Below the pieces are notes generated by a model. The model worked only from the letters and a program-made list of their open reading frames with translations. It searched no databases and had not been told where the DNA came from. Of a stretch of 64,000 nt of DNA, positions 1 to 64,000 are shown piece after piece. The DNA comes from Polaromonas sp. JS666 (GTDB lineage: Bacteria; Pseudomonadota; Gammaproteobacteria; Burkholderiales; Burkholderiaceae_C), in contig NC_007950.1 in NCBI RefSeq assembly GCF_000013865.1, positions 274,008-338,007 of the forward strand. The letters are read 5' to 3'. The position numbers and the translations under genes are program-made. The first letter of the stretch is position 1, and every line of letters starts with the position of its first letter.

Positions 1-348
1 CGCCTGCCGCGTCGGCAGCACTTCGAACCGAGTCAAACGAAACGGATCGCGCGAGTTCTGGTGGTCGGCAAGCCGATTCCATAGGCCCTGTACGAGAGTC
101 CCAGTCACCTCCTCGACATCTTCTTGAGAGGCGAACACGGGCATCTCACCGCCCCATATCTGCGCGAGCGCGCCCAGGGGAGACGCGTGCAGGCGCGGGC
201 TGGCGATATCACCCATAAAGAGTGTGCGAACGACATGAAATGGCGTCGGACACTTGTAACGCACAAGCAGCGACTGCACTTCCTTGTCAGTCGCAGCGCC
301 GGGGCCGGTAGGATTCGAAGGACTCATTGGTGAGGGATTCGGCGCCAT
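1..348 (-). CDS. Uncharacterised protein, N-terminal part, cut by window edge
   Basis: An open reading frame runs from an ATG at 348 (or an in-frame ATG at 327) to the window edge without a stop. It encodes at least 109-116 residues. The visible part includes a Cys in RYKCPTPFHVVRTLF and a segment around IWGGEMPVFAS followed by LWNRLADHQ and PFRLTRFEV. That tone loosely recalls YecA/UPF0149-like proteins, but I do not recognise it with confidence. No strong Shine-Dalgarno sequence separates the two starts. The adjacent DNA downstream of 350 is transposon debris. Confidence 0.5.
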   Translation of the reverse strand, partial: MAPNPSPMSPSNPTGPGAATDKEVQSLLVRYKCPTPFHVVRTLFMGDIASPRLHASPLGALAQIWGGEMPVFASQEDVEEVTGTLVQGLWNRLADHQNSRDPFRLTRFEVLPTRQA

Positions 349-446
349 CTCTGTCGCACGCCTTGGTTGATCTGGATCGGCAGGATTTTAGCGGCAACTG
401 CGCCAGCTTTTCCCGATGCTCCGGCGACGTGCTGGTCATGATCAGC

Positions 447-485
447 GCTGGGTGTAACACGCTGTACCACCGAGAATTCCGTCAG
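447..485. repeat. Possible degenerate Tn3-type inverted repeat
   Basis: Just beyond the 3' end of the tnpA remnant, sequence starting GGGTGTAACACGC and ending in GAGAATTCCGTCAGG resembles the clearer Tn3 ends at 6883 and 12002, which end GAAAATTCCG(T/C)CG. The match is partial, so this is a tentative outer end of the decayed element. Bases 349-446 hold no feature I can support. Confidence 0.3.
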
Positions 486-1570
486 GTTAGCTGGAGTGCG
501 GCGATGATCGCATCGAGATCGATCGCCTGGCCGCCGCAGAAGGTGTAGTGGCCGTTCAGGTGAATGTGTCGCCAGGCCACCGGCGACGTCGCCTTGATCA
601 GCGCGAGGGCCTTCTCGTTGCCGCTGGCCGCGTACTTCACGAGCAGCCCTGACAGAATCGCCGAGTTGTAGTAGATGATCGCGTTGGCGATCAGCCGCGC
701 GCACTGGTTGCTGATCTCGAGTTCGAGATCGGTGCGGCCGGTGAGTTCCTTCTTGCCACCGACCTGAGCGATGGCTGCGCGCAGTTGGTGATAGGACTCG
801 ATGCGGTTTTGGGAGCGGTGGACGTTGCGCTGCAATTGTGGGTCGCGCAGATAGCGCAGGGTGTAGGTACTACGGATGAGCCGATCGAATTCGAAGATCG
901 CCCGGCGCGTCGGATTTGCCTGCGTGTAGTTGCATAGCTTGCGGATCAAGGTGCCCTGGGTCATCTCCTTCAGGCCGAGCGTCGCAACGATGCGGTCGAT
1001 GTTGGCCTTCTCGTCGATGATCGCTTGCAGGTCGATCTGTCCGGCCGGACGCAGCAGGAATTACTCGTATTGCGCCGGGTCGTCGGCGCAGAAAATCTCG
1101 TCGAGTTCGGCCTCGAGATCTGTGAAGCGGGGTTCGAAGCGCCGCCCGAACCAGTGCAGGATGGCGAAGTTGGCCTTGTTGACGCTGTGCATGTCGCCGG
1201 TGATCGCGGTCGGCACGATGTCGCTCGTATTGCGGTACCAGATATCGAAAACGTGGTGCGCCTCGTACTCATGCGCGCCGATCAACCAGCCCTGCAGCGG
1301 CACATGGTTGCACAGCAGCGTGTAGGCGACGACGCCCTTGCCGCAGCCGAAATACTTGCTTGAGTAGCGAGCCTTGACGGTCGGCCTCTCGACGCTGAAC
1401 TTCTGGCCATCGACGCTGCCGTACAGCGTCTCCAGTTCGAACGAGTAACACTCGAAGATGGGCAGCTCGGCGATGGCGTTGCTGATGCGGTCGTTGGCCT
1501 CCTGCAGCGTAGCCAGGCGCAGGTACTGCTGGTACGTCGTCTCCAGCACATGGTACCTGAAGTCTTGGAA
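482..1570 (-). pseudogene. tnpA: Tn3-family transposase, C-terminal remnant with in-frame stop
   Basis: This encodes the C-terminal third of a Tn3 DDE transposase (DDE_Tnp_Tn3), with the blocks SVDGQKFSVERPTVKA, TAITGDMHSVNKANFAILHW and RSQNRIESYHQLRAAIAQVG. The reading frame is continuous except for a TAA at 1061-1063, where the intact relative at 8.9-11.9 kb reads through (DPAQYAHCLIKPAGQ there, DPAQYE-stop-FLLRPAGQ here). The N-terminal two thirds are missing; homology starts near 1566. It is closely related to the 8864-11888 copy and less so to the 2132-5160 copy. It cannot make active transposase. Confidence 0.9.
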
Positions 1571-1764
1571 TGTCATGTGTCCCGACACCGAATCTGACAT
1601 TGAACTGCGTCTGGCGGCTCATAGGAATTTTCAAGCTGAAGGCCCAGGCGCTGGTCCCCTGCCGGCATCCGGCGGATCAAATCCAGCTTGCCATGAAGAG
1701 TGAGGCCACGTCGTTGCTCCGATCGAGCCGTACGCCAGACACCAATCAGCGGGACACGGCGCTG

Positions 1765-2126
1765 GAATTCGACGTCACCACGCTGAAGGACAGGCAGGTC
1801 ACCTTCCGCTCGCTCACCGAAGGCATGGACACCACTACGGCATCGGGCGAGCTACTGTTCCATGTGTTCGGCGCATTGGCGCAGTACGAACTGGCCTTGA
1901 TCCAGGAGTGGGTCATTGCCGGTCTCGCCGTCGCCAAGCGGCGTAGCCGAATCGGTGGCCGGCCGGCGGCCATCGTAGGCGAGAAACGGGACGCCATCAT
2001 TGCCGCACTGAACTGCGGCATGTCCAAGGCTGCCGAGCGTCGCACACTTTACCGTCAAACGCACCATGCTGAGTGAGACTTTGGCTCGTATCGGATGGTC
2101 CGGTGCACATGGCATCGACACCTGAA
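1765..2126 (+). pseudogene. tnpR: Serine resolvase fragment (Tn3 TnpR type), frameshifted
   Basis: This keeps the middle and C-terminal part of a Tn3-type serine recombinase: VTFRSLTEGMDTTTASGELL, the long helix HVFGALAQYELALIQE and the DNA-binding hinge IGGRPAAIVGEKRDAIIAALNCGMSKA. The N-terminal catalytic domain with the nucleophilic Ser is absent. Near 2035 the frame shifts: the helix-turn-helix continues in another frame as SVAHFTVKRTMLSETLARIGW and ends at 2126. It is dead as a recombinase and probably belonged to the tnpA that starts 6 bases downstream. Confidence 0.85.
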
Positions 2127-2131
2127 GATGA

Positions 2132-5100
2132 ATGACCATGCGCGGTGACAGCAACGAACGACTGACGATTCTCTCAGAGGCGGAGAAGACAGCGCTCTAT
2201 GGCGTTCCAAATTTTGACGATTTCCAGCGAGTCGAATTTTTTGCCATGACCGATGCTGAGCGCTCCTTCGCTTTGCAGCGTAGGGGCACCTTGATACAGG
2301 TGTATTGCCTGCTGCAAGTTGGCTACTTCAAAGCCAAGCAGGCATTTTTTCAGTTCACTTTGGACGAGGTGCCCGCAGAAGATGTTGCGTTTCTGCTGCA
2401 ACGGTATTTCCCTGGGCAAACGATTGAGTACCAAGGAATATTACGCGCAGCGCAGAGGCATTGTCGCTTTGTTCGGCTATCGCTTGTGGACGGACAATGA
2501 TCTACCGACATTGCGCAACAAAGCAGCACTGCTGGCCAAGACAGACGTGACCCCCACTTTCTTGCTGGCAGAATTGATGGTGTTTTTGATTGGCCAGCGC
2601 ATCGTGCGACCAGGCTACTCGACGCTGCAAACCGTCATCCGAGACGCGCTCACCGCCGAGCGTGAGCGCCTGGAGCAATTGGTAGAAGCGGCCTTGACCG
2701 ACGTGGCACGCGAAACGCTGCAACAATTGCTGGCGCATGAGAGCACATTGTCCGATTTGGCCGCCCTCAAACAAGACGCCAAAAGCTTTCGCTACCGCCA
2801 GATGGGTCTGGAGCGTCAAAAGCGCCTCACGCTGGCTCCCTTGTATGTCATTGCCAAGGCCCTACTGCCAAGCCTTGACATCTCGCAACTCAACATCGCC
2901 TACTACGCCAGCTTGGCCAACTTTTACACCATCTACGATTTACGGCGATTCAAACCCGGCCAGACCAACCTGTATTTGCTGTGTTACGCATGGCAGCGCT
3001 ACCGCCAGCTAACCGACAATGTGGTGGAAGCCTTCGGCTACCACACACGCCATCTCGAAGACGACACCAAGGCAGTTGCTACCACGCAGGCCGCAAAAAT
3101 TCACAACGAACGTCAGCAAGCTACGCCCAGGGTGGGAGAATTGCTCTTGCTGTATGTGGACGACACGCTGACCGACGTAACCCCTTTCGGCAACGTGCGC
3201 CATCGGGCATTTCGCATCATGCCCGAAGCAACACTACGCTCGACGGGCAAGCTCCTGACGGAAAAGCCTGTCAGCCAGATGGATTTCGCTGGCAAGCCGT
3301 GGACAAGCAAAGTGGGCTTTGCACGAAAAATTGCGCCCGCTGGCCATGGCCTTGGAATTCGCCAGTAGCAGTGCCAGTGGCAAAGTCTGGCTGGCCACGC
3401 TGCAATGGATGAAGGAGGTCTTTGCCCGCCAGCAATCACTTGCCAAACAGCCACTGTCAGAAATTCCACCACGCACGCTACCCAAACGCCTGCGCCACTT
3501 TTTGCTGAGCTTCGACCAGGATGGCAAGCCCGTTGGCCTGCGTGGCGACCGGTATGAATTCTGGGTTTACCGGCAACTGCGTAAACGCCTCGATATTGGC
3601 GACATTTACCTTGACGACAGCGTGCAGCACCGGCGCTTTGCGGATGACCTGGTGTCCATGGAGCGCAAGGCGGAAGCCCTGAAGGCGTTGAACATCCCCT
3701 GGCTGCATCAGCCGGTTGACGTGGCGCTCGATGCCCTGTTCACCGAACTCGATCCGCAGTGGCGAGCGTTCGATGAGGAACTGCGCGGCGGCAAGCTCAA
3801 GCACCTGGAGTTCGACCCCGATAAAAAAACGCTGATCTGGCACCGTCCCAAGGCCGACAAGGACAAGCTGCTGCAACTGGGCTTCTACGGCAAGCTCCAG
3901 GCCCGCGACGTTGCCGATGTTTTTCGGTTTGTGAATGAACGGTGCCACTTCCTGTCAGCGATGACGCCTTTGCAGCCACGCTACGCAAAGAAAATCGCCG
4001 ACGAAGACAGCTTGATGGCGGTGGTTATTGCCCAGGCCATGAACCACGGCAACTTCAAAATGGCCGAGACCTGCGATATCCCGTATTACGTCCTGGAAGC
4101 CACGCATCAGCAGCACCTGCGTCCGGCAACACTGATCGCCGCGAACGATTTGATCAGTAATTTCATTGCCAAGCTGCCGATTTTTCCGTACTACTCCATT
4201 GACATGGATGTGCTCTACGGTAGCGTTGACGGGCAAAAGTTTGCCGCCGCCAGCCCGACACTCAAGGCGCGCCATTCGCGCAAGTACTTCGGCAAGGATA
4301 GGGGTGTTGTCGCTTTCACATTTCTGGCAAACCATGTGGCTTTGCAAACCGAGCTGTTGGGCGCAAACCAGCACGAGAGCTACTGGGTTTTTGACATCTG
4401 CTACAACAACACGTCTGACATTGTACCGACCACGATCACCGGCGATATGCACAGCATCAACATGGCCAACTTTGCGATCCTGCACTGGTTCGGCATGAAC
4501 CTGGCGCCACGTTTCACCAATTTGCATGCGCAGTTAAAGCACCTCTATTGTGGCCCTGGCCAGGAAGGGTACGCCGATTTCTTGATCAAGCCTGTGGGTC
4601 AAATTGACCGCAACCTGATTACCTCCGAGAAGGCCAACATGGACCAGATTGCCGCCACGCTGGGACTCAAGGAGATGAGCCAAAGCGTGCTGATGCGCAA
4701 GATCTGCACCCTGTCCGGGCATCACCGTACGCGCAAGGCCATCTTTGAATATGACAAACTGATCCGCAGCATCTACACCCTTCGCTACCTGCGTGACCCA
4801 AAATTGCAGCGGGATGTCCACCGCTCGGAAAACCGCATAGAGTCCTACCACCAGTTACGCTCCACCATTGCCCAGGTGAACGGCAAGAAGGAGTTGACAG
4901 GGCGCACAGACCTGGATGTGGCTGTCAGCAACCACTGTGGTCGCTTGATTGTAAATGTCGTGATTGCCTACAACTCCATGTTGCTGTCTGGGCTGTTGAC
5001 CAAGTATCTTGCCACTGGCAACGACAAGGCACTGGACTTGCTCAGGCGAATCTCGCCAGCGGCTTGGCAGCACCTGCATTTCCTTGGGCATTACGCATTC

Positions 5101-5160
5101 CGCGGCAAGCACAATCCGATTGACTTGGAGAGCATTTTGGCGGGGATCGACTGGGAGTAG
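2132..5160 (+). pseudogene. tnpA: Tn3-family transposase, near full length, two frameshifts
   Basis: Three successive frames together encode about 1,008 residues, the usual Tn3 TnpA length. The N-terminal DUF4158-like part starts with SEAEKTALYGVPNFDDFQRV. The frame changes near 2430 (after FPGQTIEYQG) and near 3310 (after DFAGKPW). The last 613 codons include the DDE core (YGSVDGQKFAAASPTLKA, TTITGDMHSINMANFAILHW, RSENRIESYHQLRSTIAQ). Both shifts are in the same direction. The C-terminal domain is intact, so an internal restart could give a truncated protein, but not a working transposase. Confidence 0.9.
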
Positions 5161-5174
5161 CCGCCGATTTTGAT

Positions 5175-5212
5175 GATCTGGACAAATTCCGCCGGTTTGG
5201 GCTTAGAACCCC
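5175..5212. repeat. Right terminal inverted repeat of the first Tn3 element
   Basis: Fifteen bases after the tnpA stop lies a 38-bp segment ending CTTAGAACCCC. Read inward from the outer end it is GGGGTTCTAAGCCCAAACCGG-like and continues into GGCGGAATTT, matching the logic of the end at 12002 (GGGGGTCTAAGCTCAAACC then AATTCCGCCGG). GGGG is the usual outer end in the Tn3 family. I could not find a matching left end near 1600-2130, so the element is truncated. Confidence 0.6.
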
Positions 5213-5310
5213 GGCATGCGGCTTCGGACTCTTGTGAGCACCTCAGACCGATTTACAAGGGTTTACCCTATGCTCAAAGCGCTACGATTTGCACCGAAAC
5301 CGAGATCACC

Positions 5311-5331
5311 CCGGTTTGGGCTTAGAACCCC
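5311..5331. repeat. Second copy of the Tn3 outer-end sequence
   Basis: The 21 bases at 5311-5331 repeat 5192-5212 exactly and in the same orientation, 119 bp downstream. Only the outer tip of the inverted repeat is duplicated; the inner GGCGGAATTT part is not. It may be the tip of another element of the same type or a by-product of one-ended transposition. It lies just upstream of the toxin-antitoxin promoter region. Confidence 0.6.
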
Positions 5332-5353
5332 TTAAAATTTCCTTCCCTTGAAG

Positions 5354-5381
5354 GTGCATAATAAGTGCATAATTGATGCAT
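5354..5381 (+). promoter_or_regulatory. Likely operator/promoter of the Xre-RES operon
   Basis: GTGCATAAT occurs twice in direct orientation (5354-5362 and 5365-5373), followed by TTGATGCATTG, ending 13 bases before the antitoxin ATG. TGCAT/ATGCA half-sites around a TATA-like core are a plausible binding site for the Xre-type antitoxin, which in this family normally autorepresses its operon. This rests on position and repetition only. Confidence 0.45.
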
Positions 5382-5394
5382 TGAAAGAAACAAC

Positions 5395-5817
5395 ATGGAA
5401 ACAGCTCAATTTCTAACCCCCGCGCCAGCGGCACGTCGCGCACCAGAGGCCGCCGCCTTCTCAATTGCTGATGCACTCAAGGAGCCTGGCCAGGATCCGC
5501 TGATTTCTCCCACGCGCTACATAGACATGCTCAAGCTCGACATTGGGACATTCGCCCAACACGCGCACGTCCACAGGAACACGGTAACCCGTGCGCCGGG
5601 CGCCGCGAGCGTGCAAAGCTACCTCCGCCAAAACATACGCGTCCTTGCTGCCGCTCTGAATGCATCTGGCAATGACCTCGGGAAGGCCCTGCAGTGGTTT
5701 CGTAATGAACCGCTGCCACCATTCGCCTACAAGACTGCTGAGCAGCTGGTCGCTGACGGCCGCGCGGATGACGTGATCCGCCTGATTGACTCGTACGCCG
5801 GCGGCGCGGCCGGATGA
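5395..5817 (+). CDS. Xre/MbcA/ParS-type antitoxin (DUF2384)
   Basis: This 140-residue protein has an N-terminal helix-turn-helix-like region (ISPTRYIDMLKLDIGTFAQHAHVHRNTV) and a C-terminal DUF2384 antitoxin-type end (DLGKALQWFRNEPLPPFAYKTAEQLVADGRADDVIRLIDS), the part that blocks the RES toxin active site in known pairs. It overlaps the toxin gene by four bases (ATGA), as expected for translational coupling. The family acts in the cytoplasm, neutralising the toxin and repressing the operon. The assignment is firm because of the partner gene. Confidence 0.88.
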   Translation: METAQFLTPAPAARRAPEAAAFSIADALKEPGQDPLISPTRYIDMLKLDIGTFAQHAHVHRNTVTRAPGAASVQSYLRQNIRVLAAALNASGNDLGKALQWFRNEPLPPFAYKTAEQLVADGRADDVIRLIDSYAGGAAG

Positions 5818-6341
5818 TCGCCGCGGTAAGTATCGGATTGACCGACCAGGTCTGCTACCGAATGCATGTGCCGCGCTGGGCGTGGGCCCCCACCAGTGGC
5901 CTGGGCGCCGCACGCCAAGGTGGCCGCCTCAACCGTGCTGGCGTCGAGGCGCTTTACTTGGCATTGGACACGGAGACGGCGATCGCGGAGTTCCAGCAAG
6001 CGGCGGCGCTGCTTCCGCCGGCGACGTTGGTAACTTACCAGTTGACCCTGGACAAAGTCGTCGACTTCAGGGCGGGCTTCACTCCGGACTGGAATCCGCT
6101 GTGGCAGGACTTGTCTTGCGACTGGCGCGCCATGGTTTTCGATGACAACGTGGAGCCTCCAACCTGGGTGATTTCGGACATGTGCATCGCCAAGGGCTAC
6201 AAGGGCATTCTTTTCCCCTCCAGCGCGCTTGCCGGTGGCAACAACCTCGTGATTTTCAACTCCAGCATCGTTGCGACGGACAAGCTCGAGATATTCGATC
6301 CAAAGGGCGACTTGCCCAAAAACCAAGCGTCTTGGCCATAA
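5814..6341 (+). CDS. RES-domain toxin (NAD+-consuming)
   Basis: This 175-residue RES toxin shows the family's conserved Arg (QGGRLNRAG), Glu (YLALDTETAIAEFQ) and Ser (FPSSALAGGNNLVIF). RES toxins of the ParT/MbcT type degrade NAD+ or ADP-ribosylate a target when free of antitoxin. The length is typical and the frame is intact. It follows the antitoxin with a four-base overlap. The pair sits between two Tn3-type elements, which fits a stabilising cargo or an island-addiction module. Confidence 0.9.
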   Translation: MIAAVSIGLTDQVCYRMHVPRWAWAPTSGLGAARQGGRLNRAGVEALYLALDTETAIAEFQQAAALLPPATLVTYQLTLDKVVDFRAGFTPDWNPLWQDLSCDWRAMVFDDNVEPPTWVISDMCIAKGYKGILFPSSALAGGNNLVIFNSSIVATDKLEIFDPKGDLPKNQASWP

Positions 6342-6882
6342 CTTGGCGACCGGCTGGCGCCGCCACGGGGCACAGCCATCTGGACAGACGGCGCTGATCG
6401 CGATGGGCGTGGACCGAGACGACCGCAAAGTGGCTCGAACAGTCCGCGGGGGGTAGCTCTTACCCACCTATCTCTGCCGGCAAGCCGCTTGCCACTATCC
6501 ACCTGACTGACCAGGCGCAAGCTTGAAATCAACAACCAGCAGCTGTATCATTCCGATCGGGTACTTCTGGTGTGCCTGCCGCTCACGTTGGCAAAACCGA
6601 TTAACCAGCTTTTCTTTGGGTCTACCCCAATCCCTCGTCGCAAGCAAATTACTTCATGCGCTGACGAAATAGTGAGCATTTCGAATGCTGGCGCGAAGGA
6701 GTGATTTATGGTTTCAGCGATTCAAGAGGCAGCACGTTCATCCGGGTGCACCGGTTATTTTGCATGGGAGATCACGCCGGAAGTCTTTGGCGCCTGGCTC
6801 ATGTCGGCGGCATGGCTTGAAGTTTCGGGAACATCTTGCAAACTGATTGCATGATTTCCAAAACTGACATTCAGGCCTACTT
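6342..6882. other. Intergenic stretch between RES toxin and transposon end
   Basis: About 540 bases separate the RES toxin from the left end of the second Tn3 element. Apart from the 48-codon reading frame at 6708 I see no convincing gene, tRNA or repeat. The composition becomes more AT-rich around 6540-6700. Confidence 0.5.
6708..6854 (+). CDS. Small ORF of unknown function, 48 residues
   Basis: ATG at 6708 is preceded by a good Shine-Dalgarno sequence (GAAGGAG, seven bases upstream). The reading frame encodes 48 residues beginning MVSAIQEAARSSG and ending TSCKLIA. I do not recognise it. It could be a genuine small protein or the start of a gene cut off by the transposon whose left end lies 29 bases downstream. 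Confidence 0.3.
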   Translation: MVSAIQEAARSSGCTGYFAWEITPEVFGAWLMSAAWLEVSGTSCKLIA

Positions 6883-6920
6883 GGGGTTCCACGCCGGAAC
6901 CGCCGAAAATTCCGTCGTCC
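6883..6920. repeat. Left terminal inverted repeat, second Tn3 element
   Basis: GGGGTTCC at 6883 leads into AACCGCCGAAAATTCCGTCG. Compared with the reverse complement of the end at 12002, the outer GGGG and the inner GAAAATTCCG blocks align at the same spacing. The central part is divergent. Confidence 0.55.
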
Positions 6921-7038
6921 CGATCAGGGGTCGGTCGAGATTCGCGAAGGTTTCTTCGGAAAATGGCGTAGGCCATTGATTTTCAAAGACTTTCCGGCAT
7001 TAGTTTCCTCTACATTTCTTGCGTATTCGAGCCTCGCC

Positions 7039-8724
7039 TCACCGGACCGCGAACGCCGCATCCATCTGCCTGGCCCGCTTGACCTCATCGCTGTGCAGGT
7101 AAATCGAGGTGGTCGCGATGGAGGAGTGCCGCAAGTTGTCGCGTACGGCGGTGAGTTCTGCGCCACCTTGTAGCGCGTGAGAGGCGTGGGTGTGCCGCAT
7201 CCAGTGCGGGGTTGCCCGGCGCAGCTTTGCGGCCAAGGTCGGGTTGTCCTCGACAAGGATGTCGGCGACAGTGGCGAAGAAGCGCTTCATGACAACCCAC
7301 AGACGGGCTCGGTTGATGCCGGCTTCGCCGCCGATATTGCCTATCAGCGGGATGTCTGGACTCCATTTTTGCGGCGTAGTTGGCAGGCCCCGCTGCACGA
7401 GGTAACGATCCAGGGCGGACCGTGCCAGCGGCGGCAGCGTCACCCGGCCAGCTCGGTGGCCCTTGCCGACAACGTGCAGCCAGCGCTCTTCGTGGTCGAC
7501 CTCGATGGCGCCGAGGGTTGCGTGGACCAGTTCGCTGGCTCGCAGCCCGGTGGCGTACGCAAAGTCCAGCACGAAGCGCAGCCGCTGCGCGGCGGCCGGC
7601 TGCCAGCCGTACGACCACTCCAGCCCGTCGGCCACCGTGCGCAGCAACGCCCACTCGGCGTCCGAGAACGACCGGGAAGTGTCCATCCCAGCGGGCTGCA
7701 CGCCGCGCACCTTGATGCCCGAGAACGGGTTCGCGAGAACGTATCGTTGTTCGATCAGCCAGCGGAACATGGCGCTGAGCACTGACAGCCCGTGCGCGGC
7801 CGAGCGCGCCGACAGTCCGCCGGCGAAGGGTCGCCACTCGGGTGAGGAGCGCGGTCGCGGCGGCCCCACCCAGCGCGAGCGAGGGGTGGGGCGGCGCAGG
7901 AACGCCCGATAGGCGACGGCGTCCTCCGTGGCCAGCGACGACAGCGCGCAGCCGCGCTCGACGATGGCCCACAGGACCAGGCGCTCGGCCTCCTTGCGGT
8001 ACTTGCGCTGTGTGGCAGGTGACTCGTGCAGCGACAGCCAGGCTTGCACGGCCTGGTAGTCGTTGTCGGCGCGCATCGCGCAGGCCGAACGCGGTGCGCG
8101 CAAGGTGCCGCGCGAGCCGTCGACGTCCTCGGGCACGACGAGGTTCTCCCACGGTGACAGGTCTTTCGGTGGCGCGGCGGCCACGAGCGCTCGTGCTCGT
8201 TGCGTGAGATCCGGATGGGCGGCAAAGAACGCCTCGATCTGGCGGGCCCCCGTGGCACCGAGGCCGGGCACGGTGACCCACCAACGTCGCCGACGCGGCA
8301 CGCGCACGGTCAGGTCGGCGAGCGTTTTGATCCCAGCCGCACGCAGCGCCGCAGCCGAGCGGGGCCGAAGCCAGCGTTCGAGGTCGTCTCCGATCAGTGG
8401 CTGGGGCACAGGCAGCGATGCGATCGTGTCCAGCGCGCGGGCGATGGTGATCGCGCGTTTGGAGCCGCGTGCGTGCGCACGCTCGAAGAGCGCGGCGAGA
8501 TCAGCGCGATGGCGGCCACGCGCAAAGTCCGCCACCTGGCGGCGCAGGCGGCCCAGCAGGCCTCGGGAGGACTCATCCGTGACGCGCCGCTCGCCCAGGT
8601 AGCGCGCGACAGCCGTGCGGGAGTCTATGCCCTCATACCAGGCGCGCAGCGCCGCCAGCGCGGCGGCATTGGGCAATGCGTCGCTGTCGCTCGAACCGGC
8701 TGTTACAGACACCGAGGTTTTCAC
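7039..8724 (-). CDS. Large tyrosine recombinase (integrase), transposon-encoded
   Basis: This 561-residue integrase has an N-terminal extension of about 190 residues resembling the DUF3701 integrase domain (ALPNAAALAALRAWYEGIDS onward, with an HhH-like PGLGATGARQIEAF). A core-binding SAM-like domain follows (residues about 220-350), then the catalytic domain. Catalytic residues are visible: Arg in ATGLRASELV, Lys in VGKGHRAG, HxxR in HWMRHTHASHAL, His in LRHSSIATT and Tyr in SIYLHSDEV. The frame is intact. It is divergent from tnpA across about 140 bp and probably resolves cointegrates of this Tn3-type element, a role inferred from position. Confidence 0.88.
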   Translation of the reverse strand: MKTSVSVTAGSSDSDALPNAAALAALRAWYEGIDSRTAVARYLGERRVTDESSRGLLGRLRRQVADFARGRHRADLAALFERAHARGSKRAITIARALDTIASLPVPQPLIGDDLERWLRPRSAAALRAAGIKTLADLTVRVPRRRRWWVTVPGLGATGARQIEAFFAAHPDLTQRARALVAAAPPKDLSPWENLVVPEDVDGSRGTLRAPRSACAMRADNDYQAVQAWLSLHESPATQRKYRKEAERLVLWAIVERGCALSSLATEDAVAYRAFLRRPTPRSRWVGPPRPRSSPEWRPFAGGLSARSAAHGLSVLSAMFRWLIEQRYVLANPFSGIKVRGVQPAGMDTSRSFSDAEWALLRTVADGLEWSYGWQPAAAQRLRFVLDFAYATGLRASELVHATLGAIEVDHEERWLHVVGKGHRAGRVTLPPLARSALDRYLVQRGLPTTPQKWSPDIPLIGNIGGEAGINRARLWVVMKRFFATVADILVEDNPTLAAKLRRATPHWMRHTHASHALQGGAELTAVRDNLRHSSIATTSIYLHSDEVKRARQMDAAFAVR

Positions 8725-8762
8725 AAACCGAAGTTTAGCTTCTTGGAGTGACTAGGGCGAGA

Positions 8763-8779
8763 ACAAACGTTCTGTTTGT
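8763..8779. promoter_or_regulatory. Dyad in the integrase/tnpA divergent promoter region
   Basis: ACAAAC-GTTCT-GTTTGT is a perfect 6-bp inverted repeat with a 5-bp spacer, centred between the divergent integrase and tnpA starts. In comparable transposons this interval holds the resolution site and autoregulatory operator, so it may be the recombinase core site. This is inferred from symmetry and location only. Confidence 0.4.
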
Positions 8780-8863
8780 AGAATTCACATAGACCCTCTT
8801 AAATCACTCATAAATCCATCATCCGGGCACTGACCTGCCAGGCCGCAGGACCCTTGCTCGACA

Positions 8864-11800
8864 ATGACGAAAGCAACCAACAAGCAGCTGTCCGTACTCT
8901 CGCCCGCCGAACAAGAGGCCCTGTACGGATGGCCGGACTTCGACGACGCCCAGCGCCTGGAATACCTCGCTCTGTCCGCACCCCAACTGGCCTTGGCCAG
9001 TGGCCGCACCGGTCTGCACAACCAAGTGTGGTGCATCCTGCAAATCGGCTACTTCCAGGCCAAGCAGACATTTTTCAGCTTCACCTGGGACGACGTCGCC
9101 GACGACCTGGCCTTCGTGCTCAGTCGCTACTTCCCGGGCCAAGCCTTCCAACCCCGTGGCGTCACGAAGCATGAACACTACAGCCAGCGTGCCCTGATCG
9201 CCCAGCTGTTTGGCTACCGCCTGTGGTCCAGCGAGTTCCAGGACCACCTGGTTCCAGCAGGCCGAGCAGATCGCGCGCCGAGATGTCGGCCCTGCATTCA
9301 TTGTCGCCGAACTCATCGACTACCTGCGCAGATTCAAGGTGGAGCGGCCCGGATACACGACCATGCAGACGGTGATCAGCCAGACCCTGACTGCCGAACG
9401 CCATCGTCTGTCCAAGTTGTTGTCCTCGAAGCTGGACGCCGCGACGACGACATCGCTTGCGCACTTGCTGGTGCGCGACGACACCCTGTCCGAACTGGCC
9501 GCGCTCAAGCAGGACGCCAAGAGTTTCGGCTGGCACCAGATGGTGCGAGAGCGCGAGAAGCGCGCCCGCCTGGAGCCCCTGTACCTCGTGGCCAAGAGCC
9601 TGCTGCCGACGCTTGCGATCTCGCAGCAAAACCTGCTGTACTACGCCAGCCTGGCGAACTTCTACACCGTCTTCGAGCTGCGACGGATGAAGCCGGAACA
9701 GGCAAACCTCTACTTGCTGTGCTACGCGTGGCAGCGCTACCGCCAGCTCACCGACAACCTGGTGGATGCGCTGGGTTACCACACCAAGAAGTTCGAGGAT
9801 GAGATCAAGAATCTGGCCCAGCAGGCATTCATTGAGCAGCAGCTCAAGCGTCAGAAGGAATCGCCCCGGCTCGGGCGTTTGCTCCTGCTGTACGTCGACG
9901 ACGCCTATGCCGACACGACACCCTTCGGTAAGGTTCGCCGGCGCGCGTTCAAGATCATGCCGCGTGCAAAACTGCAGCTCGTCGGCGAACGCATGAGCAC
10001 CAGACGCAGCAGCCAGCTGACGCTGCGCTGGGAGGCCGTCGACAAGGTTGCTGCTCGCGTGCGACGCCATTTGAGACCGCTGTACGAGGCGCTTGAACCG
10101 ACGGCCGCCAACCCCGAGAACCCCTTCCTCGCCGCTCTGATTTGGATGAAGGACGGGTTTGCGAAACAGCAACCGCTGTCGCAACGACCGGCCGAGGAGT
10201 TCCTTGAGAAGACCGTGCCCCCGAGCCTGCGCCTCTATCTACTGACCTTCGACGCCGCAGGAAATGCCACCGGGGTGCAGCCCGACCGTTACGAACTTTG
10301 GGTCTACCGCCAGTTGCGTCGGCATCTGCACTCGGGCGAAATCTATGTGGACGACAGCCAGCAGCATCGCCACCTGAGCGCCGAACTCGTCTCGGCCGAC
10401 CAGCAAGCGGCGGCCTTCGAGCAGATGGACATCCCTTGGGTGCGTCGGCCGCTGGCCGAGCGGCTCACGGAGCTGACCACGGAACTGCACACCCAATGGC
10501 TGGCCTTCGATCGCGAACTGCGCACGGGCGAACTGGCACATCTCGACTACGACGAGGCCAGTGCAACATTGACGTGCCGGCGCCCCAAAGCCGAGAACGA
10601 GGACACGCCCGACGCCTTCTACGACCAGTTGCCATTCTGCGACGTGGCTGATGTCCTGCGCTTTGTGAACCAGGAGTGCCAGTTCCTGTCGGCGTTGACG
10701 CCGCTGCAACCGCGCTACGCCAAGCAGGTCGCCGACGAGAACAGCTTGCTGGCGGTCATCGCAGCGCAGGCCATGAATCACGGCAATTTCTTGATGTCGC
10801 GTACCAGTGACATTGCGTACCACGTGCTGGAAGCCACCCACCAGCAGTACCTGCGACTGGCCACGCTGCAGGCGGCCAACGACCGTATCAGCAACGCGAT
10901 CGCCGAGTTGCCGATCTTCCCTCACTACTCGTTCGACCTGGAGACGCTGTACGCCAGCGTCGACGGCCAGAAGTTCAGCGTCGCACGGCCCACCGTGAAG
11001 GCGCGGCATTCGCGCAAATACTTCGGCCGCGGCAAGGGCATGGTCGCCTTCACGCTGCTGTGCAACCACGTGCCGCTACAGGGCGGGCTCATCGGAGCGC
11101 ACGAGCTCGAGGCGCATCACGTCTTCGACATCTGGTACCGCAACACCTCGGACATCGTGCCGACCGCGATCACCGGCGACATGCACAGCCTCAACAAGGT
11201 CAACTTCGCCATCCTGGATTGGTTCGGGCCGCGCTACGAGCCGCGCTTCACAGACCTCGACAAGCAGCTCGGCGAGATCTATTGCGCGGGTGACCCGGCG
11301 CAGTACGCGCACTGTCTGATCAAGCCTGCTGGGCAGATCGACCTGCCGACGATCGTCAACGAAAAGGCGAACATCGACCGCATTGTCGCCACGCTGGGCC
11401 TGAAGGAAATGACCCAGGGCACGCTCGTCCGCAAGCTGTGTACCTACGACGCCGATCCAACGCGGCAAGCGGTCTTCGAATACGACAGGCTGGTTCGCAG
11501 CATATACACGCTGCGCTACCTGCGAGACCCGCAGTTGCAGCGCTTCGTGCACCGCTCGCAGAACCGCATCGAGTCCTATCACCAGCTGCGGTCAGCCATC
11601 GCGCAGGTCGGCGGCAAGAAGGAACTCACAGGACGCACCGACCTTGACATCGAGATCAGCAACCAGTGCGCCAGGTTGATCGCCAACGCGATCGTCTACT
11701 ACAACTCCGCGATCCTGTCGCGCCTGCTGACCACGTACAAGGCCAGCGGGAACGAGACGGCGCTGGCGCTCATCACATCGACATCGCCCGTGGCCTGGCG

Positions 11801-11888
11801 GCATGTGCACTTGAATGGGCGCTACGCGTTCCGCGACGGCGGGCAAGCCATCGATCTGGACACCATCATCCGGGCGCTGAATCTATAG
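8864..11888 (+). pseudogene. tnpA: Tn3-family transposase with one frameshift
   Basis: The gene starts at an ATG in CTCGACAATGACGAAAGC and encodes a full-length Tn3 TnpA of about 1,008 residues in two frames. The first frame (SPAEQEALYGWPDFDDAQRL to WSSEFQDHL) is lost near 9245. The second resumes at WFQQAEQIARRDVGPAFIVAEL and continues to the end with all DDE blocks (YASVDGQKFSVARPTVKARH, TAITGDMHSLNKVNFAIL, RSQNRIESYHQLRSAIAQ). A single indel near GAGTTCCAGGACCACC explains the defect. It is otherwise well preserved and is the closest relative in the window of the 482-1570 remnant. Confidence 0.9.
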
Positions 11889-11964
11889 CGAACGCATCGG
11901 CCGCGCCATCTGGTCATGGGTCGCTCGGCGACGATGCCGCAGGGCCTCAGCCGAGGGAAATGAA

Positions 11965-12002
11965 GACCGGCGGAATTTTCTGAGGTTTGAGCTTAGACCC
12001 CC
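11965..12002. repeat. Right terminal inverted repeat, second Tn3 element
   Basis: Seventy-six bases after the tnpA stop, a 38-bp block (GACCGGCGGAATTTTC ... GCTTAGACCCCC) ends at 12002. Its reverse complement begins GGGGGTCTAAGCTC and matches both the 5212 end and the 6883 end in part. Confidence 0.65.
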
Positions 12003-12892
12003 AGACTTCTGCGAAGAACCTCTATCCGTTTGAAAATCAAGGCCTGTCCGTGGGATAGAGTCAAGATCAACTTCATGACCCCAAATACCAAAAGCGCTCA
12101 CCTATATTCATAGGCAGGCGCTAGCGATTTTCCAGATATCTGACATCCCTGCCCCCACTATGTTGCATTTCCACCCGGGGGCAGCGCACATGCTCGAGTT
12201 CGTTGTCGCCGCAGCGACTGACTACGACACTGATTGATCAGCCTACATGGCCCATTTGTATCTACACTTTGGCACATTTTCGATGCCGCTAATGGTGGGA
12301 GCGCCCTGTACCGTTGCTTACGCTGAATCTCCCACCGGCATAACAACTTACGCATCGGGATGTGGATCAATTGCCATGGGTCCTGGGGCAATAACATTCG
12401 CTATCGCGGCTTGAGTGCTTTCAAGCATTGCGCCAGGTCCATGGAAGACCATCTCAGCCTGGTGCCCGTGTTCATGACACTGACGGATGGCATCGCGGCA
12501 TTTGCCCCGCAGGGCAAGGCCAAGCCTTACGGCATGGGATCATTGCCTGCTCGTGTTCGAAAAAAAGCCGTTCCAAAAATGCTCCCATACCCAGCAATTC
12601 AAAACGAGGTGCCCTCAGGGGTCTGGCCTTTCTCGGTCTGGACAGGCCCTATTTAAATTCGCCGATGCTGGTCCGGCCCGAGCCCTCAAGGAGGGCAAGT
12701 CATGAGGTCGCTGCAGGTTAAACAACCGGCATCCCTGTCCCTGCGCTACCTCTAGTTTGGTTCGACTACACATCGCGCGCGTGCCGCCAGATTGTTCAAT
12801 GGGGAACAAAGTTTTGGGCGACGCGGATCCGGGCGGGGTCAAATCGAGCGGCAATTTTTGTCTGCCCACCCTTAACCCATTGGACCAACCCC
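12003..12892. other. Gene-free stretch upstream of the giant repeat gene
   Basis: About 890 bases lie between the transposon end and the giant gene. Several short open frames exist on both strands, but none has a recognisable product, a good ribosome site or coding character. The stretch probably holds the promoter of the giant gene, but I cannot point to convincing -35/-10 boxes. Confidence 0.5.
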
Positions 12893-13111
12893 ATGTCAAT
12901 AGTGACCAAGCCGACAGCCAAACAACTCGATAAACTCTCGGCGACGCAAGTGCTCGCGCTGGGCCAGGACTATCTGGGTATGCTGGGCGCCGCGCAGGCC
13001 GTGGGCCTGAAGGCCGGCAAGGACAGCTTCCTGGGCAGGCTAGGCAGCACGCCTCTTCTTTGCCCCAGGCGTTTGTGCAAGCCCTGAGCGGCGCGCAGCT
13101 CAACGCGTTAA

Positions 13112-14271
13112 GGCAACACTGAACAAGCCAGTGTTTTTGGACCACCCATCGATTTCTTTGCGTAATGTGGACTAGCCTGGGTTCAGGTGCGCGTCATTCG
13201 ACGAATTACGCCCCGAATTCGAGGCCCTGGGCGCATTTCGCGCTCACTGCGGGCGGACTTATGCCGCCAAGCGTGCACGCGCCAAGTAGATGTTGGCCAG
13301 CCCGAGTGCAACAAACGCCCGCGTGGCGTTCTTCGCAAGGCCGCGATAGCGAACCTTGTTGAATCCCCACAGCCGCTTGACCACCGCGAACACGTGCTCG
13401 ACGCGCGCTCGGATCCTGGACTTGTTTCGATTCTTTCCGCGCTCGACCTCATCGACCACGCCGCCCTTGCGGGTGCGCTGGTTGGTGAAGTCCTTGGCTT
13501 GCTGCGCCTTCGATTCGATCTGCGCCTTCTGGCTGGCGTAGGCGCTGTCGCCGTATACACGCTGCTCGTTGCCGTGCAGCAGATCGGGCAGCGGGTGCTT
13601 GTCATGCACGTTGGCCGGCGTCACCATGGCGCTGTGCGTCAGCCCCGTCTGGCTGTCCACCCCGATGTGCATCTTCATGCCGAAGTACCACTGCTGGCCC
13701 TTGCGTGTCTGGTGCATCTCGGGGTCGCGCGTTTTGTCGGCGTTCTTCGTCGAGCTTGGCGCCGCAATGATGGTGGCGTCAACGATGGTGCCTGTGCCGA
13801 CTTTCATGCCCTGGGCTTGCAGCACCTCGCCCACCTTCGCAAACAGCGCCTCACCAAGCTTGTTGGCTTCGAGTTTGCGCCGAAACTTCAGCAGCGTCGT
13901 GCCGTCGGGCACCCGCTCACGGCCCAGGTCGATGCCCACGAAGCGCCGCAGTGCCGCGCTGTCCAGCAGCGCTTCCTCGCAGGCCTCATCGGCCAGATTG
14001 AACCAATGCTGCACGAAGTACATGCGCAGCATGCGCTCCAGACCGATCGGCGGGCGGCCATTGCCCGCCTTGGGATAGTGTGGTTCGATCACCGAGCACA
14101 ACTCTTGCCACGGCACGATCTGATCCATCGTGCCCAGAAATGCATCGCGCCTGGTCGGCCTGCGGTACTGTTCGAATCCGGCCCCTTGATCGGCGGACAT
14201 GGCGAGAGTTTGTTGCTTCATCGAACCACAACGCGCCACCCCGCCGACGCGTGGACTTAATCAGCGTTGCC
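13112..14271. mobile_element. IS5-family element, complete
   Basis: This 1,160-bp element has ends starting AAGGCAAC(A/G)CTGA in inverted orientation and a 4-bp target duplication TTAA (13108-13111 and 14272-14275), matching the YTAR duplication of the IS5 group. It carries one reverse-strand transposase gene. Insert plus duplication is 1,164 bp, a multiple of three, so the host gene's frame is preserved on each side. Confidence 0.92.
13259..14221 (-). CDS. IS5-family transposase
   Basis: This DDE transposase of about 320 residues starts most likely at MKQQTLAMSADQGAGFEQYR (14221), with a longer in-frame start at 14239. The conserved blocks are KAGNGRPPIGLERMLRMYFV, the first Asp in IVDATIIAAPSS, the second in YGDSAYAS and the Glu in RARVEHVFAVVKRLWGF. 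The frame is complete. Together with intact ends and target duplication, this suggests a recent insertion into the giant gene. Confidence 0.95.
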   Translation of the reverse strand: MKQQTLAMSADQGAGFEQYRRPTRRDAFLGTMDQIVPWQELCSVIEPHYPKAGNGRPPIGLERMLRMYFVQHWFNLADEACEEALLDSAALRRFVGIDLGRERVPDGTTLLKFRRKLEANKLGEALFAKVGEVLQAQGMKVGTGTIVDATIIAAPSSTKNADKTRDPEMHQTRKGQQWYFGMKMHIGVDSQTGLTHSAMVTPANVHDKHPLPDLLHGNEQRVYGDSAYASQKAQIESKAQQAKDFTNQRTRKGGVVDEVERGKNRNKSRIRARVEHVFAVVKRLWGFNKVRYRGLAKNATRAFVALGLANIYLARARLAA

Positions 14272-15099
14272 TTAAGCCCTACGGCGACCTCAAGCCTGAG
14301 GTACGAGTGGCTCAGGTCATTGGGCAAGAAGCAGGCACAGGATTTGCTCAACGGAGACCAGACATTCCTGGGCGAGCTTGGCGGCGGCTTGGGGTATGGG
14401 TACCTGAGTGCTGAGTTTGTAGGTGCGCTGCAGGTGAGCCAACTGCTGCAAATCCGCCAACCCGCGCAATTGAGCAAGGAGGCACTGGCAGGCCTGAGTG
14501 CAGAGCAGGCTAAGGGGCTGGTCGGGAACATATCCTTTCTGTCCAACCTCTCCAGCAACGCAGCAGGCCTGACGGCAAAGTTCCTGCAGGCGCTGAGTCT
14601 GTCGCAAGTGGGCCAGATCACCGCGAGCATGAGCAGTGCGATGACGTCCGATCAGATCAAAGCGCTAGTGTTCCAACCCAAGGACCACAACTCCAACCCC
14701 AACGGCTACTTTCTGCTCAACGCATTGAGCGCAGCGGCGGCAGCGGCGTTGACGACAAAGGCGCTTGGCAACCTGGACGGCTCGGATGCGATCTTGCTCA
14801 GGGTGCGGACGGGGATGAGGACGACAACGTTGCTGTCTAACCTGCAGGGCAACGCACAGGGGCTCACCGCCGCCTTCATAGGGTCACTGGACACGGCGCA
14901 GCTGAACTTGCTGACACCAACTGCAGTGGCCGCGCTGACGCCATCGGCGCTGGGCGCGCTCGATGCAAACGATGCAGCGAACTTGCAGCAGGCCGCAGGG
15001 CCGACGTTTGTGGCAAGGCTGCAAGCCAATGCCAGCGGCCTGAGTACGGCCTTCCTGGGGGCGCTCACCACAGTGCAGATCGCGGCGATCAGCGCTACA

Positions 15100-15848
15100 G
15101 CCATGGCCGGCCTCACGGCTGCGCAGCTCGGCTCGTGGACCACCACCCAGATCAAGGCGCTCACCACAGTGCAGATCGCCGCGATTACCAAGGCGGCCTT
15201 TAGCGGCCTGACGAAGGCGCAGCTCGACTCCTGGAGCACCGCCCAGATCGGCGCCCTGTCTGCTGCTGTGGTGAGCGGTATCACAACCGATCAGTTCAAA
15301 GCCTGGTCAGGCGCGCAGATCAGCGCACTGTCTACTGATGCGGTGAGCGGCTTCACGGCCACGCAGCTCGGCTCGTGGAGCGTGACCCAGATCGATGCAC
15401 TCAAGCCAGCGCAGATCGCGGCGATCACCCCCGCCGCCATGGCCGGTCTGATGGCCGCGCAGCTCGGCTCGTGGAGCGTTAGCCAGATCGATGCGCTCAA
15501 GCCAGCTCAGATCAACGCCCTCACGGTCGCCGCCATGGCCGGCCTCACGGCCACGCAGCTCGGCTCGTGGACCACCACCCAGATCAAGGCGCTCACCACA
15601 GTGCAGATCGCCGCGATTACCAAGGCGGCCTTTAGCGGCCTGACGAAGGCGCAGCTCGACTCCTGGAGCACCGCCCAGATCGGCGCCCTGTCTGCTGCGG
15701 CGGTCAGCGGTATCACAACCGATCAGTTCAAAGCCTGGTCAGGCGCGCAGATCAGCGCACTGTCTGCTGATGCGGTGAGCGGCTTCACGGCCACGCAGCT
15801 CGGCTCGTGGAGCGTGACCCAGATCGATGCGCTCAAGCCAGCGCAGAT
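15100..15848 (+). repeat. Near-identical internal duplication in the giant gene
   Basis: About 310 bp at roughly 15100-15416 recur at roughly 15532-15848 at an exact offset of 432 bp (144 codons), with only a few substitutions (for example VVSG versus AVSG, LSTDAV versus LSADAV). Each copy encodes TTQIKALTTVQIAAIT to VTQIDALKPAQI. The nucleotide identity is far higher than among the other repeat units, so this block duplicated recently or is being homogenised. Confidence 0.85.
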
Positions 15849-17277
15849 CAACGCCCTCACGGTCGCCGCCATGGCCGGCCTCACGGCCGCGCAGCTCGGC
15901 TCGTGGACCCCCGTCCAGATCAAGGCATTCACCACAGCGCAGATCCCGAAGATCACGGCCGCCGCCATGGCCGGCCTCACGGCGGCGCAGCTCGGCTCCT
16001 GGACCACCGATCAGATTGGCGCCCTGACAGCGACCCAGGTGCCGTTCCTGGGGGACGCGGTGCTCGCGGCCTCCGAAAGCCGGCTGAGCCCGGCGCAGCT
16101 GGGCTCGCTCAGCCTGGCCCGCCTGGCCGCCGTAGCGCAATTGCTGACGCCAGAGCGCCTGGCGCACTGGAGCGAGATCGGCCTGCTCCCCTACCTGGTC
16201 CCTCTGATGGGTCAGCCCGCCTTTGACGCGGTGGCCCTGAAGGCCCCGCAAGCGATGTTGGCCTATGCCCTGGCCGAGCAGATCCGCGGTGCCTCCGGCG
16301 CCGCCCTGCAGGCGCTGGCACCCTTGATCAACACCGCCGACAGCCTGGAGCCGCTCAAAGCCCTGCTGCAGGCGCCCAACATCACCAAGGCGTCCTTTCT
16401 GGCCATTGGCTATGACCTCGTTGCAGACGCCCTGCAGACCTATGATGACCTGGCTCTGTCGGTCACCGAGCAGGGCTGGTTCAATGCCTCTGGCCATGGC
16501 CGCATCCTCAAGGACATTGCCAGCCTCACCCAGGCCGATCTGGCCACCAAGAAGTACGAGTGGGTGGCCAAACACATCTCCGAGCTGAGCCATACGCAGC
16601 GCTCCTGGCTCACCATCGGGCAACTGGTCGATACTTCGCCGGCAACGATTGATCTGTATGGTCAGGCGGACAACTTTATTACGGCACTGGCCCTGGCGAA
16701 GCCCAAGCTGCAACAGCAGCTCACGAAATCGCCTTTGTACAAACTCACTGATGCGGAATTCCAGGCCCTGGACGGCAAGCTCCTGTTGCAGGACATCGCT
16801 GTCCACATCATCTTTACCAATCCAGCGGCAGGTACCTGGGATTGGCTGCGCGGAAATGACACTAGCCAAACCAACTCGCTTTTTGTGCTGAGCGGCATGC
16901 TCGATGACCGCCACATCACGCTGATCACGGCCGAACAGTGGGTGGGCAAAGATGCCGACGGCCAAACATTACTCGACCGCATGATTGGCAGCAACTTCAG
17001 CAGCGAGAAGCGTCCTCATTACCTGCCTCTAATTACCGCCGACACCTGGGCAGCTCCCGTGGCCGACCCCGCCAACCCGGGCTCGACCATCCCGCTGATT
17101 GATCTGCTGCCGGCAACGCCCGAGGTTATTCACCTGCTGTCCGCACAGTTGCTGGGCACTTCGGTGATAGATCCGTTTGATTCGCTCCCCATCCTGGGCA
17201 GCGAGGACGGTGATGACAACGATGCGGACGGTGATGCGTAATAGCGCGGTGAATACCGTACTTGACAGCGTAGGCGA

Positions 17278-17868
17278 TCAGATGGTGATGCCGTCAAGGC
17301 GTTCCTGAGCTTCCATCGGGTCAAACTCGCTGGGGTCGAATGCGCCCCCACATCGTTGGAGCATGGCCTGATGTTCAGGGTGTTGTGGATCACGAATGGC
17401 TTCGAGGAATTCTTCATAGCCCGGTGCACCACCAATGTCTTCTGGTGGACAGGCGTTTCTGCCGGTCATGCACATCGCCGTGTCCAGCGGCACGCCCAGA
17501 TCCACGATGCGCTCCAACTTGACCTTGTGAGCCCAGTAGTCGCCATAGTCATAGACCCAGGTGAATGAAGTCGAACCTGCCAGGGCCTTCACCAGGGATA
17601 CGCGGGACTCATCCTCGACGCCGGGCTCCATTTCCTCATCGGCCTGCCCATACATGGCATCCGCAAAGATGAATTCATGCAGGTGCCCGCCTTGCCAGCC
17701 CATGACCGCCAGCAAGATGTGATGAAGCTTGGAGAGCTTGATGGTGCTCGGCACACCGATGCGTCGCCACACAGCAGGTTTGACGCCTTTGAGCTCTACC
17801 CGAAGTTGATACGACTTCGTTGACTTCGAACGAGTCTTTGCTGGAAGCTTAAAAAGTTGCGCAGTCAT
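17278..17868 (-). CDS. pRiA4b ORF-3-like passenger protein of the IS66 element
   Basis: This 196-residue protein carries the pRiA4b ORF-3 domain: YQLRVELKGVKPAVWRRIGV, then LSKLHHILLAVMGWQGGHLHEF, FTWVYDYGDYWAHKVKLE and the C-terminal CMTGRNACPPEDIGGAPGYEEFLEAI with paired Cys. The family is common on plasmids and inside transposons and has no established function. It lies 51 bp downstream of tnpC in the same direction and inside the IS ends, so it travels with the element. The frame is intact. Confidence 0.88.
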   Translation of the reverse strand: MTAQLFKLPAKTRSKSTKSYQLRVELKGVKPAVWRRIGVPSTIKLSKLHHILLAVMGWQGGHLHEFIFADAMYGQADEEMEPGVEDESRVSLVKALAGSTSFTWVYDYGDYWAHKVKLERIVDLGVPLDTAMCMTGRNACPPEDIGGAPGYEEFLEAIRDPQHPEHQAMLQRCGGAFDPSEFDPMEAQERLDGITI

Positions 17869-17919
17869 GCGGACAATTTTCGCATCCGTGCCAGATGCCT
17901 GGCAAATCGCAGAGTGCGC

Positions 17920-19533
17920 TCAGGCTGCCAACGGCAGGGGCTGCGCAACACCACGTCCCAGATGCTTGGCCACTGCCCAGGGAAGCAGTTCATCAATTCG
18001 GTTAATGGGATGGTCTGCAATGCGCTCCAGCACATAACGCAGGTAGGTCTGTGGGTTGATGCCGCACAGCTTCGCTGTGCCAATGAGCGTGTAGATCACC
18101 GCTGCCGTGTGCCCCCCGCCATCAGAGCCAAAGTGCAGATAGTTTTTTCTGCCAATCGCGACCCCTCTGAGGGAGCGCTCGGCAATATTGTTGTCCGCCT
18201 CAATGCGCCCGTCATCAAGGAACTGCGTTAACGCCCGCCAGTTGCTAAGGCTGTACCCAATGGCCAGCGCCATGGGTGATTTGGCCGATATTTGACTCAG
18301 CGCGGCGTGCAGCCACTCGTGCATTTCTTCCAGAACCGGTCGCGTTCGTAATTGCCGCTGACTTCGTCGAAGTTCGGCGCTCTGTCCCCGGATGTCAGAC
18401 TCCACCGCATAGATTTTGGCAATCCGTTGCAAGGCCTGATGCGCCAAGGTGCCAGGTAAAAGCTCCTGCTGCTTGTGGATTTCAAAGTGCTTTCGTCTCG
18501 CGTGAGCCCAGCATGCAGCTTCTACAACGCTGCCATCATTAAAAAGCGCGTTGTATCCGGCAAACGCGTCGACCTGCAGCACACCGCGAAACCCTTTGAG
18601 ATGTTGCCTGGGGTGTTCGCCCCGGCGATCCTCTGAGTATTGGAACCATACGGCTGGATGTGCGGTATCACCCCAACTGCGGTCGTCCCGGACATAAGTC
18701 CAGAGGCGGCCCAGGTGGGCCTTGCCTTTGCCCCCACCCAGTGCACGCGTGGGGGTGTCATCACTGTGGACCTTGTAGGCCTGCAGCGCATAGCGGCCGA
18801 CCGCCTGCGCCAGGGGAGTCAGCAGCGCGCCCCCGCTGCCCACCCAGCCACACAGTGTGGAGGGGGCCAGGATCACGTCTTCGCGTGCACTAATTTGGCT
18901 TTGCCGGTACAGAGGGCAGTGGTCGGCGTATTTGCTGACCATCACATGTGCAATCAAACCGGCGCCGGCCATGCAGCGATCAATCGGACGGCTCGGTGCT
19001 GCAGCCTGGGTCACCGTGTGGCATTGGGTGCAGGCAAACTTCGGGCGGATGTGGCGAATGACTTTGAAGCTGCCGGGTTCATAGTCCAGCACCTCAGAGA
19101 CGTCCTGTCCAATTTGCTGCAGACCTGTTCCACATGCACCGCATTTGCAATCGGCGGCGCAGGCACTGTGGATCACCTCTTCGCGGGGGAGATGCGCAGG
19201 CAATCCAGGCTGGACCGGCTTTGCAGATTTCGTGCGGCGCTTCTTGCGTTCATCTTCGAGGTCAGCAACATTGCTGCCTGTCGCACCGTCTTTTACATCG
19301 TCAGTTGGTGCACCGGCAGTCACCAGCGGTGCGAGTGCCGCGCTCAGGAGTTCAAACTGGGTCTGGGCGGCATCCATCTTCTCGCTGGAGCGGCCGTAGC
19401 GCATGCGCTTCAAGTGGGAGACTTCAATCTTGAGCTTCTCTATCATCTGGCGCAGTGCCTTGATCGTGACGTCGCGCTGTGTCACATCCTGCGTCAAGGA
19501 ATCAATGGTTTGGAGCAGCGCCTGGGAACTCAT
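17920..19533 (-). CDS. tnpC: IS66 transposase TnpC
   Basis: This 537-residue IS66 transposase probably starts at MSSQALLQTIDSLTQDV (19533). It has an N-terminal coiled coil, a zinc-binding region (CAADCKCGACG ... CTQCHTVT), the catalytic DDE core (VHSDDTPTRALGGG; QVDAFAGYNALF; CWAHARRKHFE) and the C-terminal block DGRIEADNNIAERSLRGVAIGRKNYLHFGSD holding the catalytic Glu. It is complete and ends RGVAQPLPLAA. Confidence 0.96.
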   Translation of the reverse strand: MSSQALLQTIDSLTQDVTQRDVTIKALRQMIEKLKIEVSHLKRMRYGRSSEKMDAAQTQFELLSAALAPLVTAGAPTDDVKDGATGSNVADLEDERKKRRTKSAKPVQPGLPAHLPREEVIHSACAADCKCGACGTGLQQIGQDVSEVLDYEPGSFKVIRHIRPKFACTQCHTVTQAAAPSRPIDRCMAGAGLIAHVMVSKYADHCPLYRQSQISAREDVILAPSTLCGWVGSGGALLTPLAQAVGRYALQAYKVHSDDTPTRALGGGKGKAHLGRLWTYVRDDRSWGDTAHPAVWFQYSEDRRGEHPRQHLKGFRGVLQVDAFAGYNALFNDGSVVEAACWAHARRKHFEIHKQQELLPGTLAHQALQRIAKIYAVESDIRGQSAELRRSQRQLRTRPVLEEMHEWLHAALSQISAKSPMALAIGYSLSNWRALTQFLDDGRIEADNNIAERSLRGVAIGRKNYLHFGSDGGGHTAAVIYTLIGTAKLCGINPQTYLRYVLERIADHPINRIDELLPWAVAKHLGRGVAQPLPLAA

Positions 19534-19619
19534 AGGGCATGACTTTGCCAGCAAATTTGCCAATGGAACAGAGCACTTTCACTGTCAACCAAACCACTCA
19601 TTCCTGCAGTGCAAAACGC

Positions 19620-19967
19620 CTACATCGCACGCGTCGGTTGCGTCGTGCGAACCGGCATTCGCCAGTCAATTCCTTCGAGCAGCATGGACAGTTGCGCTGG
19701 TGTCAGAACCACCGAACCGCTCAAGGCCTGTGGCCATATGAAGCGGCCTTTCTCAAGCCTCTTGGCAAACAGGCACAGCCCCTGTCCATCCCACCATAGC
19801 AACTTTACGATGTCACCGCGCCGACCCCGAAACACAAAGACATGGCCGCTAAACGGATCCTGCTCCAACGCGCCTTGCGCAAGGGCGGCCAGGCCATCAA
19901 AGCCACGGCGCATGTCGGTCAGTCCGCCAGCCAGCCAAATCCGCGTGCCCGACGGCAAGCCGATCAC
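19620..19967 (-). CDS. tnpB: IS66 accessory protein TnpB
   Basis: This 115-residue IS66 Orf2 starts at a GTG (19967) that overlaps the tnpA stop as GTGA. It shows the family signature RIWLAGGLTDMRRGFDGLAA, then SGHVFVFRGRRGDIVKLLWW and GLCLFAKRLEKGRF. TnpB is required with TnpA and TnpC for IS66 transposition; its precise role is unclear. The GTG start is chosen because family members begin at this residue and because of the coupling overlap. Confidence 0.93.
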   Translation of the reverse strand: MIGLPSGTRIWLAGGLTDMRRGFDGLAALAQGALEQDPFSGHVFVFRGRRGDIVKLLWWDGQGLCLFAKRLEKGRFIWPQALSGSVVLTPAQLSMLLEGIDWRMPVRTTQPTRAM

Positions 19968-20359
19968 GCGGTCTCCCGAAGTGCCATCAGGACGCTGCGC
20001 ACACTGGCGGGATCGACGCTGCCACGCAGCAGCAAGCGGGCACAACCAATCTCAACCTCGATGACGCTCTCCTTGCTCGCAGGCCTAGCGGTTGCGGGTG
20101 CAGACACGGCTAGAAACGATTCTTGATGTTCGACGGACACAGGCAGAAGCACGGGCTGGCGAGCTGCCATTGGGGAACGTTTGCGCTCTAGTTTGGCACG
20201 CCTCCACTTGAATACCAAATTGGCATTGAGGCCATGCTCCAGGGCAACGGCGGCCACAGATGCGCCGGGTTGTTCGATCAGTTCGAGAAGCTTGCGTTTG
20301 AAGGCCGCACTGTGCCTGCGCTTTGTGTTGATGACAGGGGATGAATTCGACTCTTGCAT
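19964..20359 (-). CDS. tnpA: IS66 accessory protein TnpA (helix-turn-helix)
   Basis: This IS66 Orf1 of about 131 residues has an N-terminal helix-turn-helix (RRHSAAFKRKLLELIEQPGA, then VAAVALEHGLNANLVFKWRR) and a C-terminal part with VIEVEIGCARLLLRGSVDPA. The ATG at 20359 is preferred over a GTG nine bases upstream. It is the first gene of the tnpA-tnpB-tnpC operon, and its stop overlaps the tnpB start. Confidence 0.93.
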   Translation of the reverse strand: MQESNSSPVINTKRRHSAAFKRKLLELIEQPGASVAAVALEHGLNANLVFKWRRAKLERKRSPMAARQPVLLPVSVEHQESFLAVSAPATARPASKESVIEVEIGCARLLLRGSVDPASVRSVLMALRETA

Positions 20360-23005
20360 GGTGTGCACTCTGGACAGTTAAGTGCACACCTCCAATGGAG
20401 TGCATCTTCTGCCCATACTGCCCGCCACCTCAAATCTCCGCAAGAACGGTATTCACCGCGCTATTACGGTGATGCGGGCACCGATGGCCCCGCGCCCTCC
20501 GTCTACCACACGGCCCTGATCAACCTCTTGACCGATGCGCAGATCGCCGCTATTGATCCGCAGGCTTTGGTGACGCCCCTTGACGCCGCCGTCGATCCCG
20601 ATGACCATGGGCGTCAGTTGGCGGGCAAGAAGTACCGCACGGTTCTAGACAAGATGAATCGCAAACAACTGCTCGCGCTCACAGCTCGAGAGCTAATGAC
20701 AGAAGTGACTTTTCCGGATGGCACAACAAGGCCATTGATTACGGCCTTTCCTCTCGACAATGGCGTCGATTTGTCGTATCTCGAATCTTCGGTGTTGATC
20801 TATCGAGTTAATGGCGTTCGGCTCGTGGACAGATTGAACTCACAGCAATTTGCGATGGTTTCCTCGGCCCAGTGGGCGGATCAATTCGTCGCTTCCGACG
20901 AGATGCAGACCGGTTCCGCTATCAACTTCCTAGCCAAAGAGCAATTTGACCTTCTACTGGAGGCAAGAGGGGCTGCATTGCTGCTGGCCCCGGTAAGGAA
21001 CCACACCACTTACCTCATTCGGCTACTCGATGATGAGCGATTCAATCAGGTTTTTCATTACCCATGGACCAACCCTCAGGATCTTCTGACCCTTTTTGCG
21101 GAGGCAGACACCCGGCAATTGTATACACTTGATCGTCAGGCATTGGAGTCTCTCATTGAGGCTGGATTGCTGAACCAGCTCGATGGTACCGGGCAACCTT
21201 TGTTAAGCGATGTCCGCTTCAATGCGCTCAATCGCCTTGCATTACTCGGCAATGAGGCTGCTTTCTATCCAGACGCCGGGCGGTTTGACGCTTATTTGCA
21301 GCAATTCAATGGGGCTGAAACCTTGGTCAACAGTGTTCTAGACGGACACATGGGCGCCAGCTCTCTTGCCCGGCAAGACGTGCAGCGCCTGACACCTGAA
21401 CAGGCTGCAAAAATATACAAAAAGTTGGGGGCGAAAGAACGAAGCTACTTGACTGTCGCCCAAACCACCTATCTGCTAACTCAGCCAAGCACCGGCATCT
21501 CATTCGACATCATCAAGGATTTCGATCGAGCAGTTCAAGTTGCCACCATAGAGCTCTGGCTAGGAAAAATTTTTCAACAAAAGTATCGCCGAGAATCTTT
21601 CGAACGTTGGGTACAACAAATAGGGCTTACTTTTCAGGACGTCGCACACCTAGGGTATGCAGTAGAAATGCTGCCTATCGAAATGCGTACTATCTTAGTA
21701 CGAAGCATGACCATTGACGATGTTCTTGCTAACCTGTGGTGGTTTACGCGGCAGGAAATTGAGGGAATACCCGTCCCCTTCTTCAGCCAGCAGATCGCGA
21801 GTGGAGAAACAAGCCTTTTACAGGCATTGGACACCGCTGGGGTTCTCAATATAGCCATGTGGATGATGCTTGGGAGCGATGTAGATGAAGATGAGATAGT
21901 CAGTGGACTGCGCCCAACACAAATCTCTCTCTTGGAGCCTAAAATTCTTTCGCGTATTGCAAACGACCTCGGGAATGCGCAAATTGCAGCATTAACTTTC
22001 TTTCAGATTGACCAGTTACAGCCCCGCACCGCACACCGATTAGCACCATTTCTCAGTGGGCCTCAGACCGTCCGGCTTTTCCAACGCGACGACGACGATT
22101 ATGACAGCTATACACTGAACGCTGACTCTTTCGCATATGTAGTCAACCACAGAGTTGAGGTATCTGAGCAGATAAATCTTTGGTTGACGAGAGAGATTGA
22201 GGAGTTAAGCGATGGGACCTCCCCACATTTCAACCATCCGCCGTTGGTCGCCGCGTTGTATGAATACTTCAGCGACGCGCAGCGCTTGCTGGTTTCAGTG
22301 GCCGCCATTCAAGGCATGACCCGGGACGAGGTGGCCCAAATGCTCGACGCTGTCCCGCTGGCGCAGCACATCGCATCGCTGACACCGACGCAACTGGCCA
22401 TGATGGACTCGCAGCGCCACTTGATCGTCAACACGCTGACCCCAGCGCAGTTCGCGGCCCTGACCGTGGATCAGCTCAGGGGAGTTGATAGCGAAAGCGG
22501 TCAACCGCTCGCGACCCTGTTGGATGCCGCGCATTTGCGCCTGCTGACGCCTGGAGTTCTTGCCGGGATATTTGACCAGTTGGGGATGGAGCAAATCACC
22601 ATAGCGGTGGTGCAGCGCCTGGAGGTGGGACCTTGGCTTCTCGATCTCTTGACCCTGCCAGCGTTCCTCCCCGACTATGTTGCGTGGCTCTCGCCGGAGC
22701 AACTGCTAACGATAGTGCAGATAGTGGACTCTAACCAATTTGTGCTCGGACAGGCCCTGAGTCCTCAACAGATACCCTATCTCACCGTTGCGCAGTTGAC
22801 GGCAAGACTGGATCGCACCACAAGCCTTCATCGGGCGGGGCCTTTGGTCCGCGAACTCCGCGAGGCACAGGTCACTGCGCTGACGCGGGCGCAGATTGCG
22901 AGTGGCGTGCTTTTTGAGATGATGCCCGCGCTTCAATTTAGAGACCTGACGTACCAACAGGTACTCGGCGCCCTGGAAGATGAACACTTTCCGATTGATT
23001 ATTTT

Positions 23006-24335
23006 GGATCTTCGTTAATTCCACTGTGAATTTTTTCTAGGCCATCGCCAAGTTCAACTTGCCACAATGAAACAGAATCCTTGCCCGGTAGTTGGTGAAG
23101 TTGCGAAACCCACGGGCATTTGCCTTGATGAGTTGGATGGCGCTGTTGAAACCTTCCGCACAGGCATTGCTGATTCTGTGCTGGCTGAAGTTGAGTAGCC
23201 CTTCTTCGTGGCGCCTGAGCATCTTGACGACCTTTTTGACAGGCTCCAACTTGCTGCGCATCGCGTTGTTCGACCAGGCTTTGAAGAAGCGTTTGGCAGC
23301 ACCCTTGTAGCTGTAGCTCCAGAACTGGGTGAAGTTTTCCTTGATACACCAAGCTCTGCTGGTTTTCAGATTGAGCTGGTTCAAGGCCCGAAACGAGATG
23401 GCTTCAGCGCTGCGTCCATCGGGGTACTTCTTGAGCCATGCCCATTTGCTGCCAGCCAAGGGGGAGGTTCCTGCTTGGGACAACTTGCGGTGCTCCTGCT
23501 TTCTCACCGCATCCACTGCCTCGCCGAGGTACTTGGAGATGTGAAACTTGTCATGCACGATGTCCGCCTGCGGCATGCATTGTCTGGCGGCACTCATGTA
23601 CGCCGGCCACATGTCCATGGCCACCGCCTTGACCGACAGGCGCTGCGCCGGCGTGAGTGTTTCCAACAAACCAACGGCCGCTTCAAGCTTTCGCTCTGGC
23701 ACCAGGTCCAGCACCCGCGAGCGGTCAATGTCGGTCAGAATGCTGGCGTAGGTGTGCCCCCTCTCGGAACTCTTCTCATCGATGCCAAGATGCGAAATCT
23801 CTTCTTCGGTGCGCCGCAGCATGCCTCTTTCCACGGCACTGACCATGATGGCGTTGACCGTGCTCCAGGACAGTCGTGTGAGCGTGCATACGGCTTGCGT
23901 GGTCGGACAGGCCTCAAGCAGTTTGATGACAAAGCCGGCCATCAGCGTGGTGACCCGGCTGTAGCGCTCGGCCCAGGGCACCGTCAATTCCTCGACCGTG
24001 CCGTCACCGTATTTGAGCTGGGGAATACGTGCCTTGATGACCGTCTCGAACTGGCAGGTATCGAGGTGGCGCCACTGGCGCTCGCTCCAACCATTGACGT
24101 GTGCTCTCTTGGTCGCATCAGTTGGGTCCGCCCACACCTGGCCCTTCTTCAAAACAACTTCGACCACCACACGCTGCTCCGCCAAAGACAGGTCCACCTT
24201 CTTCACCGACCAGGGCGACTTCAGTCCAAGAAGATGTTCATACAACGCGGTGTCCTTCATATTGATCTTGATAATTTTGAAAAAAAGGATTTTCCTGCAG
24301 CGAGCAAAAAATCACAGTGAAATTGATGAAGAACC
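23006..24335. mobile_element. ISL3-family element, complete
   Basis: This 1,330-bp element has inverted ends beginning GG(A/T)TCTTC and sharing CACTGTGA, and an 8-bp target duplication ATTATTTT (22998-23005 and 24336-24343). Both match ISL3. It holds one reverse-strand transposase. Insert plus duplication is 1,338 bp; excision joins HFPIDYF to YELSPHVV of the giant protein in frame. Confidence 0.95.
23037..24260 (-). CDS. ISL3-family transposase
   Basis: This 407-residue DDE transposase has the N-terminal ISL3 helix-turn-helix/zinc-like region, then HLGIDEKSSERGHTYASILTDIDRSRVLDLV (first Asp), AVAMDMWPAYMSAARQCMPQADIVHDKFHISKYLGEAVD (second Asp) and the C-terminal SNACAEGFNSAIQLIKANARGFRNFTNY with the catalytic Glu. 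The frame is complete and the ends are intact, so it should be mobile. Confidence 0.95.
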   Translation of the reverse strand: MKDTALYEHLLGLKSPWSVKKVDLSLAEQRVVVEVVLKKGQVWADPTDATKRAHVNGWSERQWRHLDTCQFETVIKARIPQLKYGDGTVEELTVPWAERYSRVTTLMAGFVIKLLEACPTTQAVCTLTRLSWSTVNAIMVSAVERGMLRRTEEEISHLGIDEKSSERGHTYASILTDIDRSRVLDLVPERKLEAAVGLLETLTPAQRLSVKAVAMDMWPAYMSAARQCMPQADIVHDKFHISKYLGEAVDAVRKQEHRKLSQAGTSPLAGSKWAWLKKYPDGRSAEAISFRALNQLNLKTSRAWCIKENFTQFWSYSYKGAAKRFFKAWSNNAMRSKLEPVKKVVKMLRRHEEGLLNFSQHRISNACAEGFNSAIQLIKANARGFRNFTNYRARILFHCGKLNLAMA

Positions 24336-25432
24336 ATTATTTTTATGAGCTAAGCCCGCACGTTGTCGGTGATCTGAACAGCAATCCTGCAGCCGTCGAT
24401 CAGTTCGGTCTGACCGAACCCATTCACACATACCTGCAAGGACTGGAAGTATTCAGGCTCTATGGAGATGACCTGGGCGCCGTCTACGAATTCCTGTCCT
24501 ACGCACAGCAGCTACAACTGACGAGGGCGCAGGTGCAATCAATCCCGGCGCAGCGGCTGGCGCATATATTTCTGGCCCTGACGGATGACCACCTGGCGAT
24601 GCTTACCCCTGCGCAACTGGGGGGGGCGAACGGTATGGTTAGCTACCTCAGTCCGCAGGAAATTGGCCAGCTCAAAGGGCCGCAACTCCTGGCTGTCGGT
24701 CATTTCTTGTCGCGAGATCAAATTGCATCACTTTCTCTCAGCCAGCTAACGCCAGCGTTTGTTGCCGCCATGACGACGGCGCAAATCGCAGGTCTGACAG
24801 TCAGTCAACTGAGCCAGCAAGTCGTCGCGGACATGCGGGGCGATCAGGTCGGTGCCCTCAGTGAAACCCAGGTGCTGCGACTGGCCGAGGCAGGGGTGAT
24901 GCTCAACCAGGTGCAGTTCGACGAACTCGCGCCAAGCATAGTCGCCTACAACCTGACCGAGTTCGAGCAGGCCTATGGAGACGTGCTGCTGGACAACTAT
25001 TTTGTTAATTTGGACGCATCCAGCTGGTCGACTTTGGAGCAAAGAGACGACTTGCGGTCCGATGCGCCGCATATGCTTGAGTTCCTCACCCACACACAGC
25101 AGCACAATGCAAGTTTCGTGGACGTCATCCGAACCTTCGACGTGCCCGCCTGGCTGGACCCGGTGCACACGAACGACGCGCCACCTGTGGCGCTGCTGGC
25201 CCCGGACCTTGTGAACAACATAAGCCCCACCGTGCTGACAGAGGTGGTGGAGATTGGCACTCAGTGGGAAGATGTGGCGCATCAGCTAACGCCAGATCAG
25301 TTGAGGGCCATGCCTCAGAACCTATTTATGACAATCAGTGCAACCTTTAACAATGACAACCTGCAATTCAGAGACCCGGCCAGCCAGGCCACCGTGCAGC
25401 AACTGTTCTCGCAGTATGGACCGCCTCCGTAG

Positions 25433-25761
25433 CAATCAGCCGTCACGGGCTTCACGTGCATCCGCATTGAGACCCGCTTCAGGGGTTCCACGGTTGGGTC
25501 GAGGACTGGCGCGCCGACCTTAGGCTCCGGTGGGTGATCCACGGTTTTCACCGTGGCCCTCAGTCCGGCTACCATCGTCACGTTTCCAGCCCGGTTCTGT
25601 CGCAATAAGCGTAAACGACAATCCAGCTCATGCTTGATTTCCGCAAGAGTTCGATTATTGGTGCCTTGCGCAAGGTGCTCATTCGTAAGCGGCCAGTTCT
25701 CCCACCTTGCTAGACGTACCGACGTGGGCGATGCTGTCCATCTAACTTTAGATGGGTGCGT
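25433..25761. other. Junction between giant gene and IS66 remnant
   Basis: This stretch contains a 7-bp hairpin (25539-25556, CCACGGT-TTTC-ACCGTGG) without a T-tract and GTAAGCGGCC at 25685, which resembles the GTAA-type end of an IS66 element and probably marks the outer end of the remnant that follows. The reverse-strand open frame across it has no recognisable product. Confidence 0.45.
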
Positions 25762-25983
25762 ATGGATATCAAAGAGAAGCCGCGCCGGCGGCACAGCAAA
25801 GAACTCAAGGCGCGGGTTGTGGCTGCGTGTGCGGTGCCGGGCGCATCGGTTGCTGCGGTAGCGCAGTCCAACGCGCTGAACGCCAATCTGGTGCATCAGT
25901 GGCGCCGAGGTCGAGGTTTCACCTTGGAACCGGCCGCTACGAAACCAGCGCCGGCCCCGCTGTTGCCGCCGACCGAAAACTGA
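25762..25983 (+). pseudogene. IS66 tnpA remnant, truncated
   Basis: This encodes the N-terminal helix-turn-helix of an IS66-type TnpA (RRRHSKELKARVVAACAVPG, then VAAVAQSNALNANLVHQWRRG) and stops at a TGA inside the left end of an IS21-type element (GAAAACTGACCCAC). tnpB and tnpC are absent, so the element was cut by the IS21 insertion or a later deletion. It differs from the complete IS66 at 17.2-20.5 kb. Confidence 0.8.
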
Positions 25984-26030
25984 CCCACTTGAGGCTACTG
26001 TGCCGACTCAAAACTGACCCAGGTGTTTTA
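25976..26030. repeat. Left end of an IS21-family element
   Basis: AAAACTGACCCA occurs twice (in GAAAACTGACCCACTTG and in CAAAACTGACCCAGGTG) directly upstream of an istA start. Repeated ACTGACCCA boxes at the ends are typical of IS21 elements, where they bind the transposase. Confidence 0.75.
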
Positions 26031-26076
26031 CTTGCCTTGCCTATTTTTTGGGCAGGGAAAAAACAAGGTGATCACC

Positions 26077-26652
26077 ATGGAAATGTTGGGAAGAATTCGA
26101 CGCATGCATCTACGCGACAAGGTGTCGCTGCATGAAATAGCCAAGCGCACGGGACTGTCGCGCAACACGGTACGGAGCTGGCTGAGGATGCCACAGGAAG
26201 TGCAGGTTCCGACGTACAGCCGCACGGCTGGGTTTAGCAAGCTCAGTGGTTTTGTTGCCGAACTGGAGCAGTCGCTCAAAGCCGACGCACTGGCCCCAAA
26301 AAGGACAGACGTACAGCACGCGCATTGTTTGCGCAAATCAAGGTCAGTGGCTACGCCGGAGGCTACACCCGCGTCACCGACTACATCCGAGCCTGGCGCG
26401 CCAGCGCTGGCAAGGACGTCAAGGCATTCGTGCCACTGAAGTTCGACCTGGGCGAAGCATTCCAGTTTGACTGGAGCGAAGAAGGCATGGTGGTGGGCGG
26501 CATCTATCACCGCATGCAGGTCTCCCACATGAAGCTGTGTGCCAGCAGAGCCTTCTGGCTGGTGGCCTACCCCAGCCAGGGCCACGAAATGCTGTTTGAC
26601 GCCCATACGCGGTCCTTCAGCGCGCTTGGAGGGGTTGCCCGACGTGGCATCT
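26077..26652 (+). pseudogene. istA: IS21-family transposase IstA, frameshifted and truncated
   Basis: This starts at ATGGAAATGTTGGGAAG and encodes the IstA helix-turn-helix (IRRMHLRDKVSLHEIAKRTG, LSRNTVRSWLR). It shifts frame near 26300, where KADALAPKRT would continue as FAQIKVSGYAGGYTRVTDYI. The catalytic domain begins (FDLGEAFQFDWSEE, first Asp) and is cut at SALGGVARRGIW by the left end of the Tn3-type transposon at 26653. The rest of istA and istB are not found beyond the transposon's right end, so DNA was lost there. Confidence 0.88.
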
Positions 26653-26766
26653 GGGGTGCTCTTGTTTTTAGTGCGTTTTAGGACGTTTCAGGAGCCCCTA
26701 TCCATGCGGGTTTCCAGGGGTCGGTATCTCGCAACCCGCATGGATGCTTGATTCTCTGACCCCCTC
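26653..26766. repeat. Left 114-bp terminal inverted repeat
   Basis: This is the imperfect inverted repeat of 34917-35030, of identical length. Inside it ATCCATGCGGGTT and AACCCGCATGGAT form a second, internal inverted repeat about 20 bp apart, and a further AACCCGCATGG lies just inside at 26775. The end runs from GGGGTGCTCTTG to TTCTCTGACCCCCTC. Confidence 0.9.
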
Positions 26767-27325
26767 ACTCCGGAAACCCGCATGGGGCCTACATTCCGTG
26801 TTGGCGGCACGATTTCAAACAGTTTGTAACTGTCCCGGCCTTGACCGCCCGCAAGCCGATAATGCCCAGCTCAAAAGCAAAATCAAGGATTCCAGTGGAA
26901 CATTGGAGAGCGCCCTTCCTGGGACTGCGTGACATCCCGGCAGCCCTGGACGACTTCGAACTCACGACCTTTTTCTCGTACAGCGCCGCCGAACTGGCGG
27001 TCATCCGGTCTTTACGTAAACCGCTGCATCGGTTCGGCCTGGCCATCCACATGGGGTTCATCCGCATGAGCGGACGCACCCTGGATGCGGTGGACAGAAT
27101 CCCGAAAGCGCTGTGGAGCCATCTTGGCACCCAGCTCGGCATCGAACCGCCCGAGATGGGCACGCTGCGTTCCCTCTACATGGAGCGCATGCGCACGCTG
27201 TCCGAACACCAGCAACTGGCCTATAGGACCCTGGGGTTCCAGCAAATGACGGAACACCAACGACGCTACATGGTGCGCTGGCTGCGCGAAACCCTCACAA
27301 GAAACAGAATCGGTTCCGGCTGTTT

Positions 27326-28648
27326 TTATGCTGCCGAAGAAGTTGGATTGATCTGGAAGCCGAGCGCGGCGGCGCGGCGCTTGAGGGCGGCGATTGAACG
27401 CTGGCGCTGCTGTTCTTCGTAGCGTTGCTGCCCCTGGTCAACGAAGCCTTCACCGCGGGTCAGCATGAAATACACCATGCGCGCGAGCTTGTGCGCCGTG
27501 GCGGTATTGGCCCGAGGCTTGTCCATGCGGCTGCACAGTCGCCGATAGAACGCCCCAAGCGCGGAGCCGCTGTGCGACAGGCTCATCGCGGCCATCTTCA
27601 GGGCTTGGCGCACCCGGTTGGCTGATCGCTTGGTCTTGGCCGACAGCACTTTGCCCCCGCTGATCTTGGTGCCCGGGCACAGGCCCAACCAAGAGCAGAA
27701 ATGCTTGACGTTGGCAAAGCGGCTCAAGTCCGGGCCAATTTCAGAAAGAATCTTCATCACCGCAGTCAAACCCAGCCCGTTGATGCGCGTGAGGTCCACC
27801 CCCGCCCAGTTGGCCAGGGTCTGGCGGGCGTCAAACTCCTGGCGCAGCTTGCTGCCAGCGCGTGGCACCTTGCCCAGATCGATCTTGCGCTGGCCCAACT
27901 CGACCAGCAATGACTGCAGCTTCACGTCGCACTCGGCCATGTGGCGTGCAATGTCGTCGTACATCGCCAATGCCTGGGCAAGCACGAACAGGTGCTCTTC
28001 GCGCCAGTTGCCGGTCAACGCCTTGGTGATTTCCTCAGCACTTGCCTTGATGCGGCTGTGGCGGTGCCGCGCCAGCGCCTTGGGGTCGCGCTCGCCGGCA
28101 ACGATCTCGCGGATGATCGCCTGCCCGGTCATGCCCATGACATCGCTGAGCACCTCGGTGAGCTGGATGTTCATCTGCACGAGGGCCTTCTGCATGCGCT
28201 GCACCCAACTGGCCTGCTCGGTGAGCAGCACCTCGCGCTGGCGGGCCACGGCGCGCACGACGCAGACCTCCCTGTCAGGGCGCCAGGCTGCGCGCAGAAA
28301 CCCCAGGCTCATCAGCTTTTGCAACCACTGGCAGTCCTGCACATCGCTCTTGCGCCCGGGTACGTACTTCATCTGCCGTGCATCGACCAGCCACACCTTC
28401 AGCCCGCGCTGCTCCAGCACCTCGTACACCGGAATCCAGTACACGCCGGTGGACTCCAGCGCCACCGTATCGACCCCGCACGCGAGCAGCCAGTCGGCCA
28501 GCGCACTCAAATCGTCGGTCATCGCCCCGAACTCGCGTACCGACTCCTCGGACAAATGCGCCGGTATCGCCACCCAGTGGCTTGATGCACCGCCATCGAT
28601 CCCCGCAGCATTTGGAAACACCTCGTCTTCTCGCTTGCGAATTGCCAT
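27326..28648 (-). CDS. IS110-family DEDD transposase
   Basis: This 440-residue transposase has an N-terminal RuvC-like DEDD domain (AAGIDGGASSHWVAI; VALESTGVYWIPVYEVLEQR; VDARQMKYVPGRKSDVQDCQWLQKL) and a C-terminal Transposase_20 domain (INGLGLTAVMKILSEIGPDL; FCSWLGLCPGTKISGGKVLS; RVRQALKMAAMSLSHS) with the Ser typical of this family. GGAG stands six bases upstream of the ATG at 28648. The frame is intact. The family is now known to be guided by a bridge RNA encoded in the element. Confidence 0.95.
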   Translation of the reverse strand: MAIRKREDEVFPNAAGIDGGASSHWVAIPAHLSEESVREFGAMTDDLSALADWLLACGVDTVALESTGVYWIPVYEVLEQRGLKVWLVDARQMKYVPGRKSDVQDCQWLQKLMSLGFLRAAWRPDREVCVVRAVARQREVLLTEQASWVQRMQKALVQMNIQLTEVLSDVMGMTGQAIIREIVAGERDPKALARHRHSRIKASAEEITKALTGNWREEHLFVLAQALAMYDDIARHMAECDVKLQSLLVELGQRKIDLGKVPRAGSKLRQEFDARQTLANWAGVDLTRINGLGLTAVMKILSEIGPDLSRFANVKHFCSWLGLCPGTKISGGKVLSAKTKRSANRVRQALKMAAMSLSHSGSALGAFYRRLCSRMDKPRANTATAHKLARMVYFMLTRGEGFVDQGQQRYEEQQRQRSIAALKRRAAALGFQINPTSSAA

Positions 28649-28878
28649 GGCTTACTCCAAAATTGTTGACGAACGGCAGCGCCATGGGAAGCGTCGAATT
28701 TGACTCGATCTCACAAACGGGATGCGCATCGCTGCGCTCACCAATGTCGCCGACGATTCCCGGACCATGCTCAATAACGGGCTCACTCAGCGGTGATGGC
28801 GATCACCGCAAGCTCGCACCAATGACTTGTCGGTCATCTCGGCGCTGCCGTTCACCTTGTAGCGCAAATCTGTTTCTT
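28649..28878 (-). ncRNA. Candidate bridge-RNA region of the IS110 element
   Basis: In IS110-group elements the bridge RNA is transcribed from the noncoding end upstream of the transposase. Here the only sizeable noncoding part of the element is the about 230 bases before the transposase start, oriented the same way. The assignment rests on family knowledge and position. I did not fold the sequence or identify target and donor loops. Confidence 0.35.
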
Positions 28879-31492
28879 CGGGAACGCCTGGCCCGCGCGC
28901 GGGATTGGGATGCTCAATAGCCGCTCGGACCACACCTCGCTTCTTCCAGAGACCAAGCGCTGGTTCTACGACCACCGCATACTGCAAATTGCGCCCCGTG
29001 AACTCAAAAGCCTGATAGCTGGTGCACTCAAAGACCATGAAGCGCAACAGCTCAAGGCGATTGAGCATGCGTATGGCCAGCAAAAGCTTCAGGAGTGGGA
29101 GTTGGCCCTGAACTCCAAGACCAAGGATGGCACCCCATTGCAATCCTGGCTGTGGGCGGCACCGCTGAAGCAGTCCACGGTCCAGATCACCCAGTTTTTT
29201 GACAAGGTGGACCATTTGCGCACCATGGGTGTTGCCGACCATTGGCCCGCCACCGTGAATGACGCGGCCGTTCGCCACTATGCCCGGCGTTGCGCACACC
29301 GCGCGCCATCGGTCAGCAAGCGCATTACCCCGACACGCCGCAGTCTGGAAGTCGCGTGTTTTCTGCGCTATGCCCTGTGCACGTCCTCGGACCAGTTGCT
29401 TTTGATGCTGCGCCGCTGGATTCGCAAGATGGCCAACGATGCCGCGCGCGAAACCACGCCCAGCTATGCGGACGCCCACGCCAAACTGACGAAGTTTGCG
29501 CTGAGCGTCAAAAAGCTGGCCAACGAGGAAGCGCTTTCGCACGCCGATCTCAAATCCAAGCTGGTCGAAGTGACTACTGCGGTACTGACCGACCCCAAAA
29601 TCAGCCGCTCTGCGCTGGCAAGAACCTACCTGGTTGATCATCCAAACCAGTCGCGTGCTTTGTTGGGCAGGCTGCTGACGCTGCCTCTGGCCGCCCAGGC
29701 AGATCATCCAGTGATGCAAGCGCTGGAAGTGCTGCGCAAAACCTACGCCGCCCGTGCGACATCCCTGGCCACGACACCAACCATCAAACTGGGGAACCGG
29801 TGGCAGAAGGTGATCGCTGGCGCCGACCGCCAGAAGGCCCTGGCCGCGTTTGAATGGGCGACGCTATTTGCCTTGCGCATGGCGCTGCGAAACGGTTCCG
29901 TGTACCTGGATCACAGCTTCGTGTTTCGCAGCCAGGCCACGCTTTTCATCACCAGGGAAGACTGGCAAAAGAGTCGGGACATGCACTATTCCCAACTGGG
30001 CCTCTCCATGGACCCCAAGGAAACCCTGGAGCCGTTGGCAGAACACCTGGAAAAGCGGCTGCAAGACTTTGCTGCGGCCGCGTCATCTGGCCAAATTCAG
30101 GTTGACGCTGACGGCATTCACCAGGAGCGCAAGGTGGCCAGTCCTGAAGAGGTTCGGGTGACCGCGTTGCGCCGCGCCCTGATGGAAGGCAGACCACTGG
30201 GCCAGTTGCCGGAAATCGTGTTGGAGATTGACAGCGCCGTGCGGTTTAGCTGGATGCTGTTGGGCCGCGAACCCAACAGCCGACGAGAGCTCCTGATGGT
30301 CTACGCGGCGGTCTTCGCCCATGGCACCTCGATGTCAGCGTCTGACGTATCGCGCATGATTCCGGAATTGCCGGTGGAGGCGGTACGCCAGACCATGAAG
30401 CGTCTGAGGGATGAACGCCGGTTGCGCCAGGCCAGCGATGCTGTCGTCCAGTACCTGCACCGGTTTGAAATTGCCAAGCACTGGGGCCGCTCGGATCTGG
30501 CGTCCTCGGACATGATGAGCCTGGAGACCGAGCGCGCCATTTGGCAATCGCGCGCCGATCCACGGCGGAAAACTGCATCCATTGGGATCTATACCCATGT
30601 TCGGGACGGCTGGGGCATTGTGTACGACCAGCCCATTGTGCTCAATGAGCGCCAGGTCGGGGTCGCCATCGAAGGTGCTATTCGGCAAAGCGCGGTGGAA
30701 GACGTGGGCCAACTTGCCGTCGACACCCATGGGTACACGGATTTCGGCATGGCGGTGGCCAAGCTGCTCAGGTTGGACCTGTGTCCCTGCCTGGCGGACA
30801 TCAAGCACCGCAAGTTGTACGCGCTCAAAGGCTACACGGTGCCGGACGTTCTGGATCGAGTCGTGGCTTGCACTCTGGAGCTTTCTGTCATGGAGGCTGT
30901 GCTTGACGAATTGGTGCGCATTGCGGCGTCCATTCGCAGCGGTCAGTGCAGTGCCGTACAGGCGTTGACCCGGTTCGGATCTGCCGCGCGCGGCCAATCC
31001 GTTTATGACGGCGGCGTTCAGTTCGGGCAGTTGCTATGCACGATCTTCAAGGTGGACTATTTGTTGAATCCGCTGTTCAAATCTGAGATCCGTCATGCGC
31101 TCAACCGTGGGGAGTCCTCCCACACCTTGCAGCACGCCATCCATTCCGGGAAGATTCCAGCAGCGCTTTCCAAGCGCACGGAGTCGCTCGCGGCCGTGTC
31201 GTCGGCACTGAGCCTTTTGTCCAACAGCGTGATGGCGTGGAATGCGGGGCACATGCAACCCGCTTGGGAGGGGATCAAGGCTGCTGGCGGCGAGCCACTC
31301 ACTGAGGATCTGCGCCGCGTTGCGCCCACCAACATTGAGGGGATCAACCTGCGCGGGACGTTTGATTTTCCGGTGGAGAAATTTGCTCAGCGAATTCTGC
31401 CCAGCTCTGTGAATCTCAAAGATTTGGGTAAGAGGCGTATCGCATGATGAGGTAGTCCGCTGGGACCGCCAAAAATTCCGCGGCTACCCTAC

Positions 31493-31520
31493 TTGTTAAT
31501 TTAACCTATTGGGTTATAAT
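31493..31520 (+). promoter_or_regulatory. mqsRA promoter with overlapping MqsA-type operator
   Basis: TTGTTA (31493-31498) and TATAAT (31515-31520) are 16 bp apart, a strong sigma-70 promoter. The spacer and -10 box overlap the imperfect palindrome TTAACCTATTGGGTTAT (31501-31517). E. coli MqsA binds an AACCT-spacer-AGGTT palindrome, and AACCTATTGGGTT is close to it. Antitoxin binding here would occlude the promoter, giving autorepression. Confidence 0.7.
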
Positions 31521-31526
31521 GACGAC

Positions 31527-31829
31527 ATGGAAAAAGGCACTCCTCACTGCAAGCTGCCAGTCGTTCAAGCCTTGATCGAAGCCGGGAGGGTCCAAGCAAC
31601 GGCAAGCGCCTTCGGCGGTGCTCGTGACTTGGGTATCAATGACCTGACTGGGATGTGCGCTGTTGTCATGTCGCTCACGTTCGCCAACTTCTACAAGAGC
31701 ATGACGACCCATGCCGATCACCGGATTTGGCAAGACGTGTACCACGCCAAGACAGCCAACAGTGCCGATGTGTACTTGAAGCTAACCGTCATTGATGACG
31801 TTTTAATTGTTTCTTTCAAGGAGCTGTGA
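31527..31829 (+). CDS. mqsR: MqsR-family toxin (mRNA interferase)
   Basis: This 100-residue protein is close to the 98 residues of E. coli MqsR, with CKLPVVQALIEAGRVQATASA, MCAVVMSLTFANFYKSMTTHADHRIWQDVYHAKT and the C-terminal VYLKLTVIDDVLIVSFKEL. MqsR is a RelE-fold ribonuclease that cuts mRNA at GCN sites in the cytoplasm. The ATG at 31527 is only seven bases after the -10 box with no ribosome site, suggesting a leaderless message. A longer TTG start at 31509 lies inside the promoter and is unlikely. Toxin precedes antitoxin, as in E. coli. Confidence 0.93.
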   Translation: MEKGTPHCKLPVVQALIEAGRVQATASAFGGARDLGINDLTGMCAVVMSLTFANFYKSMTTHADHRIWQDVYHAKTANSADVYLKLTVIDDVLIVSFKEL

Positions 31830-31831
31830 CC

Positions 31832-32233
31832 ATGAAATGCCCATGCTGCGGTGCCGCAGAACTGATCCACGACACCCGCGATATGCCCTATACCTACAAG
31901 GGCGAATCCACCACCATCCCAGCTGTGACAGGCGACTTTTGCCCGGCTTGCGGTGAGATTGTATTGAACCGTGAACACGGTGACCGCTACAGCGAAATGC
32001 TGGGCCAGTTTCAGCGCCAGGTGAACGCAGCCTATGTCGATCCCGGCTACATTGCCACCATGCGTAAGCGGCTTGACCTAGACCAGCGTCAGGCCGCTGA
32101 AATATTCGGTGGAGGGGTCAATGCCTTTTCTCGTTACGAGAACGGCAAGACCAAGCCACCATTGGCCCTCGTCAAGCTGCTCAAGGTGCTTGAGCGTCAC
32201 CCAGATCTGCTCAACGAAGTCAGAGTCGCCTGA
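31832..32233 (+). CDS. mqsA: MqsA-family antitoxin
   Basis: This 133-residue antitoxin has an N-terminal zinc-binding domain with two CxxC pairs (MKCPCCGAAELIHD and DFCPACGEIVL), which binds MqsR. A C-terminal Xre helix-turn-helix follows (MRKRLDLDQRQAAEIFGGGV, NAFSRYENGKTKPP), which binds the operator. AAGGAG lies eight bases before the ATG at 31832, two bases after the mqsR stop. It ends tail-to-tail with the integrase gene, overlapping it by 37 bases. Confidence 0.95.
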   Translation: MKCPCCGAAELIHDTRDMPYTYKGESTTIPAVTGDFCPACGEIVLNREHGDRYSEMLGQFQRQVNAAYVDPGYIATMRKRLDLDQRQAAEIFGGGVNAFSRYENGKTKPPLALVKLLKVLERHPDLLNEVRVA

Positions 32234-33807
32234 CCTCGATTGGACACTCCCTCAATGCTCGCTCCATTGCCAAAACCAGCTTCCACAAATTCCCGCAAAT
32301 GCGCCAAGTCAGTCTTCGCATACGCGGCAGTAGTCTGTACCGATGCGTGGCCAAGTAGCGCCTGCGCGGCGGGCAGTGGAACACGTTTGTCCACAACCAG
32401 CGTTCTGGCATAGGCATGGCGTAACCAGTGCGGCGACACGGTGCGCAGCAGCGTGCCACTCTGTGGATCGCCTTGCTCAATTTCTCGGGCCACCGCCAGC
32501 AGCACTGCTTTGACTTCGTTGTAGAGTCCGCGTGCGCCAAGGTACCCGGCCTTTTCCCCATGGATGAGCGGTATCTGTTCAAGGGTATCTGGCAGTTCAG
32601 GCAGGCCTCTTGCCAGTCGATAGCTCAACAGCACATGGGAGCAAATGGTGGGCAATGGAATTTGGCGAATCTTGTTGCCCTTGCCAACCACGGTCAGGGT
32701 GACGGCGCCAACTTTGTCGGACTCAACGCGTGGCAAGGCCTTCGATGGATTCCAGGCAAGCTCGGCAAGCCGCGCCCCGCTAAACCGGAACAAATGCCAG
32801 ATTGCACAGCGGCGCCAGACGTTGGCATCGGCTGTTTGTAATGGCGGCGACGTCTGCAAGCTGCGCTCGATAAACGCATCGCACCGCGCCAAAAGCTCCG
32901 AACTCACCATGCGCGTTGGCGCAAACCCGGCTTGTGCCCTGGAGCCACCGGTAAGGCCTGCCGCGGGGTTGCCCTGTAAATATCCGGTGTTGTGCCAGTA
33001 GCGGTAAAGACTCGCCACGACCGCGAGCGAGCGCGCCTGTGACTTTTCTGCCATGGGCCGCATCTGTGCCGGCGTATCCCCCTCGAGCGGTTTGTTGCCA
33101 GACTGCATTTTCTGCATGCGCGACTTGTATTTCAGCAAGTCCTGCCGCGTCAGATCTGAGAGCGGCCCCAGGTTCTGCTCTTGGCACCAGGTGACCAATC
33201 GTTCTAACTCTTTCGTGTACGCCCTCCAGGTGTGCCTGGAGCGGCTGGTACGCTCACGCAAGAATGCTGACAGCGCCGCATAGTCATCGCTGGCGCCCAA
33301 GGTGTTGGTGTGTTCATGGGGGTTATAGAGCCTGCCGGTTCTTTGCAGCCAGGCGCGCAGTGCGAATGCAAATGGAACTTGGCTGTCGTTCGGGCTGGTT
33401 TGGGTGGTCTTCGCCGGCATGCCCGCCGTCACCAAACGAAACCGCGTTTTGTGCGACTTGAGCACCGCCAAAACAATGCTGGCCGGATCCGGCGCATCTG
33501 GCCCCGCCACCACATGCAGTTTGCCCTTTTGCCAATACTCCACGACTGCCGGGGCATTCAACAGGAGTTTGCAAACCCGCGGCTTTGCGCGCCGAGCGTG
33601 CGGCAGTGCCCCGTAAACCTTGATCAGTCGCTGCCAATTCCAGTTTTCGTACACCGGGTGCATCAGTGCGTTGGCCAGGTACTGGGCGGCAAGTTCTGGG
33701 GTGGTCGGTACCGCATGTGCTGGCTCCACGCCATGGTCTACCCACAATTGAGACGATGCTGGCAAAGCCGTCCCACGCACGGTGACCTCGGAATGCGTGT
33801 CAATCAC
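32197..33807 (-). CDS. Transposon tyrosine recombinase (TnpS/TnpI-like)
   Basis: This 536-residue integrase has an N-terminal region of about 190 residues, a SAM-like core-binding domain (DDYAALSAFLRERTSRSRHTWRAYTKELERLVTW) and a catalytic domain. Visible catalytic residues are Arg in FSGARLAELAW, Lys in VVGKGNKIRQIPL, HxxR in SPHWLRHAYARTL, His in LLGHASVQTT and Tyr in AAYAKTDLAHL. It starts at a GTG (33807) that overlaps the stop of the upstream KfrA-like gene as GTGA, so the two are co-translated. It probably resolves transposition cointegrates together with that protein. The frame is intact. Confidence 0.9.
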   Translation of the reverse strand: MIDTHSEVTVRGTALPASSQLWVDHGVEPAHAVPTTPELAAQYLANALMHPVYENWNWQRLIKVYGALPHARRAKPRVCKLLLNAPAVVEYWQKGKLHVVAGPDAPDPASIVLAVLKSHKTRFRLVTAGMPAKTTQTSPNDSQVPFAFALRAWLQRTGRLYNPHEHTNTLGASDDYAALSAFLRERTSRSRHTWRAYTKELERLVTWCQEQNLGPLSDLTRQDLLKYKSRMQKMQSGNKPLEGDTPAQMRPMAEKSQARSLAVVASLYRYWHNTGYLQGNPAAGLTGGSRAQAGFAPTRMVSSELLARCDAFIERSLQTSPPLQTADANVWRRCAIWHLFRFSGARLAELAWNPSKALPRVESDKVGAVTLTVVGKGNKIRQIPLPTICSHVLLSYRLARGLPELPDTLEQIPLIHGEKAGYLGARGLYNEVKAVLLAVAREIEQGDPQSGTLLRTVSPHWLRHAYARTLVVDKRVPLPAAQALLGHASVQTTAAYAKTDLAHLREFVEAGFGNGASIEGVSNRGQATLTSLSRSG

Positions 33808-34736
33808 GCGGCGGGCCTTTTAACGGTCCTACGCCGCTTGGCCAGACCCGGCGGTGGCGCCGGTACCGTATCGTGCGTGCGGCTCTTGAGGAACCCATCG
33901 ACCTGGACCTTGAGCGATGTATTGATGTATTTCAAGGCGGACACTTCACCGGCCGCCTTGTCACGCTGCGTGCGCACTTCCAGCAAATCGGCTTCCAGTT
34001 GTTCGATCCGCCCCGCCAATGTGGCCTCCCGTTTTTCGGCAAACTTGGACTGGCTGGCCATGCGACTGACCTCCACCTGGGCAGTTTGGCGCTGTTGGGC
34101 GGTTTCTTGCAGCAGTTGCTTGGAGAGACCGTCGTAGCGCTCCCGGGCGGCGGCGATGGCCTCCATCTTTTCATCTTCCAGTGCCGCACGCGCCGCCAGC
34201 AATTCGGATTCGCGCCCACGGCTTGCCTGCAACTCGGTTTGAAGCCCGGCATTGCGTTCAGTCAACACGGCATTTTGCGACTTCGCGTGCGCCAGCTGGG
34301 TATCGCGCTCAGCCGCTGCTGCCCGCAATTCGGCGAGTTCCTGCAGCAGGACCTGGCTGCGAAGCTTTTCTTCGACCAGTTCACTTTTGGCGGCGTCCGC
34401 AATGCCCTGGGCCTGCGATTTGAGCTGCAGGACTTCGGTGAGCTGAATCCCCACGGCGGCCTGCCACAGCTGACCCATGAGTGCCGCAATGTCGGCCGGC
34501 ACTTCCGGAATGGGCGGGATTTGGCTGTCGGCACCCACGATGTCCTTTTCCAGGGCATTGATTTCGTGGGCGATGGTGGCGGGGTTGCCGCCACCCAGGC
34601 GCTCGCGAACCTTTCGCACGGAGACGGCCCGTCGGAAGGAAGGCGTTGACGCCGTGCCGGCGATCCCGGCCTCCCGGAGCAGGCTGGAGATGGTTTCACG
34701 CACTTGGGCAGGGGTGGCGACGGTGGGACGCGGCAT
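33804..34736 (-). CDS. KfrA-like DNA-binding coiled-coil protein (TnpT-like)
   Basis: This 310-residue protein has an N-terminal KfrA-type helix-turn-helix (TPAQVRETISSLLREAGIAG ... SVRKVRERLGGGNPATIAHEI) followed by about 170 residues of coiled coil (EELRSQVLLQ-type heptads through RIEQLEADLLEVRTQRDKAAGEVSALKY). A basic tail closes it (GLAKRRRTVKRPAA). The ATG at 34736 (MPRPTVATPAQV) is preferred over an upstream start at 34784. In Tn4651-type transposons a TnpT protein of this type assists the tyrosine recombinase TnpS; overlap with the recombinase gene supports the same partnership here. Confidence 0.85.
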   Translation of the reverse strand: MPRPTVATPAQVRETISSLLREAGIAGTASTPSFRRAVSVRKVRERLGGGNPATIAHEINALEKDIVGADSQIPPIPEVPADIAALMGQLWQAAVGIQLTEVLQLKSQAQGIADAAKSELVEEKLRSQVLLQELAELRAAAAERDTQLAHAKSQNAVLTERNAGLQTELQASRGRESELLAARAALEDEKMEAIAAARERYDGLSKQLLQETAQQRQTAQVEVSRMASQSKFAEKREATLAGRIEQLEADLLEVRTQRDKAAGEVSALKYINTSLKVQVDGFLKSRTHDTVPAPPPGLAKRRRTVKRPAA

Positions 34737-34816
34737 GGTGAGCAAAAACAGGTTTGTATAACATTGAAATATAACGTTAGACAATTAATTTTTCAAGGCT
34801 TTAAATACATCAATAT

Positions 34817-34836
34817 CTGATAATTCTTATTATCAG
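34817..34836. promoter_or_regulatory. Candidate cointegrate resolution core site
   Basis: CTGATAAT-TCTT-ATTATCAG is a perfect 8-bp inverted repeat with a 4-bp centre, in an AT-rich stretch between the TnpT-like gene and the right transposon end. Tyrosine recombinase core sites have this form (two arms around a short crossover region). Function is inferred from symmetry and position next to the recombinase operon. Confidence 0.5.
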
Positions 34837-34916
34837 AGCTATTGAGGCGTTGAAACGAGTCAGGCGTCGCTCATGCGGCCAGGCGGGGCCTGAAAAGGCT
34901 ACAAAAACGGGGAATG

Positions 34917-35030
34917 GAGGGGGTCAGAGAATCCAGTATCCATGCGGGTTACAAGAGACCGACCTCTGGAAACCCGCATGGATAGGGGCCTCCCAAACGT
35001 CCTAAACCGCATCAAAAACAAGAGGACCCC
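34917..35030. repeat. Right 114-bp terminal inverted repeat
   Basis: This is the inverted partner of 26653-26766, reading inward GGGGTCCTCTTGTTTTTGATG to TTCTCTGACCCCCTC. The internal ATCCATGCGGGTT / AACCCGCATGGAT pair is also conserved here, so four related arms mark the two ends. Equal length of both ends argues for selection on the whole 114 bp. Confidence 0.9.
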
Positions 35031-35065
35031 CAGTTAGAGTTGCCGGACACAATGAAAATTGGTGT

Positions 35066-35084
35066 TTAATAAACGTTCGTTAAG
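35066..35084. promoter_or_regulatory. Possible TetR operator upstream of the reductase
   Basis: TTAATAAACGTTCGTTAAG is a near-palindrome built on AACGTTCGTT, the type of sequence bound by many TetR repressors. It lies about 200 bp before the old-yellow-enzyme gene, whose neighbour encodes a TetR protein. The remaining 35031-35281 stretch holds no gene; its last part carries a very good ribosome site (AGGAGGTAAAAC) for the reductase. Confidence 0.4.
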
Positions 35085-35281
35085 CTCAAGGCAAATGGCA
35101 GCTTTAAAACTTCAAGGTTAGCCATTCGGCACAGGCCGCCATCCGGGTAGGGTCAACCGCCCGGACACCGGTTTTTGCCAGTGTGCCAAGCTTTTAGAAC
35201 GGCCCTGTCATGACCCACGGAATGCCCAATCGGCGGCTTTGTTGAATGCGGATTAACTGAATCACTTTTAGGAGGTAAAAC

Positions 35282-36358
35282 ATGTCACGTCTATTCTCAA
35301 AAACCACGCTGGGATCACTCCCGCTGCAAAATCATCTGCTCATGTCGCCGTTGACGCGCAACCGCGCCACCGGCAACATCCCGAACGCGCTCATGGCGCA
35401 GTATTACGCGCAGCGGGCCACGGCGGGGCTCATCATCAGCGAGGGCACCTCACCGTCGCCCAACGGACTGGGCTATCCGCGCATACCGGGCATTTTTTCG
35501 GCCGAACAGATAGCCGGCTGGAAACAGATCACCGATGCGGTGCATGCCCAGGGCGGCAAGATGTTCATGCAGCTCATGCACTGCGGACGCATCGCCCATC
35601 CGCTCAATCTGCCCCAGGGCGCACGCGTGCTGGGGCCGTCGGCCGTGGCCGCCGCCGGTGACATGTACACCGACGCCGAGGGCCTGAAACCGAACGCCCT
35701 GCCGCAGGCGATGACCGAGGCCGACATCAAAACCGCCATCGAGGAGTTCGCCCAAGGCGCGAAGAACGCGGTGGCGGCGGGATTCGATGGCGTCGAGCTG
35801 CACGGGGCGAACGGTTATCTGCTCGAACAGTTCATTCGCCCGAACTCGAACCAGCGCACGGACGGCTACGGCGGCGCCATCGAGAACCGGGCGCGCTTCG
35901 TGCTCGAAGTCGCTGACGCCGTGATTGAAGCCATCGGCAAAGACAAGGTCGGCATCCGTTTATCGCCCTTCGGCGTGTTCAACGACATGCCGCTGTACGA
36001 CGCGATGCAAGCTGATTACACCTGGCTGGCGCAGCAACTCAACGCCCGCGGCGTGGTCTACATCCACCTGGTCGATCACTCGGCCATGGGTGCACCCACC
36101 GTGCCGGACGCCATGAAAGCGGCATTCCGCCAATTATTCAAGGGCACCCTGGTTCTCTCCGGCGGCTACGACGCCGCATGCGCCGAGGGCGACCTGGTGG
36201 CAGGCAAGGCCGATCTGGTCGCCGTGGGCAGGCCTTTCCTGGCCAACCCCGATCTGATCGCACGCTGGCAGGCGGGCGCGGCGGTGAATGCGCCGGACAT
36301 GAGCACGTTTTACACGCCCGGTCCCGAAGGCTATACGGATTACCCGACGCTGGCTTGA
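35282..36358 (+). CDS. Old-yellow-enzyme alkene reductase (NemA-like)
   Basis: This 358-residue FMN-dependent ene-reductase of the NemA/OYE type reduces activated C=C bonds of electrophiles such as enones, maleimides or nitro compounds using NAD(P)H. The TIM-barrel landmarks are in order: MSPLTRNRATGNIPN, ISEGTSPSPNGLGYP, MQLMHCGRIAHP, DGVELHGANGYLLEQFIRPNSNQRTDGYGG, IGIRLSPFG-type (VGIRLSPFGVFND) and the phosphate-binding AVGRPFLANPDLI. AGGAGGT precedes the ATG. The downstream TetR gene is 45 bp away and probably controls it, as NemR controls nemA. Confidence 0.93.
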   Translation: MSRLFSKTTLGSLPLQNHLLMSPLTRNRATGNIPNALMAQYYAQRATAGLIISEGTSPSPNGLGYPRIPGIFSAEQIAGWKQITDAVHAQGGKMFMQLMHCGRIAHPLNLPQGARVLGPSAVAAAGDMYTDAEGLKPNALPQAMTEADIKTAIEEFAQGAKNAVAAGFDGVELHGANGYLLEQFIRPNSNQRTDGYGGAIENRARFVLEVADAVIEAIGKDKVGIRLSPFGVFNDMPLYDAMQADYTWLAQQLNARGVVYIHLVDHSAMGAPTVPDAMKAAFRQLFKGTLVLSGGYDAACAEGDLVAGKADLVAVGRPFLANPDLIARWQAGAAVNAPDMSTFYTPGPEGYTDYPTLA

Positions 36359-36403
36359 CCGTAAAAAGGACAGTTTCACTTTTGAATTGATGGGTCTCTA
36401 ACC

Positions 36404-37015
36404 ATGGCGAAACAAGCTTTCAGACATACACGCGAAGAGATACTCGGGCTGTCGGTGCCGCTTTTCGCAACGATCGGCTTCGACGGGGTTTCGATGCGGG
36501 CTATCGCGGCTGCCGTGGGTGTGACGCCTGCGGCCCTCTACCACCACTTTTCGGACAAGGAGCAGCTCTGTCTGGAGGCTGTCGGCTACGCTTTCATGGA
36601 AAAGGTGGGGCCCTTGAAATCCCTTTTGGTCAGCGCAGGAGAACCCTGGAGCCGGCTCGAAGCATTCGTCATCCAGTTCACGCGCATGCTGGCCAGGGAG
36701 AAAGACTTCCGGCGCCTGATGCAATGGGTGCTGCTCGACAGCAATGAACCGCGCCTGCAAAGCCTGGTGGACTGCGTCTTTCGGGACCTGTTCAACGCGC
36801 TGCACAAGCTCGCCTCAAAGCTCGCCCCGGAGCATGATGCCCACTTGCTGGTCATCTCCATCATCGGCCTGGTGAACTACCCTTTTGAAACCCAGTCGGT
36901 GCGGCGTTTCCTGCCGGGCTACACCGATCAGCAGGAAGACCCCGAGGTCATTGCGCGGCATGTCATCGGCCTGCTGCGCCATGGTCTTGGCGCGGGCCAC
37001 GACGAAAAATCATAG
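36404..37015 (+). CDS. TetR-family transcriptional regulator
   Basis: This 203-residue regulator has an N-terminal TetR helix-turn-helix (TREEILGLSVPLFATIGFDGVSMRAIAAAVGVTPAALYHHFSDKEQL) and an alpha-helical ligand domain. The C-terminal region (LLVISIIGLVNYPFETQSVRRFLPG) resembles CerR-type C-terminal domains. Cys36-like electrophile sensing cannot be judged; a Cys occurs right after the helix-turn-helix (KEQLCLEAVG). It is a likely repressor of the upstream reductase and possibly of the downstream block. Confidence 0.9.
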   Translation: MAKQAFRHTREEILGLSVPLFATIGFDGVSMRAIAAAVGVTPAALYHHFSDKEQLCLEAVGYAFMEKVGPLKSLLVSAGEPWSRLEAFVIQFTRMLAREKDFRRLMQWVLLDSNEPRLQSLVDCVFRDLFNALHKLASKLAPEHDAHLLVISIIGLVNYPFETQSVRRFLPGYTDQQEDPEVIARHVIGLLRHGLGAGHDEKS

Positions 37016-37083
37016 CAATGCCCCGACCAGGGCAAACGTGCGGAGCAGACGTCCCTGCTCCATGACTGCAAGGAGAAGCAACG

Positions 37084-37671
37084 ATGAAATTGAAAACATG
37101 CCTGATCCTGTCGGCACTGATCGTCGGCGCCAGCGTACAAGCGGCGCAAGATCCCGCAGCCAAGCCGGCCGAGCCGGCCAAGGTGTCCGTGCTGCAAAAA
37201 GCGGAGGAAGGCGCGAAGAAGGCGGCAGCAGAAGCCAGGGAGGCAACGCACAAGGCTGCAGAGGCCGCCCAGCGGGCCGCGGAGAAGGCCGAGCAGGCCG
37301 TCAGCGACACCTCGCAAAAAGCTGCGGACGCTGCCCGGCAAGCGGCGCAGGAGGCCGATGAAGCCGCTAAAAAAGCAGTCCGCAAGACGGCAGAGGCCAC
37401 TAAAAAAGCGACCGTAGCGACCAAAGAGGCCGCCCAAAAAGCCGAGGAAGCGGCCAAAAAAGCAGCGGCAGCCACCAAGGAAGCTGCACAGAAAGCCGGG
37501 GAAGCTGCCAAAAAAGCGGCCAAGTCGGGCAAGGAGGCAGCGCAGAAAGCGGCCGAAGCCACGCGGGACGCCGCACAGAATGCCTGGGAAGCAACCAGGG
37601 AAGCCGCCGACAAGGCGCTTGAAACGACCAAGGAAACGGCGCGGGACATCAAGGATGCGGTGACGAAATAA
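37084..37671 (+). CDS. Secreted Ala/Lys-rich amphipathic repeat protein (LEA-like)
   Basis: This 195-residue protein begins with a Sec signal peptide (MKLKTCLILSALIVGASVQA) and is then almost entirely Ala, Lys, Glu and Thr in 11-residue-like units such as KAAEAAQRAAEKAE and KKATVATKEAAQKAEE. The pattern predicts one long amphipathic helix, like group 3 LEA or phasin-like proteins that coat membranes or stabilise proteins under stress. Its likely location is the periplasm. Function is inferred from pattern only. The following gene ends in the same repeats. Confidence 0.75.
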   Translation: MKLKTCLILSALIVGASVQAAQDPAAKPAEPAKVSVLQKAEEGAKKAAAEAREATHKAAEAAQRAAEKAEQAVSDTSQKAADAARQAAQEADEAAKKAVRKTAEATKKATVATKEAAQKAEEAAKKAAAATKEAAQKAGEAAKKAAKSGKEAAQKAAEATRDAAQNAWEATREAADKALETTKETARDIKDAVTK

Positions 37672-37674
37672 GCC

Positions 37675-37704
37675 TTTCCGGGCGGGCAGACTGGCTGCCC
37701 GGAA
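37675..37704. terminator. Hairpin after the first repeat-protein gene
   Basis: TTTCCGGGC and GCCCGGAAA form a 9-bp perfect stem with a 12-base loop, three bases after the stop codon. No T-tract follows on the forward strand, so it may be a weak terminator or an mRNA-stabilising structure. Confidence 0.45.
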
Positions 37705-37762
37705 AACTATCACATCGCTGTGCTTTCGTTTTTCATTTTTATCACTGATAGAGAGGTTTTCC

Positions 37763-38206
37763 ATGTCCGAATCCAACAAACCCGGCGCCACGAGCAAAGA
37801 CAAACTGATCGCCGACATGAAGCGCATCGTCGCCGATGCCGATGAGCTCCTGCGCGCCACCGCCGATCAAGCGGGCGAGAAGGTCGCCGGCTTGCACACC
37901 CGTCTTCAGGAAAATCTGAAGGCGGCCCAGGACCGACTTGCCGAGTTCGCGGCCACGGACGTCGACAAAACCAGGCAAGACCTCCGGGACGCGCTGCAAA
38001 AAATCTCGGACGCGGCCAATCAAGCGGCTGAAGCCGCTGGGGACGCGGCGCAGAAGGCCGAGGATTCGGTCAAAAAGGCGGTCGAGTCCGGTAAAGATGC
38101 CGCCCAGCACGCCGCAGCAGCCGCCAGGGATGCGACCCAGAAAGCAGTTGCAGCCACCAGGGACGCTGCCGACAAGGCACTCGATGCGATGAAAAATTGG
38201 ATGTGA
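37763..38206 (+). CDS. DUF883-type N-domain fused to LEA-like repeats
   Basis: This 147-residue protein starts like DUF883 (ElaB/YqjD) proteins (KDKLIADMKRIVADADELLRATADQAGEKVAGLHTRLQENLKAAQDRLAEF). It lacks the usual C-terminal membrane anchor. Instead the last 65 residues are Ala-rich amphipathic repeats (DAAQKAEDSVKKAVESGKDAAQHAAAAARDATQKA) closely like those of the preceding gene. DUF883 proteins are stress-induced, membrane- and ribosome-associated. The swap of anchor for a repeat helix suggests peripheral membrane binding. There is no signal peptide, so it is cytoplasmic. Confidence 0.75.
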   Translation: MSESNKPGATSKDKLIADMKRIVADADELLRATADQAGEKVAGLHTRLQENLKAAQDRLAEFAATDVDKTRQDLRDALQKISDAANQAAEAAGDAAQKAEDSVKKAVESGKDAAQHAAAAARDATQKAVAATRDAADKALDAMKNWM

Positions 38207-38262
38207 TGAGGGGAATGGCCCATAAGGCCAAAAACGCCATCAACAAGTAGTTCATGGCAAGC

Positions 38263-38292
38263 ACGACCCGCCCACCGATGCGGCCGGGTCGT
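38263..38292. terminator. Hairpin between repeat-protein gene and operon
   Basis: ACGACCCG and CGGGTCGT form an 8-bp perfect stem with a 14-base loop between the DUF883-like gene and the start of the overlapping operon. No T-tract follows. It is a possible attenuator or terminator, so the operon may have its own promoter in 38293-38395. Confidence 0.4.
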
Positions 38293-38405
38293 GTGGAAGA
38301 CATAGGCGCTGGCTACGCTTTCCCACCCGGCGACGGGTATTTGTGATGCGCGGTACCACCATGACATCCAGTTATTCAGGTCACCCCTTCAAGAGGATCA
38401 CCATC

Positions 38406-39107
38406 ATGCAAAACGAAACAGTCAACACCATCGGCGGCGGTAACGATGCAGCGATGCTCGAAGCTGAAGTGCGTAACGCCGTCGAGCAGGGACACGATGT
38501 GCAGAACATTGTGCGGCAACTCACCTTGCGCAAGATCAGCGCGCGCTCGCTCGATATCGAATCCCTGCGGCAGATCGCGAGTGCGGTTTTGCGCGGCGCG
38601 CGGGCAGGAGCGCAAAAGGAGTTGCAGCAGTCAGCGGCGCAAACCGAAATCATGCGGACACGCCTCAAACAGGCCGTCGCCGGGCTGGACGCGGCACTGG
38701 CACAGTTTGCCGAAGCCTCCAAACTGGCCCTAGAAGAAGCGGCGGCCCGGGCGCAGACATTTTCCAGTGAGGACCTCGCGCGCGCGCGCACCGACCTGGA
38801 AAGCCTGGAGGCGATGTTCCTGGAAACCCTGCAAAACTCGGCCTCGGGTGCCAAGGATGCCACAGGAGAAATCCTGTCCGATCTGGCAAGGCACGCCCGC
38901 CTCTATGGCTCCGCCGTGCGCGCACAGTTGAAGGAAACCCTGGCCGTCATCACGCACCAGCTTGGCACGACGGGACGCACTCAGGTTGTTGCCGGCCTGC
39001 ATCTGGCACAAGCCACTTCCAACCTGGTGCGCCAGATCGCCGCCGGCGTGCTCACCGGTCTGGCCGATCACGTCAAACCCGGCCATCCCAAAGGCAAGGG
39101 AGACTGA
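38406..39107 (+). CDS. Uncharacterised helical protein, first gene of the lipid operon
   Basis: The 233-residue protein starts at an ATG with AAGAGGA eight bases upstream; a longer start at 38343 lacks one. It is predicted mostly helical: an N-terminal part (AAMLEAEVRNAVEQGHDVQNIVRQLTLRKISARSLDIESLRQIASAV), a central coiled-coil-like section and a C-terminal LHLAQATSNLVRQIAAGVLTGLADHVKPG. I do not recognise a characterised family. Its stop overlaps the kinase start (TGATG), so the two are translationally coupled and probably work together. Confidence 0.8.
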   Translation: MQNETVNTIGGGNDAAMLEAEVRNAVEQGHDVQNIVRQLTLRKISARSLDIESLRQIASAVLRGARAGAQKELQQSAAQTEIMRTRLKQAVAGLDAALAQFAEASKLALEEAAARAQTFSSEDLARARTDLESLEAMFLETLQNSASGAKDATGEILSDLARHARLYGSAVRAQLKETLAVITHQLGTTGRTQVVAGLHLAQATSNLVRQIAAGVLTGLADHVKPGHPKGKGD

Positions 39108-40861
39108 TGCTGTGGCAGGCACTGACGGCGGTGCGCGACATCGGCCGCCTGCACGACATCGCCTCGATCCTGATCCGCTACGGCTTTGGCGACATGGTGC
39201 GCCGGATGGGGCTGGCCAATGCGCTGGAGCGGGCCGGGCAGGCGCTGCACTGGAACGAAGCGCAGGAACTGGCGCACCTGGAGCCGCCCGCCCGGGTGCG
39301 CCGGGCGCTGGAGGAATTGGGCCCGACCTTCGTCAAGCTCGGCCAGGTGCTGGCTACCCGCATCGACCTGTTCGAGCCGGAATGGATCATTGAATTCGGC
39401 AAGCTGCAGGACAGCACGCCGGCCGCGCCCTGGGCCGACATCCGTCAGCAACTCTGCGAGGACCTGGGCGCACCGCCCGAGGAGGTGTTCGCCGCCTTCG
39501 ATCCCGAGCCGCTGGCGGCGGCCTCCATCGCACAGGTGCACCGCGCCCGCCTCGAAGACGGCAGCGAGGTGGTGGTCAAGGTGCGTCGGCCCGGCATCCG
39601 GCCGATCATCGAGGCCGACCTGCGCTGGCTCGCCAGGCTGGCACAACTCATTGAAAGAGAAAGTCCGGAACTGCGCAGTTTCCGCCCGCAGGAAGTGGTG
39701 CGCCAGTTTACCCAGTCGTTGCGGCGCGAACTCGATTTCGCCGGCGAATGCCGCAACGCCGAGCACATCGCAGAGAATTTTGCCGGCTATGCCGACCCGG
39801 ACTCGCCCGGTCTCCCGTCCAGCGGGGAAGTGGTGCAAACAGAGGCACCCGAGGAGCGGCCCGCCCTCATCGTCATTCCCCGCGTCTATTGGCAGTGGAC
39901 CGGCGAGCGGGTGTGCGTGCAGGAATTCATCAATGGCATTTCCGGGCGCAAGCTTGCCGCCGTTGACCAGGCCGGCCTCGACCGCAAGATCCTTGCCCGG
40001 CGCGGCGCGCGCGCGGTACTGAAGATGATCGTGGAGGACGGTTTCTTTCACGCCGACCCGCACCCCGGCAACGTGTTCTACCTGCCCGGCAACCGCATCG
40101 CCTTCATTGACTTCGGCATGGTCGGGCGGCTCACCGAGGAGCGGCGCGACCAGTTGACCGGGCTGCTGCTGGGGCTGGTCAAGCACGAGCCGCGCCGCGT
40201 TGCCGACGTGATGCTCGACTGGACCGGCGACGGCGCCATGAACGAAGACGGCCTGCTGCTGGAAATTCAGACGTTTGTGCAGCAGTACCATGGCGTGGCG
40301 CTCAAGCAGCTCCGGCTCGGCGCCATGCTCTCCGACCTGGTGGCCATTTTGCGTCAGCACCAGCTGGCCTTGCCGCCCGATCTGAGTCTGCTGATCAAGG
40401 CCTTCATCTCGCTCGAAGGCATGGGCCGCGAGCTCAACCCCGACTTCGACATGGCTGGCGAGGCGCTGCCTTTGCTGGAACAGGCGCTGCGCGCACGTTA
40501 TGCACCTACGGCGCTCCTGCAGCGCGGCTGGCGTGGGGTCAGCGAAGCGCTTTCCCTGGTGGCCGGTCTGCCCCAAGACCTCTCCCGGCTGCTGCGCGCG
40601 GCCCGGCGCGGGCGGCTGGAAATTCACATTGATGTCACGCACTTGAAACGTGTCGGCAACCAGCTCGACAACGCCGCCAGCCGGTTGACGGTCGGCATCG
40701 TTATCGCCGCGCTCATCGTCGGCTCCTCCATCGTCATGACCGTGCCCGGTGGCCCCACCTGGCTGGGCCTGCCCTTCTTCGGCCTGCTCGGCTTCATCGG
40801 CGCCGTCATCGGCAGCCTCTGGCTGCTGCTCTCGATCTGGCGCAGCGGGGGCAAGGAGTGA
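39107..40861 (+). CDS. UbiB/ABC1-family atypical kinase-like protein
   Basis: This 584-residue UbiB/ADCK protein carries the family motifs: KxGQ in FVKLGQVLATRIDLF (residues about 75-90), the Ala-rich loop in AAASIAQVHRARLEDG, the VVVKVRRPGI lysine, ExD-type QSLRRELDFAGECRN, HADPHPGNVFYLPGNRIAFIDFGM (catalytic and metal-binding residues) and two C-terminal membrane helices (ASRLTVGIVIAALIVGSSIVM; LPFFGLLGFIGAVIGSLWLLL). Such proteins are membrane ATPases that help extract or handle quinone and other isoprenoid lipids. No ubiE/ubiJ genes are near, so this is probably a paralogue with a specialised lipid role. Confidence 0.93.
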   Translation: MLWQALTAVRDIGRLHDIASILIRYGFGDMVRRMGLANALERAGQALHWNEAQELAHLEPPARVRRALEELGPTFVKLGQVLATRIDLFEPEWIIEFGKLQDSTPAAPWADIRQQLCEDLGAPPEEVFAAFDPEPLAAASIAQVHRARLEDGSEVVVKVRRPGIRPIIEADLRWLARLAQLIERESPELRSFRPQEVVRQFTQSLRRELDFAGECRNAEHIAENFAGYADPDSPGLPSSGEVVQTEAPEERPALIVIPRVYWQWTGERVCVQEFINGISGRKLAAVDQAGLDRKILARRGARAVLKMIVEDGFFHADPHPGNVFYLPGNRIAFIDFGMVGRLTEERRDQLTGLLLGLVKHEPRRVADVMLDWTGDGAMNEDGLLLEIQTFVQQYHGVALKQLRLGAMLSDLVAILRQHQLALPPDLSLLIKAFISLEGMGRELNPDFDMAGEALPLLEQALRARYAPTALLQRGWRGVSEALSLVAGLPQDLSRLLRAARRGRLEIHIDVTHLKRVGNQLDNAASRLTVGIVIAALIVGSSIVMTVPGGPTWLGLPFFGLLGFIGAVIGSLWLLLSIWRSGGKE

Positions 40862-43485
40862 GCGGACCGCAGGCGTTTGGTCTGGATCCGCTCGTCACGC
40901 TCGCGCTGGCGGTCGCGTTCACCCTGTTCGTCGTCCTGGCATGGCTTGCGCTGCGACGCGGCCGGGCGCGGCGCAGGGCGGCGGAGGCGCCGGCAGCAGG
41001 CGATGCCGGGGCTGCCCAGCCCCGCAAGATCGTCATCTTCTACTCGTCCATCGGCCATGGCCACATCAGCGCCGCGCAGGCCATAGAGCAAGAAATTGGC
41101 CAGTTGGAGCCTGGTGCGCGCGTGATCCTGCAAGACATCCGCGAGTTCATGCACCCGCTCTGGCGCTGGGTGGATGAGCGGCTCTACTGGTTCATCGCCG
41201 GCAATCTTCCCGAAAGCTTCGACGCGCTGTTCCATGCCCTGCAGGCGCGCGGCAAGCGGGTGCCGTCGCTGGCCTGGCTGTCCAACGACTACCCGCAAGA
41301 CAAGGTGCGCGCCTTCCTAGAGGCGCAGGCGCCCGACGCGATTCTTGCCACGCATTACGGATCGGCGCAGGTGCTCGGGACCTTGCGCGAGCGTGGGCTG
41401 CTGGCGCAGGTGAACATCGGCTGGCTGCACACGGACTTCTTCGAAGGCTATTTCCCGCGCATCTCGAAAATGATCGACCGCACCTTTCTCGCCCACCCCG
41501 AGCTGGAAGCGCGCTGGCTGGCCGCCGGCGTGGCACCCGACAAAGTCACCACCAGCGGGATGCCGGTGCGCGTGGCGGCCGCCGACTGCGGTACCCGGGA
41601 GATGGCGCTCACCGCGCTGGGGCTGGCCCCGGATGCGCCCACCGTGCTCATCACCTCGGGCAAGGAGGGGGTGGGCGACTACGCTGTCGTGGTGGAGAGC
41701 CTCGCCCGCCACCACCAAGGCCCGCTGCAGATCATTGCCGTCTGCGGCGCCAACGCGCGGCAGCAGGCGCTGCTCACTGCATTGCAAAAACGCCTGCCGG
41801 CGCCGGCAACGCTGAAGGTCTGCGGCCTGGTGCCGCACGCCGACCTGCTGGCCTGGATGCGCATGGCCGACCTGTTGATCACCAAGGCCGGGGGCATGAC
41901 GCCGGCCGAGGCCTTTGCCATGGGCACGCCGACGATCCTGCTGGACGTGGTGAGCGGCCATGAGCGGGAAAACGCCGCCTTGTTCGTCCGGCTGGGGGTG
42001 GCCGAGCTGGCCGACACCCTGGCGCAGGCGGGCGAGCTGGCCGCCGCCGTGCTGGCCGACCCGCAGCGGCAGGCGGCGATGCGCCACGCCCAGCACGCCT
42101 TTCACGACAGTGCCGACCTCGGGCGCATCGCCCGCTTCGCGCTCGACCCGGCCCTGCCCGCGCCGGGTATGACGCCGGACTTCGGCGCCGAGCACGGCAG
42201 CGCCGTCACCGACATCGACGCGGCGCTGGCGCGGCTCCAGGCCGAGGCGCCCTGCGACATCGAGCTGCTGCTGTCCTACTCGACCGCCCAAACACCGCAG
42301 CGCGTGGTGCTGGAAAACCCGTTCGGGCACATTGCCATCCGCGTCGACGACACCGTCTACAGCGCCAACTATGTGGCCGTGCCGGGACACGACCCGAACC
42401 TGCTGCAGCACGTGACGCTGGCCGATTACCTGTACGGCGTGCAGCCGCCGTCGCAGGTGCACACCAACACCTACGGCATGGCCTACGGCCGCGAGACGCT
42501 CGGCTTGCGGGTGGCGGGCGTGGCGGCAGAGCGCAAGGCGGCGATGGTTGCCGAGGCGCACCGGATCGAAGATGAGTTTGGGCAAGGCCGCCTGCTGTGG
42601 GATCGCAGCGAGTTCAATTGCGCCGACGTGGTGGTGCGCCTCCTGCGCGCGGGCGGCTATGACCGCTCGCCACCGCTGGGGCGGCGGTGGCTGCCGGTCA
42701 TGCCGCTGGACATTTTCGAGGAAGCCCGGCAGGCCTGCGAGGACGACGCGTCCTTGTACATGGAACTGGTGGCCTACCGGCAGATACCGGGCGCCAACGC
42801 AGCCTATCGCTTCTCGCGTTTTCCGCTCTCGCTCGGACAACCGCTACGCTCAATGGCGCGGGCGCTGCGCGAGGCGCCGCAAGAACCCCTCGAAGCGGCC
42901 GCGTCCAAACAACTGACCGGTTATTTCGGCGACCAACAGCTTTATTTCGAGGACCTGCGCGGCCACGGGGCTGGCGCCCTGGCCGACGATCCGGCGCATT
43001 TCAGCCGCGCGCAGCGGCGCCTGGCCGACGCCCTGGCGACCGACCTGCGGCGCCTGCTGGCGGCTCAGGCCAGACGGCCCCTGCGCGAGATCGGGCGCCT
43101 GGGTGAGCTTGACGGCGCCCAGGACATCCGGCGCCTGCTGGAGCGCAGCCTGGCGCTGGCGCGCATCGCCACCGAACGGGCCGACGAGGTGCTGCAAGAC
43201 CGGGGGGCGCGACGCATGCGGGCGCTGTTCACCGAACTCGTGGACGGGTACGGCCGGATCGACGCCTGGCGCCTGCGGCGCCAGGAGATCGAGACCTATC
43301 TCAAACGCTTCCAGGTCTTCGAGGCCGCCGTAGGGCGTGAATTCCCGGCCCGCCATGGCGCGCGACATGCGCGCGCAACGACGCTTCAGCGATCACTGCG
43401 GTACGGGATTCGGCGTCTGCGCCGGCGCGTCGGTGGGCTGCACCGGCCCACGGGTCATGGGCCAGACAAGGGGGCAAGCCAGTGA
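40858..43485 (+). CDS. MGDG-synthase-type glycosyltransferase fused to papain-like domain
   Basis: This 875-residue protein starts at GTG, overlapping the kinase stop (GTGA). Residues 10-32 form a membrane anchor. Residues about 57-400 are a GT28-type diacylglycerol glycosyltransferase: IVIFYSSIGHGHISAAQAIE (acceptor-binding start of MGDG synthase), NIGWLHTDFFEGYF, VLITSGKEGVG and the nucleotide-sugar site MADLLITKAGGMTPAEAFAMGTPTIL. Residues about 465-605 look like a circularly permuted papain-fold domain (DUF4105/NlpC-LRAT-like): LENPFGHIAIRVDD with His491 and SEFNCADVVVRLLRAGGYD with Cys588. A helical C-terminus and basic tail follow. The fusion suggests synthesis plus acyl or amide processing of a lipid. 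The N-terminal half is confident, the second domain moderately so. Confidence 0.82.
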   Translation: MSGPQAFGLDPLVTLALAVAFTLFVVLAWLALRRGRARRRAAEAPAAGDAGAAQPRKIVIFYSSIGHGHISAAQAIEQEIGQLEPGARVILQDIREFMHPLWRWVDERLYWFIAGNLPESFDALFHALQARGKRVPSLAWLSNDYPQDKVRAFLEAQAPDAILATHYGSAQVLGTLRERGLLAQVNIGWLHTDFFEGYFPRISKMIDRTFLAHPELEARWLAAGVAPDKVTTSGMPVRVAAADCGTREMALTALGLAPDAPTVLITSGKEGVGDYAVVVESLARHHQGPLQIIAVCGANARQQALLTALQKRLPAPATLKVCGLVPHADLLAWMRMADLLITKAGGMTPAEAFAMGTPTILLDVVSGHERENAALFVRLGVAELADTLAQAGELAAAVLADPQRQAAMRHAQHAFHDSADLGRIARFALDPALPAPGMTPDFGAEHGSAVTDIDAALARLQAEAPCDIELLLSYSTAQTPQRVVLENPFGHIAIRVDDTVYSANYVAVPGHDPNLLQHVTLADYLYGVQPPSQVHTNTYGMAYGRETLGLRVAGVAAERKAAMVAEAHRIEDEFGQGRLLWDRSEFNCADVVVRLLRAGGYDRSPPLGRRWLPVMPLDIFEEARQACEDDASLYMELVAYRQIPGANAAYRFSRFPLSLGQPLRSMARALREAPQEPLEAAASKQLTGYFGDQQLYFEDLRGHGAGALADDPAHFSRAQRRLADALATDLRRLLAAQARRPLREIGRLGELDGAQDIRRLLERSLALARIATERADEVLQDRGARRMRALFTELVDGYGRIDAWRLRRQEIETYLKRFQVFEAAVGREFPARHGARHARATTLQRSLRYGIRRLRRRVGGLHRPTGHGPDKGASQ

Positions 43486-44453
43486 ACGAACCACAAACCA
43501 GCAAAGCCCCGGCCGCAGGCCTGACGCCGCCCAGGCGGCCCCGGATCGGCTTGGCGCTGGGCAGCGGTTCGGCGCGCGGACTGGCGCACATCGGCGTGCT
43601 GCGCGCCTTGAAGGAGGCCCACATCGAGGTCGATGTGGTGGCCGGCACCAGCATGGGGGCGGTCATCGGTGCGGTTTTCGCCGCCGGCAAGCTCGACGGC
43701 CTGAGCGCCAGACTGCGCAATCTCGACTGGCCGGGCATCGTCGCCTTGCTCGACCCGGTGTTCCCCCGCTCGGGGCTGATTGACGGTCAGAAAATCGCCG
43801 AATTCGTGCGCGCCCATGTGCCCAGCGCCCGCATCGAGGACCTGCTGCTGCCCTTTGCCGCCGTGGCCACAGACATCACCAATGGTGAGCAAGTCGTGGC
43901 CACGACGGGCGACCTGACCGAAGCGGTGCGTGCCAGCATCGCCGTGCCCGGCATCTTTACCCCGGTGCGCAGCAACGGCCGCATCCTGGTCGATGGCGGG
44001 CTAGTCAATCCGGTGCCGGTGAGCGTGGCGCGCGCCATGGGCGCCGACCTGGTCATCGCGGTCGACCTCAACCACGACATCGTGGCGGGCCGGCTGTCCC
44101 ACCCCGCCGCCCACGCCAATGGCAACGGCCATGGCCCCATCATGGCGCGCCTGCTGGAGAGCCTGCAGGCCATCAACAGCCCGGTGCTGGCGCAGTTCGA
44201 GGACTGGCTGCACAAGCCCCCCCTGGAGCCGCTGCCCGGCATTTTCGAGGTGCTGCTGGCCTCGCTCTACATCATGCAGGCGCGCGTCACCGAAGCCGAC
44301 CTGCGGCAAACCCAACCCGACCTCCTGATCCAGCCGCCACTGGGCGCGGTGCGCTTCATGGAGTTCGACCGCGCTGAAGAAATCATCGACATCGGCTACC
44401 ACAGCGCGGCCGAGCAACTGGCCCGCTGGACAAGAACGCCAACCCATGACTGA
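43482..44453 (+). CDS. Patatin-like phospholipase (RssA-like)
   Basis: This 323-residue patatin-like serine hydrolase has the oxyanion motif GLALGSGSARGLAHIGVLRA, the nucleophile elbow AGTSMGAVIGAVFA and the Asp of the Ser-Asp dyad in LVDGGLVNPVPVSVARAMGADLVIAVDL. These enzymes cleave acyl chains from phospholipids. There is no signal peptide, so it acts on the cytoplasmic face. Its ATG overlaps the glycosyltransferase stop, implying a shared substrate or pathway. Confidence 0.94.
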   Translation: MNEPQTSKAPAAGLTPPRRPRIGLALGSGSARGLAHIGVLRALKEAHIEVDVVAGTSMGAVIGAVFAAGKLDGLSARLRNLDWPGIVALLDPVFPRSGLIDGQKIAEFVRAHVPSARIEDLLLPFAAVATDITNGEQVVATTGDLTEAVRASIAVPGIFTPVRSNGRILVDGGLVNPVPVSVARAMGADLVIAVDLNHDIVAGRLSHPAAHANGNGHGPIMARLLESLQAINSPVLAQFEDWLHKPPLEPLPGIFEVLLASLYIMQARVTEADLRQTQPDLLIQPPLGAVRFMEFDRAEEIIDIGYHSAAEQLARWTRTPTHD

Positions 44454-45255
44454 CACGCATTCCATGAACTTCCCCGAGACCGTGATCGCCGGCGTCCACG
44501 CCGCCGTGGCGAGCACCCTGACCTGCGAGGCCGTGCCGGTCCGCGGCGCCTTGCGCCTGCTGCTGTCGGACCAACATACGCCGATCCGGGCACTGGTGAC
44601 CTGCAGCCTCCATGCAGGCCAGCCGGGCATCGACGCCGGCACGGCGCTGGACCTCATTCACATCGGCTTGCAGCAATTGCATTCACGCGTTGACGCGACA
44701 ACTGGCGCGTCCGCGCTACTGGGCACCGGCGCCACCGTGCTGGCGGGTGACTACTTGACCACCGGGGCTTTTCGCTTGCTGGTGCGCTGCGCTGACATGC
44801 GCGTCCTGGCGCTGGTTTCCGAGGCGGTCAACCGGGCTTCGGAGCTGGAAACCACCCAACTGGGCCTGGATCCAGACGCCCGAGACGATCCGTCGCGGCT
44901 GTTGCAGACCCGGCAACAACTGGCGGCCCCGCTGGGTGAGGCGGCTGGTGCTGCGGGTGCCACCCTCGCGGGCTACCCGGAGCCACTCGCCGGCACGGCC
45001 CGGCGTTACGGCCAATACCTTGTTTCAAGCCACGTTTTGCAACAGGAAGCCGATGCCATGGACATCTCCGAGGCACGCACGGCCCTGCAGGACGCCGCGC
45101 TCGATCTGTGCCGCCAGGCGACGCAAGAAGCGCGGGCCATCGCCACGGCCACAGGCAACGGACGCCCGCTCGAACTGGCTGAACTGATCGCGGCCAGCCT
45201 TGGCGCCAAGGCATCGGCATGCAAACCCAAAACTATTACCTCGACATCATCATGA
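44446..45255 (+). CDS. Degenerate polyprenyl-synthase-like protein
   Basis: This 269-residue protein shows the fold landmarks of trans-isoprenyl diphosphate synthases: DAGTALDLIHIGLQQLHSRVD where active enzymes have EllHxasLvHDD, and GTGATVLAGDYLTTGAFRLLV matching the conserved GN-AVLAGDyLla segment, followed by SELETTQL. The first Asp-rich motif is lost (QQLHSRVD) and no second DDxxD is present. It is therefore probably not catalytic; a lipid-binding or regulatory role is plausible. It overlaps the patatin gene by eight bases and the efflux gene by four. Confidence 0.7.
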   Translation: MTDTHSMNFPETVIAGVHAAVASTLTCEAVPVRGALRLLLSDQHTPIRALVTCSLHAGQPGIDAGTALDLIHIGLQQLHSRVDATTGASALLGTGATVLAGDYLTTGAFRLLVRCADMRVLALVSEAVNRASELETTQLGLDPDARDDPSRLLQTRQQLAAPLGEAAGAAGATLAGYPEPLAGTARRYGQYLVSSHVLQQEADAMDISEARTALQDAALDLCRQATQEARAIATATGNGRPLELAELIAASLGAKASACKPKTITSTSS

Positions 45256-46352
45256 AAGACCCTCTTGTGGAAAAAAGAAAAAACCGCCTCCTCTACCTGG
45301 CGCCGCTGGCGCTGGCCGCACTCCTGGGTGCTTGCGGCAAAGCGCCGGAGGCCCCTGCCGCATCGACGACGATCAGCCGCCCCCTGCCGCTCATGACCGC
45401 GTCCGCCGGGGCGCCACTTGAATACACGGCGGTCGGCTCGGTGGTGTCGGACCAGCGCGTCGAGGTCGCCTCGCGGTTGAGCGGCTATATCCGCGACATC
45501 CTGGTGCAGGAGGGCGACCGGGTGCGGCGCGGGCAGTTGCTGGCCCGCCTGGACGCGTCGGACGTGGAAGGCGGCATTCGCCAGGGCCAGGCGGCGGGCG
45601 GCGCGGCAGAGGCGGCGCTGCGCGATGCACAGATTGACCTGGAGCGCTTCCAGCGTTTGTTCGAGCGCGGCAGCGTCTCGGACAACGAATTGCGCAAGGT
45701 GCGCCTGAAGTTCGAGGCCGCGCGCGAGGCCCGCAACCAGGCGCGCGCCGGTCTGGACACGGCGCTGGCCCAGCGCGCCTACGCCGAGATCATCAGCCCG
45801 GTGGACGGCGTGGTGGTGGCGCGCCACAAACGAACTGGCGATCTCGCCCTGCCCGGCATGCCGCTGCTGACCCTGGAGTCGGGCCGCGGCCTGTTGTTCG
45901 AGACCTTCGTGGCGGAGGGCCAAGTCGCCGCCATCGCGGCCGGCCAGCCGGTGCAAGTCAACATCGACGGCGTGCCCGCGCCGCTCAAGGGCACGGTGAG
46001 CCGGGTGGTGCGCTCGGGCGACCCGGTCTCGCGCAGCTACCAGGTCAAGATCGCCCTGCCCGAAACGGCGGGGCTGATGCCCGGCATGTTCGGGCGCGCG
46101 GCGTTCGGGCTCGGTGCGAGCCAGGCGCCATTGGTGCCCAGACAGGCCTTGGTCGAGCGCGGCGGGCTCACCGGCGTTTTTGTGGTGGACGGCGAAGGCC
46201 GGGCACGCTTTCGCTGGCTGCGCATAGCCCGCGAGTGGCCCGATCAGGTCGAGGTGAGTGCTGGTCTGGCCGCCGATGAGCGCTTCGTGGCAGCGGCTAC
46301 ACCGGCCCTGCGCGAGGGCGACCGCGTCACCGCCGCGAAGGAGGCGCAATGA
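45252..46352 (+). CDS. RND efflux periplasmic adaptor lipoprotein
   Basis: This 366-residue membrane-fusion protein has a lipoprotein signal (LLYLAPLALAALLGACG; lipobox LGAC). The lipoyl/hairpin/barrel order is typical: EVASRLSGYIRDILVQEGDRVRRGQLLARLD, a short coiled-coil hairpin, then AEIISPVDGVVVARHKRTGD and the beta-barrel. The ATG at 45252 overlaps the upstream stop (ATGA), which decides the start over an in-frame ATG at 45219. It connects the pump to the outer-membrane channel encoded downstream. Confidence 0.93.
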   Translation: MKDPLVEKRKNRLLYLAPLALAALLGACGKAPEAPAASTTISRPLPLMTASAGAPLEYTAVGSVVSDQRVEVASRLSGYIRDILVQEGDRVRRGQLLARLDASDVEGGIRQGQAAGGAAEAALRDAQIDLERFQRLFERGSVSDNELRKVRLKFEAAREARNQARAGLDTALAQRAYAEIISPVDGVVVARHKRTGDLALPGMPLLTLESGRGLLFETFVAEGQVAAIAAGQPVQVNIDGVPAPLKGTVSRVVRSGDPVSRSYQVKIALPETAGLMPGMFGRAAFGLGASQAPLVPRQALVERGGLTGVFVVDGEGRARFRWLRIAREWPDQVEVSAGLAADERFVAAATPALREGDRVTAAKEAQ

Positions 46353-49300
46353 GCCAGCACAAGCTCAACAGCGCCGGCCGCCTGGCGAATCTCTTTGTCA
46401 CCTCCAAGCTGACCATTTTGTTCATGCTGGCTTGCATCCTGCTCGGGCTACTGGCCGTGACGCTGACCCCGCGCGAGGAAAATCCGCAGATCGTGGTGCC
46501 CGGCGCCCAGGTATGGGTGACACTGCCCGGCGCCTCCGCCGAGGAGGTGGAGGAACTGGTGATCCGCCCGCTGGAGGGCATCGTCAAGCAGATTGCCGGC
46601 GTTGATCACACGTATGCGACCGCCGTGAATTCGATGGGCGTGCTGATGGTGCAGTTCAAGGTCGGCGAGGACAAGGAAAAATCGCTGGTCAAACTCTACG
46701 ACCGGGTGCTGGGGCAGCGCGAGCGCCTGCCTGCGGGCGCGGGCGAGCCGCTGATTCGCAGCGTGGATGTGGACGACGTGCCCATTGTCACCGTCACGCT
46801 GGCCTCCGAGATCTACGACGATTACGCCCTGAAGCGTCTGGCCGACCGCCTGATGGAAGGACTGCGCAGCCTGGACAAGGTCTCTGCCATTTCCGTCAAG
46901 GGCGGGCGCGACCGGGAACTGCGCATCGAGCTGGACCCGCAGCGCCTGCAGGCCTTCGGCGTCACGCTGGACCAGGTGCATGCCACCCTGCGCGCAAGCA
47001 ATGTTGCCGCGCCCCTGGGAACGGTCGTGCAACAGGGCCAAAACCGCCAGGTGTTCCTGGACGGCTTTCTGAGCTCGGCGCAAGACCTCAAGCGCCTGAT
47101 CGTGGGCAGCCACGCCGGACGCCCGATTTACCTGGGAGATGTGGCGCAGGTGATCGACGGCCCGCCGCAAGAGCGCACGCACCTCAGCCGTCTCGCTTTC
47201 GGCCCGGCGGACGGGCGTTTTGGCAAGACGCAGCAGGCGGAGATGCCGGCCGTCACATTGGCAGTGGCCAAGAAAGCCGGTAGTAACGCCGTCTTTGTTG
47301 CCAACGATGTGCTTGAGCGCATCGAACGCATGAAGGCGCAATTCGTGCCGACGGGAGTCGAACTGGTCGTTACCCGCAACGATGGCCAGAAGGCGGATGC
47401 CGCCGTCAGCGGGCTGATTGAGCACCTGGGTATCGCGGTGCTGGCCGTGTTCCTGGTGACTGCCGCGTTCCTGGGACTGAAGGAAGCACTGATCGTGGGC
47501 GTGACCGTGCCGCTGATCCTGGCCCTGACCCTGGGCGCGGCCTATCTCTTTGGCCTGTCCATCAACCGGGTTTCGCTGTTCGCGCTCATCCTGTCGCTGG
47601 GGCTGCTGGTCGATGGCGCGATTGTCGTGATCGAAAACATCCACCGCAACTACAGCCGTCTTGGCAAGCAGGACAAACGGCTGGTCACGGTGCAGGCCAC
47701 CAACGAAATCGGCAACCCCACCAACCTGGCGACGCTGGCGGTCATGCTGGTGTTCGGCTCGCTGCTGGTGGTCAGCGGCATGCCGGGGCAGTATTTCTAC
47801 CCCGTCGCTTTCAACGTGCCGGTCGCCATGGCGGCCTCGCTGCTGGTGGCCTACGCGGTGGTGCCCTGGGCCGCCAACCGCTGGCTCAAGCTCGGTGAAG
47901 GGCACGATCTGGAAGACCACGATACCAAGGACCGCCTGCATCGTTTCTACCGTCATCTGATGTCGCCGCTGGTGGATCGCTCGCGCAGCCGCTGGCTTGC
48001 GTTCCTGTTGGCGGGATTGGCCATTGCCGTATCGCTGTTGCAACCGGCCTGGCAATTCGTGCGCCCGGCCGGTTTGGGTGGGCCGCAGTCCTGGTTCGGC
48101 GTCGAGCTGGCCATGATGCCCAAGGACGACAAGAACACCTTCAACATCACCCTGGACATGCCCGCGACCGCGCCGGTGGAGGCGACTGATCGGTTCGCGC
48201 GCGAAGTCGGTGCGCTGCTGCGCGAGAACGCCTACGTTCGCAACTACCAGAGCTGGATCGGCGAGGCCGGCGTGATCGACTTCAATGGCTTGCTGCGTGG
48301 TTCCGGCAATAAGCAAGGGCCACACGTCGCCGAGATCCGCGTCAACCTGCTGAACAAGGCTGATCGGAGTAAGACCTCGATCGCCATCGTGCGCGAATTG
48401 CGGCCCACACTGCAGGCTATGGCCGCGCGTTACCCCGGCAGTACGGTGCAGTTGGTCGAGGACCCGCCCGGGCCGCCGGTGCGCGCCACCGTGCTGGCCG
48501 AAATCTACGGCAAGGACTTGCAACAACTGCGCACGCTGTCCGCGCAGGTCAAGGCGGCCTTCCAGCAGACGCGCGACATGGTGGAGGTGACCGACTCCGA
48601 GGCCCAGGACGTCTACCAGTACCGCCTGACGGTGGACCGGGAAAAGGCCGCGCTGTCCGGGCTGAGCGTGGCCGAAGTAGCGGTCGCGCTGCGTCGGCTC
48701 ATCGACGGCGAGGAAATGGGTCGGGCCCGTATCGCTGGCGAGAAGAACCCCGTGCCCATCCGCTTGCAGATTCCCCGGCGCCACCAGATCGATCCCGCAC
48801 TGCTGGCACGCGTGTCCGTGACCAACCGGCAGGGCCAGCGGGTGCCGCTGTCCGAGGTGGTACAAGTCGTCCCCGGCGCAGTCGACCGAACGATTTCGCA
48901 CAAGGATGGCGAGCGCGTCACCTACGTCGGCGGCGAACTCGAATCCACCGCCCCCGTCTATGCCGTGCTCGACCTTGACCGGCGATTGGACGGCTTGCTG
49001 CTCGCCGATGGCAGCCGACTCACCACCGGCAACCTGCGCCTGAACCCGGTCGCGCCCGACACCCTGGAGGGCCCCCGCCTGCTATGGGACGGCGAACTGC
49101 GCATGACGCTGGATACCTACCGCGACATGCTGGGTGCGCTAGGCCTGGCGCTGACCTTCATCTTTCTGGTGCTGGTGGCCTACTACCAGTCCTTCAGCCT
49201 GCCGCTGGTCGCCATGGCGGCGATCCCGCTGGGGCTGGCGGGCATTTTTCCGGGGCACTGGCTCATGGGGCAGCCCTTCACGGCCACGTCCATGATCGGC

Positions 49301-49630
49301 ATCATTGCGCTGGCCGGGGTGGTGGTACGCAATTCGCTGCTCATCATCGATTTCGTGCTGGATTACCGGCGCCAGGGCATGGACTTGCGCGAGGCCATTC
49401 TCGAAGCCGGCGCGGTGCGCCTGCGGCCCATCCTGCTGACGGCACTGGCCATCATGCTGGGCAGCGCCGTGATGCTGTCCGACCCGGTGTTCGGCGGACT
49501 GGCGATCTCGCTGATCTTCGGCACATTGGCCTCCACCGCGCTCACCCTGGTCGTGGTGCCGCTGTTGCTGTATCTGCTGCTGCGCTACAAGGACCGGAAA
49601 GAAGCCATCATGGAAAAAGGAACCTTATGA
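46349..49630 (+). CDS. RND efflux inner-membrane permease
   Basis: This 1,093-residue RND permease has 12 membrane segments with two large periplasmic loops. N-terminal landmarks are LFVTSKLTILFMLACILLG and NPQIVVPGAQVWVTLPGASAEEVEELV. The proton-relay Asp lies in TM4 (LLVDGAIVVIENIHRNYSRL), and the second half includes AGVVVRNSLLIIDFVLDYRR and DPVFGGLAISLIFGTLAST. It starts inside the adaptor stop (ATGA). It is of the broad AcrB/MdtB-like group rather than a clear metal pump (no CzcA DDE signature seen). Given its operon it may export a lipid or lipophilic product. Confidence 0.95.
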   Translation: MSQHKLNSAGRLANLFVTSKLTILFMLACILLGLLAVTLTPREENPQIVVPGAQVWVTLPGASAEEVEELVIRPLEGIVKQIAGVDHTYATAVNSMGVLMVQFKVGEDKEKSLVKLYDRVLGQRERLPAGAGEPLIRSVDVDDVPIVTVTLASEIYDDYALKRLADRLMEGLRSLDKVSAISVKGGRDRELRIELDPQRLQAFGVTLDQVHATLRASNVAAPLGTVVQQGQNRQVFLDGFLSSAQDLKRLIVGSHAGRPIYLGDVAQVIDGPPQERTHLSRLAFGPADGRFGKTQQAEMPAVTLAVAKKAGSNAVFVANDVLERIERMKAQFVPTGVELVVTRNDGQKADAAVSGLIEHLGIAVLAVFLVTAAFLGLKEALIVGVTVPLILALTLGAAYLFGLSINRVSLFALILSLGLLVDGAIVVIENIHRNYSRLGKQDKRLVTVQATNEIGNPTNLATLAVMLVFGSLLVVSGMPGQYFYPVAFNVPVAMAASLLVAYAVVPWAANRWLKLGEGHDLEDHDTKDRLHRFYRHLMSPLVDRSRSRWLAFLLAGLAIAVSLLQPAWQFVRPAGLGGPQSWFGVELAMMPKDDKNTFNITLDMPATAPVEATDRFAREVGALLRENAYVRNYQSWIGEAGVIDFNGLLRGSGNKQGPHVAEIRVNLLNKADRSKTSIAIVRELRPTLQAMAARYPGSTVQLVEDPPGPPVRATVLAEIYGKDLQQLRTLSAQVKAAFQQTRDMVEVTDSEAQDVYQYRLTVDREKAALSGLSVAEVAVALRRLIDGEEMGRARIAGEKNPVPIRLQIPRRHQIDPALLARVSVTNRQGQRVPLSEVVQVVPGAVDRTISHKDGERVTYVGGELESTAPVYAVLDLDRRLDGLLLADGSRLTTGNLRLNPVAPDTLEGPRLLWDGELRMTLDTYRDMLGALGLALTFIFLVLVAYYQSFSLPLVAMAAIPLGLAGIFPGHWLMGQPFTATSMIGIIALAGVVVRNSLLIIDFVLDYRRQGMDLREAILEAGAVRLRPILLTALAIMLGSAVMLSDPVFGGLAISLIFGTLASTALTLVVVPLLLYLLLRYKDRKEAIMEKGTL

Positions 49631-50922
49631 ACCGCTCGATAAAAGTTCGCCGCCTGTTGCCGCTGGCGGCTCTGGCCGCTGCGCTGCTGGCCGGCAACGC
49701 CGCCGCTGAGTCCCTGCAACAGGCATGGGACACCGCGCTGACCGTTGACCGTGGGCTCAAAGCGTCACGTGAAAGCAGCGCCGCCGCTGCGAGTCTGCTG
49801 GAGGCGGCGAAATCCGCCCGTCTGCCCAATGTGGCGCTGGAGGCGGGCTATACCGCCCTCGGTGAGACACCGGCGGCCAAAGTTGATTTTTTTGGCCAGT
49901 CGCTGCAAATGCCGCTGGCGCAGAAGGGCAGCGCCGCCTACCGCGCCATGGCAACGCTGCCGCTCTACACCGGCGGGCGCATCACGCGCGGCATTGATGC
50001 CGCCACGGCGAGCCTGGACGCGGCGCGGCTGGGCGAAAGCGCCGACACCCAAAACCTCAAACTGCGCGTGGCGGATGCCTATGTCAACGTGCTGCGCGCC
50101 AGCCGCATGCTGAAGGTCACCGAGAGCCACGTCGCCAGCCTGCAGGCCCATGCACGGGATGTGGGCAACCTGCATGAGCAGGGCATGGTGGCCAAAAGCG
50201 ACCTGCTCTCGGTGCAGGTGGCCCTGGCCGATGCGCGCCAGCGCCACCTGCAGGTGGCCAATGGGCTGGATCTGGCGCGCGCCGCCTACAACCGCCTGCT
50301 GGGGCGGCCGCTGGAGCAGCCCGTCGCGCTCGACGACCTTTCGCCCGAGGCGACGCAAGAGCCGCTCCCCGCCCTGAGCGAGCGGGCACTGGCGCAGCGC
50401 AGCGAGCTGGCGGCACTGGCGCAACAGATTGAAGCGATGCGCCACCAGGCCGCCGCCGTGCGCGGCGAAACCGCCCCGCAGGTCGCGTTGTCCGGCGGCT
50501 ACGGCTACCAGGAGAACCGCTACCAGGTACACCCGGGGCAATGGATGATCACGCTGGGAGCCAAATGGAACCTGTTCGACGGTGGCGTGGTCGGCCACCG
50601 CGCCAACGCGGTTGAGCGCCAGGCCGCGGCATTGACGGAGCAACGCGACGAGCTGGCCTCCGTCATCGCCTTGCAGGTGCGCCAGACCTGGCTGGACGTG
50701 CAAGAGACCCGCAAGCGCCTCATCGTCACCCAGTCGGCCATCGCCCAGGCCGAGGAAAACCTGCTCGTGGCGCGCGACCGCTATGCCAACGGCCTGTCCA
50801 CCCATACCGAGGTGCTGGATGCCGAGACCTTGCGTACCGGCAGCGAGGGCAACCATGCCAATGCGCTGTCTGATGCCGCACTGGCGGGGTTGCGGCTCAA
50901 GCGCGCCACGGGCGAGCTCTGA
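49627..50922 (+). CDS. TolC-family outer-membrane efflux channel
   Basis: This 431-residue protein has a signal peptide (LLPLAALAAALLAGNAAA) and two OEP repeats (SLQQAWDTALTVDRGLKASRESSAAAASLLEAAKSARLPNVALEAGY; and KWNLFDGGVVGHRANAVERQ with LQVRQTWLDVQETRKRL). The ATG at 49627 overlaps the permease stop (ATGA); the open frame extends far upstream inside the permease, but that part is not real. It completes the tripartite pump. Confidence 0.94.
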   Translation: MNRSIKVRRLLPLAALAAALLAGNAAAESLQQAWDTALTVDRGLKASRESSAAAASLLEAAKSARLPNVALEAGYTALGETPAAKVDFFGQSLQMPLAQKGSAAYRAMATLPLYTGGRITRGIDAATASLDAARLGESADTQNLKLRVADAYVNVLRASRMLKVTESHVASLQAHARDVGNLHEQGMVAKSDLLSVQVALADARQRHLQVANGLDLARAAYNRLLGRPLEQPVALDDLSPEATQEPLPALSERALAQRSELAALAQQIEAMRHQAAAVRGETAPQVALSGGYGYQENRYQVHPGQWMITLGAKWNLFDGGVVGHRANAVERQAAALTEQRDELASVIALQVRQTWLDVQETRKRLIVTQSAIAQAEENLLVARDRYANGLSTHTEVLDAETLRTGSEGNHANALSDAALAGLRLKRATGEL

Positions 50923-50934
50923 ATTCGAGGACAC

Positions 50935-51247
50935 TGATGCCATCAAAACACCCCCAAAACGCCTGCTCGTTCCGGCGGCGGTGGCCTTGCTTGCTGTCAT
51001 GGGCCTCGCCGCCGGGTGGTGGCTGCTGCGCCAGCCGCCGCTGCCAGAAGGCCTGATCCAGGCCAACGGCCGCATCTAGGGCGATCATTACCTCGTCGCC
51101 GGCAAGATGCCGGGGCGCGTGGCCGAGCTCTTCGCCAGAGAAGGCGACGCGGTGCAAAAAGACCAGTTGCTGCTGCGGCTGGATGCCGCCCAGGTGGACG
51201 CCAGGGTGGTGCAGGCACGTCAGGCGGTGGTCGCGTTAGCGCATAGC
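50935..51247 (+). pseudogene. Broken second HlyD-type adaptor gene
   Basis: Frame 2 encodes a membrane anchor (KRLLVPAAVALLAVMGLAAGWWLL) and the start of a HlyD/EmrA-type adaptor (LIQANGRI-stop-GDHYLVAGKMPGRVAELFAREGDAVQKDQLLLRLDAAQVDARV). It carries an in-frame TAG at 51077-51079 and is cut off near 51240. It follows the TolC gene closely and once extended the operon. The remaining 51248-51477 stretch has no feature I can support. Confidence 0.75.
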
Positions 51248-51477
51248 CCATGATCAGTCTTCGCACCAAACCGTCGACTGCCAGGTGGTCATGATCACCC
51301 CTACAATTTGTAGTGTCAATGCCTCGCGGCACAACCGGTCACGATCAACAGGAATGCGCCGCGCTTCAAACACCTCAAGGAAAACCATGCCCACTTACCA
51401 CATCGAGATGATGGCAGCTTGCACTGCCGAAGCCCTACTCTAACTTTCATGCTTCGGAATGCGAAGCAGCCCGAGCC

Positions 51478-52986
51478 ATGAAAGTTCGTTCTTTCACGTT
51501 AATCCGTGCAGTTGATGAATCCAGGCGCCCAAGCAACACGGCAAAACACCCCTTGAGCACCCCTTCCACCCTTGACGAAATGCAGGCGCACTACGGCCCG
51601 CATTATCGCTGGCTCCTGCTGCTGTCGGTCATGGTGGGAACGATGGCGTCCATCATGTCCTCGACCATCGTCAACGTGGCCATTCCCGACTTAAGCCAGC
51701 ACTTCGCGCTCGGCCAGGACCGCGCCCAATGGGTCTCCTCCGGCTTTATGGTGGCGATGACGGCTTCCATGCTGACCACACCCTGGCTGCTGGCGCGTTA
51801 CGGCTACCGCCGCACTTATGTGGACACCATGGTCCTGCTGCTGGCTGGCGGCATCGTTGGCGGATTCTCCAGCAGCTTCGCCCTGGTGCTGTCTGCACGC
51901 GTGGCCGAAGGGCTGGCGGCCGGCGTGGTACAGCCGATTCCAGCCATCATCATCATGCGCGCCTTTGCACCGCACGAACAAGGGCGAGCCAGCGGCATCT
52001 TTGGCATGGGCGTGGTGCTGGCGCCCGCCATCGGACCCAGTATCGGCGGCGTGCTGGTCGATCTGTTTGGCTGGCGTTCGATTTTTTTCATGGTCGTGCC
52101 CTTTTGCCTGGCCTCGCTGTGGCTGGCCTACCGCAAAGGCGCGACGCTGGACTGGCGCGGCCTGCTGCTGGGCAGCGCCGGTACCTTGTGCCTGCTCAAC
52201 GGCATGGTGGCACTGCACGGCGGCGCACCGCTTGAAGCCGCCCTGCTGCTGGGCGCGGCCGTACTGGCGCTGGTCGTTTTTATTGTCTGGCAGCGGCGCC
52301 TGGCCAACACCGGCCGGGAACCCTTGATGAACCTGGCGCTGTTTGGCTACCGCCAGTTCGCCAGGGGCAGCATCGTCGCCTTTATTTACGGCACTGCGCT
52401 GTTTGGCTCGACCTACCTGCTGCCGGTTTACATGCAGCTGGGGCTGGGTTTGTCAGCCTCGTATGTCGGCAGCATCTTGTTGCCGTCCGGTTTTGTGCTG
52501 GCCGTCACAATTGCGCTGGTTGGCCGTCTGGCCGACCGCCATCCCACCTACCTGCTGGTCAGCATCGGACTGGCCTTGCTGGCCCTGTCTTTTGCCCTGA
52601 TGCTGACGGTGACCCTGAGCACCGGGATAGGGGTATTGGTGGCCTGGGCCATATTGGGGCGCATCGGGCTCGGTTTCATTTTGCCTTCGCTCAACCTCGG
52701 CTCGCTGCGGGCGCTGGGCAAAAACCTGATTTCGCAGGGCTCCAGCACGATCAGTTTTGTGCGCATGCTGGGCGGCGCGATTGGCGTCAGCCTGTGCGGC
52801 ATCGTGCTCGAATGGCGGCTGAGCGCGCATGGTGATTCGCTGGCGCAAACTACCAGCAGCCCGGCACGGCTTGCGGCCTTCAACGAGTCTTTCATGCTGC
52901 TGGCGGCACTGTGTGCGCTGGCGCTGGCGGCAGCATGGCAGGTTCGCGACGCCCCTGCGGCTGCACCCGGCAGTCCAAAAGGCTGA
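51478..52986 (+). CDS. MFS drug/solute exporter, DHA2 (EmrB-like)
   Basis: This 502-residue transporter has the DHA2 signature near TM1 (MVGTMASIMSSTIVNVAIPDLSQHF) and motif C in TM5 (GMGVVLAPAIGPSIGGVLVD); about 14 membrane segments are expected. The annotated ATG gives an N-terminal extension of about 35 residues; a start at 51580 (MQAHYGPHYRW) is also possible, and neither has a strong ribosome site. It is convergent with the ketone-degradation cluster and separated from it by a strong hairpin. It may export a substrate or intermediate of that pathway, but this is speculative. Confidence 0.92.
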   Translation: MKVRSFTLIRAVDESRRPSNTAKHPLSTPSTLDEMQAHYGPHYRWLLLLSVMVGTMASIMSSTIVNVAIPDLSQHFALGQDRAQWVSSGFMVAMTASMLTTPWLLARYGYRRTYVDTMVLLLAGGIVGGFSSSFALVLSARVAEGLAAGVVQPIPAIIIMRAFAPHEQGRASGIFGMGVVLAPAIGPSIGGVLVDLFGWRSIFFMVVPFCLASLWLAYRKGATLDWRGLLLGSAGTLCLLNGMVALHGGAPLEAALLLGAAVLALVVFIVWQRRLANTGREPLMNLALFGYRQFARGSIVAFIYGTALFGSTYLLPVYMQLGLGLSASYVGSILLPSGFVLAVTIALVGRLADRHPTYLLVSIGLALLALSFALMLTVTLSTGIGVLVAWAILGRIGLGFILPSLNLGSLRALGKNLISQGSSTISFVRMLGGAIGVSLCGIVLEWRLSAHGDSLAQTTSSPARLAAFNESFMLLAALCALALAAAWQVRDAPAAAPGSPKG

Positions 52987-53022
52987 GGCGCAAGCCATGT
53001 GCCAACGGCTTGCGCCTCAGCC
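52981..53022. terminator. Bidirectional hairpin between convergent genes
   Basis: GGCTGAGGCGCAAGCC and GGCTTGCGCCTCAGCC form a perfect 16-bp stem with a 10-base loop, starting inside the stop region of the MFS gene and ending 29 bases before the end of the convergent alcohol dehydrogenase gene. There is no strong T-tract, but stem strength and position indicate a shared terminator. Confidence 0.7.
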
Positions 53023-53051
53023 GGCCCGCACCCTCACCCGCTCCGGCGTCT

Positions 53052-54122
53052 TCAAGGCTGCAGCACCACGCGCCCAATAACCCGCCCGTGCGCCAGGTCG
53101 TCCAGCGCCTGGTTGACGCTGGCCATCGGCCGCAACTCCAGCGGAATCTGCGGCAGGTCCACCCGCTGCGCCAGCGCCACCAGCTCACGCAAGTCTTCCA
53201 GGCCGGCCACATAGGAGCCGGTGATCTGCAGCGACTTGATCGCGAACATGGGTAGCGGCATGCGGAACTCGCCGCCGAACAAGCCGACGATCACCACCTG
53301 CCCGGTGCGGCGCACCAGATTGACGGCCAGCGACGATGTGGACTCAGCGCCGACAAAATCCACCACGCCTGCGATGTCGTTGTTACAGGCCTTGCCGATG
53401 GTGCGCAGTGCGCCGGCTTCATTCGGGTCAAAAGCCAGCACGGCGCCGTAACGCAGGGCGGCTTCGCGCTTGGCCGGGTCGGGGTCGATGGCGACGATGC
53501 GGGCCTTGGAAGTGGCCGACAGCAGTGCCACTGCGGTCATGCCCACCCCGCCACAGCCGATGATGGCCACATGGTCCTCGGCCGTCATCGGGTTGAGCTT
53601 GCGGATGGCGCCGTAAGCCGTGATACCGGCGCAGGCAAAGGTGGCGGCACGGGCCGGCTCCAGCGTGCCGATCGGCACCAGGTAACGGCTGTGCGGCACG
53701 CGCACCATGTCCGCATAACCGCCCGGTAACTGGATGCCGAGATTGCGCGCGGCGCGCGGGCACAGGTGGTCGTCGCCGCGCAGGCACACGGCACACTGGC
53801 CGCAACCCAGCCAGGGGTAGACAATGACCTTGTCGCCCAGCGCCAAACCGGTGACCTCGGGCCCGATTTCCACCACCTCGCCGCCGATTTCATGACCCAT
53901 GGTCAGCGGCAGCGTGGCCCCGGCGCGCTCCAGCGAGGTGAGCTTGCCCCCGCCCATGTCAAAGCCTCCGGCCTGGATGTGCAGGTCGGAGTGGCACATG
54001 CCGCAGTGCGTGACACGGATGCTGACCTCGTGCCCGCTGGGCGCGGCCAGCTCGTCGGTGTGTTCGCTCAGGGCAGCGCCCCAAGTTGGAAAGGCCCAGC
54101 GATGGGCGCAGCGGTAATTCAT
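53052..54122 (-). CDS. Zinc-dependent alcohol dehydrogenase (6-hydroxyhexanoate type likely)
   Basis: This 356-residue medium-chain dehydrogenase has the catalytic zinc ligands in THCGMCHSDLH and MGHEIGGEVVEIG, the structural zinc cluster CGQCAVCLRGDDHLC and the Rossmann motif IIGCGGVGMTAVALL. The ATG at 54122 (MNYRCAHRW) is chosen for a GGAG seven bases upstream; longer starts at 54134 and 54200 are in frame. It is the last gene of the cluster and fits oxidation of the hydroxy acid released after lactone hydrolysis (ChnD-like role). Substrate assignment is by context. Confidence 0.88.
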   Translation of the reverse strand: MNYRCAHRWAFPTWGAALSEHTDELAAPSGHEVSIRVTHCGMCHSDLHIQAGGFDMGGGKLTSLERAGATLPLTMGHEIGGEVVEIGPEVTGLALGDKVIVYPWLGCGQCAVCLRGDDHLCPRAARNLGIQLPGGYADMVRVPHSRYLVPIGTLEPARAATFACAGITAYGAIRKLNPMTAEDHVAIIGCGGVGMTAVALLSATSKARIVAIDPDPAKREAALRYGAVLAFDPNEAGALRTIGKACNNDIAGVVDFVGAESTSSLAVNLVRRTGQVVIVGLFGGEFRMPLPMFAIKSLQITGSYVAGLEDLRELVALAQRVDLPQIPLELRPMASVNQALDDLAHGRVIGRVVLQP

Positions 54123-54236
54123 GTGGGTCTCCATTCGCCGTTTAAAACCGGCGAGTGTTGTGAATAACGATGTATGGCGCGGACGGCTTCGCACGGCCAA
54201 AGGGCGACCTGCTGGCTTGCACCAGCGTCTGCTCGC

Positions 54237-54989
54237 TCAGTTGGCGGTGTAACCGCCATCGACCACCAGCTCGGCGCCATGCACGAAGGACGATTCGTCC
54301 GACGCCAGGAACAGCACCGCCTGCGACACCTCGATCGGCTGGGCCGCCCGTCCGAGCAGGGTGGGGCCGAGCAGGGCCGGGCGAATGGCCGGATCGGCCA
54401 GCAAGTCCTTCGTCATCTCGGTCTCGATGACGCCCGGATGAACCGAGTTGACACGGATGTTGAAGGGCGCCAGGTCGACCGCGCAGGACTTGGTGAACAG
54501 GTGCACCGCCCCTTTGGAGGCCTCATAGGCGCTGGCGCCAGGGGCGCCAACCAGGCCGTAGATCGAGGAGATGTTGATGATGTTGCAGCCGCCGTTTTTC
54601 TGCATCAGCGGGATCACCGCCCGGGTGCCCAGGAAGAGGCCACGCACGTTGACGTTGAACACCCGATCCCATTCCTCGTTGGTGGTGTCTTGCACCGGTT
54701 TCAAGACCAGAATGCCGGCGTTATTGACCAGCACGTCGATGCGTCCGGCCTTCTCGATGATCTGGGCATAGGCGGCGCTCCAGTCGGCCTCCTGCGTCAC
54801 GTTGAGCGACAGAAAATCGGCCTTGCCCCCGGTTTTGCGAATGCCGTCCACCGTGGCCTGGCCCCCGGCGGCATCCATATCGCCGACGAACACCCAGGCG
54901 CCCTGGCTGGCCAGCAGCTCGCTGTGCGATTTGCCCATGCCCATGGCACCGCCGGTGACGAGAATGACTTTGTCTTGTACGCGTTTCAT
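54237..54989 (-). CDS. Short-chain dehydrogenase (cyclohexanol dehydrogenase-like)
   Basis: This 250-residue classical SDR has the cofactor motif TGGAMGMG, NNAG, the catalytic Ser in INISSIYGLVG and YxxxK in SAYEASKGAVH, ending HGAELVVDGGYTAN. An Asp after the second strand (VGDMDAAGG) suggests NAD+. AGGAG lies upstream of the ATG, directly behind a CAAG tandem repeat. In the cluster it most likely oxidises the cyclic alcohol to the ketone used by the adjacent monooxygenase. Confidence 0.92.
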   Translation of the reverse strand: MKRVQDKVILVTGGAMGMGKSHSELLASQGAWVFVGDMDAAGGQATVDGIRKTGGKADFLSLNVTQEADWSAAYAQIIEKAGRIDVLVNNAGILVLKPVQDTTNEEWDRVFNVNVRGLFLGTRAVIPLMQKNGGCNIINISSIYGLVGAPGASAYEASKGAVHLFTKSCAVDLAPFNIRVNSVHPGVIETEMTKDLLADPAIRPALLGPTLLGRAAQPIEVSQAVLFLASDESSFVHGAELVVDGGYTAN

Positions 54990-55003
54990 ATTGACTCCTG
55001 TAA

Positions 55004-55031
55004 CTTGCTTGCTTGCTTGCTTGCTTGCTTG
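55004..55031. repeat. Tetranucleotide tandem repeat (CTTG)7
   Basis: Seven uninterrupted CTTG units (CAAG on the transcribed strand) lie 15-42 bases upstream of the short-chain dehydrogenase start, just before its ribosome site, in the 81-bp gap after the monooxygenase. Such repeats can change copy number by slippage and alter spacing or mRNA structure. Confidence 0.95.
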
Positions 55032-55070
55032 GTTTGTTGGTGCTTGCCTGAACGTTGAACTGGCGTCGGC

Positions 55071-56690
55071 TTAGCGGATCTCAAAACCTGGGTAGCCGGT
55101 GCTCGTCACCTCGTTCAGTTTTTGAGTGTAGGCTCCCAGGCCGGCCAGGTAAAACATCACTGTCCTGGCTTTGCCCGGGATGTTCGCGCCGAAGATCCAC
55201 GAATCGGCTTTCGGGAACAGCGTGTAGCCGGCAATTTCGTTGCAGGTGGCGGTCCAGCCGTCTTCGCCTTCGTGGGTGGCTTCAACGAGCTGGCGGCCGG
55301 TGTCGTTCATGTGCTTGATCAGATCGGAGATCCACTCGACCTGCGTCTCGATGCTCGGCGGGAGGTTGGTGAAGGGGCCGTTGGGTCCGAGGATCATGAA
55401 CAAGTTCGGGTAGTCCGCGCTCGCCACGCCCAGGTAGCTGGTCGGGCCGGCTTTCCACTTGTCCTTGATCGTCTTGCCGTTGCGCCCGCGCAGGTCAATT
55501 TTGGTGTAGTTGCCGTCCACCGCGTCAAAGCCGGTGGCGAAGATCAGCACGTCCAATTCGTGTTCCACGCCGTCCGACGTCTTGATGCCCCTGGGCGTGA
55601 TTTCGGTAATCGGGGTCGCCTTGACATCGACCAAGGCGACATTGTCACGGTTGTAAATGGCGTAGTAGCCGCTGTCACACAGCGGCCGCTTGGCATACAG
55701 GTCGGTCGGTGTCAGCTTGCGGGCAGTTTCCGGGTCTTTGACAATCTCGGCGATCTTGCCGCGAATGAACGCAGCGGCGGTTTCGTTGGCTTCTTCGCTG
55801 GTGGCAATGTCGCAAAAGGTTTCAAACATGAAGCGAAAGCCGCCGCCGGTGTCCCAGGCTTTCTGGTAAACGGCGCGGCGCTCTTCTTCCGACACGCTCA
55901 TGGCCGGCACGCTGCTCTCCTTGAAGCCGAAGGCCACCACCGAGCTGCGCACGTCCTTCCAGATCTGCTCGTAGTTCTGTTTGACGGACTTGACGTAGTC
56001 CGGGCTGACCGGGCCGTTGCCGACCGGCACACTGTACTGCGGCGAGCGCTGGAATACCGTCAGGTGGCTGGCCTGCGGGGCGAGAGCCGTGATCACCTGA
56101 AGGCCGGTGGAGCCGGTGCCAATGACGCCGACCCGCTTGCCCTTGAAATCAACGCCTTCAGGCCAGGCGCCGGTATGGTATTGCGCACCCTGGAAAGTCT
56201 CGATGCCCTTGATGTTGGGCACGTTGGTGGCCGACAGCAGGCCCAGTGCCGTGATCAGGTATCTGGCCGTGACGGTTTTATCGGTATCGGTCTGGATTTC
56301 CCAGAGATTGCGCTTTTCATCAAACCGGGCGCCCGTGACGCCGGTGTTGAACTCGATGTCGCGGCGCAGGTCCAGCCGGTCCGCCACGTGGTTCAGGTAA
56401 GACAGAATCTGCGGCTGCGTGACGTAGCGCGTGTCCCACTGCCATTCCTGCAGCAGGGCTTTGTCGAATGAGTAGCAGTACACAAAGCTCTCGGTGTCGG
56501 ACAGGGCGCCGGGGTAGCGGTTCCAGTACCAGGTGCCGCCGACGTCGCCGGCCTTGTCAAAGACGCGAACGTTCATGCCGAGCTCGTTGCGCAGTTTGTG
56601 CAGCATGTAGAGTCCGCCGAAGCCGGCACCCACGACCACCGCGTCGTAGTCGGTCTGGGTTGGGTGGCTGTCTTGTGTTGCCAGGGTCAT
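55071..56690 (-). CDS. chnB: Cyclohexanone monooxygenase-type Baeyer-Villiger enzyme
   Basis: This 539-residue flavin monooxygenase converts cyclic ketones to lactones with NADPH and O2. The first FAD motif is VVGAGFGGLY, the Baeyer-Villiger fingerprint is FQGAQYHTGAWP (about residues 165-176), and the second dinucleotide motif is GVIGTGSTGLQV. Long stretches match remembered cyclohexanone monooxygenase of Acinetobacter, for example GTWYWNRYPGALSDTE, KAWDTGGGFRFMFETFCDIA, YAKRPLCDSGYYAIYNRDNV and ILGPNGPFTNLPPSIETQVE. The length is standard. It sits centrally in a four-enzyme reverse operon. Confidence 0.95.
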   Translation of the reverse strand: MTLATQDSHPTQTDYDAVVVGAGFGGLYMLHKLRNELGMNVRVFDKAGDVGGTWYWNRYPGALSDTESFVYCYSFDKALLQEWQWDTRYVTQPQILSYLNHVADRLDLRRDIEFNTGVTGARFDEKRNLWEIQTDTDKTVTARYLITALGLLSATNVPNIKGIETFQGAQYHTGAWPEGVDFKGKRVGVIGTGSTGLQVITALAPQASHLTVFQRSPQYSVPVGNGPVSPDYVKSVKQNYEQIWKDVRSSVVAFGFKESSVPAMSVSEEERRAVYQKAWDTGGGFRFMFETFCDIATSEEANETAAAFIRGKIAEIVKDPETARKLTPTDLYAKRPLCDSGYYAIYNRDNVALVDVKATPITEITPRGIKTSDGVEHELDVLIFATGFDAVDGNYTKIDLRGRNGKTIKDKWKAGPTSYLGVASADYPNLFMILGPNGPFTNLPPSIETQVEWISDLIKHMNDTGRQLVEATHEGEDGWTATCNEIAGYTLFPKADSWIFGANIPGKARTVMFYLAGLGAYTQKLNEVTSTGYPGFEIR

Positions 56691-56757
56691 TATTTGTTTC
56701 CTTTATTGTTCAAGTTTTCCCCGTCTGGATGGGGTCAGGTGTTGTCGGAAGGTCGCT

Positions 56758-57660
56758 TCAAGCAGCCTTAAACCATTGGGCGATGCGGCGCAGTTCGTCA
56801 TCCGCTTCGACCGCCCGGCCAGCCAGGAACGGGAACACATGCTGCATGCCGTCCACCACCGAGAGGGTGACGTCCACACCTGCGGCTTTGGCGATCCCGG
56901 CCAGGTCGGTGGCGTTGTCGAGCAGGGTTTCCTGGGAGCCGGCATTGAGGTACAGGCGCGGAAAACCCTGGTAGCTGGCCTTGAGCGGATTGGCCAGCGG
57001 GTTGGTGCGCGAGCCTTGCTCGCCCAGGAACATGCCGGACATGGCCTCCAGCACGGCCTTGCTCACCAGGGCGTCGGTGGCGGCGTTGGTCTGCAGCGTC
57101 TTGCCGACGTGCTCCATGTCGAGCCAGGGCGAGAAAGCGATGACCGCGCCCGGCAGCGCCACGCCGTCGTCGCGCAGCTTGAGCACGGTGGCGATGGCCA
57201 GGTTGCCGCCGGCCGAGTCGCCGCTGGTGGTGATGTTGTTTGCCTTGAAGCCGCGCGCCAGGAGTGCACGGTACACCGCGGTCGCGTCTTCGAGCTGGGC
57301 CGGGAAGGGATGCTCGGGCGCGCGCCGGTAGTCCAGCACGATGGCCGTGACGCCCAGGTGTTTGGCCAGGTGCCCGGCGAGCTTGCGGTGGCTGGCGGCT
57401 GAGCCGACCGCGAAACCGCCACCGTGGGTGTAGAGGATGACTTTGCGGGGGTCGGCGTCAAGCGGTAGCGCCCAGAGGGCCTCGACCCCGGCGACGGTCT
57501 CGAACTTGTAGGTCACGCCTTCAGGCTCACGGGTCGGTTGGTGCCACTCGTCGAAGAGGCCGCGCAGATCGGCGATGGTCAGCGCCGGGTTCTCCGCCAT
57601 GCGGTCGGACCAGCTCTGGTAGAGCACGCGAAGAAAGTCCGCCTCGGTTGAAGGTTTCAT
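56758..57660 (-). CDS. Alpha/beta hydrolase, HSL type (lactone hydrolase likely)
   Basis: This 300-residue hormone-sensitive-lipase-type esterase has the oxyanion motif YTHGGGFAVGSAASH, the nucleophile TTSGDSAGGNLAIA, the Asp region LLDNATDLAGIAKAAGVDV and His in DGMQHVFPFLAG. ChnC-type caprolactone hydrolases belong to this group, and the gene is first in the operon before the monooxygenase. AGGAGA lies upstream of the ATG at 57660. Its role in lactone opening is inferred from context. Confidence 0.9.
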   Translation of the reverse strand: MKPSTEADFLRVLYQSWSDRMAENPALTIADLRGLFDEWHQPTREPEGVTYKFETVAGVEALWALPLDADPRKVILYTHGGGFAVGSAASHRKLAGHLAKHLGVTAIVLDYRRAPEHPFPAQLEDATAVYRALLARGFKANNITTSGDSAGGNLAIATVLKLRDDGVALPGAVIAFSPWLDMEHVGKTLQTNAATDALVSKAVLEAMSGMFLGEQGSRTNPLANPLKASYQGFPRLYLNAGSQETLLDNATDLAGIAKAAGVDVTLSVVDGMQHVFPFLAGRAVEADDELRRIAQWFKAA

Positions 57661-58074
57661 GTTGTCTCCTGCTAAAAATAATTGTTGCAGGCTTCATTCT
57701 GCAGAATTCGGACGCTCAAAGTATTGAACCGCCTGTGCATATCTCTTGTCCAGAATTGCGGACTCGCTTTAACCTTGCAACAGGAACCTACGGTGCACGC
57801 GAACCATTGAGCAATCGGACGCCGATTGTGGGGACGATGGAGGATTTAGACATGCCGGTCTCCCGAGACGGGGCCGTTGAGGTGTACCCGAAGACAGACT
57901 GGAGATTTTGAAAGGGGTAAAATGACCCTCCAATGGGCTGCAAAACTGGTTATATTTGCACAATTTTTTAGTGAAATTTCACTTTTATAAAGTTAGTGAC
58001 TTGTTACTACACGTTGCAATGTGTTATTCAGACTGTCCATATTGCAGTAGGTCAACCAGATCAAGAGGCCCAAT
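57661..58074. promoter_or_regulatory. Divergent promoter region of the ketone cluster
   Basis: This 414-bp gap separates the reverse operon from the forward regulator gene. It is AT-rich at 57940-58010 and holds the palindrome AGTGAAATTTCACT (57970-57983), a candidate regulator site. I found no convincing -24/-12 sigma-54 promoter. A short forward open frame across 57648-57911 has no ribosome site or recognisable product. Confidence 0.5.
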
Positions 58075-59295
58075 GTGACATACCGTCAATCTTCAGCACT
58101 CCTTCAGACGCAACCGTTCTTCGCTACAGAGCAGCAACGACTCGCACTCGCACGCGAGCGCTTTTTCGAGGAAGGGACTCGTCCGTCGGGACTGGTCAGT
58201 GAAGGCGTCATTCAGTCCTGGTACCGTTGCATGCAGGCCCACCGTAACCCGAACGAGCCCACCAGCTTCAACACGGTGACCCGCAACCGCGTCCACTCGG
58301 TGCTGTCGCGCAACCGCATGTTCCTGGATGCCGCTACCGACGAGCTAATGCGACTCGAAACCATGCTCGCTGGCACCGCCTGCCGAGCCATGTTGACAGA
58401 CGCCCATGGCGTGGTGGTGCACGCCACGCGATCGACCGCCAGCCATGACAGGTTATTACAGCTGGCAAGCCGCGTCGGTGTCAACCTGGCCGAGGAAAGT
58501 GTGGGAACAACCGCACCCGGAATCGTGGTGCGAACCGGCCAGCCCTGCATCGTGAGGTCAGCAGAACACTTCTTCGAGTGCATGCAGATAATCCAGTGCG
58601 CAGCCGCACCGATCCGCAACATTCATCAGCAGGTGGCCGGTGTGCTGAACGTGTCGATCGAATCGCATTCGTTCGGCTTTGATGCCGCTTCGATGGTTGC
58701 CCTGCATGCCACCTCTATCGAAAACCGGCTACTGCAAGCCCAGTCCCGCGAGCACATCATCGTCCGCCTGCAAACCATGCCCACCCTGCTGGGTACGCCG
58801 ATGGAGGGGTTGGCAGGCGTGAACAGCGACGGCATGGTAACTTGGATCAACGGCGTGGCGGCGCGCCTGCTCGGCGTGTTGCAAGTCGGCCCGTGGACAC
58901 AGTTGAGTGAGGTGTTCGGGCTCAAACCCCGGGAACTGGCCGCATTGACCCGGCGGGCCGACGCCACGCTGCATCAGCTCCCGAACGGGCTCGCCGTCTG
59001 GTTGCTCGCGCACATGCAGTGCGCTGATGGTGCGAAAGAAGTGTTCAGCCTGGGCAGTCACCAAGAAGACGCGCAGACCACGGCGGAACCAGAACCGGCC
59101 ACTGCAGCACCGGACATAACACCGGCTTCACCCACCAACCTGCGCCAATCTGAGTTGCAACTGGTTGAACGGACGCTCGCCGAGTACGGCGGCAATGTTT
59201 CAAAAGCGGCACGCGCACTGGGCGTCTCTCGTGGTTTTGTCTACCGTCATCTGAATCGCCCGCCTCCGGCCCCAGCGGATGTGAGCACCCCCTGA
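58075..59295 (+). CDS. GAF-Fis transcriptional regulator without AAA+ domain
   Basis: This 406-residue protein resembles AcoR-type activators. The N-terminal region (RERFFEEGTRPSGLVSEGVIQSWYRCMQAH) and GAF-like domain (residues about 60-220, with LTDAHGVVVHAT, NLAEESVGTTAPGIVVRTGQPCIV and IRNIHQQVAGVLNVSIES) are followed by a PAS-like section (GLAGVNSDGMVTWINGVAARLLG) and a C-terminal Fis helix-turn-helix (LVERTLAEYGGNVSKAARALGVSRGFVYRHL). The sigma-54 AAA+ module normally between them is absent. It therefore cannot activate sigma-54 promoters and may act as a sigma-70 activator or repressor of the divergent ketone operon. Confidence 0.85.
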   Translation: MTYRQSSALLQTQPFFATEQQRLALARERFFEEGTRPSGLVSEGVIQSWYRCMQAHRNPNEPTSFNTVTRNRVHSVLSRNRMFLDAATDELMRLETMLAGTACRAMLTDAHGVVVHATRSTASHDRLLQLASRVGVNLAEESVGTTAPGIVVRTGQPCIVRSAEHFFECMQIIQCAAAPIRNIHQQVAGVLNVSIESHSFGFDAASMVALHATSIENRLLQAQSREHIIVRLQTMPTLLGTPMEGLAGVNSDGMVTWINGVAARLLGVLQVGPWTQLSEVFGLKPRELAALTRRADATLHQLPNGLAVWLLAHMQCADGAKEVFSLGSHQEDAQTTAEPEPATAAPDITPASPTNLRQSELQLVERTLAEYGGNVSKAARALGVSRGFVYRHLNRPPPAPADVSTP

Positions 59296-59997
59296 GCGTG
59301 AGCTGGCACCCCTACCGGCGAGGCCGGTCACCCGCCAGCGTGATACGGTGCATGACCCGGCGAAAACCGTGGTAATCGTTGACCGGGTAGTGGTGCGTAC
59401 AGCGGTTGTCCCAGAGCGCGATCGAACCCACCTGCCAGCGGAAGCGGCAGGTGAATTCTTCCTTCTTTTGATGCCCGAATAAAAATTGCAACAGCGGCGC
59501 GCTTTCCTCTTCGGCCATGCCGACAAAGCGTGTTGTGTGGGCGCAGTTGATGTACAAGGCTTTGCGGCCGGTTTCCGGATGGGTCCGCACCACGGGATGT
59601 TCGGCCTCGTAATCACTGTGCTGGTCGGCGCGACCGGCTTCGGCCAGGCGGTCTTCGCGGGTGCGCGACACGTCGGCCTTGGCCGAGGTGTTGACCGCCA
59701 CCAGGGGATCGAGCAGCCGCTTCATGCCATCCGACAAGGCCTCGTAGGCCAGCACCTGGTTGGCAAACAGCGTGTCGCCTCCGTACAGCGGCACCTCGCG
59801 CGCCAGCAGCAGCGTGGCCATCGGCGGCTGCGCCAGGTAGGCGGTATCGCTGTGCCAGACACCGCCGAAGTTGACTTTTTCATGCGCCAGTTTCTTCACC
59901 TCAATGATGACCGGAAATCCCGCAATGCCGTTGACGAACGGGTATTCCACCGGCGTGCCAACGGCTTGGGCGAAGGCCAGGAACTGCCCGGACGTGA

Positions 59998-61160
59998 TAC
60001 CAATCCCATGTCATGAGATAACCGGAGCCGAAGGCAGCACTGCCCAGCTGCGCGAGCACAAAGAGCGGATGGCGCCGGGGATTTGCGTGAAGACGTTCCA
60101 GGCGTCGCAGCAGGCGTCAACAATCTGCTCATAGCCGTCGTAGCAGCGATTGGCCAGGTGCCGGTCGCGCAGTTGCTGCCACACCTGCTCGGCCGGGTTG
60201 AGTTCAGGTGAGCCCGCCGGCAGTGGCAACAATGAAACGTTGGGGAACTGCGGCAGTTTGGGCGTGGTGTGCCAGCCTGCACGATCGAGCACCAGCACGG
60301 CGTGGCGCCCCGCAGGCACCGCCTCGCTCAGGGCCTGCAGGTGGTGGGCCATTGCCTCGGTATTGGCGTGCGGCATGACCAGACCGACCGCGCTACCGTG
60401 CTGTGGACAGACGGCGCCAAAGATATACGCCGATTCGGACTGCTGCTGGCGCACCACCCGGGGCCGCGTTCCCTTGCGCGCCCACAGGCGCGTTTGCGTG
60501 CCGCGCTGGCCGATGCGCATTTCATCCTGAAACCACACATCGACCTGCTCAGACGCAACGCCTGGCGGCAGCGTTGCCGCGACTTCCTGGACAAAGTTTT
60601 TTTTTGAATTCGGCTTGTGCAACCGGATCCGCGTACGGACTGACGGCGCGCGCCGAAATCCACACCATGCCCAAGCGCTTTATCAAGTCATACACACCGT
60701 TCAGGCTGTAGGCCACGCCAAACTGCCCGGCCAGCAACTGGCGGATGTCTTCGCCCCGCACCCGCCCGCCGCCGCGTTCGCGCTGGAGTTGCTCGACGGC
60801 CTGGCGAAACGCTTCTTCGTGCTCTTTGGCAAGGCGCTGCGTACTCCAGTCGTGCGGCAGGCCGGCCAGACGCGCGACGCCGCCGGCGCTAAACCACTGC
60901 ACCCAGCGCATGACCGCATGACGGGTTACGCGCAGTGCAGCGCCCACTTCGCTGCAGCTCTTGCCGTCCTTGAGGTGTGCCAGCGCGATCAGGCGCAGTC
61001 GCCGGCGTCCATCGGGTTCCTTGCGGGCCAGCCGGTCGAAATCATAGGGCTGCAGCTGATCAATGATGTGCTGAGATAACATTTTTGCAACCTCCATCAA
61101 GAGCCAAGTCTGTTCAGACTCCGATGCCTGGCTTTGGTTCTTTCTCTGTCGGGATTGGTA
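59998..61160. mobile_element. IS630-family element in the dioxygenase gene
   Basis: This 1,163-bp element has inverted tips TACCAATCCC and is flanked by TGA (59995-59997 and 61161-61163). IS630 elements normally duplicate only TA, yet the host gene is restored in frame only if TGA is treated as a 3-bp duplication. The transposase occupies almost the whole element. Confidence 0.85.
60011..61082 (-). CDS. IS630-family transposase in two frames across an A9 tract
   Basis: The first frame starts at MLSQHIIDQLQPYDFDRLAR (61082, GGAGG seven bases upstream) and encodes the helix-turn-helix part up to VAQAEFKKK. The second frame encodes the DDE endonuclease (SEQVDVWFQDEMRIGQRGTQ; VLVLDRAGWHTTPKL; LLPLPAGSPELNPAEQVWQ). 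They join at a run of nine A (60597-60605 on the reverse strand). One A fewer would give a single protein, so expression needs slippage at the run, a known IS630 strategy, or the tract has acquired an inactivating extra base. Confidence 0.9.
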
Positions 61161-61316
61161 TGAGGTGCTGGTCGCGCAAAAAGACGACGCCATGCGCCAG
61201 CCAGGCACTGCGCAGCGCCGCTAGGTCATCCTGACGCAGCGGCTGGGACAGGTCGAGCCCGGAGAGTTCCGCACCCAGCGCGCCGGCCAGTCGGGTCACG
61301 GTCAATGCCGGGGCGC

Positions 61317-62564
61317 TCATGCTGACACCTCCGCATCGGCGACGACCGGAACCGCTGCGCCACTGGCCAGCAAGGACGCTAGCGCGCTTGCATCAAAGCC
61401 GCATTCGCGCAGCACCGATTCGGTGTGTTCCCCCAGTCGCGGCGCGGGCGCCAGCTTGCCGACGTCATAGCCCTCCCAGCGCGCCGGCGCGCCAAAGGTG
61501 CGCATCGTCCCTTCGCTCGGGTGCTCGACCTGCTGGAAGAAGCCCACCGCCGCCAGGTGCGGGTCATCGAGCAGGGATTCTATGGTGTTCAAAGGCACCG
61601 CCGGCACGTCGATCTGCTCGAACAGCGCCAGCCAGTGCGCGGTACTTTGCCCGCGCAGCGTCTGGCCCAGAAAGCCGTACACCTCGTCGATGTGCCGGGT
61701 GCGGCTGGACAGGTTGGCGAAGCGCGGGTCCACCCACAAATCATCGCGCTCGATGGCGCGCAGAAAACGCTGCCAGTGGCCGTCGTTGTAGACCAGCGCG
61801 CAGATGTAGCCATCGCTGGTTTCATAGGGCCGGCGCCCGGGCGACAGCAGCCGCACGTAGCCGGCGCCACCACTGGGCGGCTCGAAGGTGTGCCCGTAAA
61901 TATGGTCCGACAGCACCACGCTGGCCATGGTCTCGAACATCGGCACATCAATGCGGCAGCCGCGCCCGGTGCGTTCGCGCCCATACAGCGCCATGGCCAC
62001 GCTGTGCGCCGCATGCAGGCCGACCATGCGGTCGGCAATCGTCAGCGGCACGTAGCGCGGCTCACTCGCCCCGCTGCGTTGCTGCAGGGCAGCGATGCCG
62101 ACCGCGCCCTGGATCAGGTCGTCATAAGCCGGGCGGCCGGCGTAGGGACCGTCCTCGCCATAGCCGTACACGCCGCACCAGATGATGCGCGGGTTGATGG
62201 CCGACACGCTCTCGTAGTCCAGCCCGAGCCGGGCGATGGAGGCCGGGCGCAGGTTGTGGACGAAGACATCGGCGCCTTCGATCAGGTGCCGCATCGCGGC
62301 CGCGCCCTGCGGCGACTTGAGGTCTAGCGCCACGCTGCGCTTGTTGCGGTTCAGGTGCAGGAACAGCGGGCCCATGCCGGGATGGCGTCCGGGACCGATC
62401 CAGCGGGTCGAGTCGCCCTCGGGGGATTCGATCTTGATCACGTCGGCGCCATGGTCGCCAAAAATCTGGGTCGCGTAGGGACCCATCAGCACTGCACTGA
62501 GGTCAATCACCCGCACGCCCGCGAGTGGCCCCCCAAGTGCCGCCTGGTCTTGTTGGCTTGTCAT
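61317..62564 (-). CDS. Class III (CaiB/BaiF) CoA-transferase
   Basis: This 415-residue family III CoA-transferase moves CoA between carboxylic acids. The motifs are GVRVIDLSAVLMGPYATQIFGDHGADVIKIE near the N-terminus, HLNRNKRSVALDLKSPQGAA, the catalytic-Asp region (PAYDDLIQGAVGI) and YTHTFEPP-like DHIYGHTFEPPSGGAGYVRLLSPGRRPYETSDG. It precedes the split dioxygenase gene with a four-base overlap. The frame is complete. Its acyl substrate is unknown. Confidence 0.92.
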   Translation of the reverse strand: MTSQQDQAALGGPLAGVRVIDLSAVLMGPYATQIFGDHGADVIKIESPEGDSTRWIGPGRHPGMGPLFLHLNRNKRSVALDLKSPQGAAAMRHLIEGADVFVHNLRPASIARLGLDYESVSAINPRIIWCGVYGYGEDGPYAGRPAYDDLIQGAVGIAALQQRSGASEPRYVPLTIADRMVGLHAAHSVAMALYGRERTGRGCRIDVPMFETMASVVLSDHIYGHTFEPPSGGAGYVRLLSPGRRPYETSDGYICALVYNDGHWQRFLRAIERDDLWVDPRFANLSSRTRHIDEVYGFLGQTLRGQSTAHWLALFEQIDVPAVPLNTIESLLDDPHLAAVGFFQQVEHPSEGTMRTFGAPARWEGYDVGKLAPAPRLGEHTESVLRECGFDASALASLLASGAAVPVVADAEVSA

Positions 62565-62645
62565 CTTTGTCTCCTCTGATTTTTTTGATGCCAGGCGGCC
62601 TCAGCGCCGCGTGCTGAGGAAAAACCCGGTTGACGACAGTGCATC

Positions 62646-63944
62646 CTAACGAATGAAAGGGGCGTTCCCCTGGTTCCGGGTTTTATCGCATTGTGCCGCT
62701 GAGCCGCCTGGTGCCACGATGGGAAGCGCAAACTTTTCATCAACTCACTGCAAGGGGAAAGACCATGAGCATCGTCTTTGTTGGCATTGACCTGGCCAAG
62801 AATGTCTTTGCCGTCCACGGCGTCAATGAAGCAGGCAAGCCGGCGCTGGTCAAGCCGTCGGTGGCTCGCGGCAAACTGCTGGAGCTGGTGGCTTCGCTGG
62901 CGCCCTGCACGATTGGCCTGGAGGCCTGCTCGGGCGCCCACCACTGGGCGCGGCAGTTCACGGCCCATGGTCACACAGTGCGGCTGATGGCGCCCAAGTT
63001 CGTCGCGCCCTACCGCCTCTCGGGCAAGCAAGGCAAGAACGACGCGGCCGATGCCGCGGCCATTTGCGAGGCCGTGCAGCGGCCCAACATGCGTTTTGTG
63101 CCCATCAAGAACCTGGCCCAGCAAGGCCAGCTCGGCATTCACCGGGTTCGCCAAGGATTCATCGAGCAGCGCACGGCCACCATCAACCGCATCCGCGGCC
63201 TGCTGGCCGAGTTCGGAATGGTCCTGCCGCTCAAGGCCTCCACCGTGCGGCGCGAGGCCGCCAGATGCCTGGAGGACTTGCCGGGCTGGGCCAACACGGC
63301 CGTGGGCGACTTGCTGAGCGAATTGCACCACCTGGATGAACGCATCGGGCAGTACGACAAGCACATCGCGCAGATGGCCCGCGAGGACAGCCGGGCGCAG
63401 CAGCTCATGCGCTTCAAGGGCATTGGCGAAACCACGGCCAGCGCCATGTTGGCCATGATTGGCAACGGTCATGAGTTCAAGTGCGGCCGTCAGTTTGCCG
63501 CCTGGCTGGGCCTGGCGCCGAGCCAGTACAGCTCGGGTGGCAAAGCGCGGCTGGGCCGCATTACCAAGGCGGGCGACCCTTACATGCGCTCCCTGCTGGT
63601 CCTGGGCGCGCGTGCCGTCCTGAATAAAGCCAAGGACCAGACCGACAGCCTGAGCCGCTGGGCGCTGGCCCTGGCCGAGCGGCGCGGCTACTGGCGCGCC
63701 ATCGTGGCCATCGCCGCCAAGAATGCCCGGATGTGCTGGGCCATGCTGGCGCGGGGCGAGCGTTTTGCCATGCCCGCCTGAGCGCAAGCCATTGGCATCG
63801 GCCAGCACGCTTTCAGGAGACACGAAAGAATTGATGACTACCGCCGCTTGACGGCTTTCAGTGATGAAGCAAGGGTTGGACCTGCGCGGGGAGTGCCTGA
63901 ATAAAGCACGGAGGTGGTCACTGATCACTTCGACTAACGAATGA
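62646..63944. mobile_element. IS110-family (IS1111-type) element with 11-bp flanking repeat
   Basis: CTAACGAATGA occurs at 62646-62656 and again at 63934-63944, bracketing the transposase gene at a distance of 1,288 bp, a normal size for IS1111-type elements. Such a repeat is expected when the element ends and the target share a core. Exact ends cannot be fixed. About 110 bases precede and 150 follow the transposase inside the brackets. Confidence 0.6.
62765..63781 (+). CDS. IS110-family transposase, IS1111 type
   Basis: This 338-residue DEDD transposase has the N-terminal RuvC-like domain (VGIDLAKNVFAVHGV; IGLEACSGAHHWARQF; KFVAPYRLSGKQGKNDAADAAAICEA) and the C-terminal Transposase_20 domain (FKGIGETTASAMLAMIGNGH; FAAWLGLAPSQYSSGGKARLGRITKAGDPYMRSLLVLGAR). 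GGGGAAAG lies before the ATG at 62765; an earlier in-frame start at 62693 is unlikely. It is complete and clearly different from the IS110 transposase at 27.3 kb. Confidence 0.94.
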   Translation: MSIVFVGIDLAKNVFAVHGVNEAGKPALVKPSVARGKLLELVASLAPCTIGLEACSGAHHWARQFTAHGHTVRLMAPKFVAPYRLSGKQGKNDAADAAAICEAVQRPNMRFVPIKNLAQQGQLGIHRVRQGFIEQRTATINRIRGLLAEFGMVLPLKASTVRREAARCLEDLPGWANTAVGDLLSELHHLDERIGQYDKHIAQMAREDSRAQQLMRFKGIGETTASAMLAMIGNGHEFKCGRQFAAWLGLAPSQYSSGGKARLGRITKAGDPYMRSLLVLGARAVLNKAKDQTDSLSRWALALAERRGYWRAIVAIAAKNARMCWAMLARGERFAMPA

Positions 63945-64000
63945 GGCCCCCGCGTGCGTCTTTCATCAGGGTTCGCTGCAGTGAATGCAGCAACAAATAA
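63782..64000. other. 3' noncoding end of the IS1111-type element and flank
   Basis: No gene is visible. In IS1111-type elements the bridge RNA is encoded in the noncoding region downstream of the transposase, so 63782-63933 is the place to look for it here. This is inferred from family knowledge. Confidence 0.4.

Follow-up and report, generated by a model that had tools for sequence, protein, structure and literature searches.

Organization of the locus

The window analysed here is a 64,000-nucleotide stretch of contig NC_007950.1 of Polaromonas sp. JS666. Eight genes on its forward strand, occupying positions 38406-50922, overlap at all seven junctions when these are read by script: DUF6781/UbiB by 1 bp, UbiB/glycosyltransferase (GT) and GT/patatin by 4 bp each, patatin/prenyl synthase (PPS) by 8 bp, and PPS/adaptor (MFP), MFP/RND and RND/TolC-like by 4 bp each. 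The preliminary description had these genes and limits right. Across seven loci that share its gene order, layout A (the window, L002, L004, L005, L006, L009 and L028; 49 cells), the overlaps keep the values seen in the window, except for a 20-bp gap between PPS and MFP in L004; the method misplaced the UbiB/GT start in L009 and L028, and two cells in L002 and one in L006 were unreadable.

As the extent of the unit, however, that span is too narrow. The unit begins about 3.3 kb 5' of position 38406, with an operator-like site, an FMN oxidoreductase, a TetR regulator and two coiled proteins, and other copies run on beyond the point (50922) at which the window copy is cut short. The 20-bp operator-like site TTTAATAAACGTTCGTTAAG (35065-35084, + strand) stands at the start of the unit. 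It is the single match in the window (none in 100 shuffles) and in the 5.9-Mb genome, with up to 3 mismatches allowed, and its motif recurs upstream of TetR in the relatives. The TetR-family regulator (36404-37015, +; TetR_N, 55 bits) probably binds this site. Its CecR_C score (16.5 bits) is under the cut-off of 24, while the regulator of layout C reaches 79.5 bits. The NADH:flavin (FMN) oxidoreductase (35282-36358, +; PF00724, E 1.2e-81) lies between the operator-like site and TetR in the window and in L006, where it is 87% identical; in L053, L056 and L057, 66% relatives lie 3' of the cluster instead. A consensus scan for sigma-70-like promoters on the + strand, from 35000 to 51270, told little (2 sites versus 1.7 in shuffles) and gave no promoter, at the operator-like site or elsewhere in that interval.

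Two small genes follow TetR. The first, kaa1 (37084-37671, +), encodes a coiled protein rich in Ala and Lys, whose start resembles a signal peptide and whose Ag473/phasin-like matches are weak and under the cut-offs. The second, kaa2 (37763-38206, +), encodes a helical DUF883 protein (42.3 bits, cut-off 25.4) with an apolipoprotein-like match under the cut-off. Because a strong RNA hairpin follows kaa1 (37675-37705, +; -22.4 kcal/mol, z -3.8), equal stoichiometry across the unit should not be assumed. The DUF6781 protein (38406-39107, +; 153.8 bits, cut-off 27) then opens the overlapping series.

The UbiB-like ATPase, the patatin and the probably inactive prenyl synthase

The UbiB/ABC1-family ATPase (39107-40861, +) matches PF03109 with 243.5 bits (cut-off 22.9). 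The KxGQ, Ala-rich loop, HADxHPGN and DFG motifs are each present in 15/15 sequences and VKVxRP in 11/15. It falls under the equivalog cut-offs of UbiB proper (TIGR01982, 450 against 487.55; PRK04750, 340.9 against 667), and the genome has two more full-length ABC1 genes elsewhere. The biochemistry of UbiB has long been an open question. The patatin-like lipase (43482-44453, +; PF01734, 111.7 bits, cut-off 27.7) is RssA-like, with GxSxG and DGG in 12/12 sequences, and is under the RssA equivalog cut-off (PRK10279, 217.6 versus 272).

The PPS gene (44446-45255, +; PF00348, 31.4 bits, cut-off 27) derives from an octaprenyl-diphosphate synthase (2.2e-16 against that enzyme). That this prenyl synthase is dead had been proposed from the window, and it is borne out by the alignment: DDxxD motifs are absent in each of the 21 members that were aligned, namely the window, L017, L021 and 18 out of 45 retrieved sequences. 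Aligned to a solved enzyme, the first motif reads LHxxVD, and the alignment stops before the second. With the paired aspartates of the catalytic motifs lost, the protein is probably catalytically inactive; its dN/dS is 0.17-0.39.

A glycosyltransferase with an added Cys-His domain

The GT gene (40858-43485, +) encodes a GT28/MGDG-synthase-type enzyme followed by a C-terminal Cys-His domain and a helical bundle. Its N-terminal half scores over the cut-off for PF06925 and PF04101, with an MGD1-like fold and conserved GT motifs. In domains, fold and motifs, this half resembles MGDG synthase and processive diacylglycerol glucosyltransferase, from which the protein differs by an added N-terminal helix, the conserved Cys-His domain and the bundle. 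It is predicted to make a diacylglycerol glycolipid; against the NCBIfam diglucosyl diacylglycerol synthase model (PRK13609) it scores 127.7 bits, under the cut-off of 500.

The Cys-His domain, at about residues 450-690, and the helical bundle both lack a Pfam match. H491, N587 and C588 are present in 22/22 and 61/61 rows; in two wider sets, the histidine is found in 43/44 and 13/15 rows (the others being gaps) and the Asn-Cys pair in all. Likeness to permuted NlpC/P60-type enzymes (Lnb_N, LRAT) was judged by a histidine preceding Asn-Cys, a papain-like fold and a profile match. Comparison with four Lnb_N proteins by hhalign aligned the NC motif at a probability of 4% (E 0.01), a weak LRAT match (E 0.068) was seen in 1/44 members, and Foldseek returned nothing at E <= 0.001. 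The long GT is rare, occurring in 1 of 399 genomes of the order. Long-form GTs without the cluster are present in other phyla, which means that possession of this GT does not by itself mark the system.

The pump and the lost exporter module

The RND periplasmic adaptor (45252-46352, +; alternative start 45219), the RND permease (46349-49630, +; PF00873, 515.8 bits, cut-off 28) and a TolC-family outer membrane factor (49627-50922, +) close the series. The permease lies outside the named drug and metal subfamilies of NCBIfam, none of the 11 models listed being over its cut-off (best 456 of 1250), which weakens the idea of a simple drug pump. Just downstream, at 50981-51238 (+), lies the remnant of an HlyD adaptor, 69% identical over 87 of 380 residues, in which the frame closes. 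In the relatives, this adaptor opens an ABC-exporter module 3' of the cluster that the window copy has lost; in layouts A and B its double ABC ATPase is best named RbbA by NCBIfam, under the cut-off. Besides the ABC exporter, Herbaspirillum RV1423 (L048), and this locus only, carries MlaFED (MlaE 391.8, over the curated cut-off of 315, and also 240.2 over 22.5; MlaD 75.2, cut-off 25.1; MlaF 357.4, under the equivalog cut-off of 441). The ABC exporter and MlaFED strengthen the earlier suggestion that the genes may serve lipid handling and transport across the envelope.

Distribution and mobility

With the GT as bait, which biases its apparent constancy, a non-exhaustive scan found 26 loci. Sixteen of them, in Beta- and Gammaproteobacteria, contain GT, TetR, UbiB (14 full, 2 fragmentary), MFP and RND in three gene orders (layouts A, B and C). 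These loci and pPNAP01 rule out a strain-specific curiosity, and conserved synteny indeed extends beyond one strain. Among the 16, patatin is found in 11 and PPS in 10 (it is missing from L002, L012, L013, L014, L015 and L027). Both are missing from five of the seven layout-C loci, where DUF6781 also has no match; with PPS absent from L002 as well, the proposed partners are not always present. The eight-gene set first described therefore stands as to its shared core, and not as to patatin, PPS and DUF6781.

The remaining loci are varied. L003, L007 and L025 are degenerate and retain the GT; L016 keeps TetR and GT beside an interrupted pump and lacks UbiB; L008, L010, L011 and L023 have a GT without UbiB, and the sole RND pair of L010 is distant (27-32%) and lies on the opposite strand; L024 and L026 represent parts, on separate contigs, of a second copy in Z. 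oleivorans.

A common core in three gene orders, conserved overlaps, dN/dS below 1 throughout the cluster genes and a single operator-like site support the view that the gene set behaves as one unit, as the preliminary description had supposed. Since the nearest layout differs gene by gene, and a single clade of the 16 sampled cluster GTs is rejected, the set was reassembled. The gene set is also mobile: it travels between unrelated bacteria, among them several that are known to degrade oil or solvents. L028, L012, L013 and L015 show the Tn4371-type order of relaxase, cargo and LysR-TraG, and PMC2789088 lists the pPNAP01 element. No relaxase or TraG match to pPNAP01 proteins was found in the 64-kb window.

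Hosts and hydrocarbons

Aromatic hydroxylase (SDIMO) genes, a class that includes phenol hydroxylases, are enriched in the locus genomes (7/25, versus 18/399 controls), in counts that ignore kinship, draw the control from one order and place the window genome in both sets; a 7/14 subset was chosen after the data were seen, 7/25 being the unselected value. The window's own genome has no SDIMO. An alkane-oxidation-like operon lies beside three copies, and acyclic-terpene (AtuA) genes lie near some. Herbaspirillum RV1423, Aromatoleum and Halomonas 54_146 have presumed hydrocarbon backgrounds, in part judging by their names. The word "diesel" occurs in the titles of two records; one belongs to L003, which is degenerate, and the other to L023, which has the GT only. 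Rhodoferax, Sulfuricella and STE_37 MAGs, Z. dura and S. maltophilia EA1 are also among the hosts. A link to hydrocarbons does not extend to every host: E. perlucida came from pesticide-plant sludge, and a fen Acidobacteriaceae MAG carries a partial cluster. Pseudomonas frederiksbergensis SI8 was isolated from under a fuel bladder, and no alkB is reported for it (SI8 genome paper). On that account, and with AlkB-like genes near only three copies, an alkane-specific role as the whole story was rejected.

In Extensimonas, published lipid analyses record glycolipids in both cluster-bearing species but not in the one that lacks the cluster, a correlation among three related species that rests on TLC partly from different studies and on a putative genome-species assignment. 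In these copies, UbiB is fragmentary and patatin and PPS are absent.

Proposed function and alternatives

Our preferred reading, to which we give slightly less than an even chance, is that the operon serves to produce a glycolipid and to export lipophiles, and that the envelope is thereby adapted to hydrocarbons. Expression of the unit would begin when TetR is freed from its single operator by some hydrophobic compound, which could be a hydrocarbon, an intermediate of catabolism or a disturbed lipid. The membrane-anchored GT28 enzyme would glycosylate diacylglycerol, its C-terminal Cys-His domain might edit acyl chains or the product, and the patatin might supply or trim acyl lipids. The UbiB-type ATPase, helped where possible by the dead prenyl synthase as a lipid-binding partner, would draw a lipophile out of the inner membrane, and the apolipoprotein/phasin-like coiled proteins could coat or carry that lipophile. 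The RND pump, joined by the ABC exporter and MlaFED in fuller copies, would move glycolipid or lipophile across the envelope, and the envelope would thus suit a cell that grows on hydrocarbons or is exposed to them. A stronger version, which we think rather unlikely, would make of the operon a self-contained mobile glycolipid factory and exporter that renders ordinary bacteria hydrocarbon-proof. In it, a two-headed GT synthase/editor, fed by a UbiB extractor that works with PPS as lipid sensor or carrier, would build a new surface glycolipid, with delivery through RND, ABC and Mla, and separate GT lineages would have given rise to it on two or more occasions.

It is also possible, if doubtful, that the locus is a solvent-tolerance island with no dedicated glycolipid. 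Its pump, with ABC and Mla, would then drive out solvents and restore the asymmetry of the outer membrane, and patatin, UbiB and GT would serve only to mend membrane damage. The origin of SI8, the SDIMO enrichment and the parallel of RND, TolC and MlaFED with the solvent-tolerance parts of TtgGHI/SrpABC and Ttg2 point that way. Yet the GT, admittedly the search bait, is retained in L003, L007 and L025 after other losses, Extensimonas shows the glycolipid correlation, and the RND permease falls far short of the cut-off of every named pump model listed. In a further reading, amphipathic coat proteins, UbiB and Mla-like parts would import hydrocarbons or terpenes and store them in inclusions. Layouts A and C do show apolipoprotein/perilipin/phasin-like matches, if weak ones, and alkane-type and AtuA genes lie nearby; we judge this reading improbable, because the RND and RbbA/YbhF-type components belong to exporter families and the coat-protein matches, DUF883 excepted, are under Pfam cut-offs.

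A role in prenyl-lipid or quinone homeostasis, the UbiB-type ATPase and PPS tuning ubiquinone or undecaprenyl lipids under lipophile stress, would fit the intact UbiB motifs and the origin and constraint of PPS. PPS is missing from 6 of the 16 loci with GT, UbiB and pump, and such a role leaves GT, patatin and pump unexplained; it seems to us quite improbable. Hitchhiking, that is, unrelated cargo stacked in a conjugative-element slot, is very improbable: copies do occur in conjugative contexts beside other cargo, and patatin and PPS come and go, but the overlapping junctions, the common core in three gene orders, the nearest relatives that change from one gene to the next, the dN/dS values under 1 and the one operator-like site all speak against it.

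Relation to known systems and significance

No description of a mobile UbiB/GT/patatin/PPS/RND operon was found in the open-access literature searched, in keeping with the initial remark that no pathway of this composition had been described. Several known systems resemble parts of it. Mycobacterial MmpL loci and hopanoid HpnN also pack lipid-making genes with an RND-type pump, whereas the pump here belongs to the AcrB family of RND proteins and is tripartite, with its adaptor and TolC; it lies on mobile DNA together with a patatin, a dead prenyl synthase, the GT28 synthase and the UbiB ATPase. TtgGHI/SrpABC and Ttg2/Mla share the RND pump, Mla (in one copy) and some solvent-exposed hosts; unlike them, the present operon includes lipid-synthesis and lipid-handling genes, and its RND meets no named pump cut-off. 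The E. coli ybiH/ybhGFSR and yhiI-rbbA-yhhJ loci recall the HlyD, double ABC ATPase and ABC2 permeases of layouts A and B, and ybiH the layout-C regulator, the window TetR being under the CecR_C cut-off; here, the ABC module is embedded in a lipid/RND operon.

If the preferred reading is true, hydrocarbon degraders carry a transferable module that alters the envelope itself, beyond catabolic enzymes, a point that would matter for bioremediation and for solvent-tolerant production strains. UbiB-family ATPases and the dead prenyl synthase would also gain a lipid-traffic context, in a compact mobile operon with their likely partners.

Extent of the unit

The eight open frames between 38406 and 50922 are genuine, and the overlaps reported for them in the preliminary description are confirmed at all seven junctions (1, 4, 4, 8, 4, 4 and 4 bp). 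They are identical across seven layout-A loci, the window counted, except in L004, where one junction is a 20-bp gap, in L009 and L028, where the method misplaced the UbiB/GT start, and in L002 (two cells) and L006 (one cell), where the values were unreadable. The unit nevertheless reaches further than these eight genes, since an FMN oxidoreductase, a TetR regulator and two coiled proteins, kaa1 (with a signal-peptide-like start) and the DUF883 protein kaa2, lie 5' of them. A strong hairpin directly 3' of kaa1 counts against equal expression of all genes. When the window is compared with five relatives of layout A, dN/dS ranges from 0.07 to 0.60 over the eleven genes that run from TetR to the TolC-like one, with a single missing cell; kaa2 has the highest value, and PPS, the dead prenyl-synthase-like protein, gives 0.17-0.39.

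Distribution and gene order

The long glycosyltransferase (GT) was found in 1/274 class genomes and 1/399 order genomes, both times that of the window itself; a GT half alone was matched in three further genomes among the 399. When 84,980 species genomes were scanned, though not exhaustively, 26 loci emerged. Sixteen of them combine GT, TetR, the periplasmic adaptor (MFP), RND and UbiB, the last being fragmentary in two (L014 and L027); patatin is present in 11 and PPS in 10 of these 16. Layout A comprises L002, L004, L005, L006 and L009, together with the window and the Polaromonas naphthalenivorans CJ2 plasmid pPNAP01; layout B, L017-L020 (Zoogloea, Aromatoleum); and layout C, L012-L015, L021, L022 and L027 (Halomonas, Sulfuricella, Extensimonas, Pseudomonas SI8, Tepidicella, Stenotrophomonas). 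Only layouts A and B have DUF6781, and patatin and PPS are missing from five of the seven layout-C loci. What stays constant is therefore a core of TetR, UbiB, GT, MFP and RND rather than the full set of eight genes.

Zoogloea oleivorans carries pieces of a layout-A copy (L024, L026) besides its layout-B copy (L017). The GT of one Rhodoferax record (L009:10001-12483) is split into two pieces of 246 and 635 aligned residues, through either an assembly error or a broken gene. An Acidobacteriaceae MAG (L016:7911-20363) lacks UbiB; it carries the operator motif ahead of TetR, together with the adaptor, GT and an RND gene interrupted by an insertion, and is possibly an older or reduced form. On the Paraburkholderia aromaticivorans plasmid pBN3 (L029:19974-21018), a lone patatin gene and 28 residues of a PPS-like gene, 88-93% identical, are an operon remnant amid IS elements.

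In relatives, the cluster continues 3' with an HlyD adaptor, a double ABC ATPase (for which RbbA is the closest NCBIfam name, at a score under its cut-off) and two ABC2 permeases (L046, L048, L049, L052, L053, L056, L057). MlaF-MlaE-MlaD additionally lie downstream in Herbaspirillum RV1423 (L048), and L052 retains an MlaF piece, 91% identical. The HlyD gene of the window is reduced to 87 residues' worth.

Mobility and probable reassembly

The ranking of mean identities between layouts differs gene by gene: UbiB, A-C 77%, A-B 68%, B-C 65%; GT, B-C 71.5%, A-C 60.5%, A-B 58%; patatin, A-B 72%, others 60-62%; RND, A-B 84%, others 59%; TolC-like, A-B 79%, others 26-28%; and PPS nearly even (74, 70 and 75%). 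Lineage-specific rates could account for part of this disagreement. In a tree of 22 GTs, some with long branches, layout A clusters with Thiobacillus and a Myxococcota GT (support 97/96), and B and C form one group with Acidobacteriota GTs adjacent (100/100). A single clade of the 16 sampled cluster GTs was rejected (p-AU 2e-60; 6e-4 with L007 added). The simplest reading is that the cluster is kept by selection for its composition rather than by descent of one block.

A relaxase-cargo-LysR-TraG order surrounds the L028, L012, L013 and L015 copies, and TraI_2 genes adjoin the layout-B copies. Mobile DNA is abundant upstream of the operon, with Tn3-family and IS110-family transposases at 9210-11888, 27326-28648 and 28910-31447. 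An integrase-like gene and a KfrA-like plasmid gene (32197-34784) suggest the backbone of a plasmid or integrative element, and 31485-32235 has ~86% DNA similarity to the MqsR/MqsA toxin-antitoxin pair of a Polaromonas plasmid. A frame of 1053 residues with ALTTAQ repeats (PF20080) occupies 14080-17241.

Operator-like motif

The motif TTTAATnAACGTTCGTTAAG, with small changes, stands upstream of TetR in L002, L003, L004, L005, L009, L025, L026 and L028 and in the Acidobacteriaceae locus, as a variant ahead of TetR in layout B (L017-L020), and, in the window as well as L006, before the FMN oxidoreductase. The window contains a single copy, against none in 100 shuffles, and a search of the 5.9-Mb genome that tolerated up to 3 mismatches likewise gave one match. 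In six of the seven layout-C loci, another palindrome sharing the GTTCG core precedes the first gene (MFP); this pattern was not found in L022. TetR is the putative binder of TTTAATnAACGTTCGTTAAG. A further palindrome ahead of kaa2, TATCACTGATA (37740-37750), is exact in the window alone, and resembles a tet-operator core.

Hydrocarbon-linked hosts

A hydrocarbon-linked background was found for six hosts: CJ2 (coal-tar-waste site), D2P1 (xylene/benzene degrader), Z. oleivorans (toluene degrader), SI8 (soil at a fuel bladder), T. baoligensis (oil well) and E. soli H3M7-6 (coking-plant soil). E. perlucida, from pesticide-plant sludge, is a counter-example. A ferredoxin-reductase/membrane-desaturase fusion, annotated 'fatty acid desaturase' and read here as AlkB-type, adjoins the pPNAP01 and T. 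baoligensis copies with AlkJ-, AlkK- and AlkH-like genes; the same genes lie ~7 kb from the S. maltophilia EA1 copy, with transposases between. The fusion occurs in 2/399 order genomes at E <= 1e-120 (identity 56-60%). AtuA (acyclic terpene) genes lie upstream of two Rhodoferax copies. SDIMO hydroxylases are present in 7/25 locus genomes, GT-only genomes included, versus 18/399 order genomes, 17 of which exceed the family cut-off (Fisher p 2.5e-4, kinship ignored), and in 7/14 of a subset picked after the fact; none was found in the window's own genome. Beside the operon, 53052-59295 and 61317-62564 encode an alcohol dehydrogenase, an FMO/Baeyer-Villiger-like monooxygenase, an alpha/beta hydrolase, a GAF-Fis regulator and a CoA-transferase III, which look like a catabolic cluster for ketone or subterminal oxidation, a pathway deduced from its genes.

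Possible function

GT is present in two of three Extensimonas genomes, provisionally assigned to E. soli and E. perlucida, the non-carrier probably being E. vulgaris. According to Table 1 of PMC11936349, polar lipids include unknown glycolipids in E. soli and a glycophospholipid and an aminoglycolipid in E. perlucida, with no glycolipid given for E. vulgaris, for which the paper's text and table conflict on other lipids and not on glycolipids. With three related species, this match is a lead rather than a test.

We tentatively favour an envelope adaptation in which, judging from the enzyme families, the unit would make a glycolipid and export lipophiles; the main rival explanation, a solvent-tolerance island, seems less likely. 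Lipid synthesis combined with an RND exporter is a known kind of system, exemplified by MmpL and HpnN, and the unit resembles these in that combination.
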